Positions 1-64,000 of a DNA stretch of 64,000 nucleotides are shown piece by piece. Positions within the stretch are counted from its first letter, which is position 1. Each line of letters starts with the position of its first letter. Both the position numbers and the translations under genes were made by a program. The notes beneath the pieces were generated by a model. It did no database searches and was not told the DNA's origin. It worked only from the letters and a program-made list of their open reading frames with translations. The DNA comes from Chrysogorgia sp. JL179-B06 (taxonomy: Eukaryota > Cnidaria > Anthozoa > Scleralcyonacea > Chrysogorgiidae), in assembly GCA_035772405.1 (NCBI GenBank), contig JAYKKM010000452.1, forward strand, positions 2,918,001 through 2,982,000, written 5' to 3'.

Positions 1-480
1 GTGACGTCAGGATTTTCAACTAGGTTTTCACGCGACTAAACGCGATCAACTGGTGCCTTAACCAATCAGGACGCTGGAAACGTCACACGTGATCTTAGTT
101 TCCTATCCAGTCTTTCTACTATCCATGGTTAAACCAAACGTCAAGTCAAACTCTTGCGCCTTGTAATGAAGCTCTAAAATTGGTACCACGTGACTGACTT
201 CATACAAGACAAATGTCTACCAACGGTACTCCCCCAAGTAGAACAAATGACAAATTATTTTTCTCATATATTATTTATTGTTTTAAGAAACAAATTTGTA
301 ATATCTTTCAATGACTATATTAATCTGGAATAAGATTTAATCTAAAACTTAACCAACGTAAGAACCTAAAAATATTTATTTTCAGATGTAGAAAAGTAAT
401 TATCTAATATTTCCTAGGAAAATTGTTCTTATTTTAAGAAAAGATCTTCTATATAAGAATATTTCTTAGCGGCCTTAATT
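1..480. other. AT-rich non-coding sequence
   Basis: I see no open frame, splice pair or RNA gene here. The sequence is AT-rich with short A/T runs and leads into a foldback repeat. Confidence 0.5.
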
Positions 481-634
481 TCCATTTACATGGTCAGACT
501 GGTTATTCCGGCCAGAATGGATCTCCTCTTGATTAGGCCCAAATTTTCCGGGCAGACCAGCCACACTCCTCAAACGTATCGCATTCCATTTAACAAAATA
601 TTGCCGGAAAGCCCGGTCTGACCGTGCAATTGGA
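481..634. repeat. Foldback MITE-like element
   Basis: The outer ~32 bases (481-513) are an imperfect inverted match to 602-634. Both arms carry a GGTCAGAC/GTCTGACC core and a CCGG block. The 154-bp size and foldback form fit a non-autonomous DNA transposon. No target duplication was clear. Confidence 0.6.
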
Positions 635-859
635 AAACACTATTATTTCAAGGAAGATTTTCTTGATTTAAGAAATAAGGCCAAAAAACCACCAGTTTTG
701 GGCCTTGTTTTGACCAAAACATCACCTGTCGTAAAAATACATAACAATCCTTATCCAAGGGGATTTAGAACTACAGTATGTCTCAATTTGGCCTTGTACA
801 AAACAAGACAAAACGGCTCCTAGGGGCCAAAACAGTTCTATTAAAATTACTGTGAGTAT

Positions 860-1445
860 TATCCCTTTTTCCAGTAAATATATTTACTCTTAAATAAAGA
901 TTTACAATTGCAAAACAAGATTTCATTCAATGAAGAAATATATAGAAAATAATTTTTCTTAAATCAAGATCTTAAAACAAGATTTCATTTAAAAAGGCTA
1001 TATATATAATCTTAAAACAAGAAAAATTATTGCAACTTGTTTCCAATAATTGTTCTTCAATTAAGATTTAAAATCTGTATTGTAGGATCTGGTTTTCCTT
1101 AAAGCAAGATTTTAAATCTTGAAACAAGAAAATTTGTCCTGATTTCTTCTTTCCTAATTGGCAGGATGCCAGGATCTTTTTTCTTGAAACAAGAAATAAA
1201 ATCTTGAAATTAGATATAAAATCTTAAAACGAGAAAATCGATCATTTCTTAATTTGAAATCAAGATCTTTTTTCTTGAAACAAGAAATAAAATATTGAAC
1301 CTAGATATAAAATCTTAAAACAAGAAAATTGGTCATTTCTTGATTTCTAATCAAGATTTTTTTTCTTGACACAAGAAATAAAATCTTGAATCAAGAAATA
1401 AAATCTTGAATCAAGATATAAAATCTTAAATCAAGATATAAAATA
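860..1445. repeat. Degenerate AAATCTTGAA/ATCAAGAT repeat tract
   Basis: Variants of AAATCTTGAAACAAGA and ATCAAGATATAAAATCTT recur at irregular 20-45 bp spacing. The unit is nearly self-complementary, so the tract can fold on itself. It has no coding potential and ends at the Ty3/gypsy fragment. Confidence 0.6.
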
Positions 1446-1960
1446 AGAATAAATATCTTGCTTAGTTTTTCATTTTTTGCAGTGCATTTGAGTGCCTCGT
1501 GGTCTGTACGCCAGATAAATCGCCTTCCGGATAAGTACACGTGCCAATCGTCAAAAGCTTCGACAGCACTAAGCATATCTCCTTTTCTCTGGTTTGGTAG
1601 TTCCGTTGTCTTGCCGATAGTGTGCGTGAGCGAAATGCGATCGGCCTTTCGGATCCATCCTTTTGAGCTTGCATCAGAACAGCTCCCAACTGGTTATCAG
1701 ATGCGTCTGTCTCGACAATTAACGGTGGAGCATCAGGTCCTGTGTCCGGCAAGGATAAGGTGTAGTGAGGCGACAGTATAGAGCTTTCTTAAGGGTATCC
1801 AACGCCGTTTGAGCATCGGAGGTCCAGTTAAACTGTTTTGCCAGGTCGGGCTTCTCTTATGGTCGCTCTTATAGGCTGCGCTCGTTGTGCAAAGTTATCA
1901 ACGAATTTGCGGTAACAGCCAAACAATCCGTAGACACGCTCTGCTTCCCTCTTGGAACAT
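1391..1960 (-). pseudogene. Ty3/gypsy Pol fragment: end of RT and RNase H
   Basis: Read on the minus strand, the piece starts with a degenerate GLFGCYRKFVDNFA stretch, which matches the connection motif after the Ty3/gypsy palm. It continues into RNase H: IVETDASDNQLGAVL holds the first catalytic Asp, REKEI the catalytic Glu, and WRTDHEALK the next Asp. The frame breaks inside RNase H (codons before 1576 are in another frame) and stops interrupt the upstream part. The rest of the element probably lies at 6.98-9.26 kb on the same strand. A non-LTR element lies between the two parts, and the palm with its YxDD motif is missing. It is a dead retrotransposon fragment. Confidence 0.85.
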
Positions 1961-1987
1961 AGCTCCACTATATGAGATTTTTATTTT

Positions 1988-4640
1988 TCAAAATTCGCTT
2001 AATACTTTCGTAACTTTCAGATCTGTTAGTGAAGATCTTGTGCTTACACTATGCGCTTCATTAACGAATTGGAAAAGGTTATACAAATTAGCTGGAGCTT
2101 TGTTCTTTAAAAGACTGAACACCAAAATGAGTTTTCTCATTTTAATTAAGTTTGGTATTGGAATCCATTCAAGTTTTATAAAATAACTTACTGAAGGGTC
2201 GTAAGTAGTTGCTTGTGGTATAATGCGAGCTGATCTTTTTTGTAATTTCAAAAGATCGTTGAGTCTCTCATTAGAAGCATTGCTCCAGACAGTACAACAG
2301 TATAGAAGGTAAGGATAGATTAATGACTCATAGAACATCATACGAGAATGATAAGGTAGATTTTGACGTCTTCGTTTAAGTAAAAAAAGCCTTTTGTTTA
2401 TAGTTTGATATATATTTGTTATATGATCATTCCATCGAAGTAAACTATCAAAGTAGACTCCAAGGAGTTTAGATGATTCTACCTCTTCAATCATTTCATT
2501 GTTTATTTTAACATTAAGCTTTTTCGTCTTATCAAATTTTCGTTTTGAGAACCATTTAGAGACATTAGATTTGTATTTACCTAACTTGATAATTCTTTGA
2601 TATCATTATTCAAGTAAATATTTAGATTCGTTACTGATGGACTGGAAGCTACCAGTGTAGAATCGTCTGCCACAATAAATGGTGTTGTATCACTTTGTTG
2701 AAGAGGAAGATCATTAATACAGATAATAAATAGTCGTGGTCCTAAGATTGACCCTTGGGGGACACCGCAATTGACCGGCAATGAATGTGATAAGGATGTC
2801 TTAAATTTAAGTTTTTGGCTTCGATTTCATAGATATGACCTGAACCAGTTTATTGCATCTGGTTGAAAATGATATAAATCGACATTTTTTAGTAATATTT
2901 CGCGATCAATTATATCAAATGCTTTCGAAAAATCAAGTAAGATTAATCCGCTGATTTCGCCCTTTTCGATCGAATTTAATAGGATTTCATATAGTCAAAG
3001 CAGCAGGGTTTCACAGGAGCGATTCGCTCTGAAACCATGCTGATATTTCCTCAAAAGTCCATGACGTTGTAGAAAATTATATGAGTTATTATATACATGT
3101 CTTTCTAGTATCTTAGAGACAATTGACAGTATGGATAATGGTCTAAAGTTTGAGCTATCGGATGCCGAGTCACCTTCGTATTTTGGTGTAACTCTAGCTT
3201 CTTTCCACAACGAAGGGAAAATGCTGCTGCTGATGCTGATATTACATAATTTGCTTCTTTCAAGAAAAATGCGTCAATACCACTGAGGACTGTTTCTTCA
3301 GTTTTAAGACTAGAGGTATATACTAAAGTTAATATTTTCAGGAATATGCGTATTAATAAATATTTTTAACTTTGTCAAGTCTATTTGAATGTTAGAGGGT
3401 ATTTTTTCTCTTGTTTCCTGAACTATATTAACAAAGTATGTCTTGAAAATATTACTTATCTCTTGATGATCAGAGTATTTTACATTGTTTACAATAAGAA
3501 ATTCAGTAGACGTGTCTGGTTTTATTGAAGCAGTTTCCTTGAATATTTTCCAAAGCACCTTAGGATTTGTGATGTTATCATTTAAGAGTTTGGTATAATA
3601 ATTTCCCTTAGATATACGAATTTCTGCGACAACTTTGTTTCTATGTTGCTTTTATAATAGTCAGTCTCCCTGATGATTGGTTTTCTTAGCTTGTTTTAGA
3701 TATCTATCACGCAGTTTTATATTTGTTCGCATGTATTTGGGAAGCCAACCTAGCAGGCGTTTAGATTTTACTCTTTTTTTCACTAATGGAGCATGTTTAT
3801 TCAAAATATTCAAGTAAATCTCATTCCACATACTAAGATAAGTATTAGGATCATCTATGTTTTCGAGTAGGTGCCATGGTTGTTGATTTAATTCGTTATT
3901 TAAGAGATTTGCATTTAAGTTTTTCATATTCCTATATGTCATTGTCTGATGTTTAGGTATTTTTATTTCTTTTGGGTTGATCTTTCTAGTTACAAAAATC
4001 CATCCAGTCTCAATGACTCCAGACCTCAAGACAAATTGAGGGTGCGATGTATATACATGATCTATTATAGATTTTGATTCTGGTCTGGTAACTTTGTCTA
4101 TCAGTTGTGTTTGTTGAAAATATATCATTATAAGTTTCAGAGGTCTGTGTCCCAATACAGATCTCTGAAACTTATAATGACATATTTCCAACATGTTTCA
4201 ATTTGTTTATAGTATTAACATTGAAATTACCTACATGTAGTATGAGTACTTCTTTGTCCTCTTTTTCCAGGACTTTCATCATCTTGTCAAGTTGAACAAG
4301 GTTCCCTGGAGGGCGATAAAGTAGACAAATGATTATAGCCATAGGTGATGATATGCGGAATGAAATTTCAATACAAACTGTTTCAATTAGGTCAATGTAT
4401 GTTTTCCAAATCTTTTCTATGCTGAAAGTCAATTGAGTTTGGAATGTAAGCCAGAGTTCCACCCCCTCCCGAGTGAAGTCGATCTTTCCTAATACAGCAG
4501 AAACTGTCTATTTTTAGTTCATCATCCGACCAAGTATTATTTAAATGAGTCTCAGTAAATCCAAAAATAATATTACTTTTTTGACGAGTGTTAGTTATAT
4601 CACTAATCATAATTTTAATCAATTCTATAGTTTATTTGTG
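1988..4640 (-). pseudogene. Non-LTR retrotransposon ORF2 (endonuclease and RT), CR1/L2/Jockey-like
   Basis: Minus-strand pieces follow family order. First come endonuclease segments, with FGFTETHLNN near 4550 and a GGGGT block near 4470. A linker follows (3.31-4.19 kb). Then RT: NFRPLSILSIVSKILER (RT1 region), HGFRANRSCET, GVPQGSILGPRLF (RT4), and VADDST in place of the usual YADD. The thumb and C-terminal part is at 1988-2494 with LLGVYFD and LIYPYLLYC. At least six frame changes or stops separate the pieces, so it is inactive. The YADD core Tyr is replaced by Val. It lies between two parts of a Ty3/gypsy element on the same strand. Clade assignment is by motif style only. Confidence 0.85.
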
Positions 4641-5147
4641 ATTCCCTGCACCTTCAAGTGTGTAATAGCGCTCCGTCGAGATGACGTCAGTACCGATGTT
4701 TGTCCGCTTTTACCCATAATTCTTGCGGCCATGACAAAAGAAATAGCTCATTTGCAATCATTTGTGAGTAAAATTTGGTTTGTTTGTCCGCTTTTTGAGC
4801 TACTAATAGCAGCCAGACTCTACGCTATTGAAAGACCTTATTGAAGGTATTATATATTGGGCTATTATCATTGTCGATTGGATTGCTGTCCCCCCAATAT
4901 GGGTATAATAATTTGTTATTATGTTATTTTCTGTCTGGGGAATAAATGCTCTTCATTGGACTCAACTTGGTCTTGAATCATTATGTTTTTATTAAAAGTT
5001 CTTCTGCTTGCCTAAGTGTTTAATAATACTTGATGCGAAAATAGATGTACCTTTCTTATTTAGGTGTACACCAGATCGATTTAAACAACGACTGATCGAT
5101 TTCATTGTGCTCAAAGATTGACCAAGAGTTTTTCTTACAATGTTCGT

Positions 5148-5860
5148 TTACGAGTATGTAATATCTTCTCTGAATAATATTTCTGATAATGTTACCTTGG
5201 TGTTATGTGATTTTGCTGTAATACGTTTTCTAAGATCCAGAATATTTTTTTGCAATCTTTGTTGGGCGATTCTTTTGAGATCGTTTGTTCCCACATGCAG
5301 AATTATCCCGTCAGGCTGTTTCTGTACGGTTGGTTCAATGTAATATTTCATGTCAGCACATGTAGCTCCACTAAATGAGTTGTTTATAATCCGGTTGTTT
5401 GCTGATCTACCGATTTTATGAGCTTCGAGATATTTTGGAATTGAGTCTCCACAAATAAGTGTTCTTTGTTTGGATGTGGGGCTAAGGTTACGTATGGATC
5501 CCGGTTTTTTTCCAGCTGAGGTTTCTCCCAAGCGGAGTAACTTTTGGGAAGTCTGCTTGTCAAGATTTCTCTTCATTTGCGAAGGAATTATTTCTTCTCG
5601 TCATTCAAACGGTTACTGGGATGTTTACCTTCTACATCATCATGTAAAAGACGGATTGCGGTTATAAGGCTCGCCTTTTCCGCCTCTGCATTCTTTGCCC
5701 AACCCTGCAAGTCAGCAAGGATATAACTTAGATTGTTTGTTCTTTCGATTAGTTCTTCATTTTGGTTTTTAAGTTCAGTATTTTCTCTCTTCAATCTGTT
5801 TAGTTCATCTTCTAGCACTCCAGGTTGTTTGATTGAGAGAAGTTCGTTTGAATGCTCCAA
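5148..5860 (-). pseudogene. Non-LTR ORF1 with coiled coil and SGNH/GDSL-esterase-like domain
   Basis: Two adjacent minus-strand frames form one protein-like unit. The N-terminal piece (5588-5860) is a heptad-rich coiled coil with many Glu, Asn and Leu residues. The C-terminal piece (5148-5576) has CGDSIPKYL, holding the block I Ser of an SGNH hydrolase, and later IILHVGTNDL, the block with the oxyanion Asn. SGNH-type esterase domains are known in ORF1 proteins of some CR1-group non-LTR elements. The position upstream of ORF2 on the same strand supports that role. A frame change separates the two pieces. A captured host esterase is less likely because the RT follows directly. Confidence 0.7.
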
Positions 5861-5869
5861 AATACCTTG

Positions 5870-6875
5870 TTTACCATAACATTGTTAGCAGTAAATTCGT
5901 TTGTCAGTTTTTGTATTTGGATATTGAGATTTTTAATATTGGTCTCCAGGGATTTCTCGATAAGCATTAATCTTCTATTAATTAAAGGCCATTAGTTACG
6001 CTAGAATAGCTTTGGCATTCTTCTTCTTCATCTTCAGCTTCAATTTGGGACGATTCACCAGGTGCGGCCGTTTGTACTCCCAAGAGAGTGATAGAGGCAT
6101 CATCGGTATTGATGAGTCGCGTACTCAAAGGGGCGGTAGTATTTAAATCATTTGCAATTCATTAACATCATGCCTTGTTAGATTTAATATAGGCTTCTAG
6201 ATTTTTTCGTTCTCAATGATTGTTACCAATTTAGCTTTAATTTCATCAGCCTTTACTCCTTTGGTGGTTAGAGTACCATTTTGGGAGTACCAGCGGATGG
6301 TTAAATCTTCGCATTCATGAATTTTGATCTCCCACCAGGTGATGTGCACTTCACCTGAGGTAGTTTCAATTTATCAATAAGGCCACAAAGACCTTCAAAA
6401 TCTCCGTGCCACTTGAGGCTTCCTTTCTCCGAGATCGCCAAAATTTATCCAAGCAATATAGGTAATGTCAGTGTCTAAGTTAAATGGGTTAACATCTAGG
6501 CATACAAAGGATTCATTGTGGAAATCGTAGTCTTGAAGGATTTGGCCATCTTCGTGTTGTTTGCCGTCGGAAGTAAGTCGCTGTTGTTCGAGCGGAATTC
6601 CTTCAATATCTTGAATATTTTTGTCTTCAGGTTAGCATTCATGTCTTCAGAATCGATTTCGATAGTCATAATCTTATCTATTTCACTCGTTACAAAGACT
6701 TTCATATGTTTCGCCATGCGGCCTGCCAATTGATCTTCGGCCATTTTAAGAGTAAATCTTGACATATTGCTCACTAAAACTTCAATTCTCTCTTGGCCTC
6801 TGTAATCTTGTAATCTATCTTGGCCTCTGTAATCTCTCTTCTGTAATCTCGGCTACCTGCAGCGCCGTTGTTAGG
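5870..6875 (-). pseudogene. Upstream part of the non-LTR element, unidentified frames
   Basis: The longest minus-strand frame is 6496-6774 (92 codons). It is Lys- and Met-rich, with no motif I recognise. Other short frames are broken. Its place between ORF1 and the next Ty3/gypsy part suggests the N-terminal ORF1 or 5' leader of the non-LTR element. Confidence 0.35.
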
Positions 6876-6966
6876 ACACTTGTTCTCGAGTTATGTTAGA
6901 CTTATATAACACTTGTTCTCGAGTTATGTTGGAGTTATGTAACACTTGTTCTTGAGTTATGTTAGT
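6876..6966. repeat. Three tandem ~33-bp units
   Basis: ACACTTGTTCTCGAGTTATG occurs three times in a row with one C-to-T change in the third copy. The units lie at the presumed 5' edge of the non-LTR element. Tandem 5' UTR monomers are known in some non-LTR families, so a promoter monomer array is possible. Confidence 0.55.
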
Positions 6967-6984
6967 TGTATTACCCTATGAGCC

Positions 6985-7320
6985 GTCTGCCTTCTGAACC
7001 ATGAGAATTGGGGTGGACCATGGACTGGAAGTTTCTTTCATTCGCCCAGACTCAAGACCAGCCTTGAGTTGTCGTTTAACTTCGTTCCTCAAAATGTACG
7101 GTGTTCGCCGACGTAGTGTGGCCACGGGAACGGCATCGCCGGTCTGTATGTCAAATGTATAGTGAGGTGGGTCGATCCCAGTTCGGAAGATTCCAATGCA
7201 AAAACATTCTGGAACCGTGATATGAGATCTTTCGCTTGAGGTTGGTAGGCTTTTGGAAGCTTGTCCACAGCCATCATAGATGAGATCTGTTTCACGCGCT
7301 TTTGAGTAGTCCTGGAAGGA
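6985..7320 (-). pseudogene. Ty3/gypsy Pol: start of reverse transcriptase
   Basis: The minus-strand frame at 7089-7295 contains DLISRFQNVFA, the usual N-terminal RT approach motif (helix before the H-x-I-x-T/L block, here HLTIHLTYRP). A frame-shifted continuation to about 6985 encodes a match to the SPWSTPILMVQKADGS block. After that block the Ty3/gypsy sequence stops and the non-LTR element begins, so the palm is lost. This is the 5' side of the Pol fragment at 1391-1960. Confidence 0.75.
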
Positions 7321-8060
7321 CTACTAGCTACTAACTACTAACTCGACTCGAGCGGCTATTGGTTTGGTATGGGCAGATGGTGTTATCACTTCTTCAATTT
7401 TGACAATAACTGTATTGGCCTTAACTGTCACTTTGACATCGTGTGGATTCAGCAGTAGAACTGGTATAGTTCAGTATAATTGGTATTCCGTATTCATGTG
7501 GTAAAGTGAAGAGCCAATGCAGAGTTGGGGTTCGGTGTTGGTAAAGCTTCTGTTAACTAAGAACTTGTTGGTTGGTCTCAGTACTTTATGCGTTATCTGC
7601 GTTGCTACTTGTCTCTCACACCGAGCGGGAATGACGATGTCTTCCATTGCACATACCTGTAGTGCTTTTGAGGGTTGGGATCAACAATGTCAACTACGGC
7701 AGTCTGGTTGTTCATGACTATACAACGGCGGTTAATAGAAACGGTAAGATATGAGTGGTTTCTGAAGAGAATATATGTGCCCAGGATTGGTCGTCCATTT
7801 AAATTTTCTACCACTTCTATGGATGAGCTTGGCAGCTGAATAGTAGTGTTTGATCCAAGGCGCAGTTTTGAATAAAACCTTCCAAGTGGTTTCAACGTGT
7901 GTCCTGACGCTGACTGAGCCTTGAGATCACTTGAAAGTAACTGGATATCATCATCGCGCATCCATATCCAGGAAGGTATCAGTGTAACCTGACTGCCCGG
8001 GTCAAGTTAAAACCATTCATGTCGGTGTAATTTGTGTATAAAGACTTAATAACCTTTGCA
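7321..8060 (-). pseudogene. Ty3/gypsy protease region
   Basis: Around 7985-8010 the minus strand encodes LDPGSQVTLIP, which fits the aspartic protease active-site block except that the usual D-S/T-G is D-P-G. The following frame (7605-7961) has hydrophobic strands and a GRPILGT segment near the position of the second protease motif. The Pro at the catalytic triad suggests a dead enzyme. Gag lies just upstream on the same strand (8110-9262). Confidence 0.6.
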
Positions 8061-8109
8061 TAATATTGTTGCTTGAAGTTGTTTCACGTCTATGTTCTCA
8101 GTGACTTTG

Positions 8110-8403
8110 TTATGTGCAGGTTCTTGTAGGGTCAGCACAGTCGAGTCCCTGCCACTCACTGTGCTTTACGATTTCTCTGCTGTGAAAGCGTCGCTCTCGG
8201 TGGTGTCGATGACAGGCACGGCATGGTGGGACACTAGGACATGATCTAGAGATGTGACCTTGTTTTCCACACACCCAACAACTAATGTATTGTTGTCGAC
8301 CAGGGTGAGGTGGGCCGGGGCAAGGTGGGCCAGACCCAAGGGGGTTGGCTTGTACTTGTTGATTTACTTGTTGTTCGGATAAAATGTTCAATACCTGAGT
8401 CAT
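8110..8403 (-). pseudogene. Ty3/gypsy Gag: nucleocapsid with CCHC zinc knuckle
   Basis: The frame contains CWVCGKQGHISRSC, a C-x2-C-x4-H-x4-C zinc knuckle typical of retroelement nucleocapsid. A second Cys/His cluster follows (PPCRACHRHHRERR). The upstream segment is Pro/Gly-rich. It is split from the capsid part by an inserted MITE-like sequence at 8415-8655. Confidence 0.8.
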
Positions 8404-8414
8404 CTGTGCTTGAA

Positions 8415-8655
8415 GGGTACGAAATTTAAGATTTAAGTTAAATTAAAGCTTACTTAAAGACCCATTAGGGAACCATTTAGGGTAGATTTAAGGCCTCACT
8501 TAAAGGCACTTAGCGAACCATTTAAGGAACTTCAGCAAACCATTAATGGGTATGTAAGCGCTTAAATGCCATTAAATATCACTTAAAGTTAAATGATTAA
8601 CTTTAAGAAGATTTAAGGTCACCTTAAATCTACTTAAATTTTAAATTTCGTGCTG
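8415..8655. mobile_element. MITE-like insertion in the gag region
   Basis: A 240-bp AT-rich block has near-inverted ends: ACGAAATTTAAGATTTAAG on the left and CTTAAATTTTAAATTTCGT on the right. Internally, TTAAG and ACTTAAA words recur about every 10-20 bp. It separates two gag frames of the same retroelement, so it is a later insertion. The target duplication is uncertain. Confidence 0.6.
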
Positions 8656-8706
8656 TGGGTAGCAATGTCATCAGACTTTTGGTCAAGGACATTTTGTTGC
8701 TCTTGG

Positions 8707-9262
8707 TTAACTACTGATAGCTAGATTGATAACTGTAGCTGGCTGGTAATCTTTGTCGGAGTAGAGCCCTTTGTCATACAGGGTAACTGAAAACGTGGCT
8801 GGATCTTCCTGGTTGCCATCTTTATGTATTCTAACATATTGCTTAGCAGGCTGTCCTAGTTGCAGATAAAATTCCATTGCAACATAGGATTTCCTATATG
8901 CTTGGTCTGTATCATAAACAGGGCCAGCAGCTGTGTTTAGGCGGTCATAAAAATCCACATAGCGCTCACCTGGACGACGACAAACGGCTTTCAGTTCCGC
9001 CATGTATTTCTCTTTCTTTTCCCATGTTGGTGTCTTATCGCCCAACTTTTTTGTTAAGAATCGGAGGAGGTCGTCTGCTGTCTGGCACTCTGCGATATCA
9101 TTGGGCCAAAATCGAAGCACTGAGCTATCTATGCTTGCTAAAATCAACTCTGCTTACTCAAAGTCTCTGCACGAGTGTTCTCTGCTTGTTGCCAGCCTTC
9201 ACTATATGGACGGTCATCTCTTCGTCGCAGGCCAAAATGCGCCATTGGCTTGGGCTTTATAA
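8707..9262 (-). pseudogene. Ty3/gypsy Gag: capsid-like region
   Basis: A 146-codon minus-strand frame (8707-9147) reads like retroelement capsid: helical, with RRPGERYVDFYDRL resembling the QGxxSVxxYxxRF segment of the capsid C-terminal half. A shifted frame extends to about 9262. It lies upstream of the zinc knuckle in the correct order. Identification rests on context and style. Confidence 0.6.
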
Positions 9263-9770
9263 CTTGCAAAGACTTTAGGCTTATCTATTTTTGTATGACA
9301 TAGTTTAACAACGACTTGGCCGTCTTCGTCGAAATTTCCAGGGCTTTACTTACATTAACCGGCTTGGTTGACCTCGGTTTAACTTCTAGGAAACGTGGGT
9401 CGATCGCTGCCACCAGTGATAAGATTACAATTCCCTTAGGGAGCAACTAATCCAGTTTAAACACGGTTAACTTTTTTTATAAAACCAAAACTCCAAAAAC
9501 ACGAAATACAACAACACTGTGTGACCGAGCCATAAGCTTTCCCCAGTTCCTCTCGACCGCGCGTCACACAGCTAATTAACCCATTGTCAAAACCTTGACC
9601 CAAATATTACTATTAACACAAGTTCAAACATCACTACCAACACAAGTTAAAACATCACTGCCAACATAAGTTCAAAACAAAACCAGAGTAGATCTGTCTC
9701 AAATACCCCTTCTAACACAATTTCAAACAATTACAAATAAGTTAAGTTAGGTAGTCGCAGCTTGATGTTT
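9263..9770. other. Non-coding, with CAACACAAGTTCAAA short repeats
   Basis: I see no gene. From about 9600 to 9730, variants of AACACAAGTTCAAAACATCAC repeat four times. This may be 5' leader or LTR sequence of the Ty3/gypsy element, but I could not pair it with a second LTR. Confidence 0.4.
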
Positions 9771-9771
9771 G

Positions 9772-10078
9772 TAAAGTTGTAAAGGTTTTACTGTGCAAGC
9801 TGTATTAACTTGTCAATACTCAGAAAAACTCGGAGCACCAGACAGGACTCGAACCCGTACCGAGCCACCGGAACTCAGATGGCAGAGCAAGGTTAATTAC
9901 CGACGGTATTAAATACCGTAATTAACCTTGCTCAGACATCTGAGTTCCGGTGGCTCGGTGGTTGGAGCGTCTGTCTGGCGTTCGGAAGGTCACGTGTTCG
10001 AGTCCTGTCTGGTGCTCAGAGTTTTTCTGAGTATTGACAACTTAACACAGCTTGCACAGTAAAACCTTTACAACTTTA
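9772..10078. repeat. Foldback repeat with tRNA-like Pol III promoter boxes
   Basis: The left arm (from 9772) and right arm (to 10078) are inverted copies: TTGTAAAGGTTTTACTGTGC faces its complement. The right arm reads TGGCTCGGTGGTTGGAGCG (A-box-like) and then GTTCGAGTCC (a good B box), so a tRNA-derived head is present. The left arm has the reverse B box but lacks about 45 bp between the boxes. The centre is a short palindrome, GGTATTAAATACC. A SINE pair in foldback, or a foldback transposon that took up a tRNA-like sequence, are both possible. Confidence 0.65.
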
Positions 10079-10904
10079 ATTACAAAGAAGTTAACAATAA
10101 AACCATGGTTAATGAAGAGAAACATCGGATCAATGAGCCCTTTATGCGGGTTAAAATCCAAAATAAAGCGACGTAATGGTAATCTACAAAAGTGCGGTGA
10201 ACAGAAGAAAAAGTTTCAATCTTATAATTCTCAAGAATCAAATCAAAAAGTGAGGAGTGTCTTGAGAATGAAAAACTGAAAACCTCAAGTCACAATTGGC
10301 CTGGTGAACCTTTCCTGAATTCTTGGAGAGATTCAAACCTACTATAGGCGTCAAAATCCCTACCGTTTTCGTAATTCTCGGATATTTGTATAACAACCAT
10401 TGGTTACATCAAATAGACTAAATTACACAGAAGACGACAGAAACAATCTCAACTTAATTGTAACATTTCAACTTCGAAATTCAACCACGAAAGTTGCAGA
10501 ACATTAAAGTTCGTGTTCGTAATCTTAATAACTTGACACAGATCAAATGCGCCGAAATTCAGGCTCCGGTTAAATGTGCCAAAGTCTAAATAAAACCTAT
10601 CTTTGTTCCTTGACGACATTTCGTTTACCTTTGAGCAAAAAATATTGACATTACACTCGTCAGCGAAACATATACTGCTGCCGCAGCGAGCGAGCCTGAA
10701 GTGAGCGAGCAAGGCAGCAGACCTACATGTAAATCATGTAGTGGGGCTGTATTTAAATTTTGCTTCAGCGCATTGCATTGTTGTCGGACTCTTAGATGAC
10801 CAAGCATGCAGTGCGCGGAACAACCAAGGAAAACATGTGTTTTCTTTTGATTCTTTTCTTTAGACTGTCGAGCGAACAGTGACGCAACTTCAGGGTTCTG
10901 GTTT
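10079..10904. other. Non-coding, no gene seen
   Basis: Short open frames are low-complexity and lack splice context or recognisable motifs. I see no tRNA or repeat array. Confidence 0.4.
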
Positions 10905-11400
10905 AAATATCTAAATAATCAACTTACTATAGCAAACCAAAAATGAATTAATAGCGCTTAAGACCGACTGATTATGTAAATTACGTTTAACTTCAACTGA
11001 TTAAGAAAATATGACAACATCTTCAAAATCTGCCAGCAAAAGATGACATCTTACTGACACAAGAGTTGCCGTTAAAATATCTAAGTAATCACTATACTCA
11101 TTCATCTTTGTTCAGTAAACCATACAATTAATAGCGCTTGAGAAAAGACCGAATGATTATGTAGATTACTTTTAACTTCAACTGATTAAGAAAAGATGAT
11201 AACATCTTCAAAATCTGCCAGCAAAAGATGAGACATCTTTCTGACACAAGAGTTTCCGCTAAAATATATAATTAATCAATTGATATATTAGAGTTCAACT
11301 GATATATACTAGTAGTGATATATTAGAGTTCTTTCAAGTAAAACAATATTAATAGCGATTTAAGGTAAAGAAAGACATAATGATTATATGTAGATTACTC
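10905..11400. repeat. Three tandem ~185-bp repeat copies
   Basis: The block with AACTTCAACTGATTAAGAAA, then AACATCTTCAAAATCTGCCA, then CTGACACAAGAG occurs twice almost complete, beginning near 10905 and 11075. A third, shortened and diverged copy begins near 11262. The repeats end near the Harbinger remnant. No coding potential. Confidence 0.7.
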
Positions 11401-11757
11401 ATATTCGCAGTTTTTCCTCCTTGACATTTTTCTTAACGCCGGCGTAAAACCAACGAAATGATGTGGGGATTACCGTCGCTGTCTCGAAGATCTCGAATGG
11501 GAATTTCACCAACTTGACCACTTCTGAAAAGTTTTGTCTTTGTGATTTCGGTCTGAGGCGGTTATCCAGGGCAGAGAATATAGTTGTACGAGTATACCAT
11601 TTCTTTTCTGGGATCCAAACAATTCGAAAATACGCGATAATACGTATTGGTGTATTACGCAATGTCGTAGCCGATAAACCTTATCTTACTGATGCAACTT
11701 GGCACGCAATTTAGAAAACAGCTATGCAAATCCAGTATTAGTTAATTTAGTTTAATA

Positions 11758-12180
11758 TTAGACAGTCGAGCTCAGGGACACCGCTACCGTCTCTCGACGA
11801 ACATTACGATTTATATGGTTACAAACACCTTGAACCCTAATCCTTTCCCACCTAGTGCAGTTCGTCCTGTTACGCACCTTCAGGCCATTTAATGTATTCA
11901 CCGGTAAGGTAAACAAGTGCTTGGACAATTCGATGCAAAACTCTGTCGACACTACTCATAGTAACATTGAATCTATCAGCGATCAACCTGGATGTCTCTT
12001 GGTTTGCCATTAACCAAACAAATATTAAAATATTTTTTCTGAAGGGATTCCCTTTCTTCCTTGGTTGGTGATAGAAATATGGCCAGTGTTAATAATCACT
12101 CGGCAGGGAACTTCCATCGTTCGTCTTGTCATACGAAAATGACTTTTGAATTCGTCTGATAACAAGAAACCACACTAATT
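11758..12180 (-). pseudogene. PIF/Harbinger-type transposase fragment
   Basis: Minus-strand translation across two frames gives LLSDEFKSHFRM, then a hydrophobic helix (FLIFVWLMANQ), then IADRFNVTMSSVDRVLHRIV and EYIKWPEG. That is the order and wording of the N-terminal and HTH part of Harbinger transposases, just before the GCIDGTH catalytic block. The catalytic part is not seen, and stops break the frame. It is a transposon relic. Confidence 0.7.
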
Positions 12181-13555
12181 ATGACAATATCACTGCAGTT
12201 TTATAATACTTCTTCAATAAGCACATTTTCATCTAATTCATCATGCAAAACAACCATGTTTGCAACCAATCTCGGGGATGCTTGGGTCGGAGTACGAGAT
12301 TGATTTGCAACCATCCGATTCGAAATCTTGTTTTAGTTGACACATGCGCATGGGAAGTCGGAAATTGGAACGCAAATGGTAAAGTCCATTTCGTTCGGAA
12401 AAAATTTCGATCGAAATACGACGATTCCATTTTCACCGGTCCAGTCTGACCAGATAATCTCGACAAATGGTAAGCACCCTTTGACTTTACACACACACGA
12501 GGCCTAGCCATGGCGACACATCGGCCTGGGAGTCTCGGCTAAATCTCCCCACTGCCATAACACTTCGTAAAACGCGCAGCAGAGAACTTTCGAATGTTAC
12601 TCGAAGAGAAATAGTAATCGAATAGAAACGATAACTTAGAATTTCTATATGACAACTTCAATAGCGATATATTTTTGCTGGAGCATCTCCTTTGTTTCGA
12701 TCCTTAATGAGTTGTAATAACTTTCTTGCAGGCGAAATAAGTAAATATCAGCCGTATGACCAGTATGCCTACCAACGCTTTGAAAGTAATAACCCGCTTT
12801 AGTTTATATTTTTCTAAGTTGACATGTTTGAGATCATGAACATTTCTTCTCACTGTTTTCCGAAATGTTTCTTCGTCCAAGAGATCGCTTGCTTTGAGAA
12901 TGAAAGCGAGATAAGCGACAATTCGGCCAATCTCTATGGCCATATTTAGGGAAATATTCCAGTTTTTATATTTCGCTCAAGACATATAGCGATACATAAC
13001 CTTCGTTATAAAGCCGTAAAGTTTCTCAACGTATGGCAACTGAATTCGTAAAAGCCGTTTATGACTCGTTCGACTCAGTGGTTTAAATATACCCGCTTCG
13101 TTGTTCAACGGAATCTATTTAAAAAATCGAAAACAAAATCGGTAGCACTCGGAAAGGGATCGGTTAGGGAGTTAAAGGTACACAGAAGATATATATGGAC
13201 AGGTCCTCTAGGTACACAAGCTAGGGTTAGGGATCCTGAAAGTTTAATGACGTAATGTGAAGAATAAATGAGGTAAGCAGCCGTATAGTGATGATTGAAT
13301 ATTTAACGAGGGCTAAGGTTAGGGGTCAGATTAAGGTCAATCATAATTGAATATTTAATTAGGCGGCATCCCTTTGCAGTATACATTGGGTTATCACTAC
13401 TGTACTCATATACTAATCGAGAAACATTATATACAGGTGGCAGTTCCAGCATATTTAGCAGGTGGAGTTATCGGAAGATTACATGCGCGATCCCGTCCAG
13501 GGACTTACAAATATTAAGCTTCAAATTCTTAACATTAAACGATATTAATTTACAG
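12181..13555. other. Non-coding upstream of the MAM exon
   Basis: No convincing exon was found. A small imperfect palindrome lies at about 12260-12310 (GATTGATTTGCAACC faces its inverse). A second possible acceptor, TATATACAG, precedes 13437, but the sequence after it has no MAM-like content. The missing MAM N-terminal exon, with the first conserved Cys and Trp, should lie upstream but was not recognised. Confidence 0.4.
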
Positions 13556-13824
13556 GTGGGCGCATTTCTCTCTATAAAGACAACGCATCGTTCAACACAT
13601 CTTCTGATGTTGTATCACCGCTAATGAGAACATTCCCTGTCACTGATTATGGTTTGTGCTTGGACTTTGCTTATCGATTATTTGGAAAGAAAACAGAATT
13701 AAATGTGGCGATTCAACGGGGAGAAGACCAGGATGAGGTTTTATGGAAAGTCGAGGCTTCTGAAAGGAATGCATTATGGAAACATGGACGTGTTTCACTC
13801 GGTGTCTCCAGCTTGCAGTTTAGG
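13556..13824 (+). CDS. MAM domain exon (first half to middle of the domain)
   Basis: The exon is preceded by TTAATTTACAG and followed by GTAAGG. It starts in phase 1 (two bases, then GGG CGC ATT) and ends in phase 0. The translation has GRISLYKDNA, then VVSPLMRTF (matching the usual LxSP block), GLCLDFAYRLFG (the CLxFxYxMxG block with the conserved Cys), LWKVEASERNALWKHGRVSL (the LW...W pair) and SLQFR. MAM domains are extracellular adhesion modules in receptors such as meprins and receptor phosphatases. The partner exon is at 17072-17174. The intact frame and good splice sites suggest a live host gene. The N-terminal part of the domain must be on an unseen exon. Confidence 0.8.
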
Positions 13825-13905
13825 GTAAGGTGGAGGCCCTCGTTTTTTGGTACAGTAATTTACATTCACGATATATAGTAGTCATATATATATTATTATT
13901 ATTAT

Positions 13906-14134
13906 TCATGTGTAAGGGATTGGCACTAGCTCTTAACCAATCAGATTGCAGTAAGTATTTGAATTGACCAATCAGCGAAGAGTTGACACATTTGGTTTCA
14001 GGGGGTGTCCTAAAAAAGGGCGTTAGCTGGTTGGTTATCATAATATTATCCGTAATCAGGAGGGTAAGTCAATTCAAATATATACTTTGAAATCTGATAG
14101 GTTGTTGAGCCAATGCCAATCCCTTACACATGAA
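13906..14134. repeat. Foldback MITE-like element in the MAM intron
   Basis: ATGTGTAAGGGATTGGCA at the left end faces TGCCAATCCCTTACACAT at the right. The arms extend inward imperfectly for about 60 bp. An ATT microsatellite abuts the left end. Confidence 0.7.
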
Positions 14135-14139
14135 GATGG

Positions 14140-14573
14140 TAGTTGTTGTCTTTTGTTGATCGGGAAGGAAACATGTCCGCCACTCTCTTGTTGGTTTTTG
14201 AAAGAATTTTTAAGATGGTAAAAAAGAATAATTTTGGAAAAGAAAAGAAATAGTGTGTTGATGTGTGAAATATTTTGAAAAAAAAAAAAAATAAAGATGG
14301 TGTGGAAATTGTATTTTATAAAAAAAAATGAATTGTGATTTTGGAAAAAGTGTTTTGAAAAAAAAAAGAAAGAGATGATAGTTGAAAAATATTTTGAAAA
14401 TAGAAATGTATTTAAAAAAAAAAAAAAAATGAGAGAGCGACGGAGCTGTTACCCTGACGACGAGCAGAGCTGTAATGAGGGTGTGTAGTTATACCCGGAA
14501 GTAAATAGGGTATTATTTTTTTGGAAAAGGTTTTTTGGAGAAAAAAGGCGTTTCCGGAAGTAGATACGTTCAG
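14140..14573. other. A-rich intronic sequence
   Basis: Poly-A runs of 8-13 bases separate short G-rich words such as GATGG and GTGTTTTGG. No gene is seen. Confidence 0.45.
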
Positions 14574-14576
14574 CTT

Positions 14577-14584
14577 TATATAAG
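14577..14584 (+). promoter_or_regulatory. TATA-box-like sequence before a small ORF
   Basis: TATATAAG stands 33 bases before ATG 14617, in a less AT-biased local context. The spacing would allow a very short 5' UTR. It lies inside the MAM intron, so it may belong to a mobile element rather than the host gene. Confidence 0.35.
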
Positions 14585-14616
14585 AAGAGCGATTATATCG
14601 TTTTAGCATCAGAACC

Positions 14617-14790
14617 ATGGCTGAATCAAATGTTAGAGTAATAGATCTTTTACAACTTAAAATGTTTAAGGATGCTCATTTGACTCGTGATTGCCAAGAT
14701 TCTAAGTTTTATGCTGTGAATTATATGGAAGAGTATCTGCTATTTACTATGCTATTTATGAAGATGACTGCTATTTACAGTCACCCTTGA
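14617..14790 (+). CDS. Hypothetical 57-residue protein
   Basis: An ATG with a good context (ACCATGG) opens a 57-codon frame ending at TGA 14788. The product begins MAESNVRVIDLLQLKMFKD and is moderately acidic with a Met/Phe-rich C-terminus. I recognise no domain. CAG just before codon 56 could mimic a splice boundary, so it could also be a first exon or a truncated transposon gene. Confidence 0.25.
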   Translation: MAESNVRVIDLLQLKMFKDAHLTRDCQDSKFYAVNYMEEYLLFTMLFMKMTAIYSHP

Positions 14791-15008
14791 TGCACACAAA
14801 ATGTGGGACATCAAGAACCATGCCAGAGCGCTCAACTGCAAGCAGTGAGCGTGCGCACAATGCGTAAGCGACAATGGTTCATCCTGTAGAGCGCTCAATA
14901 TGACCTAAAGGTCATAGAGCGTATCTAACTACAGACGGTACCGTTTCGGCCTTTTGGTCCTCATCAGTGTAGTGCTGATGAGCAGGATGAAGATGACTGC
15001 TATTTATA

Positions 15009-15910
<902 letters not shown>

Positions 15911-16254
15911 CTTTTTAATGATGTAAATATAAATCATATAAATATAAATCATGAATCACAATATAAATATAAATCATGAATCCAAAAAATTTATTTACAT
16001 ATTTTATATGGCTATAAACCGCTTCCGTCTAGACATTTTTCTCGCGCGATAAGTTATAAGACAATATTTTTAACTTTTGGTCTATTGAATTGTCGTTAAA
16101 ACGTTAATTGCTTCTTAGATTTCTCAAGCATAAATAATATAGAAACAAAATAAGTTTCGATAGAAACCTCGTTAACTGCATTTTTAGTACGACTATATAC
16201 TGTATATATATAGTAGCCTATAACGACTGGTCTGTTTTTTTATTTAATAAAAAG

Positions 16255-16402
16255 TAATATTGGGTATTTCATTCGATTAATCTGCATGTTCTAAGGATTT
16301 ATGGCGAAGAAAAATTTCGAGTGTTAGAATATATATATATACATTTTAAGCCCAAAGCGGGACCATTTGCAAAAAAGCAACATCTGAAGGCCTCCAGCCG
16401 GT
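16255..16402 (-). mobile_element. Truncated copy of the tRNA-Ala-like SINE
   Basis: The segment matches the minus-strand body of the SINE family at 60.6-62.8 kb: the AAATTTCGAGTGTTAGAATA region, then a ACATTTTAAG block and a GGCC-TCCAGCCGG end. It lacks the tRNA head and is more diverged than the other copies. Confidence 0.6.
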
Positions 16403-17071
16403 TTTTCAAGGACAATATAAGTGAGTTAAATATGTGCGCAGTCAAAGAGCTTAGATCAAATTTGGACGACGTCATGAGATTCTTGGTTTGCTATAAATCT
16501 TGAGTTAGTACATAAAATTTCGAGAAAATGCAATCTAATGCTATAGCAAAACATTGTGCTAGGTTCTGGATTGTTACATTGTTGCAGTGTAGACAATGGC
16601 GGTGGAACAGTTTAAATATAGGGGGGCGAGGGCAGAACGGGATCCGGTGCCCCGGAAAAATGTTGTATTAGAAAGTCTCGGAAACATGATTTCCTGCGTT
16701 TTGGGGCCAGTTTTCAGGGAAATATAAGCAGAAAAAATCACAAAATTTTACAATCTACGTAGATTACACAAGCTTTCATATGTGCACAGCTTTTCTTATT
16801 GATTATTGTGCATGTTTTAATCGTTTTTAATAAAATCTTCCTTTTATGTATATCAATGTACTCTTAATACATCCTGAAATCCTAAACATTAGTTTTTGGG
16901 CCTAATTTTCCATCCTATATAGTCATGCCATTATGACACGCGAGTATAAGGCTGGGCTCAATCGTGGAGGCGATGCCCCCACACTATAGGTGTCGTGGGG
17001 GCGGCAGCCCCCCACTGCCGCCCCGCTTCCGCCGCCCTTGCGTGTAGACATGAGTTTCTCTTATTTTTCAG
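16403..17071. other. Intronic sequence, no gene; GC-rich hairpin near 16970
   Basis: I see no exon. GATGCCCCCACACTATAGG and the following GTGGGGGC block near 16969-17005 can form a GC-rich hairpin unlike the AT-rich surroundings, perhaps a decayed transposon end. Confidence 0.4.
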
Positions 17072-17174
17072 GTTCGTTTTGCTGGCTTGTTGATTGAGAA
17101 AGACAGTGAGATAAATATCGACAACGTTTTATTTAAAATAGGACTCTGTGACCCAATCCCTGCTCACGCTCAAG
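17072..17174 (+). CDS. MAM domain exon (C-terminal end of the domain)
   Basis: The exon is bounded by TTATTTTTCAG and GTAAGT. It starts in phase 0, matching the exon ending at 13824, and ends in phase 1. The translation VRFAGLLIEKDSEINIDNV then LFKIGLCDP fits the end of a MAM domain: the V-F-EG strand, the D-IAIDDI-like strand (here EINIDNV) and the final conserved Cys. The shared phase and complementary domain halves link the two exons across a 3.2-kb intron. Phase 1 at the end is typical for shuffled extracellular modules. The following exon was not identified in the next kilobases. Confidence 0.8.
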
Positions 17175-19342
17175 GTAAGTTGTTAAGTTTGAGTTGTGAA
17201 ATTGCGCCTTGATCATCGTAAATGTTTAACGTTTTTGCAGTTTAGTTATATAAACTTCAGATTCCCAGACGGGAACCGAATTCATTGCCTCCTAAAATAA
17301 AGGTAGTACTCTTGACCTGAAGAAGAAGCGCAAGTTTCGAGTCATTTTCGTTCAAATATAGGTCTAAGAACAATTTTACTATACATTTCACTAAAAGTGT
17401 AGTAATTTTATTTTACATAAAATTAGCCTTAAATGTTAATGTATAATTTTATGTAATATTCTCAGTTTATTTAGATTTTAGTTTCTAGTTTTCTCTTTTT
17501 ACTTACCACATCTGTAATGTTTGTCGTAATTCAGCCGTCTGGGCTGCCATGATTTTATTTAATCAACTATGTATCTATATATCCAGTTCTCCACTCAAAT
17601 ACGACCACGTTGACTCGAAATCGGTTTAGAAAAGCGACAATGTCATTTAACCAAGTTTATTATGTTAAGACACTTTGAACAAATCAACTACAATGTCTTA
17701 AACGTGAAGTTCTCATTTCATTGGACAATGTATAATCTCAATAATAATTTCGATTAAAATTGTATTGTACATTTTAAATATAACTATAGGCGTAAACACG
17801 GGCTACTTAGAAAGCTACTGGCATATGCAGTAATTTTGGGGTTGGCTTATTTTGTTTTTTCTGGAGCGCGGTAAATTTGTCGTCAATGTGATTTACAGTA
17901 ACTGTAACCATTTAATGACCGCCATTACGGGGATTACCATATACAGGTATTTCAGTGTCCCCAATAGTAATAGTGGTGTTCAAATGGTTCAACTTTGTCC
18001 TCAATGCTTAGGCCGCCACTATAGTTTAAGATATAGTGGAATAATTGATGTTTTAACTAGATATACAAGTTATTATTCATAATTAAGGCCATATATTTTC
18101 CGTTATTTTTAGTGCCTAAAAGTTACAAAAATATATTATTGTCAATGTATAAAAATATATTATACAACATAACCAAGAACAATCATATAGAACTATAAAC
18201 TAGAATTAAATGTTTGTCGTGACAGTGTGTTCAAGGCACAAACTGGGATATAAAAGATATTATATGGCTAAGAAAGATGGCGCACGCTGATTGGTTCGTG
18301 AGAGGTCCGGAAAAAAGCGTATTGCCCTCCTGGCGCTGTGAGCGGGCAACACGCCTTTTGCAGACCGGTAAGTTTTGGCGGGAAAATTTCTGAGTTGATT
18401 TAGATGAAAATAAAAGAGGATTTGAGTATGTTCGTTGAAAAAGTTCGAACAATAACACGTCCTGGAACATTAGTGCTGCTTTTCTTGAAAGCTGTTTATC
18501 TATAAGTGAAGAAAATGAATGCCTAACGACCAGTAACGCGTGTAAACATGAAGCGAAATCATCAAGCTCAGAGGTAAGGTAAACGGCAACATCTGAAGAC
18601 AAACACAACGTTAAAAACAGAGAACAAAATGAACCAAAAGCCATATAATAAATGTCTTATTAACCTCGTTTGCTTGGTCTGTACGGTAAAGTATTTGCCT
18701 TCGGTTTTTTCGCACACCTCAGGCAAATACTTTACCGTACAGACCTCACACTCGGTTAATAAGTCTTTATTGTATTAACTTTAACATCTTGGATATCTGT
18801 GACAATCAGCTGTAACTTGTACTGATAACCTAGAACATTTTGGAGTCGTATTTACAGGTAAAATATCAAGTGAAACAGGGTTATTCGATGGCAACATGTT
18901 TTCTGATTTATTAGGCGAAATATGTCAATGTACTGCATAGAAATGATCATAGAATATTGACGATATAAATATGAAATACATACTTGATATACATGAAACA
19001 ATAAACTGTTGAATAGCATCTACTTTATTTTGTATGATATCGCAATAAACAATACAGGCAATATAAAGCTAATCATAAATATTACAGTTGCCCTTAGTAC
19101 ATGTAACGTATTTGTATACAGCATTCATATGTTGAGTCTATTCGGGTATATATTATTATCACAACAACAGCATGTTTACCTGTCACTTCAAAGTTCACTT
19201 CATCAATGTCCTTCGTTTTTTTATTTAATGTAGCATTTGATCAACATTTTTCAGTACAATTTAATAGCATAAGTTTGATCGATTCGATAAAACATGTGAA
19301 CATAGAATATAAAATATCAAAATCGCTCGTCATCTTTTAGTG
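17175..19342. other. Non-coding or intronic, no exon recognised
   Basis: A 137-codon minus-strand frame at 18231-18644 has a signal-peptide-like start and scattered Cys but no domain or splice logic I trust. A foldback lies at 18647-18771. The rest is AT-rich. This may be intron of the MAM gene up to the giant transposon. Confidence 0.4.
18647..18771. repeat. Foldback MITE-like element
   Basis: The inner arms GGTCTGTACGGTAAAGTATT and its exact complement are separated by a ~20-base loop. Outer arms (AATAAATGTCTTATTAAC and its imperfect complement) extend the hairpin. Near-perfect arms suggest a young insertion. Confidence 0.8.
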
Positions 19343-19344
19343 TA

Positions 19345-19369
19345 CAGTACTGCTCAGAAATAACCTAAC
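19345..19369 (+). repeat. Left terminal inverted repeat of the giant element
   Basis: It begins CAGTACTGCTCAGAA directly after TA (19343-19344) and ends AACCTAAC. It differs from the right repeat at one position (A versus T at base 16). Confidence 0.8.
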
Positions 19370-19495
19370 ACTGCGTTCCCGTTCCGAACGCGTCTGGAAC
19401 TCGTTCCGAACTCGTTCCGAACGCGTCTGGAACGCGTTCCGAACGCGTCCCGAACGAGTTCCGAACGAGTTCCAAACGCGTTCGGAACGCCATTG
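19370..19495. repeat. Left subterminal palindromic array
   Basis: About ten units of roughly 12 bp such as CGTTCCGAACGCG and GTTCCGAACGAG follow the terminal repeat. Each contains the near-palindrome GTTCCGAAC or GTTCGGAAC. Subterminal repeats in DNA transposons often bind transposase or accessory proteins; binding here is inference. Confidence 0.8.
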
Positions 19496-20520
19496 AAAAA
19501 GTTAGTCGGAAATTTTGATTTAGCTTCGTTAATTTCCGAATTTAGCCGAACGTAAAACTTGTTGTTGATTGCTAGAACATAGATCATAGAACTACGCTGG
19601 AATGGTTGTAGTATACGGTTTATTAAACAAGATTAAAAGAGAAAGTACATTGGTGATTTTCCTTAAATTAAGTTTATAATTAGGCTTTTACAGTATATAT
19701 AAATGCTAAAATCGTATCAGTGAACGAAGCGAGCACCACCGCAAGGAAAATCTTCGCCGTTGTCACGTTCAATCGTTGATGAATATTTGCAAACTGCTAC
19801 GTCAATATATTAACACTAGGAGTTCTTATCAGAAGTGAAATGCTGCCTCCGAACATACACAGAAGCAGTGGGTATATTAGAATTTAGAAGGGTATTCCCG
19901 TTCGTTTCACTTTCATTGTTTGATTTGAAATATGACCGCTCGACCGCCAGATAACGCGTTCAATTCAGCAAACATTACAAACGTGAAAAAGTTCGATAAT
20001 CGAACTTCACGTTTGTAAAGTGTGGCGCTGGAATGGAAAATTTATAACTTGCTCTTTCGAGTAAATGTTGTTCGAAGTATATGAGTTGAACACTCAATTT
20101 TGACATTGTAAACGCGCCATGAAATCAAAATACAGCTGAAGAAGTTTAGCACTAAAGCAGACTCGTTTCCGTTTGCGAGTTCAGTCCGAACATTTGATCG
20201 GGAAACATTTGATTGGGAATTTGGGATCAGTTTCCGCCATAAAACGTCATATTAAATCTGTGGATATACAAACATACATAAAAAAGTCGATCGCCGGCTA
20301 TTAATACATGGACATAGTTCCGCGAAGAGGGGCCGGGCACGAGACACAGAGTAATGTATGTCAGAGATGTATACGGGAAATTGAATGAGATTTCCAAAAC
20401 ATCCATCAGAGAGGGCAGTGTTAATATTTAGGTTTGGATTTGGTAATAGGGATTCGGAGATCATTTTCACCTTTGACGGTGTCGGAGTGCGCTTTCCATA
20501 TATGAATGGTCACCGACTCA

Positions 20521-20625
20521 CGGATGAAATCGCACGCTGTACACTATTTTTAGTCTATAATTTTGCCAAAGACCTTAAAAATCTATATCGAAGCTAGAGC
20601 AACCTCATTCTTTGATCAAGAATGT
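20521..20625 (+). repeat. Upstream copy of a ~100-bp duplication
   Basis: TATTTTTAGTCTATAATTTT through CCTCATTCTTTGATCAAG matches 21165-21262 at roughly 80 percent by eye. The downstream copy lies 70 bp before the BEN start codon, so this may be a duplicated promoter or leader region. Confidence 0.6.
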
Positions 20626-21164
20626 ACCGATAAAGAGATCTTCGACTTCGTTCTTCAAGCAAAGCCAAGACAGCATTGCCATACTGTAGACATATATTCT
20701 GTCATGTCACTATTGTTTTGACGTCTGATATTGTTAATTTGTTTACGGGACTTATTATATGTACGGCTACGACATCGTTATGCCAGCCTTGGGTGGCAGT
20801 CGGTGCCAGAGGTTCTTCCGCTAATGGAACGCGGAAGAACCTCCTGGCATGCATGACCACACAATAATTGTTAATTTCCAGTAGAAACGCTCCTTTTGAA
20901 ACTGTTTCTTCGATGGCGCTGAAAAATTTATAATTATTCATTCGCTCGAGCCGCTATTATGTTTCAATTATGTTTTGATTATAAACCTAACCATAAACTG
21001 AAACTTCAGTATCGGCAAGATGTTTTTTGGAGACGATTTATGACGTTGTGACACTTTTGACGGATATCAAAGTTCGTTATAAATTCAACGATTAATCATT
21101 AATTATCCAGCCATGAATAGAGGCCCCAATATAAAGTTTCACCCTATCATCAAAATCGTAAACA

Positions 21165-21262
21165 ATGCCGAATGGTGCAGCTTTATTTTTAGTCTATGAC
21201 TTTTGCCTAAGACCTTATAAAAAACGATGTCGAACCTCGAGCGGCCTCATTCTTCGATCAAG
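21165..21262 (+). repeat. Downstream copy of the duplication, near the BEN start
   Basis: This is the partner of 20521-20625. It includes TATTTTTAGTCTATGACTTT and CCTCATTCTTCGATCAAG. An in-frame upstream ATG at 21165 exists, but the copied sequence looks like leader rather than protein. Confidence 0.6.
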
Positions 21263-21329
21263 TTTCAGAGTGTCCCGATCATTGTTCAAGCGCAGTTACA
21301 GTATTTATATTCTACCAAGTTTTAGTAAG

Positions 21330-24300
21330 ATGAGTCTTCGATGTATTACACGCGAACCAGCAAAGAGAATGCTAGTTTTTTTCGGTTGCGACGAAACGAC
21401 CTCGGTTCTCGCAACCAGTAAAGTGAAAAAAGTTTTAAATGGCAACAAGTTGGAGGAGGGAACATCTGTTCTGGTGGAGTACGGCAAAGATGAATTCGAG
21501 GCGCACGTTGTCAAACTACATGGTAAGAAAGACAAATTATACAATATTAAAGTTCGCCGTTTTATATATCCAGTCTCTGATCTCGCATTCTCGCGTATAT
21601 TTAAAAAATCTTAAGACTCGTATTTTCCTCTCATTTAGATGATCCCTGCGTGTTGAGACAGGCGGAAATGGACTTTCTTTCAAATAGATTTGATTCACAT
21701 GACGAATCGGACAAAGAAAACAATCTCAGTAAAAGGCAAAAGCTCTGTCCGGATAAACCTGAACTGGCCAAACCCAAAGGCAAAGCAGGAAAAGAACCAA
21801 AGTCGAAATCGAAGAAGGTAAGACAATTACCGTCACGGTTATTTCATGTTAGGCGTATTAGTGTATATTCCTAATTTCCTTCAGATTCAGAGTGCAGTGC
21901 CAGACTAAAAATTGACAAATTCTTTCATTGAGGCGGATTTCCATTCAGTGTTTTTTATCGTGCGATCGACTTTATTAGATCGCTTTCTTTTGAATTGTGA
22001 GCTCCGGATCGAGTAAAGTCGATCGCGCGATAAAAAGCACTGAATGGAAATCCATTCAAAATGTTGAAAAACTAGTCGTAATAGCTTATTAAACAACAGG
22101 ATTGGTATTGATATATATATACGGGGGTTTATATACGGGGGCTTATATACGGGGGGCTTATACACGGTCTAGCCAAAACAGGGTTGGACGTTGGGTTGGA
22201 CTAGCTAAAAGTGAACTAGTTTAGCTAAAAGTGATTTGGTCTAGCTAAAACTGATTTGGTCTAGGTAAAAGTGAATCGGTCTAGCTAAAAGTTATTTGGT
22301 CTAGCTAAAAGTGAATTGGTCTAGCTAAAAGTGATTTGGTCTAGCTAAAAGTGATTTGGTCTAGCTAAAAGTGATTTGGTCTAGCTAAAAGTGATTTGGT
22401 CTAGCTAAAAGTGAATTGGTCTAGCTAAAAGTGAATTGGTCTAGCTAAAAGTGAATTGGTCTAGCTAAAAGTGAATCGGTCTAGCTAACAGTGAATTGGT
22501 CTGACTAAAAGTGAATCGGTCTTGCTAAAAGTGATTTGGTCTAGCTAACAGTGAATTGGTCTGACTAAAAGTGAATCGGCTCGCTAAAAGTGAATCGGTC
22601 TTGCTAAAAGTGATTTGGTCTAGCTAACAGTGAATTGGTCTGACTAAAAGTGAATCGGTCTTGCTAAAAGTGAATTGGTCTAGCTAAAAGTGAATTGGTC
22701 TAGGTAAAAGTGAATCGGTCTAGCTAAAAGTGATTTGGTCTAGCTAACAGTGAATTGGTCTGACTAAAAGTGAATCGGTCTTGCTAAAAGTGATTTGGTC
22801 TAGCTAACAGTGAATTGGTCTGACTAAAAGTGAATCGGCTCGCTAAAAGTGATTTGGTCTTGCTAAAAGTGATTTGGTCAGGCTAAAAGTGATTTGGTCT
22901 AGCTAAAAGTGATTTGGTCTAGCTAACAGTGAATTGGTCTGACTAAAAGTGAATCGATCTTGCTAAAAGTGAATTGGTCTAGCTAACAGTGAATTGGTCT
23001 GACTAAAAGTGAATCGGCTCGCTAAAAGTGAATCGGTCTGGCTAAAAGTGATTTGGTCTAGGTAAAAGTGAATTGGTCTTGCTAAAAGTGATTTGGTCTG
23101 GCTAAAAATGATTTGATCTAGCTAGAAGTGATTTGTACTAGCTAAAAGTGAGTCGTCTTCATGTAAGCATAATTGTCCTCTCGCAATTCACTTTTAGCGA
23201 GACCAATTCACTTGTAGCTACAGTGTAGATCAATTCACTTTTAGCTAGACTGATTCACTTTCAGTATCCTGTTTTAGCTAGACCAATATCTTACCTATAC
23301 CAATATAGCCACGTGTTTTGCAAGCTTCTCAAGTGCCATTATACTCTAACTCGATAATCACACAACGACAAAGTTTTTTATTTATTTTCTAATTAAATAA
23401 CACCATTAGATTAACAATAAACTAAAGCCATGCAAAATGCAGATTTACCTGTTAGAAGGGTTCCTACGTGCATTGTTGGGAAGACTTTGTTGAAAACATG
23501 TGGGAGATTTTAGCAATGAAAATGCACCCAACGTTGCAGTCAAAACATTCTGTTGTGTTAGTACCTTGATTAGCCTTGCATCCAGGTATTCTTTGATTTC
23601 CTTTTGTAATTTAAACTACTTAATATCCATAAAAAGCTACTAAACACGTCAGCTTATGCTTTATTGAGTAATTTATAAAATAACCGGAAGTAAATGAGCA
23701 ACAACATGCTGTCTGATTGGTTACAATACTGAGCTCAAAAGCCATGCAAGCATAATCTGACGTTCCTCGCGTAGATTGTGTCGTTTTTTTATGGATTTTA
23801 AATGGTTTAAATCACAAAAGGAAGTCAAAGAATACCTGGATACAAGGCTATAGTCAAGGTACTTACACAACAGAATGTTTTAACTTGAGTACTAATTGCA
23901 ACGTTGAGTACTAATTTATACAACAAAGTCATCCTAGCAATGCCTCAAAAAACAGGTAAATCTGCATTTTTCATGGCTTTGTTGTTAAATTTAATGGTGC
24001 TATTTTATAAAAGAGAACATGGAAAAGGTGTAAAATGTTTATTTTACCTCTCGTCGGGCAGGATATTCACAAAGAAACATTTTTGTACTTGTAGCAGCTG
24101 CGCAGCATCTTTTTAAGCATAATTTACCTCAAGCTTAATATTTTCACCTTGTCAGTGTCATAATAGAAAATCATTCATGATTGGCCGATTAGCTTAGAGA
24201 AACGTGAAAGACCTCCCCTGATTTAGTAGTTGATGGTTTTTGGGAATGACATTTCTCTGTGGTTATTTACTTATTTTATAAAATAAATATCTAATGGTTT

Positions 24301-27300
24301 TCTGTGTTTCGATACTCTAATCCAAACACTCGGGATGTTGCTTGACTTTCCAAAAGCTAAAAACACTCGCCCAGCGACTCATGCTTTTTCCTCTTTTCTT
24401 AAGTCTGGCAACGTCCCGTGTGTTTGGACCAGAGTATCCAAACACGGAAAACCATTAGGTATTTCTTTGATAATATTGATCAGATAAACATATCAGAACA
24501 ATGAATATAATTGTTGTTATTGTGATATGAACAATGTCATAGAGCCTAGTTTATTTTATTTTTATTTTAGTTTATTTTTAATTTGCCTTGATTATGAAGT
24601 TTACATTTCCTATAATCATCAAATCCTACAATCATTATAATATACAAGGCTTGTAAAACCGCAACAGCAATTGCCAATTACTGCGGTTCCATTACAACGA
24701 TAATATAACATAATTGCTACAACAGCGTTAATTATATCACAGTTGGGTCGGTCTTTATGTTATTGCTAAGCTTAGGCCCTTATCCACCCACGGTCAACAA
24801 CTGATATTTTTCATTTCTCACAATTGTGACTTTTGGTGAAATACAATATATCACTCAAAGCCAGCTTGGATTTATTGGGATTTTTTCCTTGTCTTTTAGA
24901 TGATTTCAATTGAAGCTGAAGCATTACCATGTGCTGATAGCCATCCATCCACTCAGAAACCTATACCAGAGAACAAGCCTGGCTCACTTAAATTTTTAAA
25001 TGTAGAAGAACAACAAAAAGTTCTAAAACTCATTTCTGCATATGAAAAAGGAGATGGAAAGGAGGTTGGTGTTCAGACGGAACACAATGTTGTTCAGCCA
25101 CACCACTGTGAATGCCAAAATGATGTGGTGACAAAGTTAGATTTCCTTGAACAAAAAATCAATACTATAATTTCAATGTTGACAATAACTGAGTCAGCAA
25201 ATACATTTAAGGAACAAGATGAACATTTCAACTGCAATGATCTATATGTTGTTGGTAATGACAGCCTTGAAGAAGAACAAATTCTTCTTGCCTCAGTTGT
25301 CGAAAATGTTGGCCTAGCTATTAAAGAGTCACCAGCAACTGCATACCTTCCAGTTCCTAGTCAACACAGTGGGAACACAACATTTGATGTATCTCCTCCA
25401 CCAACCATGACCAGTCGACACAGTGGGAACACAACATTTGCTGTATGTCCTCCACCCACCATGACCAGTCAACACAGTAGGAACACAGCATTTGATGTAT
25501 CTCCTCCATCCACCATGACCAGTCAACACAGTGGGAACACAACATTTGCTGTATGTCCTCCACCAACCATGACCAGTCAACGCCAGAGGAGGTGCGAAGG
25601 TCGTCCCGGCATGCATTGCGCTTTGTTTTCTTCGTATTTGCTCTGGCGTAAAGTTGGCGGACAAAATATATATTTTTTCAGTGGTGCTTTTTTGTTTCAA
25701 TACCTGTGTTTTAAAAGGTAAGCTTTCTATATGATGTTTTTAGTTTAATCCAACAGATGTTACTCTGGTTTTTTTTGTCGTAGCATACTTGTTTCGGATC
25801 AATAAACAATTTTTTTGTTGATGCCTTCACGGGTCACAAAATTTTGCTGTAAAGTGATAAGCGAATATATGTACTTATTTAACGAAATACGAACGCAAAC
25901 ACAACACTGGATATGTTATTATAACAAGCTGAAAATTCTCTTTCAGTTAATAGTAAAAAATTTCTTGTTGCTCCATAAACTTAATTACAGTTAGACGTTG
26001 AAAAACCACTATTTTTCAATTTGCGAGAAAATCGTACTCGCATAACACATCTCTGTTCCGCCATAAAAAGTAGGCTTTGGAACTTGAATTTTGTGCAGAT
26101 TCAAGTTTAAGCCTTTTACTCTGTCGTCAGTAACTTTTTAGATATCCGAGGAAGAATATTTGCGATGAAATATCGGTTTCTTCACGAGGACTATTTCTTG
26201 TTGGTGGTTATATTGCATTTAGTTGCCTTCAATTATTCAAATATATTTACCGTAATATTTGATGAAATCTTTAAAAAATTTGTTCGGTGTGGATATGGAA
26301 GAATTTGCTTTCTTTTAGTACAAATTTTTTTCTTGTTGCTCCACAATTTAAATGAGAAAGAGGTCTGTGAAATTCCGCATCTTCTCAATTATACTTCGCC
26401 ATTCGTCAGATTGACAGCAAAACGTTGCCTATGACGTACTGTTGTTTTGGTTTACGTTTCCCCGCTCTCTTACTTTTATTTGGCGCTCGAAATTCTTTGC
26501 CGGTTGTCAGAACTACTAACTAAGTAATTCGTCTATTGGTATTTGATCCTTTCAGGAAACATAACAAAACGAAATGTTGAAGAGACTAAGGGCAAATTAT
26601 GTTGTGCCATTGTAAGCTCAAACGTTTGTACTTTGCTATCCTTCAACAATGATTATATGTGCATACTGTCCGTATATCTATGCGAGAGTTGAGTTCATCC
26701 TCTCCCCATTGTCCGTGTTTAATAACAATAATCCAAGTTGTTTTGTGCATGCCTCCTTTAAGATTTATTTACTTCTTTACTCCATAGTAGCCCATATGAC
26801 ATTGACATACCATTTGTTGTTGTAAAATACAGAGAATTTAATGGAATTGGTATCTTTTATGTTTTCAGGTTCATGCTCAATTTTTATTTCCACAGAAAGT
26901 TTCCTCAGAGGCCTTCTCCATGAAAAAAGAGCCTTTTGGTAAAATGTTTTAGGCCGGGTTTCAAGCACAGGCTGGGGAATTCAGAATAATAAAGTTGCAT
27001 AGCAGAATCGCCTCTATTGCTTGATTTGTACTTCTGAGATCTTTTAAATTAAATAATTAATACATTTTTAAAGCTGTGTATTACATTTGAAATAAAATTA
27101 CAATGATATTACAGCCACAAGTCTACATAACAAGTTGGGGCCCGGGGAGAACATGCCCCCAGTTCATACGCCTGTGGAAATTTAAGACAATTTTCCTGAC
27201 CCTTTTACAAAGGCAAGAAACTGTAGGTTATACCAACAGTGATTTCTCAAAACAGTTAAGTGCTATTAAGAGTCCAAAATTTTGTTGTTGATACACACAA

Positions 27301-28819
27301 TACTAGAGATGTACAATGATGTACAATTTGAGGTTTATTGTCAATGCCTTTATATATGGAGCTTTTCCAAAAGGTCTCCATTGCCATATCCCATATTACA
27401 ATTTACAAAGAAAGCATGATTTTATAAAGTTTGATTTTAATAGTCTATTGAATGGTCCATAGTCTATTGAATAGTTAATATTGAAATTTTATTAAATTGA
27501 GAGGGGGCTTATAAAGGAAATAACTTTGAAATCTAAAAACAAGCACATTTAAAATTTGAAATGTAAAATCAAGAATGTTAATACTCGACTATAAAAGCTA
27601 TAAAAATCGTTATTGATATATCTCAATCCTAACATTAAGTCGTATAAATAATAAAAAGTAAGGATAACTATATAAGATTTTTAAACTTGGTTAGTTTGAG
27701 CACCAAAAAGCTATCTCTGTCAGATGACTCAGATGTACTGTTACAACTATTACTACAATTATATTCGGCCAATACATTCAGTTTAACTACAGATGCTGGT
27801 TCCTGCAAAAAGATAATCCATTTCGAATCCGTTCACATTGCGAATCGGCACAAACAGTGCAATATATTTACAAATATCAAGCTTATAAATCTGATGTGGG
27901 TATAGCGGTATCTTTAAAATAGTATACATGACAAACCAGACGGAATATTAAACGTTAAAGTGTTGCTTGGGAATACAATGAATATAAAGAAGTTCGTGTG
28001 AGCCAAAAACTGAAGTGTTCTTGCCATGAACAGTCTTATACCACGACCGGTTTTCAAACCGCCATTTTAAAACCATGTTCGCTTCCCGAAGGTTCGTTGA
28101 ACAATGAAGAATTTCCGGCGGGGAATCGATAATATGTATCAAGCGCAATGCATTTTGGGAAGACCTTCGTACCTCCTCTGAGTCAACGCAGTGGGAACAC
28201 AACATTTTCAGATGTATCTCCTCCACCAACCATGACCAGTCGACACAGTGGGAACACATCATTTGCTGTATGTCCTCCACCCACAATGACCAGTCAATAC
28301 AGTGGGAACACATCATTTGCTGTATGTCCTCCACCCACCGTGACCAGTCAACACAGTGGGAACACAACATTTTCAGATGTATCTCCTCCATCAACCATGA
28401 CCAGTCAACACAGTGGGAACACAACATTTTCAGATGTATCTCCTCCAGCCACCATGATCGGTCAACACAGTGGGAACACAACATTTGCTGTATGTCCTCC
28501 ACCCACCATGACTAGTGCTTTGACTGCATCATCTACACTTACAATCCCAAGTGGAGTATTTGAAGAAACATTTAAGAGAAGCTCCTCAATGGCTAATTAT
28601 GCTAAAAATCTAACATTTAGTCTTTTTGCCAAAGAAGAGCTGATTGGCTCAAATTGTGTTGGAGCTTATGAGAAAAACTCACTTGAGAAAGATCAGCGAA
28701 TGAGCTTGATCAAGGATGCTACATTCAGAAAGTATAGTGTAGAGGACAAGAATAAATCTTGGTCTACGTGCAGAAAAGCCATAGACTCTGCAATTCGAAA
28801 ACTTCGATTTCGATGTTAA
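21330..28819 (+). CDS. BEN-domain protein, spliced, interrupted by a transposon
   Basis: Coding parts are 21330-21522, 21639-21817, 24900-25583 and 28190-28819. Donors (G|GTAAGA, AAG|GTAAGA) and acceptors (CTCATTTAG, TTGTCTTTTAG) agree in phase. Removing the 2,597-bp insertion and one 9-bp duplicate keeps one frame, giving 561 residues. Exon 1 has a compact VLVEYGKDEFEAHVVKL segment, perhaps a small beta-barrel. Exon 2 is Lys-rich (KPKGKAGKEPKSKSKK, a likely nuclear signal). Exon 3 has a probable coiled coil (TKLDFLEQKINTIISML), then ten 18-19-residue repeats. The last ~80 residues are a BEN domain (LFAKEELIGSN, WSTCRKAIDSAIRKL). BEN domains bind DNA or chromatin partners. The start at 21330 follows a duplicated leader. 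It may act on the element ends, but that is inference. Confidence 0.75.
21935..22053. repeat. Foldback MITE in BEN intron 2
   Basis: GGATTTCCATTCAGTG at the left faces its complement at the right; arms continue through TATCGTGCGATCGACTTTA with two mismatches. It is 119 bp with a short unpaired centre. Confidence 0.8.
22169..23285. repeat. 20-bp minisatellite with inverted end, BEN intron 2
   Basis: About 48 direct units of GGTCTAGCTAAAAGTGATTT and close variants (AATTGG, AATCGG, CTGACT, CTTGCT) run from 22190 to about 23155. Variants recur as a ~60-bp higher-order unit, most clearly at 22480-22860. From about 23184 to 23285 four or five units appear in inverse orientation (CAATTCACTTTTAGC). 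The array is bounded by GGTCTAGCCAAAACAG and its inverse CTGTTTTAGCTAGACC, so the whole tract is a lopsided foldback. Confidence 0.9.
23385..24010. repeat. Foldback element in BEN intron 2
   Basis: The left arm (about 23390-23625) with GATTTACCTGTT and CAGGTATTCTTTGA faces the right arm (about 23800-24005) with TCAAAGAATACCTG and AACAGGTAAATC. Arms are ~85-90 percent alike by eye. Size and form fit a long-TIR non-autonomous transposon. Confidence 0.75.
24292..24457. repeat. Foldback MITE in BEN intron 2
   Basis: TAATGGTTTTC at the left end faces GAAAACCATTA at the right. Arms continue with TGTGTTT-GATACTCT and CCAAACAC-CGGGA for about 50 bp. Length is 166 bp. Confidence 0.8.
25359..28513 (+). 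repeat. Coding 54/57-bp minisatellite in BEN exon 3
   Basis: Ten units encode variants of SQHSGNTTFAVCPPPTMT (18 residues) or the 19-residue form with FSDVSPP. Four lie before the inserted transposon (25359-25574) and six after (28181-28513). Two unit types, AVCPP and (S)DVSPP, alternate irregularly, which suggests unequal exchange. The repeats form a Ser/Thr/Pro-rich linker between coiled coil and BEN domain. Confidence 0.9.
25584..28180. mobile_element. Non-autonomous DNA transposon with ~40-bp TIRs, 9-bp target duplication
   Basis: The ends CAGAGGAGGTGCGAAGGTC and its near complement (about 35 of 40 bp alike) are flanked by AGTCAACGC on both sides (25575-25583 and 28181-28189). That 9-bp duplication occurs once per unit in the surrounding coding repeat, which proves an insertion. 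The interior shows no transposase. Short frames (26165-26434, 27948-28090 minus) have no motif I recognise. A 9-bp duplication is common in Mutator-like elements, while CAGAG ends recall hAT; superfamily is open. Confidence 0.85.
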
Positions 28820-28913
28820 TTTCTAGTTTTTACATGTTTATTACTAGGTTTACTAATTACTATTAGTTTTATTTCTAAGCTTCATTTCATCTTTTTGTAT
28901 CTCAAACGTTTGT

Positions 28914-28919
28914 AATAAA
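28914..28919 (+). terminator. Polyadenylation signal of the BEN gene
   Basis: AATAAA lies 95 bases after the BEN stop codon (TAA 28817-28819). It is the first canonical signal downstream and is followed by a T/G-containing region. Confidence 0.55.
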
Positions 28920-29304
28920 TTGTAAGTACACGGTATACAACTGCACATGTCCGGATAGTGATTCTACAACAGGTGAATTGTTGAAGATAAACTTTTACCA
29001 GCATTTCAATTTGGGGTGACTATTGCAGTCATTTTGACTATTGCATTACAGTAGTATTAATTTAAAAAATGTTTCAGACATTCACATTTCAATATTTTTA
29101 ACATTCAATTTAATATTGTATATTTTTATTGTTTTTGTAATTTGTCTTGGGGCTCCACTGATTAAATATTACCATCTTATAGTACGGTTTAGTGAATTTT
29201 GTTGCAATATTCAACAACACAGAAATAGGTTTTCAACAAAGCAAATATATATTGAATAAAAATAACTATAGAAAAATATATACGAGCCGATATCAGGTTT
29301 AAAC

Positions 29305-29572
29305 ATAATGATATAAAACAAGCGTTCACTGATATAAGTTATAATAAGCCTCTTCCAGGACAATATGCTATCCTGCTAAAGAAACAATAACGCATCATTA
29401 TATCTTATATCACATCCTGTCATTCTTTTTAATATTTTCCCGCTTTTATTTATAGGTGTAGATTTCCATATTTATTCTTAACCCGTTGAAGGCTGTAGTC
29501 TGACAGCCGAAAGCTCATACCAATAAAAACTTATTGTGAACCTAAATAAGTGAACGCTTGTTTTATCTCATT
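29305..29572. repeat. Foldback element between the convergent genes
   Basis: AACATAATGATATAAAACAA then GCGTTCAC at the left faces GTGAACGCTTGTTTTATCTC at the right. The centre holds a small stem, CTGTAGTCTGACAGCC. Confidence 0.65.
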
Positions 29573-29633
29573 AAAAATAACTATATTCAACAAAGTAAAA
29601 ATAACTTAATAATATAAAGGAAATATACTAATA

Positions 29634-29970
29634 ATAATGCACTTATCATCGGCTTCCCTGGGGGTTGACCCCTGGGACTCCTAGGGGCTTTTGTTAAGAA
29701 GATGGAACAAAACATCAACAAAGCACCTGGGTACAGGGAAATTTAAAAAGAGGGTTTGATAAGGGTTTATAGTTGAGCAAATTATAGTTTTTTTCCAAAT
29801 TATATATTTTTTTCTATACTATTCGATTGCAACAATTCTTAGATACCGCTGACCATATACCTGAACAATTCCCCTAGCCCGAGGGACACTATTTTTTTAC
29901 AAAAGACAACAAATCCCCGTGGGCTACCCCTGTTGTCGACCCCAGGGGAAGCCGATGATAAGTGCATAAT
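29634..29970. repeat. Foldback element between the convergent genes
   Basis: ATAATGCACTTATCATCGGC at the left faces GCCGATGATAAGTGCATAAT at the right; arms extend through the CCTGGGG blocks. Length is about 337 bp. Confidence 0.75.
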
Positions 29971-30118
29971 CAACAACAAAAATAATATTGTACTCAACAA
30001 AACTGAGAAAGTATTGATTGAATGAAGTGCTGGATCTACATTCCTAAGAGACAAATGTCATTGACAGATTGAGAGACCATAACTATAAAATTATATATAT
30101 AATTAAAATTGTTTTTAT

Positions 30119-33100
30119 CTAGTATCCAGAGGGTGCACCGTTGTTTGCTATCACAGCTGGAATAACTTTGTGTACATGTTGAATGTATCTCTGGCATGTT
30201 TATTTAGTAAGTTTCTTCCAGTACTCCGAAATTCCTTCAATAAGTTGTTCTTTGTTCCTTGGTTTCACATATTTCCGTATGTGATGTTTTAAACCGGCCC
30301 AAAGATTTTCGATTGGGTTTAAATCCTTAAAGAAAAAAAGTAAAGATTATTAAAGTTGTTTCATGGCAAAAGACAACAACTACAAATAGTGCTAATAAGG
30401 TACTATAATGAATAAACATTTTGGAGAAAAACATACAGTCATAAACATACAAGTCATAAAGCGCTTTATATACTGTAGATGTCTCAAACTCATTAAAAAT
30501 TCATTAAGAAAACACAGAAAAATCTGTATTTTCATCATTAACATCGAGATGTCTGTAAATGTGATCTGTATTAGCATAAAATTTCCACAACTTTCACCTT
30601 GATTTTCTTTTAAATACTACCGTAGAACCCCTATTAAGTGGCCACTTAATAGGAATTTGTCAAGATTAACATAAGCCATGGCAGAAATGTAATTTTATAT
30701 TATTAAATGCGACTTGCAGCTTGGTTATTTTAATATGATAAATTGTTTGCTCTCAAGCCTTGAGACCCCAGATGGGAATCAAACTGCTGCACACAATGTG
30801 TTGTATAAAAATGTTGTTTATAAATAAAAATGTTAAAATAATATTAATAATATTTAATACTTATATAGCCCTATTTACAATAATAGATCAATAGCGCTTA
30901 ACGAGGCAGTGTACAAGATAGAATAAGAATAAAACTAGATATAACTAGATATAACTACTGTATATGGAAACACGGGAAATGTTTTCTATTGCTTAATTAA
31001 AATTTCTTTGAATATTATTCTGTGTCTGCTACCAGTAACTATTTAATTTGGGGACTGGACACAACTTATACATAGGGTATCCAAAAAATCACAATTTTTT
31101 CTCCAAAATTGAGGGGTCGTCTTATGTGCCAGGTCGAGTTGTACGCCAGTTCAACTTGTACATTGTGATATACAGTAACTATAATCCAGAGGGCTTATTA
31201 TATATTTATATACCTTACTAATTACTGCACGCTGTATGTTTTTATACAGAATGCTTATTACAAGGCTATTGCACACTGATTCAACAGTGAAACACAAATA
31301 ATATTCGGGAATTGAGTGAATTTTGTCTAAATAGGACTTTTCAGTGTCAACCTTTCTTTGTGTGAAACGCTATGCAAATGTCACAGGACAGGCACTTTAA
31401 TTGTCTCAGTAGGAATGTCAAAAAATTACTTACTGGTGATTCTGGAGGTGTTGCCCAGTGGTTAATACCATTGTCACGCATCCACTTTTTGGTTGAATTG
31501 CTGGTATGCTTGGGGTCATTATCCTGCCACAATCGATGGCCATCAGGATACACTGCATTTACAAATGGTAACAAATTTCTTTGCAAAATGGTTTGATAAC
31601 CAAGACTTTCCATGCATCCACTAAATATGCACACCTGGGTTGCTCCTCGAGAAGAGATACCTGCCCAGACATGAACCTTTAGTAAAATAAAACAAACAAT
31701 TAGCTGAGCCCCAGTGTTTAATAATAATACAATGGAGCACTGCACTAGAATTGCAAGGTCGCACGTTCAATTCCAGCGGGAAAGCCTTGAAGTTGCATTT
31801 TATACAACTGGTCCCAGTTTAGTCTTAAAATGTATACATTCCAACACTTGAAATTTCCCTTCACAATAAATCCTTAGAACATGTAGTTTAATTGAGTGAA
31901 ATGCCAAATTTTACTTCTAATATACCCAGAATCTTATCCCGGCATTACCACCACTACATTATACACAGAACTGATCATGACTAGGCTCTCGGCAACAGCC
32001 TTCATACAGTAGCTGAAGTGGTCAGAGCACTGCACTAGAATTGCAAGGTCGCAGGTTCAATTCCAGCGGGAAAGCCTTGAAGTTGCATTTTTCACAACTG
32101 GTCCCGGTTTAGTCTTAAAATGTATACATTCCAACACTTGAAATTTCCCTTCACAATAAATCCTTAGAACATGTAGTTTAATTGAGTGAAATGCCAAATT
32201 TTACTTCTAATATACCCAGAATCTTATCCCGGCATTACCACCACTACATTATACACAGAACTGATCATGACTAGGCTCTCGGCAACAGCCTTCATACAGT
32301 AGCTGAAGTGGTTAGAGCACTGCACTAGAATTGCAAGGTCGCAGGTTCAATTCCAGCGGGAAAGCCTTGAAGTTGCATTTTTCACAACTGGTCCCGGTTT
32401 AGTCTTAAAATGTATACATTCCAACACTTGAAATTTCCCTTCACAATAAATCCTTAGAACATGTAGTTTAATTGAGTGAAATGCCAAATTTTACTTCTAA
32501 TATACCCACAATCTTATCCCGGCATTACCACCACTACATTATACACAGAACTCATGACTAGGCTCTCGGCAACAGCCTTCATACAGTAGCTGAAGTGTCA
32601 GAGCACTGCACTAGAATTGCAAGGTCGCAGGTTCAATTCCAGCGGGAAAGCCTTGAAGTTGCATTTTTCACAACTGGTCCCGGTTTAGTCTTAAAATGTA
32701 TACATTCCAACACTTGAACATGTAGTTTAATTGAGTGAAATGCCAAATATTGCTAGTAATATACCCACAATCTTATCCTAGCATTACCACCACTAAATAT
32801 ATATTATACCTGATTATACAGAACTCATGACTAGGCTCTCCATAGCTCATTGCTGACAGCACTGCACTAGTATCAATGTCGCTGGTTCAATTCCAGCCTT
32901 AAGTTGTATTTTTCGCAACTGGTCCGAGTTTGGTATTAGAGGACCCGATCAGGATCTCTTGAATGTAACTACCATTACAATATAACTTTGTAAACATTCA
33001 GATCAAAAACATTTAGACATGGTGAGGACCTCCTCAATCAGCAATCACCACTCACTAGTTTTAAAGACAGAAAATCACTAGTAGTTTACTACTGTAATAT

Positions 33101-34006
33101 ATATCAGGGCCCCAATGGATATAATGTAGCTGAGTTGCTGAAATTATCTTTATAAAGCGTTACCCACTAACCCAGACTGAACAAGCAATGTCAATCCAAA
33201 CTCCCTCTGAGGGTATAGAGCCCATGGTATTTCAAAGACAAAGTTGTAAATAAAGCCTTTGAATGTCAAGCAGACAAGCACCTACTATCTTACTTTAGTA
33301 TTAAATTGGCTATTAAACTCGTCAATGCCAACGGGGAAATCCTTGGTATACTAAGGCTTTAAAGATATAAGCTTAAGCTATTAATATATAAACGACAAAA
33401 AATTACCTTCAGCGGATGCTTTGGGCGGCCTTTTCGCTTGGGTGCCATTCCATCCTTACGAAAACAAAATCTTGCATGCTGCTGAATTTGGACACTGGTC
33501 TCATCAGTGAAAATCACATCTTCAAAAGTGTCTTTCTCTCTGAAAGCTTCTAGGCAGAACGATAACCTTTTGAGTTTGTTAGGGTCTCGTACCATTTGGC
33601 AATATCTGGTGTTTTCGTGTTTCCATCCCAGTTTGCGTCTCGTTCGACGAATCGTAGCCTCGGAGACAGTTACATCGCAATCTTCTACCAATTTATTTTT
33701 TAATTCGCGAGATGTCAATTCGTCGTTCTCTTTCAGTTTATCGTCTACATATTTTAACTGCTCCAAGTTTAAGAGCGGCTTTCGTCCACTGCGGGCAGCA
33801 TCCTGTATTCTACCGTTTTGTCGATAGCGAGAAAGAAAAAGACTAACTGCAGATCTCGATGATTCGATACCTTCTTCTGCAAGTAGATCTTTTATTTTCT
33901 GAATCTTAACTCCAGAAGACCTTAACGTAATTATTCTATTTCTTGCGTACGACGAAAGCTTCCCCATGACTGACAAAGACCAACTGACCAAGGTATTCTG
34001 TGCCAA
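30119..34006 (-). pseudogene. Tc1-type DD34E transposase, three exons, in-frame stop near C-terminus
   Basis: Exons on the minus strand are 34006-33407, 31676-31434 and 30325-30119, joined in phase 0 with GT-AG introns (donors AAG|GTAATT, CCA|GTAAGT; acceptors TACTAAAG, TCTTTAAG). The likely start is Met at 33967. Exon 1 has paired HTH regions (IITLRSSGVKIQKIKDLL; VSEATIRRTRRKLGW) and FTDET with the first Asp. Exon 2 has VWAGIS and WQDNDPKHTS with the second Asp. Exon 3 has DLNPIENLW with the Glu; 34 residues separate it from the second Asp, so DD34E. An in-frame TAA (30202-30200) cuts off the last 26 codons, which end in the family's GAPSGY-like tail. Length to the stop is 309 residues, 336 if read through. 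Introns are rare in this family. Activity is doubtful because of the stop. Confidence 0.88.
31735..32935 (+). repeat. Tandem array of tRNA-like SINE units (period ~290 bp) in transposase intron 1
   Basis: Unit starts (TAGCTGAAGTGG) lie at 32010, 32300 and 32587, giving periods of 290 and 287. A partial unit precedes them and a diverged one starts near 32842. Each unit has an A-box-like tRNA head, GGTTCAATTCC as B box, and a body with GTCTTAAAATGTATACATTC. Head-to-tail tandem SINEs behave like a satellite. It is the same family as the 60.6-62.8 kb cluster. Confidence 0.85.
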
Positions 34007-34104
34007 GGTCGTATGTCGAAATGAGTTAAAATGATGCTAAAGTTCGGAAAACAGCGAAGATCGCCGACGCGGGGCAGATATTGTCACGATGTTCGAATCA
34101 TCTG

Positions 34105-34272
34105 CGTTCCATTTCGTTCGGAACGCGTTCGGAACGCGTTCGGAACTCGTTCGGAACGAGTTCCGACCTCGTTCGGAACGAGATCGAAACCCGTTCCGAA
34201 CTCGTTTGGAACGACAATGGAACCCGTTCTGGCCGCGTTCGGAACGAGTTCCGAACTCGTTTCGAACGCGTT
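34105..34272. repeat. Right subterminal palindromic array
   Basis: Roughly a dozen units of about 12 bp such as CGTTCGGAACGCG, CGTTCGGAACGAG and CTCGTTCCGAAC lie between the transposase start and the right terminal repeat. They are the same family as the array at 19370-19495. Their location beside the transposase ATG means they could also act on its promoter. Confidence 0.8.
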
Positions 34273-34276
34273 TTTC

Positions 34277-34301
34277 GTTAGGTTAATTCTGAGCAGTACT
34301 G
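34277..34301 (-). repeat. Right terminal inverted repeat of the giant element
   Basis: Its complement begins CAGTACTGCTCAGAA and ends AACCTAAC, matching the left end at 24 of 25 positions. TA follows at 34302-34303. Confidence 0.8.
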
Positions 34302-34303
34302 TA

Positions 34304-35202
34304 GGTCTGCCGCGATCGACATGTGCGATTGTAAGCAGTGTGAGCGTGTTTATGATTAAGATACTTGCCAGCCACACTCCAAAAACCTATCGGGATGATG
34401 CAATAATTGTAATTTGTCGACCCGAAAAAATATATATATAGAAATGCCACCGAATCCTAGACTCGACTACCACAGGTAGCCCAAGTAGTAAGGTTAGACT
34501 GATAATTTAGAGATATTACTTACTCATAACGTTTGACTTTTAGTTCCCGCTAATACGGATAAGCCACTCGTCGATAGACGGGTTCGGTGACCTAAATAGA
34601 GAAAGGGGAAAGGAAATTAAAGGGAAAGAAAGGTTAAAGTTAATCGTAATATTTTTGACAAATTTTGTTTGCACTTACTTGCAAATAGGACAACACCCTA
34701 CCCCTTGGACAATTGTGTCCAGTGGCCACACCGGTGATGTTGGTTACCCAACCCCCACATCCGGTGTCTGGACATGGTTCTGAGACTAGAAGACACCTGA
34801 CAACAAAATGAGATATGTGATATGTGCGCGTTACACTTAAATTTGCTTGGTGTTAATAGTATACATAATACTTCAAGTCTGAAAGAAGGATTTAACTTAC
34901 TGAGCATGCAGTGACATATTGCGATAGTTTACATTGGTTTGTTGATTGACAACAAACATTGTTTTTTTAGTGGAAGGGGTAAAATGTGAAAAGAGAAAAA
35001 AAATTAATGACTTTATAATAAATTATGCCATGCGAACAAATGGTCTCACGACCAAAGAGGCCTTGAATATGTGATCATTTATTTTTCAATTTTTCCACGA
35101 TTAATGGGTTGATTAATTGTTTATCTATGGAGAACGAAAACAGTTTGTATTTGGCGTAATGGAGATTTTATGCATTTTGAGTTTAAAGGGAGATGCCGAG
35201 GT
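34304..35202. other. Non-coding flank of the giant element
   Basis: No exon, RNA gene or array was recognised. Short frames lack motifs. Confidence 0.4.
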
Positions 35203-35264
<62 letters not shown>

Positions 35265-35620
35265 CAACAACAACAATAATGACCTTTATAACACATCAGC
35301 TAAAAACTGTTCTCCCTGTGGCCGTGTATCTAAGTGATAAAATATTTAAACCAATTACATAATAATGGCAGTTATAAGTAAGTTACTAATTTATATTTGC
35401 AAAGGTTGAAGTATTTACATCTGAAAAAATGTACGTTCTTTAAAATTCTCTTGAGAGTACTTAAACTAGTAGAATTTCTAATATCAAGTGGAAGTAGGTT
35501 CCACGTTAAAATTGCTTGATACTTGAACGACTTCTTTAATTGGTTTGTTCTAGGCTTAGGTAGGACAAAGTCTTCTTTGTTTCTAGTATTGTAACTATGT
35601 CCATTGCTTCATAACAAGAA
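35203..35620 (-). mobile_element. 3' end of a CR1/L2-like non-LTR element with (ATT)n tail
   Basis: On the minus strand, 35620-35390 encodes the usual C-terminus of such RTs: KSFKYQAILTWNLLPLDIRN, then STLKRILKN. The sequence runs on to an (AAT)n tract at 35203-35262, which is the (ATT)n tail on the element strand. 5' truncation and a simple-repeat tail fit target-primed reverse transcription. Compare the similar tail at 43934-43970. Confidence 0.7.
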
Positions 35621-35639
35621 ATACTTCTCAGTGGTGGAT

Positions 35640-35905
35640 ACAAAGAAAGGGTACTGGCACATCGAGTTGGACCATGAATCCAGCATGCTGTGCTGCACTG
35701 GATAAGATCAAAGCAGAACTTTGCTCAGCACAAGTCATATCTTATTATGACCCCAACCCAGCAACAACCACGATTCTTCAATGTGATGCCAGCCAGCAAG
35801 GATTAGGAGCCTGGATAAGACAAGTCGACGCCCTAGTGGTAATGAGAAGGTTGTTGCCATGGCTTCAAGATCAATTGGCGAAGCCGAATCAAGGGGCTTG
35901 ATGAT
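35640..35905 (+). pseudogene. Ty3/gypsy Pol fragment, plus strand (RT and RNase H pieces)
   Basis: KKYFSVVDTKKGYWHIEL near 35640 is the RT FSxLDxxSGYWQI block. It jumps directly to ALDKIKAELCSAQVISYYDP and TILQCDASQQGLGAW, the start of RNase H with its first Asp. The palm is deleted between them. Confidence 0.75.
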
Positions 35906-36107
35906 GTTGCTCCCACTTGAAATGGACATTCTTCTTCACCAACTCACGAAGGGGTGCCATGAGTTCTGCAAGCTTGACAGAGAAACGGTTGAGATAAGTG
36001 ATCAATCCGAGTATAGAGAGCAGTTCTTTGGCATTGGACGGTGCAGAAATGTTCTTAATGCCTTCTAGCTTATCGGCTGCTGGGATGACACCTTCTTTTG
36101 TTGACAC
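35889..36107 (-). pseudogene. Ty3/gypsy Pol fragment, minus strand (RT connection)
   Basis: The 72-codon frame has ADKLEGIKNISAPSNAKELL, then LSILGLITYLNRFS and APLRELVKKNVHFKWE. This is the segment that should lie between the two parts joined at 35640-35905, but it stands in the opposite orientation. An internal inversion of one element is the simplest reading. Confidence 0.75.
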
Positions 36108-36572
36108 CTTCTTTTGACACTCTGTTGCTTGAATTGTAGTTTCTGTAGTTTAACATTTGGTAGTTTAACTTTTCCAATGCAATACCTAAGTTTGAAATTG
36201 AAAACGGTGCTTGCAATGGAAGAAAATGAAGACTTCTGTATGGTAACGGAGATGTTTGGAAGATAATCTGTTACTATGGTGACAACACAACTTGAACCAT
36301 GTTCTTTAGTTTGGTAGTATGCATTCACGTGCAAAGTTTCTAGTAATTTCATTGGATAACTTTGAAGATATACACGAATTTTAGAATTGCCACAATGTTG
36401 TTTGCCTACTTTGACGTCATCATGTGCCTCATTAACATATCACATATAACTGAATAGCTCGAGAACGAAAATAGATATCGAAGAACTGTTCAAGCTATTC
36501 TTCATCATTTTAAGTGATCTTTCAAATATAGCATTATTTCAAATATAGCATTTTTGGGGTCATTTTCACTTT
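36108..36572. other. Non-coding, no gene seen
   Basis: Short frames only. AAATATAGCAT is duplicated near 36525-36555. Confidence 0.35.
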
Positions 36573-39566
36573 AATATTGCCAAACTGAACAGATTTTCAA
36601 ACTGCTTATTTTTTGGGTGCAATTTGTGGGTAGTGTACTGAACAGAACACAAGTGGGAAAGTCTGCCAACACTAAATTGTCTCGCAGGCAGGGTTAGAAA
36701 CCAATTGTGTAACTCTTGATTATTGAAATTAATAATTAATTTTAATAATTATTAATTTTAATAATTTTATTAATTATATATTACATAATTAAAGTTAATT
36801 ATGTCAGTTATGGTTTTAATAATAAATTTCAACATGCATGTTTGCAGTAACAGTGGCATATACAGGTACTCATAATTTTACTCAAAGTACAATTGTATTC
36901 ACAAGACTGCATAACCTTGTACATACATGTACCCTACTGTAATAATGTAATCTGCATGTTCCTTATTGCCTAATTGTCAGTATAAGCAGATACATGTAAC
37001 CTTCTACTGTAATAATGTAATCTGCATGTTCCTTATTGTCTAATTGTTAGTATAAGCAGATACCAAAAGATTCAATACCTAAATTTATCTTAGACCAAAT
37101 TGATAAGCCTGATAAACCTTTTATTCTTTTAGAAGACTTCTGTTTCTTAACTTTTATTAATATTATATAATTATGCACATACATGTACCAGTATTTAAAT
37201 GGTATTCAAGTACCGGTAACACAATTTCAAAAAATGAAATGACAAAAGCCCATAATATACAACAAAGAACGATATTGCTTAATCTACTTTTCACCAATAT
37301 ATATATTAATTCAGGTTGAAATTCCTTTCAGCTGCTTCTTGTCAGTGAGGTGATACCACTTGTTTAATCCCTAACATGTTCCCCTGACACAGTGAGTGTT
37401 AACCTACATGTACCCAATTATACATTATACAGTATTTATCCTTCAAAAGCTGTGTAAAAATATACATTGAAAGCCTAGGACTGGCACTGTCCAGGCCTAC
37501 TATCCAGGACAAAGGTGAATTTAAACAGACACACTAAGCCATTGGCCAGAAGGGCATATGCCATAATATCAGATGAGCGTAAATGCTGATTGTTATATAG
37601 CCAGTATGGTGTATGTTTACACTATTAAAGTCAATAAAATGTAAGCCAGGCCCAGGTCGTGGCTGGCCAGGTTGGTCCTATAGACTTGCAATATAAACAC
37701 AGCTAAAGTCTGTATTTTTTTACATCCTTACTACAAGACACCAGTATACTCTATATCAGCTAATTTTTTAGTTTTGCAATGAGTGTTGTCTGACTATATA
37801 TTGATAAGCTCGATAAACCTTTTATTCTGTTAGAAGACTTCTGTTGCTTTTATTAATATATAATCTTATTATATTATATAATTATGCATACATGTACCGG
37901 TATTTCAATGGTATTCAAGTACTGGTAACACATTTCAAAAAGATGAAATGACAAAAGTCCATAATAAGCTACAAAGAACATTGCTTAAATCTAATTATTT
38001 CACCAATGTATATTATTAATTCAAGATGAAATTCCCTTCAGCTGCTTGTTGTCAGTGAGATGATACCAGTTGTTTAATCCCTAATGTGTTCCCCTGACAC
38101 AGTGGTGTTAACCTACCCAATTATACAGTATCACTATACAGTACTATGTATCCTACAAAAGCTGTGTAAATATATACATTGCAAGCATATACTGGCATTG
38201 TCTAGGCCTAATTATACAGGACAAAGGTGTTTACACAAACACACTAAGCCATTGGCCAGACCAGCATGCCATCAGATGAGCGTATGAACACTGATTGTTA
38301 TAACCAGTGTGGTGCATGTTTTGACATTAAAGTCAGTAAAATCCAGCTGTACATTCACTCTTGCCAGCATTCGTTACAATGATGATCATTGTAATGAATG
38401 CTGGCAAGAGTGAATGTACATGGAAATTTTCACCAACATACAGTACAAAACGCCACATGCTTGTCGCACAGTAGTTAAGTAAAATTTGTTGATAGGCCAG
38501 GCCCAAGCTGGCGTCCAGCCAGGTTGGTCCTGGTTAGTCCTATAAACTTGCAGTATAAACACAGCTATAATCGGTACTTTTTTACATCCTTACCACCAGT
38601 ACTGGTACTCACTATATAGGCTAATTATCAAGTATTGCAATTATTCCATTGTGGATGAGGTTGCAAAGTGACCGAGTGAAACAATGGTGATGGATAATTT
38701 AAATAAAAGTATAAAATCTGCCATTCAAAATTTGTATTAACATTTGTTATTCTGCAATATTATAATAAAGCACATAATTTATTGGTATATCGTAAGAGGA
38801 CTATTCAATTTCGAGCGAAAGCCCTTCAAAGAGTGATTTCGTGATGTCTGATTGACAGGCTCACATTTGTGACGCCATGCCAAACGTGAAATGTTCCGAC
38901 CACAATATCTTTTGAAGTACTAACTCTAAGAACTTATTCTACATATCTAATGAAAGCTTGATTAATAGCCTCTGACATACCTACAAAAATAGTTTTGTAA
39001 CTGATAGCTATAACAGCTTGAATAAAGCGACGACGCTTGGATTGGATTGACAAACTCGGAGTAAATATTTTAGATATTCAGACGACGATATATTTTGAAC
39101 TACCAACTCTAGAAAATCATGCTATATATCAAATAAAAGCCTGAATAACATACTCGGACATGTTTTCAAAACTATCTTAAAAAACCGAAAACGGGTTTAC
39201 CTTTAGTTTTGACGCCACGTATAAAACTTTATTTACGAACTTGACATCTTCTGACGACGATATATTGCATTTTCACTGCCTTTTCACGTCTTTTTGAACA
39301 CAAATCTTCATTCACCGCATAACCCGACAAAACACGTACTTTTCTTTTACGGTTTCAATTTAAATTTAAAATTCAAATGCAGATATTTACCATATCTAGT
39401 TACCAGGGCCAAATTTTCCGATGCCGCGCATGGCCGTTGATCTTGAATATATATAAATAAACTCGATTCTATTTAGCCCACCCTGCCAAGCATCCCCACG
39501 ATAAGGGACTAAACGCCGGTCGATATTAGCGCCCTCTGGCCTTCGGCCTTCGCGCCATAAAAGTTC
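36573..39566 (-). mobile_element. Helitron-like non-autonomous element, inverted partner of 45166-48054
   Basis: This segment is an inverted, diverged copy of the Helitron-like unit at 45166-48003. Shared landmarks are the GGGTGCAATTTGTGGGTAG end, two ~0.7-kb internal duplicates, and the 5' part with CGCGCATGG and CGATATTAGCGCCC. Its 3' tip (TCAAACAGTAAGCGGGCGAG...CTAG in the partner) is absent or replaced, and the 5' tip is shortened. It has no coding capacity. Confidence 0.65.
38349..38419. repeat. Long perfect-stem hairpin inserted in the Helitron-like copy
   Basis: GTACATTCACTCTTGCCAGC faces GCTGGCAAGAGTGAATGTAC around an ATGATGATCAT centre. This and about 70 bp beyond are missing from the partner at 46290-46310, so it was gained by this copy. 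Confidence 0.8.
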
Positions 39567-39587
39567 AAGAGCCCGAGGTAAGAACGA

Positions 39588-40195
39588 TCATAATTTGTGT
39601 CTTTCAGTTTTTGACATTAATCTACCTAAACTAACATTGTTTCTATTTGATCTTAACGATGCAGTAGGAATAAAATTATGTATTGGATGACTTGTATCTT
39701 GAGTTGTAGTTTTTATTTCTCGAATAGTTAACTTCTTTCTTCTTTCACTGAGCACGGGGAGGGAATCGACTGGTAGTCCAATAATACGTAAACTTCTCCT
39801 TTTACGTTCGATACGTTTAAGATCATTCTCTAAATAGAGAGGTAAGCCATCCCACACCCCGGTGCAGCATATTCCAAAAGGGGTCTTATTTTGGTACAAT
39901 AAGTTGTAAGTCCAACTTCTGTTGGAAGATGGGCCTTCCTACACTCTCTAAGATAGTGTAATCTTCTATTTCCTTTACGTGTAATTTCTTGTATATGTGA
40001 GTTCCATTTCAAAACAACCGACACCGAGTAACTTAAATGAATCTACTCTTTCAATAACAGTACCTGCTTTAGAAAGATTTGGAGGCTGAGGTATGGATTT
40101 TCCAAAACATATCCACATATCTTTCGTTTTCTACAAATTTAGCTTCATTTTATTTTCGTCTGACCAGTTTTGTACAGCATCTAAAACCTCCTGTA
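39588..40195 (-). pseudogene. Non-LTR RT C-terminal fragment (minus)
   Basis: WNSHIQEITRKGNRRLHYLR and the RPLLEYAAP segment are the RT thumb region of CR1/Jockey-type elements. The following frame (39588-39899) has VWDGLPLYLENDLKRIERKR. A frame change lies near 39860. No 3' tail is recognisable. Confidence 0.75.
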
Positions 40196-40249
40196 TATGA
40201 CTACGCTCACCCTTTATAATACACTCACTTTGAGTATCTTCAACATCGT

Positions 40250-41285
40250 CGACAACAAGTCACGGTACTTGGATCTACATCTCTACCTTTGCCAGTTACT
40301 TCTGGTGTACCACAAGGATCTATCCTGGGCCCTATTCTCTTTCTACTTTACGTCAACGATCTGCCCGACGCCGTTTCTTCGTCGACAATAGCAACCTTCG
40401 CTGATGATACGAAATTGTTCAAACGCGTATCAAGTGCAGAAGATAACACTCTTTTGCAAAAGGACTTGAACAATGTGAACGAGTGGTCGTCCTCGTCGGA
40501 TCTAACAATGCAAAATTCAGACTATCTCACGGAAACGAAAACCAATCAAGAATCCATACTTCATGGGCAACATGCAACTCGAACGCTGCGACCAAGAACG
40601 AGACCTTCGAGTGTGGATTTCCTCTGATTTATCGTGAAAGAAGCAGACTGAAGTGTGAAGAAAACAACAAAATGTGTAAAAGCCATCACCACATGGCGAA
40701 CAATCTACCTCACAATTGTTCGTGCACACCTTGGATACGCTACACATGTTTGGGCACCTCAAACAGTGGAGCTGATCAAGAATGTTGAACGGGTTCAGCG
40801 ACGTACCACGAAGTATATTCTTCGTCTTCCATTTCGTTGCAAGATCGACTACAAGGACAAATTGATCCAAGCAAACCTGATTCCGTAAACGTACTGGCAC
40901 GAGTACCTAGACATGGTGTTCTTCTTTAACATTATGAATGGACTTACTGTTCTGGATAAGACAATCCTACCCAAAGAAAATAAACCTAAGAGATCAACGA
41001 GATTGTGTAGTAAAGAAACTGGCACCACCTTTGAAGAGCGACTGTGCAGAACATCAACGTACAGCAGATCATACTTGGTCAGGTCAACAAGGACATGGAA
41101 CGCGCTCCAAAGGAAGTGCCCCGTCATACAACATCTCTGACAAAATTTAAAAATAATCTAAAAAATTACTATGACTCTGCTCTACGCTCAACTTTCAACG
41201 CTGAGGACACACGTACATGGAAGACAGTCTGTGTCAAGTGTAATTCGGCTAGCAGTTTATTGGTCCTCCCTACTTGTTGTTTTTA
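40250..41285 (+). pseudogene. Non-LTR RT fragment (plus), palm to C-terminus
   Basis: Starts with LPVTSGVPQGSILGPILFLL and FADDTKLF, the RT4 and catalytic YADD-type blocks. It continues through frame shifts to TIVRAHLGYATHVWAPQ and VERVQRRTTKYI (thumb) and a C-terminal RTWNALQ segment. It faces away from the fragment at 39588-40195 and belongs to a different copy. Confidence 0.8.
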
Positions 41286-41344
41286 AACTACACTCGTGTC
41301 CTTGGTCTTCGTGTGAATTTTCAGACTGTTTCTTTGTGTAATTG

Positions 41345-41440
41345 TCTGTTTGATTAGTTGCTTGTTTGTTTGTTTGTTTGCTTGTCTGTCTGTCTGTCTG
41401 TCTATCTGTCTGACTGTCTGTCTGTCTGTCTGTCTGTGTG
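41345..41440. repeat. (TGTC)n microsatellite
   Basis: TGTT/TGTC units run with a few point changes (TATC, TGAC). It sits between two retroelement pieces. Confidence 0.9.
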
Positions 41441-42870
41441 TCTGAAAGTTGATAGAATGGTTATTGGTCTGTAGTTATTGACATTACACTGATCACCTGT
41501 TTTAAAAATAGCTGTTACTTTTCCTAATTTCCAATATGATGGGAATGTTGAAAAGTTACGTGAGTGGTTGAATATCTTTGTTAGAACAGGAGGGATGACA
41601 CTAGAAAAATCTTTCAATAATCTGGCACTAGCACGATCTACTCCGATGGCTTTATTAGTTTTTAGCTGTGAATTTGGTTGGATATGAAACTTCCATCTAC
41701 TTCATGAAAAGTAGATTTGTTTTTGCAGGATGAGGTAGAATTTGCGGGAGTGGTAGAAGTTGCGGGAATGGTCAAGGGATTTTGAGTTTTTCCAAGCCAA
41801 GTTTTTCTTCTATTCTAGTTGCTAGTTTCGTTCCAATAGTTGATAGTTGAAAACTGATTGTTTAGAGTTTCAGCAATAGAGGTAGGTTATGTATATGATA
41901 ACCATCTGCTTCGATACAGGATGGAGGAGCATATCTAATTGTTAAGGGTTTTCCATAGTTCACATGACTTTCCTTTATTTTTGTTTATTAGATTTAAGTA
42001 ATAATTAGTTTTACATTCACGAACAGTTTTGTTAACTTACGTCTTCAAAACTGTCTTAACTTACGTCTTTATCTTTCTGTACATTTCCCAGTGAAAACTA
42101 GAATCAGACTTGATTGCCTTAAGATGGTGGTAATCGCGATCCTGTATTGCGCTGTTAAGTTCGGAAGTAATGCACGGTGTCTGGATTCCTTTAACTTTTT
42201 TGTTGGAGCATGTCGGTCAACTATGTCTGTAAATATGTCGCTCCATATTTTTACATCGGCATTGCTATCTGGTTCTTCATCAATCACATCCCAATGTGCC
42301 TCTTTTAGATCACAAAGGAAGGACTCTATTGAATGTTCTTGTAAGATCGATATTCAATGATCCTAAGGGGCCTTCGTTACACCTGCTTTTTTGATACACT
42401 AGATTAGCGAATGGTCGCTCAAATGGATATGCAGAACGCCGGATGATACTATACGCTGTCGGTTATTCGTTTGCAGTATAAGAGTTATAAGAGTTATTCT
42501 AGTTGGATTATCAATAAGCTGTTCGAGGTTATTTAAATTAGCAAATGCAGTAAGTTTCCGTTGTATAAGTTGAGTTGAATCAGTTTTAGAAGCCAAAAAG
42601 TTAACAGTGAAGTCACCAAGTAGTAGAATCTCGTTTTCAGAGGGAATCAATGACAGAGTGGTGTTTGAGATCATTAATAAAACGATCTAGCAATTTATCT
42701 GGAGCTCTCTAAATTGCGAAAATAAAGTGTTTTGCATTTGGGTCGACTGTTGACCATGTTGTACATTGTAAGTCAATTCTGGTTTTGTAGGGAATGCCAT
42801 CTCGAGTGAATGCGACTGTTCCACCACCAGATCTTTCAGATCTATCTTTCCTGGAAAAAGTGTAGCCAAA
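41441..42870 (-). pseudogene. Non-LTR ORF2 fragment (minus): endonuclease and RT start
   Basis: From the 5' side: a GGGTVAFTRDG block (near 42820), LLLGDFTVNFLAS (GDFN catalytic region) and LSDHSLI (SDHxxI motif) give an APE-type endonuclease. The linker is at 42069-42287. RT begins with PSYWKLGKVTAIFKTGD and NNYRPITILS (41402-41617). Frames are interrupted several times. The palm is lost at the microsatellite. Confidence 0.8.
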
Positions 42871-42970
42871 GATAGATATTTCAGGAAAAGGTTTTAGGTG
42901 TCCATTTTTCCGTTGATACTTCTCATGTTGAGATGAGCGACTTTTAACCTACGAGAGCCATGAAAACTAC

Positions 42971-43935
42971 TTGATGACCTGCTGTACTTCACTCTATCTT
43001 TTTGTAAATAAAACCAAAAAGTATCCGATTGGTTTGCAATTGATGGTCTATGCAGATGATACTCAAATATATCTTGTTATGGAAAAATCTGAAAGGCCAG
43101 CTGCGTTGGAAACACTTGAGAAATGTACTAGAGATGTCATTAATTGGATGGAGAACAACAAGCTTGTATACAATGCTTCAAAAACAGAGGTTGTCCATTT
43201 TAGCTCACGCTATCTGCGCCATGACCCTATCTCACAAGTAAGTGTTGGAGACTCACTAATCTCGCCATCATTGGAAGTAAGGAACCTTGGTGTGTATCTA
43301 GATCACTTCCTGACGATGTCTTCTCATGTTAAAAGACTTTGTACTTTTTTTACGTCCAAACTGGACTACTGCATAGCCTGCTTATTGGCCTTCCTGATAA
43401 GGATATATCGAAACTCCAACGGATCCAGAATTCTGCTGCCAGACTTGTGACAAAAATTCGAAAAACAGACCATATTTCACCGATCCTTCGGAAGCTACAT
43501 TGGCTTCCTGTTCGTAAGCGTATCATTTTTAAAGTACTCCTAATCACATATAAAGTTTTGAATGGATTTGGTCCTAAATACCTAGCTGATATTCTCTCTA
43601 TCCATAAGCCTTCACGGCTTCTACGATCAAATTTTAATGATTTTAATAAACTCAATGTTCCTCTGCATAAAACAGAGAATTATGGTGCCAGGTCTTTTTC
43701 GAACTGTGCACCGAGACTTTGGAATGACTTACCTAAAGAAATTCGATCCTCCGTTTCTGTTGATATTTTTAAAACAAAACTTAAAACTTATCTTTTTAAT
43801 TCCTAATGGATATTATTAAGATTGTATGTTATCATTTATCTTAGTTTCTTATTTTATTCTGAATATTCTCTTGTAAATTTCTTAGCATTGTAACTGTAAG
43901 GGCATTGAGAATTTTTTGTAATGCACTAGAATTAA

Positions 43936-43970
<35 letters not shown>
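42971..43970 (+). pseudogene. CR1/L2-like RT fragment (plus) with 3' tail
   Basis: LMVYADDTQIYL is the intact YADD core, followed by NKLVYNASKTEVVHF and VRNLGVYLDHFL. A frame change near 43340 leads to the thumb (LQRIQNSAARLV, LHWLPVRKRI) and the typical C-terminus with LWNDLPKEIR, ending at 43806. An (ATT)n tract at 43934-43970 is the 3' tail. Among the retroelement pieces here it is the least decayed. Confidence 0.85.
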
Positions 43971-43971
<1 letters not shown>

Positions 43972-45165
43972 ACTTGTTTGCGGTGGACCTAATAATTATG
44001 CTTATGGTAAATAATCGGGAAAATACTGCAAAAGTCCATGCTACACTTTAAACTTTAAGATTGGCAAGTAATAAATTTTGATTCTTTAAAAAAATAGTAA
44101 ATAATAAATTTTGATTCTTTAAAAAAATAGTAAATAATAAATGTTGAATCTTTAAAAAAATAGTTGAACTGAAAAGTTGTGTTGTTGGCAATGATCATTG
44201 TGTTGATCTCATGAAGACGGAGGGTTAATTAGAGACCAATACGATTCTGAAAATGATTCAGATCGATGTTTTTTGAACGATGAAATGCCAGAGGAAGAAG
44301 ATGTATCTTTCTATAGACGATTTAACTTTTAATCTTTAAATAATTTGTCTCGCACCTCCCGGTTTATACGTTGAACTCACACGTATCAAATACATTTAAG
44401 TTAAACACATGCAGTGAAATTCGACATTTATTATTAATTGTGATAAAAATTAATTTGATAACGCATTTCAGTTTGACATGTCAATTCGATTTTTTGACAT
44501 GTCAATTCGATCTATTTTTATTTTTAGACATCGAATCTCACGCATGCCAAATTTTAAGCAGTATAAGTGTTCTCGTGGAAAATTTATTTCAATTTCAGTG
44601 CCACAAAATTCACTCCAATAGTATATTTAGTATATTCAGTTTGGCACAAGTAATGTTCGACGTCTAAATCAAACTAGATTAATATGTGTTTCAGTGTATT
44701 TGACAACCAGAACTCATAATATTTTAGTAAGTATTTTTGGTAATAAGTTGTACGTCGTACTCGCATGTGTCAAATACGTTTAAGTTAAACACATGCAATG
44801 AAATTTGACATTTATTATTAAATAAGATAAAAACTGAATTAAGTTCGACAACGCAATTTATCTTGATATGTCAATTCGAATTATATATATTTGGTTCGAT
44901 TTTTGTTTTAGTTATCCAATCTCAGATATGCCAAATTTAAACTCCAAACCCAGTCGGAGAAATCATTTTTGGATCGGTCTATACTTCATTATACTAACGA
45001 CCTATTCTTATTAAACCTATACCTGTTCTTATTATCCTATCTATTGTTTCGGTGAGCATCAATCAGTTTTGATGACATGGCTCGCACAATACCAAATATT
45101 GAGTTTGTCGAAGGATTTCTTGACACTTTCCATGACATGCTGCGCCATTATAAGAATTCGTTAAT
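43971..45165. repeat. Non-coding, with a ~380-bp spaced duplication
   Basis: CACATGCAGTGAAATTCGAC near 44406 recurs as CACATGCAATGAAATTTGAC near 44790, with the following TTTATTATTAA, TGTCAATTCGA and ATCGAATCTCA blocks. TAAATTTTGATTCTTTAAAA also repeats three times near 44070-44160. No gene is seen. Confidence 0.55.
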
Positions 45166-48054
45166 CCTCTCGCCCGGCGCGAAGCGCCGGCCGAAGGCCG
45201 AAGGCCTGAGGGCGAGGGTGATAATATCGACCGGCGTTTAGTCCCTCATCACGGATTCCAGCAGGCGTAATGTAAACCTTGTATATATATATTCAGGATC
45301 AACGTCGTCGATCATGCGCGGCATTGGAAAATTTGGCCCTGGTAACTAGATATCGTAAATACTAAATATCTGCATTTGAATTAAAAGAAAAGTACGTGTT
45401 TTGTCGGGTTATACGGTGAATGAAGATTTGTGTTCAAAAAGATTGTGAAAAGGAAGTGAAAATGCAATATATCGTCGTCGGAAGATGTCAAGTTCGTAAA
45501 TCAAGTTTTATACTTTCATACGTGGCGTCAACTAAAGGTAAACCCGTTTTCGTTTTTTTAAACCTGTTAATCAGTTACAAAGATCGTTTTGCAAACATGT
45601 TCGAGTATGTTATTCAGGCTTTTATTTGATGTATAGCATGATTTTCTAGAGTTAGTAGTTCAAAAGATATGGTCGTCTGAATATCTAAAATATTTACTCG
45701 GAGTTTGTCAAATCCAATCCAAGCGTCGTCGCTTTTTTCAAGCTGTTAGCTATCAGTTACAAAAATATTTTTGTAGGTATGTGAGAGGCTGTTAATCAAG
45801 CTTTCATTAGATATGTAGAATGAGTTCTTAGAGTTAGTATTTCAAAATATATTGTGGTCGGAACATTTCACTTTTGGCATGTCGTCATGGCAACCGAAAT
45901 TTAAAATTATTATAACATCAACCCAACTCAGTTTTAGGGTTAGGATTAGCGATTATTTGAATTTTGGTTTGTTCATATATCGAGAAAGCGCCAATCAGAC
46001 ATCTCAAAATCACTCTTTCAAGGGCTTTCGCTCGAAATTGAATAGTCCTTACACACGATATACCAATAAATTATGTGCTTTAATTTAAACCATCACCATT
46101 GTTTCACTCGGTCACTTTGCAACCTCATCCACAATGGAATAATTGCAATACTTGATAATTAGCCTATATAGTGAGTACCAGTACTGGTGGTAAGGATGTA
46201 AAAAAGTACGGATTATAGTTGTGTTTATACTGCAAGTCTATAGGACTAACCAGGCCCCAACCTGGCTGAATGCCACCTTGGGCCTGGCTTACATTTTACT
46301 GACTTTAATAGTCTATAAACATGCACCACACTGGTTATAACAATCAGTGTTTATACACTCATCTGATGGCATGCTGGTCTGGCCAATGGCTTAGTGTGTT
46401 TGTGTAAACACCTTTGTCCTGTATTAGGCCTAGACAATGTTGCAATGTATATATTTACACAGCTTTTGTAGGATATATACTGTATATAGATACTGTATAA
46501 TTGGGTAGGTTATAACACTCACTGTGTCAGGGGAACACATTAAGGATTAAACAACTGGTCATCATCTCACTGACAACAAGCAGCTGAAGGGAATTTCATC
46601 TTGAATTAATGATATATTGGTGAAATAATTATATTAAGCAATGTTCTTTGTTGCATATTATGGACTAGCTTTTGTCATTTCATCTTTTTGAAATGTGTTA
46701 CCAGTACTTGAATACCATTGAAATACCGGTACATGCATGCATAATTATATAATATAATAAGATTATATATTAATAAAAGCATCGAGCTTATCAATATATA
46801 GTCAGACAACACTCATTGCAAAACTCAAAAATTAGCTGATATAGAGTATATACTGGTGTCTTGTAGTAAGGATGTACAAAATTACAGACTTTAGCTGTGT
46901 TTACATATATTGCAAGTCTATAGGACCAAGCTGCCAGCCACGACCTGGGCCTGGCTTACATTTTATTGACTTTAATAGTGTAAACATACACCATACTGGC
47001 TATAACAATCAGCATTTACACTCATCTGATATTATGGCATATGCCCTTCTGGCCAATGGCTTAGTGTGTGTGTTTAAATTCACCTTTGTTCTGGATAGTA
47101 GGCCTGGACAGTGCCAGTCCTAGGCTTTCAATGTATATTTTTACACAGCTTTTGAAGGATAAATACTGTATAATGTATAATTCATGGGGTAGGTAATTAA
47201 CACTCACTGTGTCAGGGGAACATGTTACAGGGATTAAACAAGTGGTATCATCTCACTGACAAGAAGCAGCTGAAAGGAATTTCATCCTGAATTAATATAT
47301 ATATTGGTGAAATAATTAGATTAAGCAATATCGTTCTTTGTTGTATATTATGGGCTTTTGTCATTTCATTTTTTGAAATTGTGTTACGGTACTTGAATAC
47401 CATTGAAATACTGGTACATGAATGTGCATAATTATATAATATTAATAAAAGTTGAGAAACAGAAGTCTTCTAAAAGAATAAAAGGTTTATCAGCCTTATC
47501 AATTTGGTCTAGGATAAATTTAGGTATTGAATCTTTTGGTATCTGCTTATACTAACAATTAGACAATAAGGAACATGCAGATTACATTATTACAGTAGGG
47601 TACATGTATCTGCTTATACTGACAATTAGGCAATAAGGAACATGCAGACTACATTATTACAGTAGGGTAGGTTATGCAGTCTCGTGAATACAATTGTACT
47701 TTGAGTAAAATTATGAGTATGCTACTGTTACTGTAAACATGCATGTTGAAATTTATTATTAAAAGGATAACTGACATAATTAACTTAATTATGTAATATA
47801 TAATTAATACAATTATTATTTAAATTAATAATTGTTAAAATTAATTTCAATAATCAATAGTTACACAATTGGTTTCTAACCCTGCCTGCAAGACAATTTA
47901 GTGTTGGCAGACTTTCCCACTTGGGTACTGTTCAGTACACTACCCACAAATTGCACCCAAAAAATAAGCAGTTTGAAAATCTGTTCAGTTTGGCAATATT
48001 AATTAAGCCTCAAACAGTAAGCGGGCGAGGGTTGTTGCGTACACGTATTTCTAG
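45166..48054 (+). mobile_element. Helitron-like non-autonomous element with asymmetric inverted ends
   Basis: The 5' end reads CCTCTCGCCCGGCGCG right after T, and starts a GC-rich hairpin closed by GGGCGAGGG. The 3' end carries GCGGGCGAGGG about 24 bp before a terminal CTAG, followed by T. The short terminal match lies at the 5' tip but is set inward at the 3' end, as in Helitron2/Helentron-type elements, which insert between two T residues. The same architecture occurs at 49262-55053. The interior has two ~0.7-kb duplicated blocks and no RepHel gene. An inverted relative is at 36573-39566. Confidence 0.7.
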
Positions 48055-48733
48055 TTATCATATATGATCTCATGTCTGAATGTTATAAAGATCAACTCGT
48101 GTCGCAGCTGTTTATGCGTGGCTCCCATCACCGCCGGGCGTCTCGTGTATTTAACACAAAACCTTTCGCACCTGGATAGCAATCACGAACTATTAGTTCA
48201 AACCAGGGGCAGATTTAGGAATTTTTTAGTGTACGTCAAAACACGGAAGTGGCGCAATCTAGGGGGTGGGGGGGGGATGCCCCCCGGAAATTTTTTAAAA
48301 TTTGGCTCTCTGAAATGGCATTTCCTTCATTCTAACAAGATTTTTTTAGAAAAATCTTACAATGCTAATTTGCGTTTTTACGCCACATTTTGCGATTTAT
48401 TTAAAAAAAAAATGCTTTTGCACTTTTTTCAATCGTTATTGGAGAGCTTGTTTTGGACTGTTTCGCTCTGTCAGAGCTCATCAGCTGATCAGAATGCCTA
48501 GACATGGACAGCCAATGCTCCACACCTAGCCTTAGCTGCCAAATTCCTTCTCTGATTAGAAGAAATAAAGTAAATAGACCATATAAGACATTTCATGTAC
48601 CGATTTGGATTTCCACAAATTAGCACCGGAGACTATTCGGTTGAGAACGAATATTTTACCTAACGAAAGACAAATTGTTTACGCGAGACGTATATGAAAA
48701 ACACTCGGATGTAAATCGTCATCACTCTTCATT
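48055..48733. other. Non-coding upstream of the compact gene cluster
   Basis: Contains a G/C-run patch (GGGGGTGGGGGGGGGATGCC near 48260) that resembles decayed DNA-transposon ends. No intact frame is seen. Confidence 0.4.
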
Positions 48734-49054
48734 ATGTCTAAACCAATGAAAAACCATCTAGCTTACTTACAAGTTCTTTCAAAATGTAAACCGAAAGTTC
48801 GTAAAGTTCTTTTGGAACACGGTCCTACGGATTTGGTTATGTGTATTTGCGAATGTTCGTTAAACCTGCTAAAAGGCGTAATTCTATTAACACCAATTCA
48901 AAATCGAACACTTTCGCGGTACAAGAAACATCTCCGTATTTTAGCAGATAAAAAAGTCTATCGAAAAAAAACTTAAGAAAAAAGGAGGAAATACATTTCT
49001 AGCTGCGCTATTACCACTTGTACTCAGTATATTAGGAAGTTTGTTTACGAAATG
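48734..49054 (+). pseudogene. Small basic protein with hydrophobic Gly-rich tail, frameshifted
   Basis: The frame from ATG 48734 encodes an 80-residue basic protein with an LKGVILLTPIQNRTLSRYKK segment. A one-base indel in an A8 run near 48965 shifts the frame. In the next frame a short hydrophobic tail (GGNTFLAALLPLVLSILGS) runs to a stop at 49053. The stop overlaps the next start (AATGAAA). From memory, small proteins with this basic body and GG-hydrophobic tail recur in invertebrate genomes, perhaps linked to Polinton/adintovirus-like elements; I cannot confirm this. Compact overlap of genes supports a viral or large-transposon origin. Confidence 0.45.
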
Positions 49055-49759
49055 AAACATACAAAACGAATATTTCTCGTTCCTGAAGATGTAATCGCTA
49101 GCCTTAGCGCAAACAAAAGCAAGCGACCACCTCTTGGATGGAATCCTTAGACGTTCGGCTATGACCGATGATCAAAAACAAAAACTATATTATATAGATC
49201 TCCAACGTTATCTTAACTTAAAAGATCAAAAGAATGAACTTTCAACATTAAATGTCTTTATCCCCTCGCCCGGACGGCGCGAAGCGCTGTCCAGCGCCGA
49301 AGGCGCTGGGGCGAGGGTAATAATCTTGACGGGGTGGTTCAATGTCCGGTCGTGTACAATGTCCGGTCGTCTGGTCTGTCAATAGTCTCAGAAAAAGTTT
49401 GTCCCGTGTATATATATCGGTATCCATTAACCGTACGTTTTTTGGTTTGATGACGAGGATCGGATCTCACGGGGAAGAAAATAGCTAAACAAGGATATTT
49501 ATGGATCTACAAGGATATTTATCTAAGGTCGTGAGCCGGGACATTTTTAGCCTGTGCACAGCCTGGATACACCCGGCTATATCCAGTCTGTGAACAATCG
49601 ATGGAATGCTTGCCGGGACATTTGCATAATTTTTGCATAATTATTTACATAATAATTGTAAACAATACAAAATGGCGTCTTGTTCGAGTGAAAAATTACT
49701 ATTGGCTTTGGTGATCTTTTCCTGTTATTGTGTTTTTATTTTACCTACATGAGTTGTTT

Positions 49760-50750
49760 GTCATCTAGTTCTTTGTCATGATGTGATTAAGAAGCCTTAT
49801 CAACGCTATCTGGTCGATGGAAGGCAACGTTTACTGGGTACTTCTTTATCCAAACTGCCCTTCAGCGTAGAGATTAACTCTGTTTACATATGTAAATCTT
49901 GTTTGGATAAGCTTAAGAAGCTCGATAATCTTAAAAGGCAGGAACAAGAACTTCTTGGTACACTAGAGAAGCTATCTAGTTCGTGTGAACGCGTCGCGGA
50001 TACTCGTCAAAGCGGGAAAAGACCGCGCTTGGATCCTCTGTTCACATCATCTGTATCATCAGAGAAAACCAGCTGTTCGTCAACAGCTTCTGTGCGGCAG
50101 GATAGTGTAGATACCCCTACGGTTTCATTACCGGCGAAGTCGTTACATGTTGGCTACTCTACACCGAAAAAACAACAACCAATGAGCAAATCCTCATTGC
50201 TTCGTTCTATTTTAAAACCCCATTTAATTTGATAACAATCAACAAGTACACATATTATAAACCTGCGATATTATATTGAAAGAGATTTTAGAGCAATCTG
50301 GCTTGTATTTCTGGCGGTATTCTATAATTGCTCCTGAATTACAATATCTCGGTAAAATGCTTGTACGTGGAACTTATAAACAGATATCAAATGCTGCTTG
50401 GAAAAATGCTATCCTTCGCAAGCAACTGTAATTTCTTAGCAACTGCACTGAAGCAGATAGATTGTGAGTATGCTCAAAGAAACAACCAAGTTGTCTGCGG
50501 TCTCCAAATAAAGATCAACTGCTAGGCTTTTCCTTTGAAAGGTTTGAGAATGAACTAAAGAATAGAGCAGCGTTTACCCAAGCCATTTTACGTACAGCTT
50601 GTGTCAACAAAAGAAACTCAAATAAAAGAAATGAGTGGGTGCAATCTCTTGGCATGGCTGCAGCTGTAATCCTAAGGAATAGGTCATCTCGTTTGAATGC
50701 AGTACAATTAATGCTGAGTATCTTTCTGTACCATTCAAGTTGGTCGGTAC
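49760..50750 (+). pseudogene. Transposon-borne protein with N-terminal Cys pairs
   Basis: The first part (49783-50232) has LCHDVIKKPYQRYLVDG and INSVYICKSCLDKLKKL; the CxxC and spaced Cys suggest a zinc-binding head, followed by a Ser-rich linker. Later pieces read LEQSGLYFWRYSIIAPELQY, then WVQSLGMAAAVILRN and LMLSIFLYHSSWS with a donor GTACGT. Stops and shifts separate them. The style recalls multi-copy transposon proteins of cnidarians (perhaps DUF6589-like), from memory only. It may be the transposase of this element. Confidence 0.5.
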
Positions 50751-51527
50751 GTAAATTTTCAGTTATGTGATAGTTATTTATAAAATTAAACTGACTGATG
50801 TTTATAAAGCAACATTATTATACAATAACCATACAATCTCAATTTTGATTGGCTAAAAAACCTACAGACAATTCTTGATGTCTTGCCACATACTAAATAT
50901 CAGAAATTGTCTGTAGGTGACGTGATTATTAATGATCCGAATTTATAATTTTTACAAGCTTTCATTAGCTTAAAGGCTTCTACATTTATAATATTCGGTT
51001 TTCGTATGATATCTTGTGTTATCACAATCAGCCTTCAGCTTCGTCAGATATCACAAACTTTGGCTATTAAGATATTATTAACCTCGTCCAATAATTGTAT
51101 AATAAGATATTGTAATGCACTTTTGTCAATAATGTGTAAATTCTACCAAATAATGGTTTCTGATTGGCTAACAGGCACTGTGTACCAGAAAGTATGAACC
51201 GTGTGGGTAAAATACACTGCATGGTACATATGTCCTCTACATGGTTCACAAGTCTTGTTGGCTGACCGAGTAAGTAAACTATAACAGTAACCCATTTCCC
51301 CCCATACAGCTCTCCTTTCATGGGTAAATTTGTCTGGTGTTAGCAAGAGTAAACTTATAAAAGCCCATCTAGGCAGTGAATTAGTTAACCAATCAGTATA
51401 ACTATACACAGTACAGTTAAATGTTGTCTTGGGAACATTAAGACCAACATTCACAACAACTGTGTTCATTGTTTGCTGTAACATGGATGAATCTAAAGGC
51501 TTTCATAAGCAGTTCTGTATCTGGTTT

Positions 51528-52835
51528 CAGCTTGAAGTTCTTAACACTCAATATTCTTGTTTGGTTCAAAGTGAATGATTTTGTTCACTTTCTTGCAATC
51601 TATGCCCATTCCAAATGCGATGGTTGAGATCAATACTCTAGTCTAATATGACCAGGCTTTGTCTTTTGATTTCAAGTTTTTAGAAATGTGGAGTTTTCCC
51701 GCTTGGGGTGATCCAGCATCGTAGATTTCTACCAAACGGGTTTTACACTTTGGCACAGCATCCTTATAAAATGAGTTGCTCAGAGCGGTTTCAAATACTC
51801 GGTACAAAATTGCACACTGTTTCCGGGTCTGGCAGTAAATAATTGTCCTTTGACATCCTCTATTATTTCTGCAAATAGCAAATCCAGTGGAATATCCTTA
51901 TCTACATAATGTAAACAGTATTGTAGGTTTGATCGGTCTGGAGACTTTGACACCACTGAAGTATTATTGGTCAACTTCAGACTTTCAAAGATAACAGATC
52001 CGGCCTTTTTGGTAGCTGATGATGTTACTACAGTACAAGCATCATCATCACGAACAAGAGATATATTAATTCACCAAGATTGCCATACCACGTTCGGAAT
52101 GTAAGTTAACCTCTTCTAGCACCAGGCAGACCCCTTGAGAAACAGATGTAAGAGCTACATATTAAATCTAAATTGTTATTGCAGAAGATTGGGTTACCTT
52201 ACAAAATCTAATTAGGTATTGATATCGACTCAAAATAACAATATTTCTATGATATTAAAGGACACTTTTTATTCTATATTAAATAAAGGCTATGGTCTGC
52301 TGAGGCAATCCCCTACAATGAAATATTGCAGATACAAAGAAAAATAACATCAATCCACACTTACCATTAACTATTGTAATGCGCTTCAACCACAGCAACG
52401 CAGACCAAAGACGCTCTAAATTGCTTGCTCGAAAATATTCTTCTCGAAAATATTCAGGGGAACCATAAAATGTAATCGCCATTAATTTATATATCTCGAA
52501 CAAGTTCATCGTTATGTTCATCTGTTACACAGACTGCCGATAAATGTATCTTCTTTTTAGGTAGCGAACTTGGTCCTCCATGAGAGCTTTTTGCGGAGAA
52601 ATAACAACCACGATGCTAGTTCTCGTACTTCATCTGCAATAATTGGTGTAGCTTGAAATATGAGGGATTTTCCGTAGCAAGTCGGAAGATATTAACAAAA
52701 ACATCTCGCTTTGAAAAGAACTGACTTAATGCCTCTTTGTTCTTCATACAAAGAAGATATCCTGAACACGTTTAAGACCTGTTCAACTGCTTTATTCCAA
52801 AGAGTATTTCCTTCGCTCCTTGCATCCGCCATTTT
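51528..52835 (-). pseudogene. RecQ-family helicase remnant
   Basis: Minus-strand pieces follow RecQ order. MADARSEGN near 52832 opens it, then a YEEQRGIKS segment, then LPTCYGKSLIFQATP (Walker A; usual G-Y-G-K-S with Cys for Gly). A frame-shifted ISPQKALMEDQVRYL block follows at 52560-52620, then FRTWYGNLGEL, and the helicase C part with IVYCQTRKQCAILYRVF and [20 protein letters not shown] (motifs IV-V). The arginine-finger block (GRAGRDG) is not found. Many frame breaks. Inclusion inside sharp transposon ends argues for a captured or element-encoded helicase. Confidence 0.8.
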
Positions 52836-53130
52836 GCGTTTTTCTCGCAGCATGTTATCGCATAATTAATTATAATTACAGATACATGGGCCAATCAAAA
52901 CACCTGATATACAACGAACCAATAACAGTCTGTTATACAAATCTCCGCTAACGCCGGCAAGCAATCCGTCGATTGTTCACAGACGGGAATCCGGGAGGTT
53001 CGCGGCTGTGCACAGGCTAGGACATTTTGTGTTATCGTTTTTAAAAATATTTTTCAGAAGCGACTTTTAATACTGTTTGTGAATACTGTTTAAAATTTTT
53101 AAACAGTATTGGAAACTGGAAAAAAGTGAA

Positions 53131-53450
53131 ATGAGTGATTTAAACAACGAATGGCAGGTTGAAGCTGCACGAGCAGAGGAGAACGAAAGTGGACATGAAG
53201 TAAGGTCCGACGAGCAGAGGAGAACGAAAGTGGACATGAAGTAAGACTATCCGATATTGCCCGCGGGAAAACGAAACCAACAACAGGTAAGAATACATCA
53301 ACAAGGTCGAAAGATTGTGAACAAAGGCGTCGAAAATCGCGAGAAGAAACTCCAGAACAACGCGAAGTTCGGCTCGCGAAGAGAAGGGAAACAAGAAGGT
53401 TGAAATCAAACAAAGGCGACGAAAATGCCGAAACTGTGGAATGTAGTTGA
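53131..53450 (+). pseudogene. Basic repeat-containing ORF in the Helitron-like element
   Basis: ATG 53131 starts MSDLNNEWQVEAARAEENES. A 35-bp block (CGAGCAGAGGAGAACGAAAG...) is duplicated at 53170 and 53211 with a 41-bp period, which shifts the frame. Beyond it a basic ETPEQREVRLAKRRETRR segment is open to a stop near 53450. Such ER/R-rich helices precede Rep domains in some Helitron proteins; that link is tentative. Confidence 0.35.
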
Positions 53451-53459
53451 CGGACAAGC

Positions 53460-55005
53460 AAGTTTTATTTTGTAATATTCATCTATGCCTATGGTACTTT
53501 GCTTGGACACGAATGCAGGTAAATAAATTAGTATTCTCAGTATTCAAGGATAGTACACTGTGAGTCTGTGTTGAGCGAAGGCCCTTTTATTTTAACTTTT
53601 AAGTGTCTATATATTTGTATATTAGATAGGAGATAAACAAGGAGTTCGATAAACATTATAGTTTTTTGGTTAGGGTTGGTAATTTGGTTAGGTTATTAGG
53701 ATTAGCATTTCGTTGAATTATAAAAGACTACCGCCTTTAATACTGCTACCGTACGAATAGCCACTGCCTTCACTAGACACTACTTTATCGTTTATAATCG
53801 TACGAAGGGCTTTCGCTCGAAACGTTGAATGTCTGAGACCTGTTATACACTATTTTGGCAGTGCACCAACAATTAAAAAGATCTGTATTTCTGCCTACAA
53901 TGTACAATACGCTGAACAATATTTTATCTTCAATAAAACAACCATGTCATGTTATTGTTTGTTAGTTGTAACTTGTATATAGTCTGCATTGACAATTGTG
54001 ATTGTTCAGAAATCTTTAGACAAATTTTGAAATACTTAACTGTCAGTTAAGAGAGTTGTACTATATACATTCTGGGATTGGGAAAAGTTTAGGCACTATT
54101 AATAATACTAACTAGAAATACAGGATAGCCTGTTCAATGCTAACACTGGTATTTACTATTGACGGGGTCCTGTTTCCTAACAAATTACAATTATTATTTA
54201 TTACAAATATAAATTTATTACACATATTCATATATATGTACAATATGTTACAAAAACTAATTATAACTTGAAAGTTGTATAAATCCTACAAATGTAGTAT
54301 TGTCAATTAAGGCAATAGATATTAGATAATGCTCTTACATGCATGCAATGAACAAATTCATTGAGATTAAAATAGTTATTTAGAAATGGTGGTAAAATGC
54401 CTTCAAGACATTTCTTAACTAAAATGGTACCAATCCTAGGGTTCCTATTAACCGATCAGTTTCATGTCCAGACTTAGGAAAGGTCAGTTTCTCTGCCCTG
54501 CATTGAGACCTCAAGAGCATCTATCCTCACCAACAATCGGGATAGAATCCCTAATACTGTATTAAAACCAAATTGATGCCTATACATTTGCACTATATGC
54601 ACCCCTAGACATTTCAATGATAAAGAGAATGCACTTTCTTCCTTCATTCTTTAACAGTCTTTGGTGTCTTTTTATACTAACTACTGAGTTGATTATTTCA
54701 TGAATCACAAGGTCGGTGAGAAGGGGGGCAAAATAGCCTGGACATTGCAAGGGGCCCGGCCGCGTCGCCACATCAATCACTTGTGACTGGTGTGATCTGC
54801 AGACCAATGAAATGTTGCTACATTTTGCATACCTAACACAAAGTACCAGTTCATCTCAACACTGTTCCCCAATTCTGTCGAATACTGTGAATTATTGCAC
54901 GGAGGTGTCCAAAACAAAAATTATTGAACGCTGATGACATCACTAGGACAAAGCGCATAACTGCAGTACTGTATTATAGTAGTAAATTAGCAACTATGCT
55001 ATAAA
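53460..55005. other. Non-coding interior of the Helitron-like element
   Basis: I see no gene. GAAGGGCTTTCGCTCGAAA near 53807 also occurs in both other Helitron-like copies (near 38815 inverted and 46020), linking the three elements. Confidence 0.45.
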
Positions 55006-55330
55006 AGTTTCAAACAGTAAGCGGGCGAGGGGTGGCGTATAACGTATTTCTAGTACCATTGTGAACGGTAGACAAAAAACCATGCGTGCAAGAGCCAAAG
55101 CTATTTTGAGCAGATTAAAAACTCGTCCAGACATGGTATCTTGGGATAACTCAGGGCAGGTGATACTTGATGGTGAAAATATTCAAGGCTCAAATCTGAT
55201 CTCGTTGATCTTGTGAGATCTCGTGCGAAAGGACGAAAGATGGAAACATGTCCATCAATCAACGTCCCCATCGGAAGACGAAGACCAATAGAGTCTTACT
55301 AAATATCTGATGACACCGTCGAAGGAGAAG

Positions 55331-56041
55331 ATAAAGACCGTTGGAGCAAAACCTAAAACACCGGTCAAACGTTGAATACCTTTTTAAGTGTATATATTAA
55401 AAGATATAATGAAATATAATGAATTCATAGTATTTTTGTCGTCTTTTCTTTATAAAACGTCGGTAAAACGATAAAATAAACTATGCACCATTTAAAACAA
55501 ACAACTTTTCAACTCTTAATAATCACATTACAGATGAGGTTTTCATAAATGAACTAACTTAATTAACTAAATTAATTTCAATGTTTTCCTCCCAGCCCAA
55601 ACTAGCCCGAGTTAACGCCTAGCATATTATATATATAAACAGCGTCTTCTTGTGCTACCAACTGTAAACCATGTTGTATTGTGAACAATATTATCAACAA
55701 GGTTGTTCAATATTATATGCAAATGTTACAGTATCGTCATCAATAATATTACAATTTGTGAACAAGGTTGAAGTACAGATAACAATAGCGAAAATACTTG
55801 TTCAATCAATGTTCTTAATTTTTCCTGTTCCGACAACCGTGAAAAACCGTTGTCAGGTTCATCAATGCTGAACAACATCGTTGAAACAACACTGAACAGC
55901 ATCGTTTGTACAATAATATTGTTCAGCCATTGTAGTTGCAATTGCTCAGCCAACTGGAACAACTTTTGCGATTTTTAGTTGCATAAGAGCTCGAAATATT
56001 CTTGCGAAAATTCGATTATGATTTTTAATATTTTTATTTAG
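55331..56041. other. Non-coding upstream of the CUB exon
   Basis: No exon was recognised. An imperfect inverted repeat (GAACAATATTATCAAC and related words) spans about 55670-55970. Confidence 0.4.
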
Positions 56042-57000
56042 ACTGGACCACGTACTTATCTATCAACGCATCTGGATTTGTCACTTCCCCTTACTATCCT
56101 TCATTCTATTTAAACAACATGAAGCGACGGTGGAATCTTAAGGCTCCTGTTGGTCTGAGGATTCTCATTAAGTTCATATATTTAAATTTGGAGGACGATC
56201 CACAATGCAGCAGAGACTTTGTTACGTTACATGATAGTTACCCATTCAATAAAACGTCGTTTTATTGTGGGAACGTTGTTCCTGAAGAATTTAGATCGCA
56301 AACCAACATGCTGCAGATTACGTTTCAAACGGACAACTTGAATTTTCGAACTGGATTTAAACTTGAGTATAACGTAGCAGAAGGTAAGAATTATTCAGTG
56401 TTTTTTTTAATTTTGGTAATTTCAAATATTTTTTCTTCTGTATCTTCTTTTATCTTATTTGTTATCTTATTTGTTTCTTTCTTCTCTTATCTTCTCACTT
56501 CCAGCTATTTCCCATTCCCTCTTATTTTTCTTCGTTTCTCTTTGCTAGTTTTATTTTAGCGGTTCGCCTCTTCCATATCTAATACCGCTTCCTTTTCCTT
56601 CTACCAGTCCATTTATCTCCTACCACACTGTAATTCTCATTCGTTTTCCCTTTACTATTTTAAATTATGACTTTTAATTCCTACTTTCGTTGTTTGGTTT
56701 TAACAGCCAATTACTCTGAAGGGAATTCATGTTACTTTTTTGATGTTCCAGGTAAATAAACAATAAAGAAATAATTTCAATCCATGAATAAGTTATAAGT
56801 GTTTGGAATTGACTTTTTATTTTTTCATTAGAATAATCTACTATTTTAACTATATTAACTTGTTATACATTTCCTACCCTCCTAGATTGTCCGCAAAACT
56901 GTCGCTGCCGCCGTTGGCCATCCAATCAAACAAAGATTTCAGTCACTGGAACTGGCTTATTCAACGTCCCTTCGTTATTCCCTCGATATACAAGTGCAAT
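56042..57000 (+). CDS. CUB domain plus LRR N-terminal exons of a receptor-like gene
   Basis: Exons are 56042-56383, 56707-56751 and 56886-57000, with TTTATTTAG, TTTTAACAG and CCTCCTAG acceptors and GTAAGA, GTAAAT and GTATGT donors. Exon 1 (phase 1-1) is one CUB domain: SGFVTSPYYPSFYLNN, then CSRDFVTLHD, FYCGNVVPE and FKLEYNVAE; it has two Cys rather than four. Exon 2 is a 15-residue linker. Exon 3 is an LRR N-cap: CPQNCRCRRW, then VTGTGLFNVPSLFPRYTS, ending in phase 2. The frame is intact. Such architecture is expected on a cell-surface or secreted adhesion protein. Flanking exons were not found; the next lie beyond the palindrome or are lost. Confidence 0.8.
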
Positions 57001-57143
57001 GTATGTTCCTATAGTGTTCTTTTGTCGTCTTCTTGTATACATATACATGTATATTGTCAAATCACAAATACAAGACAAAGTGACGTCCAATTGAAATTGA
57101 GAATATCAATGATTTTGAAGAATAGCTCATATACGGTGGATGC

Positions 57144-57323
<180 letters not shown>

Positions 57324-57370
57324 GAGAGAGGATTTAAATATAGTAAAATACGTATATGGAAAAAGTGACT

Positions 57371-57443
57371 GCCCCAACCGGGAATCGAACCCTGGTCTCC
57401 GAATCAACGTTTCGGCGCTCTGACCTTTGAGCTAATGAGACAC
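57371..57443 (-). repeat. tRNA-like SINE head in the left arm
   Basis: The minus strand has TAGCTCAAAGGTCAGAGC (A box) and GGGTTCGATTCCCGG (B box). The anticodon stem CCGAA/TTCGG pairs, but the acceptor stem does not and loop base 33 is C. So it is a tRNA-derived repeat, not a tRNA gene. An inverse partial copy at 57627-57680 makes a nested foldback; both are mirrored in the right arm (59195-59250, 59430-59505). Confidence 0.7.
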
Positions 57444-57792
57444 GGTCAGAACAGTCAGTGATTTCTGCATATACGTATTAATTCGCCGCTTTCACTTAAA
57501 CACCTGCAAGGCCTCTCGAGCGCACTTCCCAAAGTAGCGAAGCGATACACGACTTCTTGTATACAGAGGGCTTTAAGAATAATAATTAATATGAGAGAGG
57601 ATTTAAATATAGTCAAATACGTCAGAGCGCCGAAACGTTGATTCGGAGACCAGGGTTCGATTCCCGGTTGGGGCAGTCACTTTTTCCATATACGTATTTG
57701 ACTATATATATATATATACAAGCTTCGGCCTGTCATACGAAACAAATTTGTCGCGAATAAACTTCAATGAAATAATCGGTGTTTTCATTTTG

Positions 57793-57795
<3 letters not shown>

Positions 57796-57882
<87 letters not shown>
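57796..57882. repeat. (TA)n tract, left arm
   Basis: About 87 bp of TA; its mirror is 58994-59079. Confidence 0.95.
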
Positions 57883-57885
<3 letters not shown>

Positions 57886-58329
57886 TCAGGTTCATGAAAA
57901 TCATATCAGGTAGAGTGCTCAATACCTAAGTAGAGCAGAATAGTAAGAACAAAAAAAGACGAACTTTGGTTACTTCATTTAAACTTTATTTCACTACAGA
58001 TCTGTTTCGTATGGAAAGCTATATTAGCTTACCACACTCATCAGGTGAGTATTTCGACTGGTGTTACAAAGCGGAAACTTGATATTGTATTGATCTACAA
58101 GACGGATTAATTATGTATGACGTTATGTGAAGTTGCGGTGCATATTAATTAGCTAATACAGTAGTTGCACAGTAAATGTTTTTTTCTATGCCTGCAAGTT
58201 GATATAAGTTCGTTTCTGCTGTTGAGTGAACATAATTCGGGGTGACAAATAATTATCAATTTTTCATAAAGGCATAAGTTACAACGTTTTGTTAAATAAA
58301 TAAATATAAATAAATAAATAAATATATAT

Positions 58330-58538
<209 letters not shown>

Positions 58539-58991
58539 ATATATATTGATATATATTTATTTATTTATTTATATTTATTTATTTAACAAAACGTTGTAAC
58601 TTATGCCTTTATGAAAAATTTATAATTATTTGTCACCCCGAATTATGTTCACTCAACAGCAGAAACGAACTTATATCAACTTGCAGGCATAGAAAAAAAC
58701 ATTTACTGTGCAACTACTGTATTAGCTAATTAATATGCACCGCAACTTCACATAACGTCATACATAATTAATCCGTCTTGTAGATCAATACAATATCAAG
58801 TTTCCGCTTTGTAACACCAGTCGCAATACTCACCTGATGAGTGTGGTAAGCTAATATAGCTTTCCATACGAAACAGATCTGTAGTGAAATAAAGTTTAAA
58901 TGAAGTAACCAAAGTTCGTCTTTTTTGTTCTTACTATTCTGCTCTACTTAGGTATTGAGCACTCTACCTGATATGATTTTCATGAACCTGA

Positions 58992-58993
<2 letters not shown>

Positions 58994-59079
<86 letters not shown>
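58994..59079. repeat. (TA)n tract, right arm
   Basis: Mirror of 57796-57882. Confidence 0.95.
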
Positions 59080-59082
<3 letters not shown>

Positions 59083-59549
59083 CAAAATGAAAACACCGAT
59101 TATTTCATTGAAGTTTATTCGCGACAAATTTGTTTCGTATGACAGGCCGAAGCTTGTATATATATATATAGTCAAATACGTATATGGAAAAAGTGACTGC
59201 CCCAACCGGGAATCGAACCCTGGTCTCCGAATCAACGTTTCGGCGCTCTGACGTATTTGACTATATTTAAATCCTCTCTCATATTAATTATTATTCTTAA
59301 AGCCCTCTGTATACAAGAAGTCGTGTATCGCTTCGCTACTTTGGGAAGTGCGCTCGAGAGGCCTTGCAGGTGTTTAAGTGAAAGCGGCGAATTAATACGT
59401 ATATGCAGAAATCACTGACTGTTCTGACCGTGTCTCATTAGCTCAAAGGTCAGAGCGCCGAAACGTTGATTCGGAGACCAGGGTTCGATTCCCGGTTGGG
59501 GCAGTCACTTTTTCCATATACGTATTTTACTATATTTAAATCCTCTCTC

Positions 59550-59755
<206 letters not shown>

Positions 59756-59898
59756 GCATCCACCGTATATGAGCTATTCTTCAAAATCATTGATATTCTC
59801 AATTTCAATTGGACGTCACTTTGTCTTGTATTTGTGATTTGACAATATACATGTATATGTATACAAGAAGACGACAAAAGAACACTATAGGAACATAC

Positions 59899-60609
59899 AT
59901 TGCACTTGTATATCGAGGGAATAACGAAGGGACGTTGAATAAGCCAGTTCCAGTGACTGAAATCTTTGTTTGATTGGATGGCCAACGGCGGCAGCGACAG
60001 TTTTGCGGACAATCTAGGAGGGAAGGAAATGTATAACAAGTTAATATAGTTAAAATAGTAGATTATTCTAATGAAAAATAAAAAAGTCAATTCCAAACAC
60101 TTATAACTTATTCATGGATTGAAATTATTTCTTTATTGTTTATTTACCTGGAACATCAAAAAAGTAACATGAATTCCCTTCAGAGTAATTGGCTGTTAAA
60201 ACCAAACAACGAAAGTAGGAATTAAAAGTCATAATTTAAAATAGTAAAGGGAAAACGAATGAGAATTACAGTGTGGTAGGAGATAAATGGACTGGTAGAA
60301 GGAAAAGGAAGCGGTATTAGATATGGAAGAGGCGAACCGCTAAAATAAAACTAGCAAAGAGAAACGAAGAAAAATAAGAGGGAATGGGAAATAGCTGGAA
60401 GTGAGAAGATAAGAGAAGAAAGAAACAAATAAGATAACAAATAAGATAAAAGAAGATACAGAAGAAAAAATATTTGAAATTACCAAAATTAAAAAAAACA
60501 CTGAATAATTCTTACCTTCTGCTACGTTATACTCAAGTTTAAATCCAGTTCGAAAATTCAAGTTGTCCGTTTGAAACGTAATCTGCAGCATGTTGGTTTG
60601 CGATCTAAA
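59899..60609 (-). pseudogene. Inverted duplicate of the CUB tail and LRR N-cap exons
   Basis: Mirror images of the left-arm exons are 60609-60516 (last 94 bases of the CUB exon), 60192-60148 (linker) and 60013-59899 (LRR N-cap). Splice sites are kept. The CUB 5' part and its acceptor are missing, so this copy cannot make the same product. Confidence 0.85.
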
Positions 60610-60969
60610 TATACAATATAGGCATATAGTCCCGGTTTGGTCTTAAAATTTATGTATTCCAACACTCGAAATTTTCCTTCACCATAAATCCTTTCAACAT
60701 GTAGTATTATCGAGTGAAATGCCAAATATTACCTATAATATACCCAGAATCTTATCCCGGCATTACCACCATATATACAGAACTCGTGACTAGGCTCTCG
60801 GCAACGGCTTCCGTAGCTCAGTGGTCAGAGCACTGCACTAGCATCGCATGGTCGCGGGTTCAATTTCAGCCGGAAGGCCTTGAAGTTGCATTTTTCGCAA
60901 CTGGTCCCGCTTTGGTCTTAAAATGTATGTATTTCCACACTCGAAATTTGCCTTCACCATAAATCTTGT

Positions 60970-61198
<229 letters not shown>

Positions 61199-61742
61199 AA
61201 AGGATTTATGTTGAAGGAAAAGTTCGAGTGTTGGAATACATACATTTTAAGACCAAACCGGGACCAGTTGCGAAAAATGCAACTTCAAGGCCTTCCGGCT
61301 GGAATTGAACCCGCAACCCTGCGATGCTAGTGCAGTGCTCTTCCGGCTGGACTTGAACCCGCGACCCTGCGATGCTAGTGCAGTCTTTTCGCAACTGGTC
61401 CCGGTTTGGTCTTAAAATGTATGTATTCCAACACTCGAATTTTTCCTTCACCATAAATCCTTTCAACATGTAGTTTGGTCGAGTGAAATGCCAAATATTA
61501 CCTATAATATACCCAGAATCTTATCCCGGCATTACCACCATATATACAGAACTCGTGACTAGGCTCTCGGCAACGGCTTCCGTAGCTTAGTGGTCAGAGC
61601 ACTGCACTAGCATCGCATGGGGTCGCGGGTTCAATTCCAGCCGGAAGGCCTTGAAGTTGCATTTTTCGCAACTGGTCCTGGTTTGGTCTTAAAATGTATG
61701 TATTTCCACACTCGAATTTTGCCTTCACCATAAATCTTGTCA

Positions 61743-61956
<214 letters not shown>

Positions 61957-62607
61957 AAAGGATTTATGGTGAAGGAAAAGTTCGAGTGTTGGAATATATA
62001 CATTTTAAGACCAAACCGGGACCAGTTGCGAAAAATGCAACTTCAAGGCCTTCCGGCTGGAATTGAATCCGCGACCCTGCGATGCTAGTGCAGTGCTCTG
62101 ACCACTGAGCTACGGAAGCCGTTGCCGAGAGCCTAGTCACGAGTTCTGTATATATGGTGGTAATGCCGGGATAAGATTCTGGGTATATTATAGGTAATAT
62201 TTGGCATTTCACTCGACCAAACTATATGTTGAAAGGATTTATGATGAAGAAAAATTTCGAGTGTTGGAATACATACATTTTAAGACCAAACCGGGACCAG
62301 TTGCGAAAAATGCAACTTCAAGGCCTTCCGGCTGGAATTCAACCCGCAACCCTGCGATGCTAGTGCAGTGCTCTTCCGGCTGGAATTGAACCCGCGACCC
62401 TGCGATGCTAGTGCAGTCTTTTCGCAACTGGTCCCGGTTTGGTCTTAAAATGTATGTATTCCAACACTCGAATTTTTCCTTCACCATAATTCCTTTCAAC
62501 ATGTAGTTTGGTCGAGTGAAATGCCAAATATTACCTATAATATACCCAGAATCTTATCCCGGCATTACCACCATATATACAGAACTCGTGACTAGGCTCT
62601 CGGCAAC

Positions 62608-62680
62608 GGCTTCCGTAGCTCAGTGGTCAGAGCACTGCACTAGCATCGCAGGGTCGCGGGTTCAATTCCAGCCGGAAGGC
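62608..62680 (+). repeat. Best-preserved tRNA-Ala(AGC)-like SINE head
   Basis: A 73-base segment folds as a tRNA by eye: acceptor GGCTTCC/GGAAGGC pairs at 6 of 7, D arm AGCTC/AGAGC is perfect, anticodon stem CTGCA/CGCAG pairs at 4 of 5 with loop CTAGCAT (anticodon AGC), and T arm GCGGG/CCAGC pairs at 4 of 5. It occurs in many copies with an attached body, so it is a SINE head and not a functional tRNA gene. Confidence 0.7.
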
Positions 62681-62809
62681 CTTGAAGTTGCATTTTTCGC
62701 AACTGGTCCCGGTTTGGTCTTAAAATGTATGTATTCCAACACTCGAAATTTTCCTTCACCATAAATCCTTTCAACAGTTTAGTTTGGTCGAGTGAAATGC
62801 CAAATATTA

Positions 62810-63002
<193 letters not shown>

Positions 63003-64000
63003 TATTGGCGATCAGAATATCCAGATAGCGTGAAGTGCGCATGGCCCATGCAGATTGCTCAAACTGCCACAAGGGTAGTGAGCGTTTTATTTATATATAA
63101 ACTTTCGATGAGAAATGGATTGCTGCCGCGGCGAGCTTATCTCACTCGCAAGCGGATAAATGGAAGTCCCGTTTTCATTTTGTTTTTTGCTTTAGGTTTT
63201 TGGACAAAAACTCTTTTTTCAAAGTCACTGCTACAGATTTTTCAAACACAGCTCAGTTGGAATATTTGTAAGTATTTTCAAATGTTCTTATCCACGGTCG
63301 TTCCTGACCCTAAAATATATGAGGCGATGTGAACGGCAAAGATGTCCTTTGTACAATAGAATTGTTCATGCAGAACAAAGAAAATAAATATTTTTTAGTA
63401 ATTTCAACACCGTCTTTGTTCTATACATACGGTCATTTTCTTTGTTCTATACATACATTCTGGGCATTTTCGCGTCTTCAGGACGACGTTATAACTCGCG
63501 GAAAGATGAGATCTGTTAAGGTTAACTTCATACAGATACTAAAATCGCTTTAGAAGTACCAGTAACGAACTGGAGAATTCCGGCAGAATTCTCGCTGGGA
63601 CTTTCCAGAGTGAAAAAAAAAATTAAACTAGATTGCTTGTTCCTTTGTGTGCTAGTGAGAAGTACTGAAGCGTTTTTGAAGTCCTAAAAATTGCTTCGAG
63701 TATCAAATACGGTAAACAACTAACCGTGGCTTCTTTTAAATTTATATGATTTAAATTATTCAAAGTTAATGTTTATTTTTTAACTGCCGTCACCGTTATA
63801 GATCTTAAGATCAATATATTATTATTGTCTTCATCGCAAATATCAGTGCTGTTTTGTTAATAATTTTGTTAATAATTTTATTAATAATTCACTTTACCGT
63901 TAATTAAATAATATTTTCCCAAGATACCGTTTTCGTCAATTGTTTCTAAAGTGGCTTTGAAGTCAAAGGTGAAATGAAATAAAGTTGCCGATTTTCCTTA
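63003..64000. other. Non-coding, no gene recognised
   Basis: Short frames at 63030-63332 and 63329-63553 have no domain or convincing splice context. CTTTGTTCTATACATAC repeats near 63416 and 63438. Confidence 0.4.

Follow-up and report, generated by a model that had tools for sequence, protein, structure and literature searches.

The window (the whole 64-kb stretch of DNA analysed here) contains a 14,957-bp transposable element, located at 19345..34301 and bounded by TA on both sides, that carries a transposase gene and a BEN-domain gene between 25-bp inverted ends (TIRs). Four further copies show that both genes and the ends form one mobile unit. We consider it probable that these copies represent a Tc1/mariner cut-and-paste family of ~11–15 kb with two convergent intron-containing genes, in which the transposase would read the TIRs and an oligomeric BEN protein would read the subterminal arrays as an accessory end-binding factor. 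The coordinates of all features are given in Table 1.

Table 1. Features of the window copy and positions of the other two-gene copies
Feature	Position	Strand	Remarks
Left TA target duplication	19343..19344	.	Flank reading; joined flanks and footprint sites
25-bp TIR, BEN end	19345..19369	+	Sequence match; genome-wide matches
Subterminal array, BEN end	19380..19490	.	11-bp palindromic units (GTTCSGAAC plus 2)
BEN exon A	21330..21522	+	Identity 96–100% in C23, C159 and C345; 64% in C86; 57% in C301
BEN exon B	21639..21817	+	Identity 92–98% in C23, C159 and C345; 54% in C86; not found in C301
20-bp tandem array in BEN intron 2	22196..23151	.	Longer in copy C23
BEN exon C, first part	24900..25583	+	Coiled-coil-like stretch; 54-bp coding repeats
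Nested 2,597-bp insert	25584..28180	.	CAGAGGAGG terminal repeats; 9-bp duplication AGTCAACGC; splits BEN exon C; absent from C23
BEN exon C, second part	28181..28819	+	C-terminal BEN domain within 28517-28816
Transposase exon 3	30119..30325	-	Catalytic E; in-frame TAA
Transposase exon 2	31434..31676	-	DDE core, second D; intron positions same in C23, C86 and C301
290-bp tandem units	31735..32718	.	tRNA-like box; in transposase intron (nested or host repeat)
Transposase exon 1	33407..33967	-	HTH/paired-like domains, first catalytic D
Subterminal array, transposase end	34115..34272	.	11-bp palindromic units
25-bp TIR, transposase end	34277..34301	-	Sequence match; genome-wide matches
Right TA target duplication	34302..34303	.	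Flank reading; copies; joined flanks
Copy C23	4289408-4304552		15,145 bp; both TIRs, TA, both genes
Copy C159	1394622-1409576		14,955 bp; both TIRs, TA, both genes; ends and BEN region read
Copy C86	1286729-1298084		11,356 bp; both TIRs, TA, both genes; separate subfamily
Copy C301	2006958-2020918		13,961 bp; both TIRs, TA, both genes; separate subfamily

Element ends and subterminal arrays

The inverted ends, the TA next to them and the palindromic arrays inside both ends, all proposed in an earlier sequence-only reading of this DNA, are borne out. The two TIRs are identical at 24 of 25 bases, with TA directly outside each, and are the only two matches at ≤3 mismatches in the window (0 in 100 shuffles); the best-scoring 25-mers after them agree at 16 of 25 positions. 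A chance origin of the ends is ruled out by the shuffles, by the score of this runner-up and by copy C23.

Exact GTTCNGAAC occurs 14 times in the 64 kb, each time inside one of the two arrays (in shuffles, 0.61 times on average and at most 4). The junctions of the window-type array units read AACGCGTT, and five of the six occurrences of this sequence in the 64 kb lie inside the arrays. The arrays have a CpG observed/expected ratio of 2.3–2.4, compared with 0.77 for the remainder of the element and 0.93–0.94 for the flanks; the ratio is 1.36 at 19491-21300, indicating that the excess is not limited to the array.

Transposase gene

The transposase is encoded by three minus-strand exons separated by two GT-AG introns. 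The spliced exons have the catalytic spacing D-83-D-34-E, so that the DD34E transposase claimed for the right end stands, with two corrections: the introns and an in-frame TAA at 30200-30202, which interrupts the gene. The four of five other close copies in which this position was read (L047, L048, L050 and L051) have a sense codon there, ruling out the premature stop as a family trait. The window copy is thus damaged in both genes, by the stop in transposase exon 3 and by the 2.6-kb insert in the BEN exon.

Exon 1 matches the profiles HTH_32, HTH_Tnp_Tc3_2 (33.4 bits; cut-off 31.5) and PAX above their cut-offs. Exon 2 alone reaches 22.5 bits with DDE_3, below the cut-off of 28.6; the same profile scores 66.3 bits in the Paramuricea protein P0001, which is 66% identical to the window transposase. 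Among the 120 relatives listed of 1,918, the closest are two proteins, 66 and 68% identical, from Paramuricea clavata, an octocoral. A 49-row tree, which took in 48 of the 120 listed homologues, groups the window transposase with both of these and with P0004 (support 100/98). P0004 is seemingly an unspliced reading, and since its homology stops at the positions of both transposase introns, the introns look old.

BEN gene

The second gene had been described as a 561-residue BEN-domain gene converging on the transposase. Its identity as a BEN gene is confirmed by homologues, Pfam and a structural model; the length of 561 residues applies only when the 2,597-bp insert is left out. A Pfam search with the window's BEN exon gave no match; eight homologues were found, one of which carries Pfam BEN at 30.3 bits (cut-off 23.2). 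The best PDB matches of an AlphaFold model are BEN domains, and the predicted fold resembles that of the CGCG readers BEND3 and BANP.

Residues 1–280 found no relative at E up to 1 among 670 database candidates. Scans of viral contigs and genome contigs contained no relative of the BEN protein, the viral contig scans none of the transposase or the TIRs, and the phage collection no relative. Matches in the plasmid collection are all below 60% identity and lie on bacterial plasmids; where annotated, they are IS630 transposases.

We then compared substitutions in the BEN domain. Between the window and 15 divergent loci, pN is 0.22–0.31 and pS 0.61–0.84, and the seven of these comparisons with estimable dS give dN/dS values of 0.11–0.25. 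Nine pairs of divergent loci have dS between 0.02 and 1.2; dN/dS is 0.06–0.17 in eight of them and 0.98 in the ninth (dN 0.033, dS 0.034). Three close copies, which differ by very few changes, give 0.30–0.60. The test covers 15 of 24 divergent loci, several near-identical to one another; omitted were L060 and L067, which have an internal stop, and L055, L069–L071 and L073–L075, most of which duplicate other loci. The low pN relative to pS shows that the BEN domain is under purifying selection between subfamilies and has been maintained as a protein during their divergence.

Further copies in the genome

The assembly that contains the window (781 Mb) has 1916 + 1896 TIR matches at ≤3 mismatches (3,812 in total; reversed control 0) and 53 BEN exon matches at E up to 1e-5. 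The search for other copies with both ends, which the sequence-only reading had recommended, yielded four more two-gene copies with different flanks. Including the window there are five, from three subfamilies, and all five combine two TIRs and flanking TA on either side with the convergent gene order. Comparison of flanks between copies revealed no similarity at E 1e-3; the sole match is one of 24 bp between C159's own flanks.

Copies C86 and C301 are 64 and 69% identical to the window in the BEN domain and 36 and 31% in the first part of exon C. Their transposase exons are 61–83% identical to those of the window, and the introns are in the same places. Transposase exon 1 is fragmented in C23, C378 and C86, so these copies also look damaged. 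C159 has an uninterrupted 437-codon BEN frame; with this frame in an element of 14,955 bp, and with 11,356 bp in C86, nested insertions alone are ruled out as the source of the large size. A composite of two separate short elements is ruled out as well, because in each of the four other copies these ends enclose this same two-gene interior.

We examined the surroundings of eight copies, window included. Both ends are present in five, one end in C378 and C345, and none in C204. In C378 the transposase end is present, with no TIR in the 8 kb that precede the BEN locus; C345 likewise retains the transposase end, and its match begins ~1 kb inside the left end; the 7 kb examined around C204 contain no TIR, only an 18-of-25 match without TA. 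No transposase exon 3 lies within 1.5 kb of any of 24 divergent BEN loci; in both loci that were followed outward it is farther away. Among the eight of 53 BEN matches examined beyond 1.5 kb, no host BEN locus without TIRs was found.

Excision sites

A Tc1-type element that begins with CAG leaves a TA-CAG-TA footprint upon excision. When the flanks of the window element are joined at one TA (TAGTG-TA-GGTC), they match two places over their full length at 96%, C122 and C452:1456 kb. Both read TAGTG-TA-CAG-TA-GGTC, and thus show the short footprint between two TA that is expected of Tc1/mariner excision. Since these two sites hardly differ in sequence and may have arisen by duplication of a single locus, they represent at least one excision. 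The flank is a dispersed repeat with 36 further matches listed at 77–84%; the one that was read, C350, is a diverged match with a plain TA. These are matching empty sites of the sort that the earlier reading had proposed to look for, and the footprints show that a family member has left this site, although the departing element need not have been full length. Together with the four further copies, the two footprint sites bear out the earlier claim that the ends bound one mobile unit.

Shorter elements

The 100 TIR places listed of 3,812 yield 25 simple pairs of neighbours that span less than 25 kb: 12 of 242–379 bp, one of 868 bp, 11 of 1.6–4.7 kb and one of 15,145 bp. Closer TIR pairs, which the earlier reading had named as possible evidence against its pairing of the ends, do exist, but they bound shorter elements: eight of the 11 elements of 1.6–4.7 kb contain transposase remnants, and two (L037 and L040) contain BEN exon A. 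In L040, exon A and the transposase remnant are on opposite strands. TA is present on both sides of 15 of the 16 shorter elements L031–L046; L046 has AA on one side.

Repeats of the 11-bp type are present at both ends in all 16 shorter elements fetched, that is, in 11 of 11 elements of 1.6–4.7 kb (L031–L041) and in five of five elements of ~300 bp (L042–L046), the latter with window-type palindromic units. The arrays repeat every 11 or 22 bp, in some cases every 11/12 or 23 bp, and the motifs differ; in the C301, L031 and L037 types, the arrays are non-palindromic and unlike at the two ends. In the 100 bp inside the TIR, an 11/22-bp periodicity exceeding that of 99% of shuffles is present at 25 of the first 30 loci; the remaining five lack it. 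The BEN gene itself belongs to the unit, as claimed: it is present in three subfamilies, its exon A persists in two shorter elements, and the BEN domain shows the signature of purifying selection.

Proposed mechanism and alternatives

In the mechanism that we favour, the transposase would bind the nearly invariant 25-bp TIR with the paired-like HTH that it carries itself. BEN would oligomerise through its coiled-coil-like middle part, and the oligomer may coat the CpG-rich arrays, whose sites would fall on one face of the helix due to the 11-bp phase. In this way it could contribute to the marking, pairing or protection of ends up to 15 kb apart. The change of array sequence under a constant TIR suggests that the array reader, presumably BEN, co-diversifies with its sites. 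BANP and BEND3 read CGCG, methylation of CGCG repels both, and BANP requires oligomerisation for this (PMC11472053). Both are host proteins, and no transposon report on them was found in the open-access literature searched. Several findings weigh against this mechanism. The BEN middle part is only 31–36% conserved between subfamilies, C301 yielded no exon B, the CpG excess reaches beyond the array, five of 30 TIR loci lack the 11/22-bp periodicity, and several copies are damaged or, in the stretches examined, lack one or both TIRs. Moreover, in the types with non-palindromic arrays that are unlike at the two ends, one BEN protein would have to read two motifs.

The BEN protein might instead be an element-encoded transcription or chromatin regulator that, as an autoregulator, insulator or anti-silencer, would bind the arrays beside both promoters and be dispensable for cut-and-paste. 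We regard this as possible, if clearly less probable. Human BEN proteins are described as mostly chromatin-related and fly ones as boundary and repression factors, and an array sits right outside each gene, with gene-to-end distances of 1986 bp (start of BEN exon A) and 335 bp (transposase start codon). Elements of ~300 bp and 1.6–4.7 kb without intact genes of this size nevertheless keep arrays at both ends, which points to a cis role of the arrays in movement. This retention favours a role in movement over gene control alone, and is compatible with either BEN or the transposase as the reader.

Sleeping Beauty-type transposases themselves bind internal repeats, and the transposase, which has its own HTH domains, could therefore read the 11-bp arrays, with the BEN protein doing something else. 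We consider this unlikely, since the TIRs stay nearly invariant while the array motif changes between subfamilies and since the style and CpG content of the motifs fit BEN readers. We hold it very improbable that the element simply captured a host gene and carries BEN as a passenger: BEN genes are common in animals and residues 1–280 found no database relative at E up to 1, but the gene occupies the same place and orientation in three subfamilies, exon A is kept in two shorter elements and the domain is under purifying selection.

As a speculative extension of the accessory-factor mechanism, which we judge to be rather doubtful, BEN oligomers might read unmethylated CpG in the arrays, so that transposition would be gated by methylation. 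Array motif and BEN domain would then co-evolve as lock and key, separating subfamilies that share one TIR.

Relation to known systems

The family shares with the DD34E group of Tc1/mariner a DD34E transposase with HTH, the TA target, a TIR starting with CAGT, a 3-nt excision footprint and short non-autonomous elements with the same TIRs. The defining features (transposase spacing, TA duplication and excision footprint) are all present. Size and gene number, which are typical rather than defining, deviate: Tc1/mariner elements usually measure 1–5 kb, with one gene and a transposase of 282–345 residues (PMC2874221), whereas the family spans 11–15 kb (11.4–15.1 kb in the five copies) with two genes. 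It also differs from typical members by the two transposase introns and the 11-bp-phased arrays inside both ends.

In ciliates, the TBE and Tec elements combine a Tc1/mariner transposase with other proteins in three-ORF elements (PMC7325037; PMC12242761); their accessory proteins are different (in Tec, a site-specific recombinase), and a BEN protein is not mentioned in the available portions of these papers. PIF/Harbinger elements likewise encode two proteins required for transposition and mobilise MITEs in numbers, but they have a 3-bp target duplication, and their characterised transposases lack an obvious binding domain (PMC2836001). Here, the duplication is TA and the transposase is of the Tc1 type with a paired-like HTH, placing the family outside PIF/Harbinger. 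By analogy, the BEN protein may nonetheless be a DNA-binding accessory factor like Harbinger's Myb-like protein.

The transposase of RAG-like transposons and its partner are unrelated to those of the window element. The shared feature is a pair of convergent genes, RAG1-like and RAG2-like in that case (PMC7204232). A term search of the main text of a review on giant transposons found neither mariner nor Tc1 (PMC6431247). In the titles and abstract beginnings of the open-access literature searched, we found no BEN gene in a DNA transposon, Tc1/mariner included. The five open-access papers that contain both BEN domain and Tc1 concern insects by their titles (wasp and moth gene transfer, insect immunity).

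Implications

With this family, Tc1/mariner, the best known of the transposon superfamilies, would have a DNA-binding partner of a kind not found in the open-access literature searched. Size, introns and array architecture place the family outside the usual Tc1/mariner range, and the series of subfamilies permits comparison of TIR, array, transposase and BEN. Thus, both the role of a second transposon protein and the means by which the ends of a 15-kb Tc1-type element are located and brought together become testable. Finally, BEN proteins encoded by a mobile element are relevant to the question of where the BEN genes of animals came from.

Insertion site and repeats of the two-gene element

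The two-gene element is inserted in a dispersed repeat (flanks 19085–19344 and 34304–34433), and comparison with the joined flanks, that is, the sequence on both sides of the element, reveals many genomic copies of this target-site repeat at 77–84%. The repeats found within the element are listed in the table. No long ORF was seen in the 2,597-bp nested insert.

Repeats within the two-gene element (window positions)
Feature	Position	Remarks
Tandem units of 290 bp with a tRNA-like B box	31735–32938	Similar to other window repeats
Nested insert, 2,597 bp	25584–28180	Within BEN exon; CAGAGGAGG terminal repeats and 9-bp target duplication
Several fold-back or MITE-like inverted repeats	23392–24008, 24273–24476, 21935–22053, 29634–29970	Between exons

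The 290-bp units look like a tandem SINE array; relatives are found elsewhere in the window, at 60629–62821 and 16252–16391. The six tRNA-model matches at 57370–62680 lie in TA-rich, duplicated sequence and are perhaps tRNA-derived repeats and not genes. Two shorter TIR-bounded elements of a single subfamily that carry BEN exon A (L037 and L040) both contain a palindromic GGTCAAACGTCGAAC... stretch close to the transposase start.

Bases adjoining the terminal inverted repeats

In the window element and three other two-gene copies (C23, C86 and C301), the BEN end has ACTGC or GCTGC immediately inside the 25-bp TIR (from 19370 inward in the window), and the transposase end has GAAAA, CAAAA or ACAAT in the corresponding place (from 34276 downwards). 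Among the first 30 TIR loci, the adjacent inner bases start with ACTGC in 12, are AAAA-rich in 17 and read AGTGT in one. These bases may label an end as belonging to the BEN or the transposase side.
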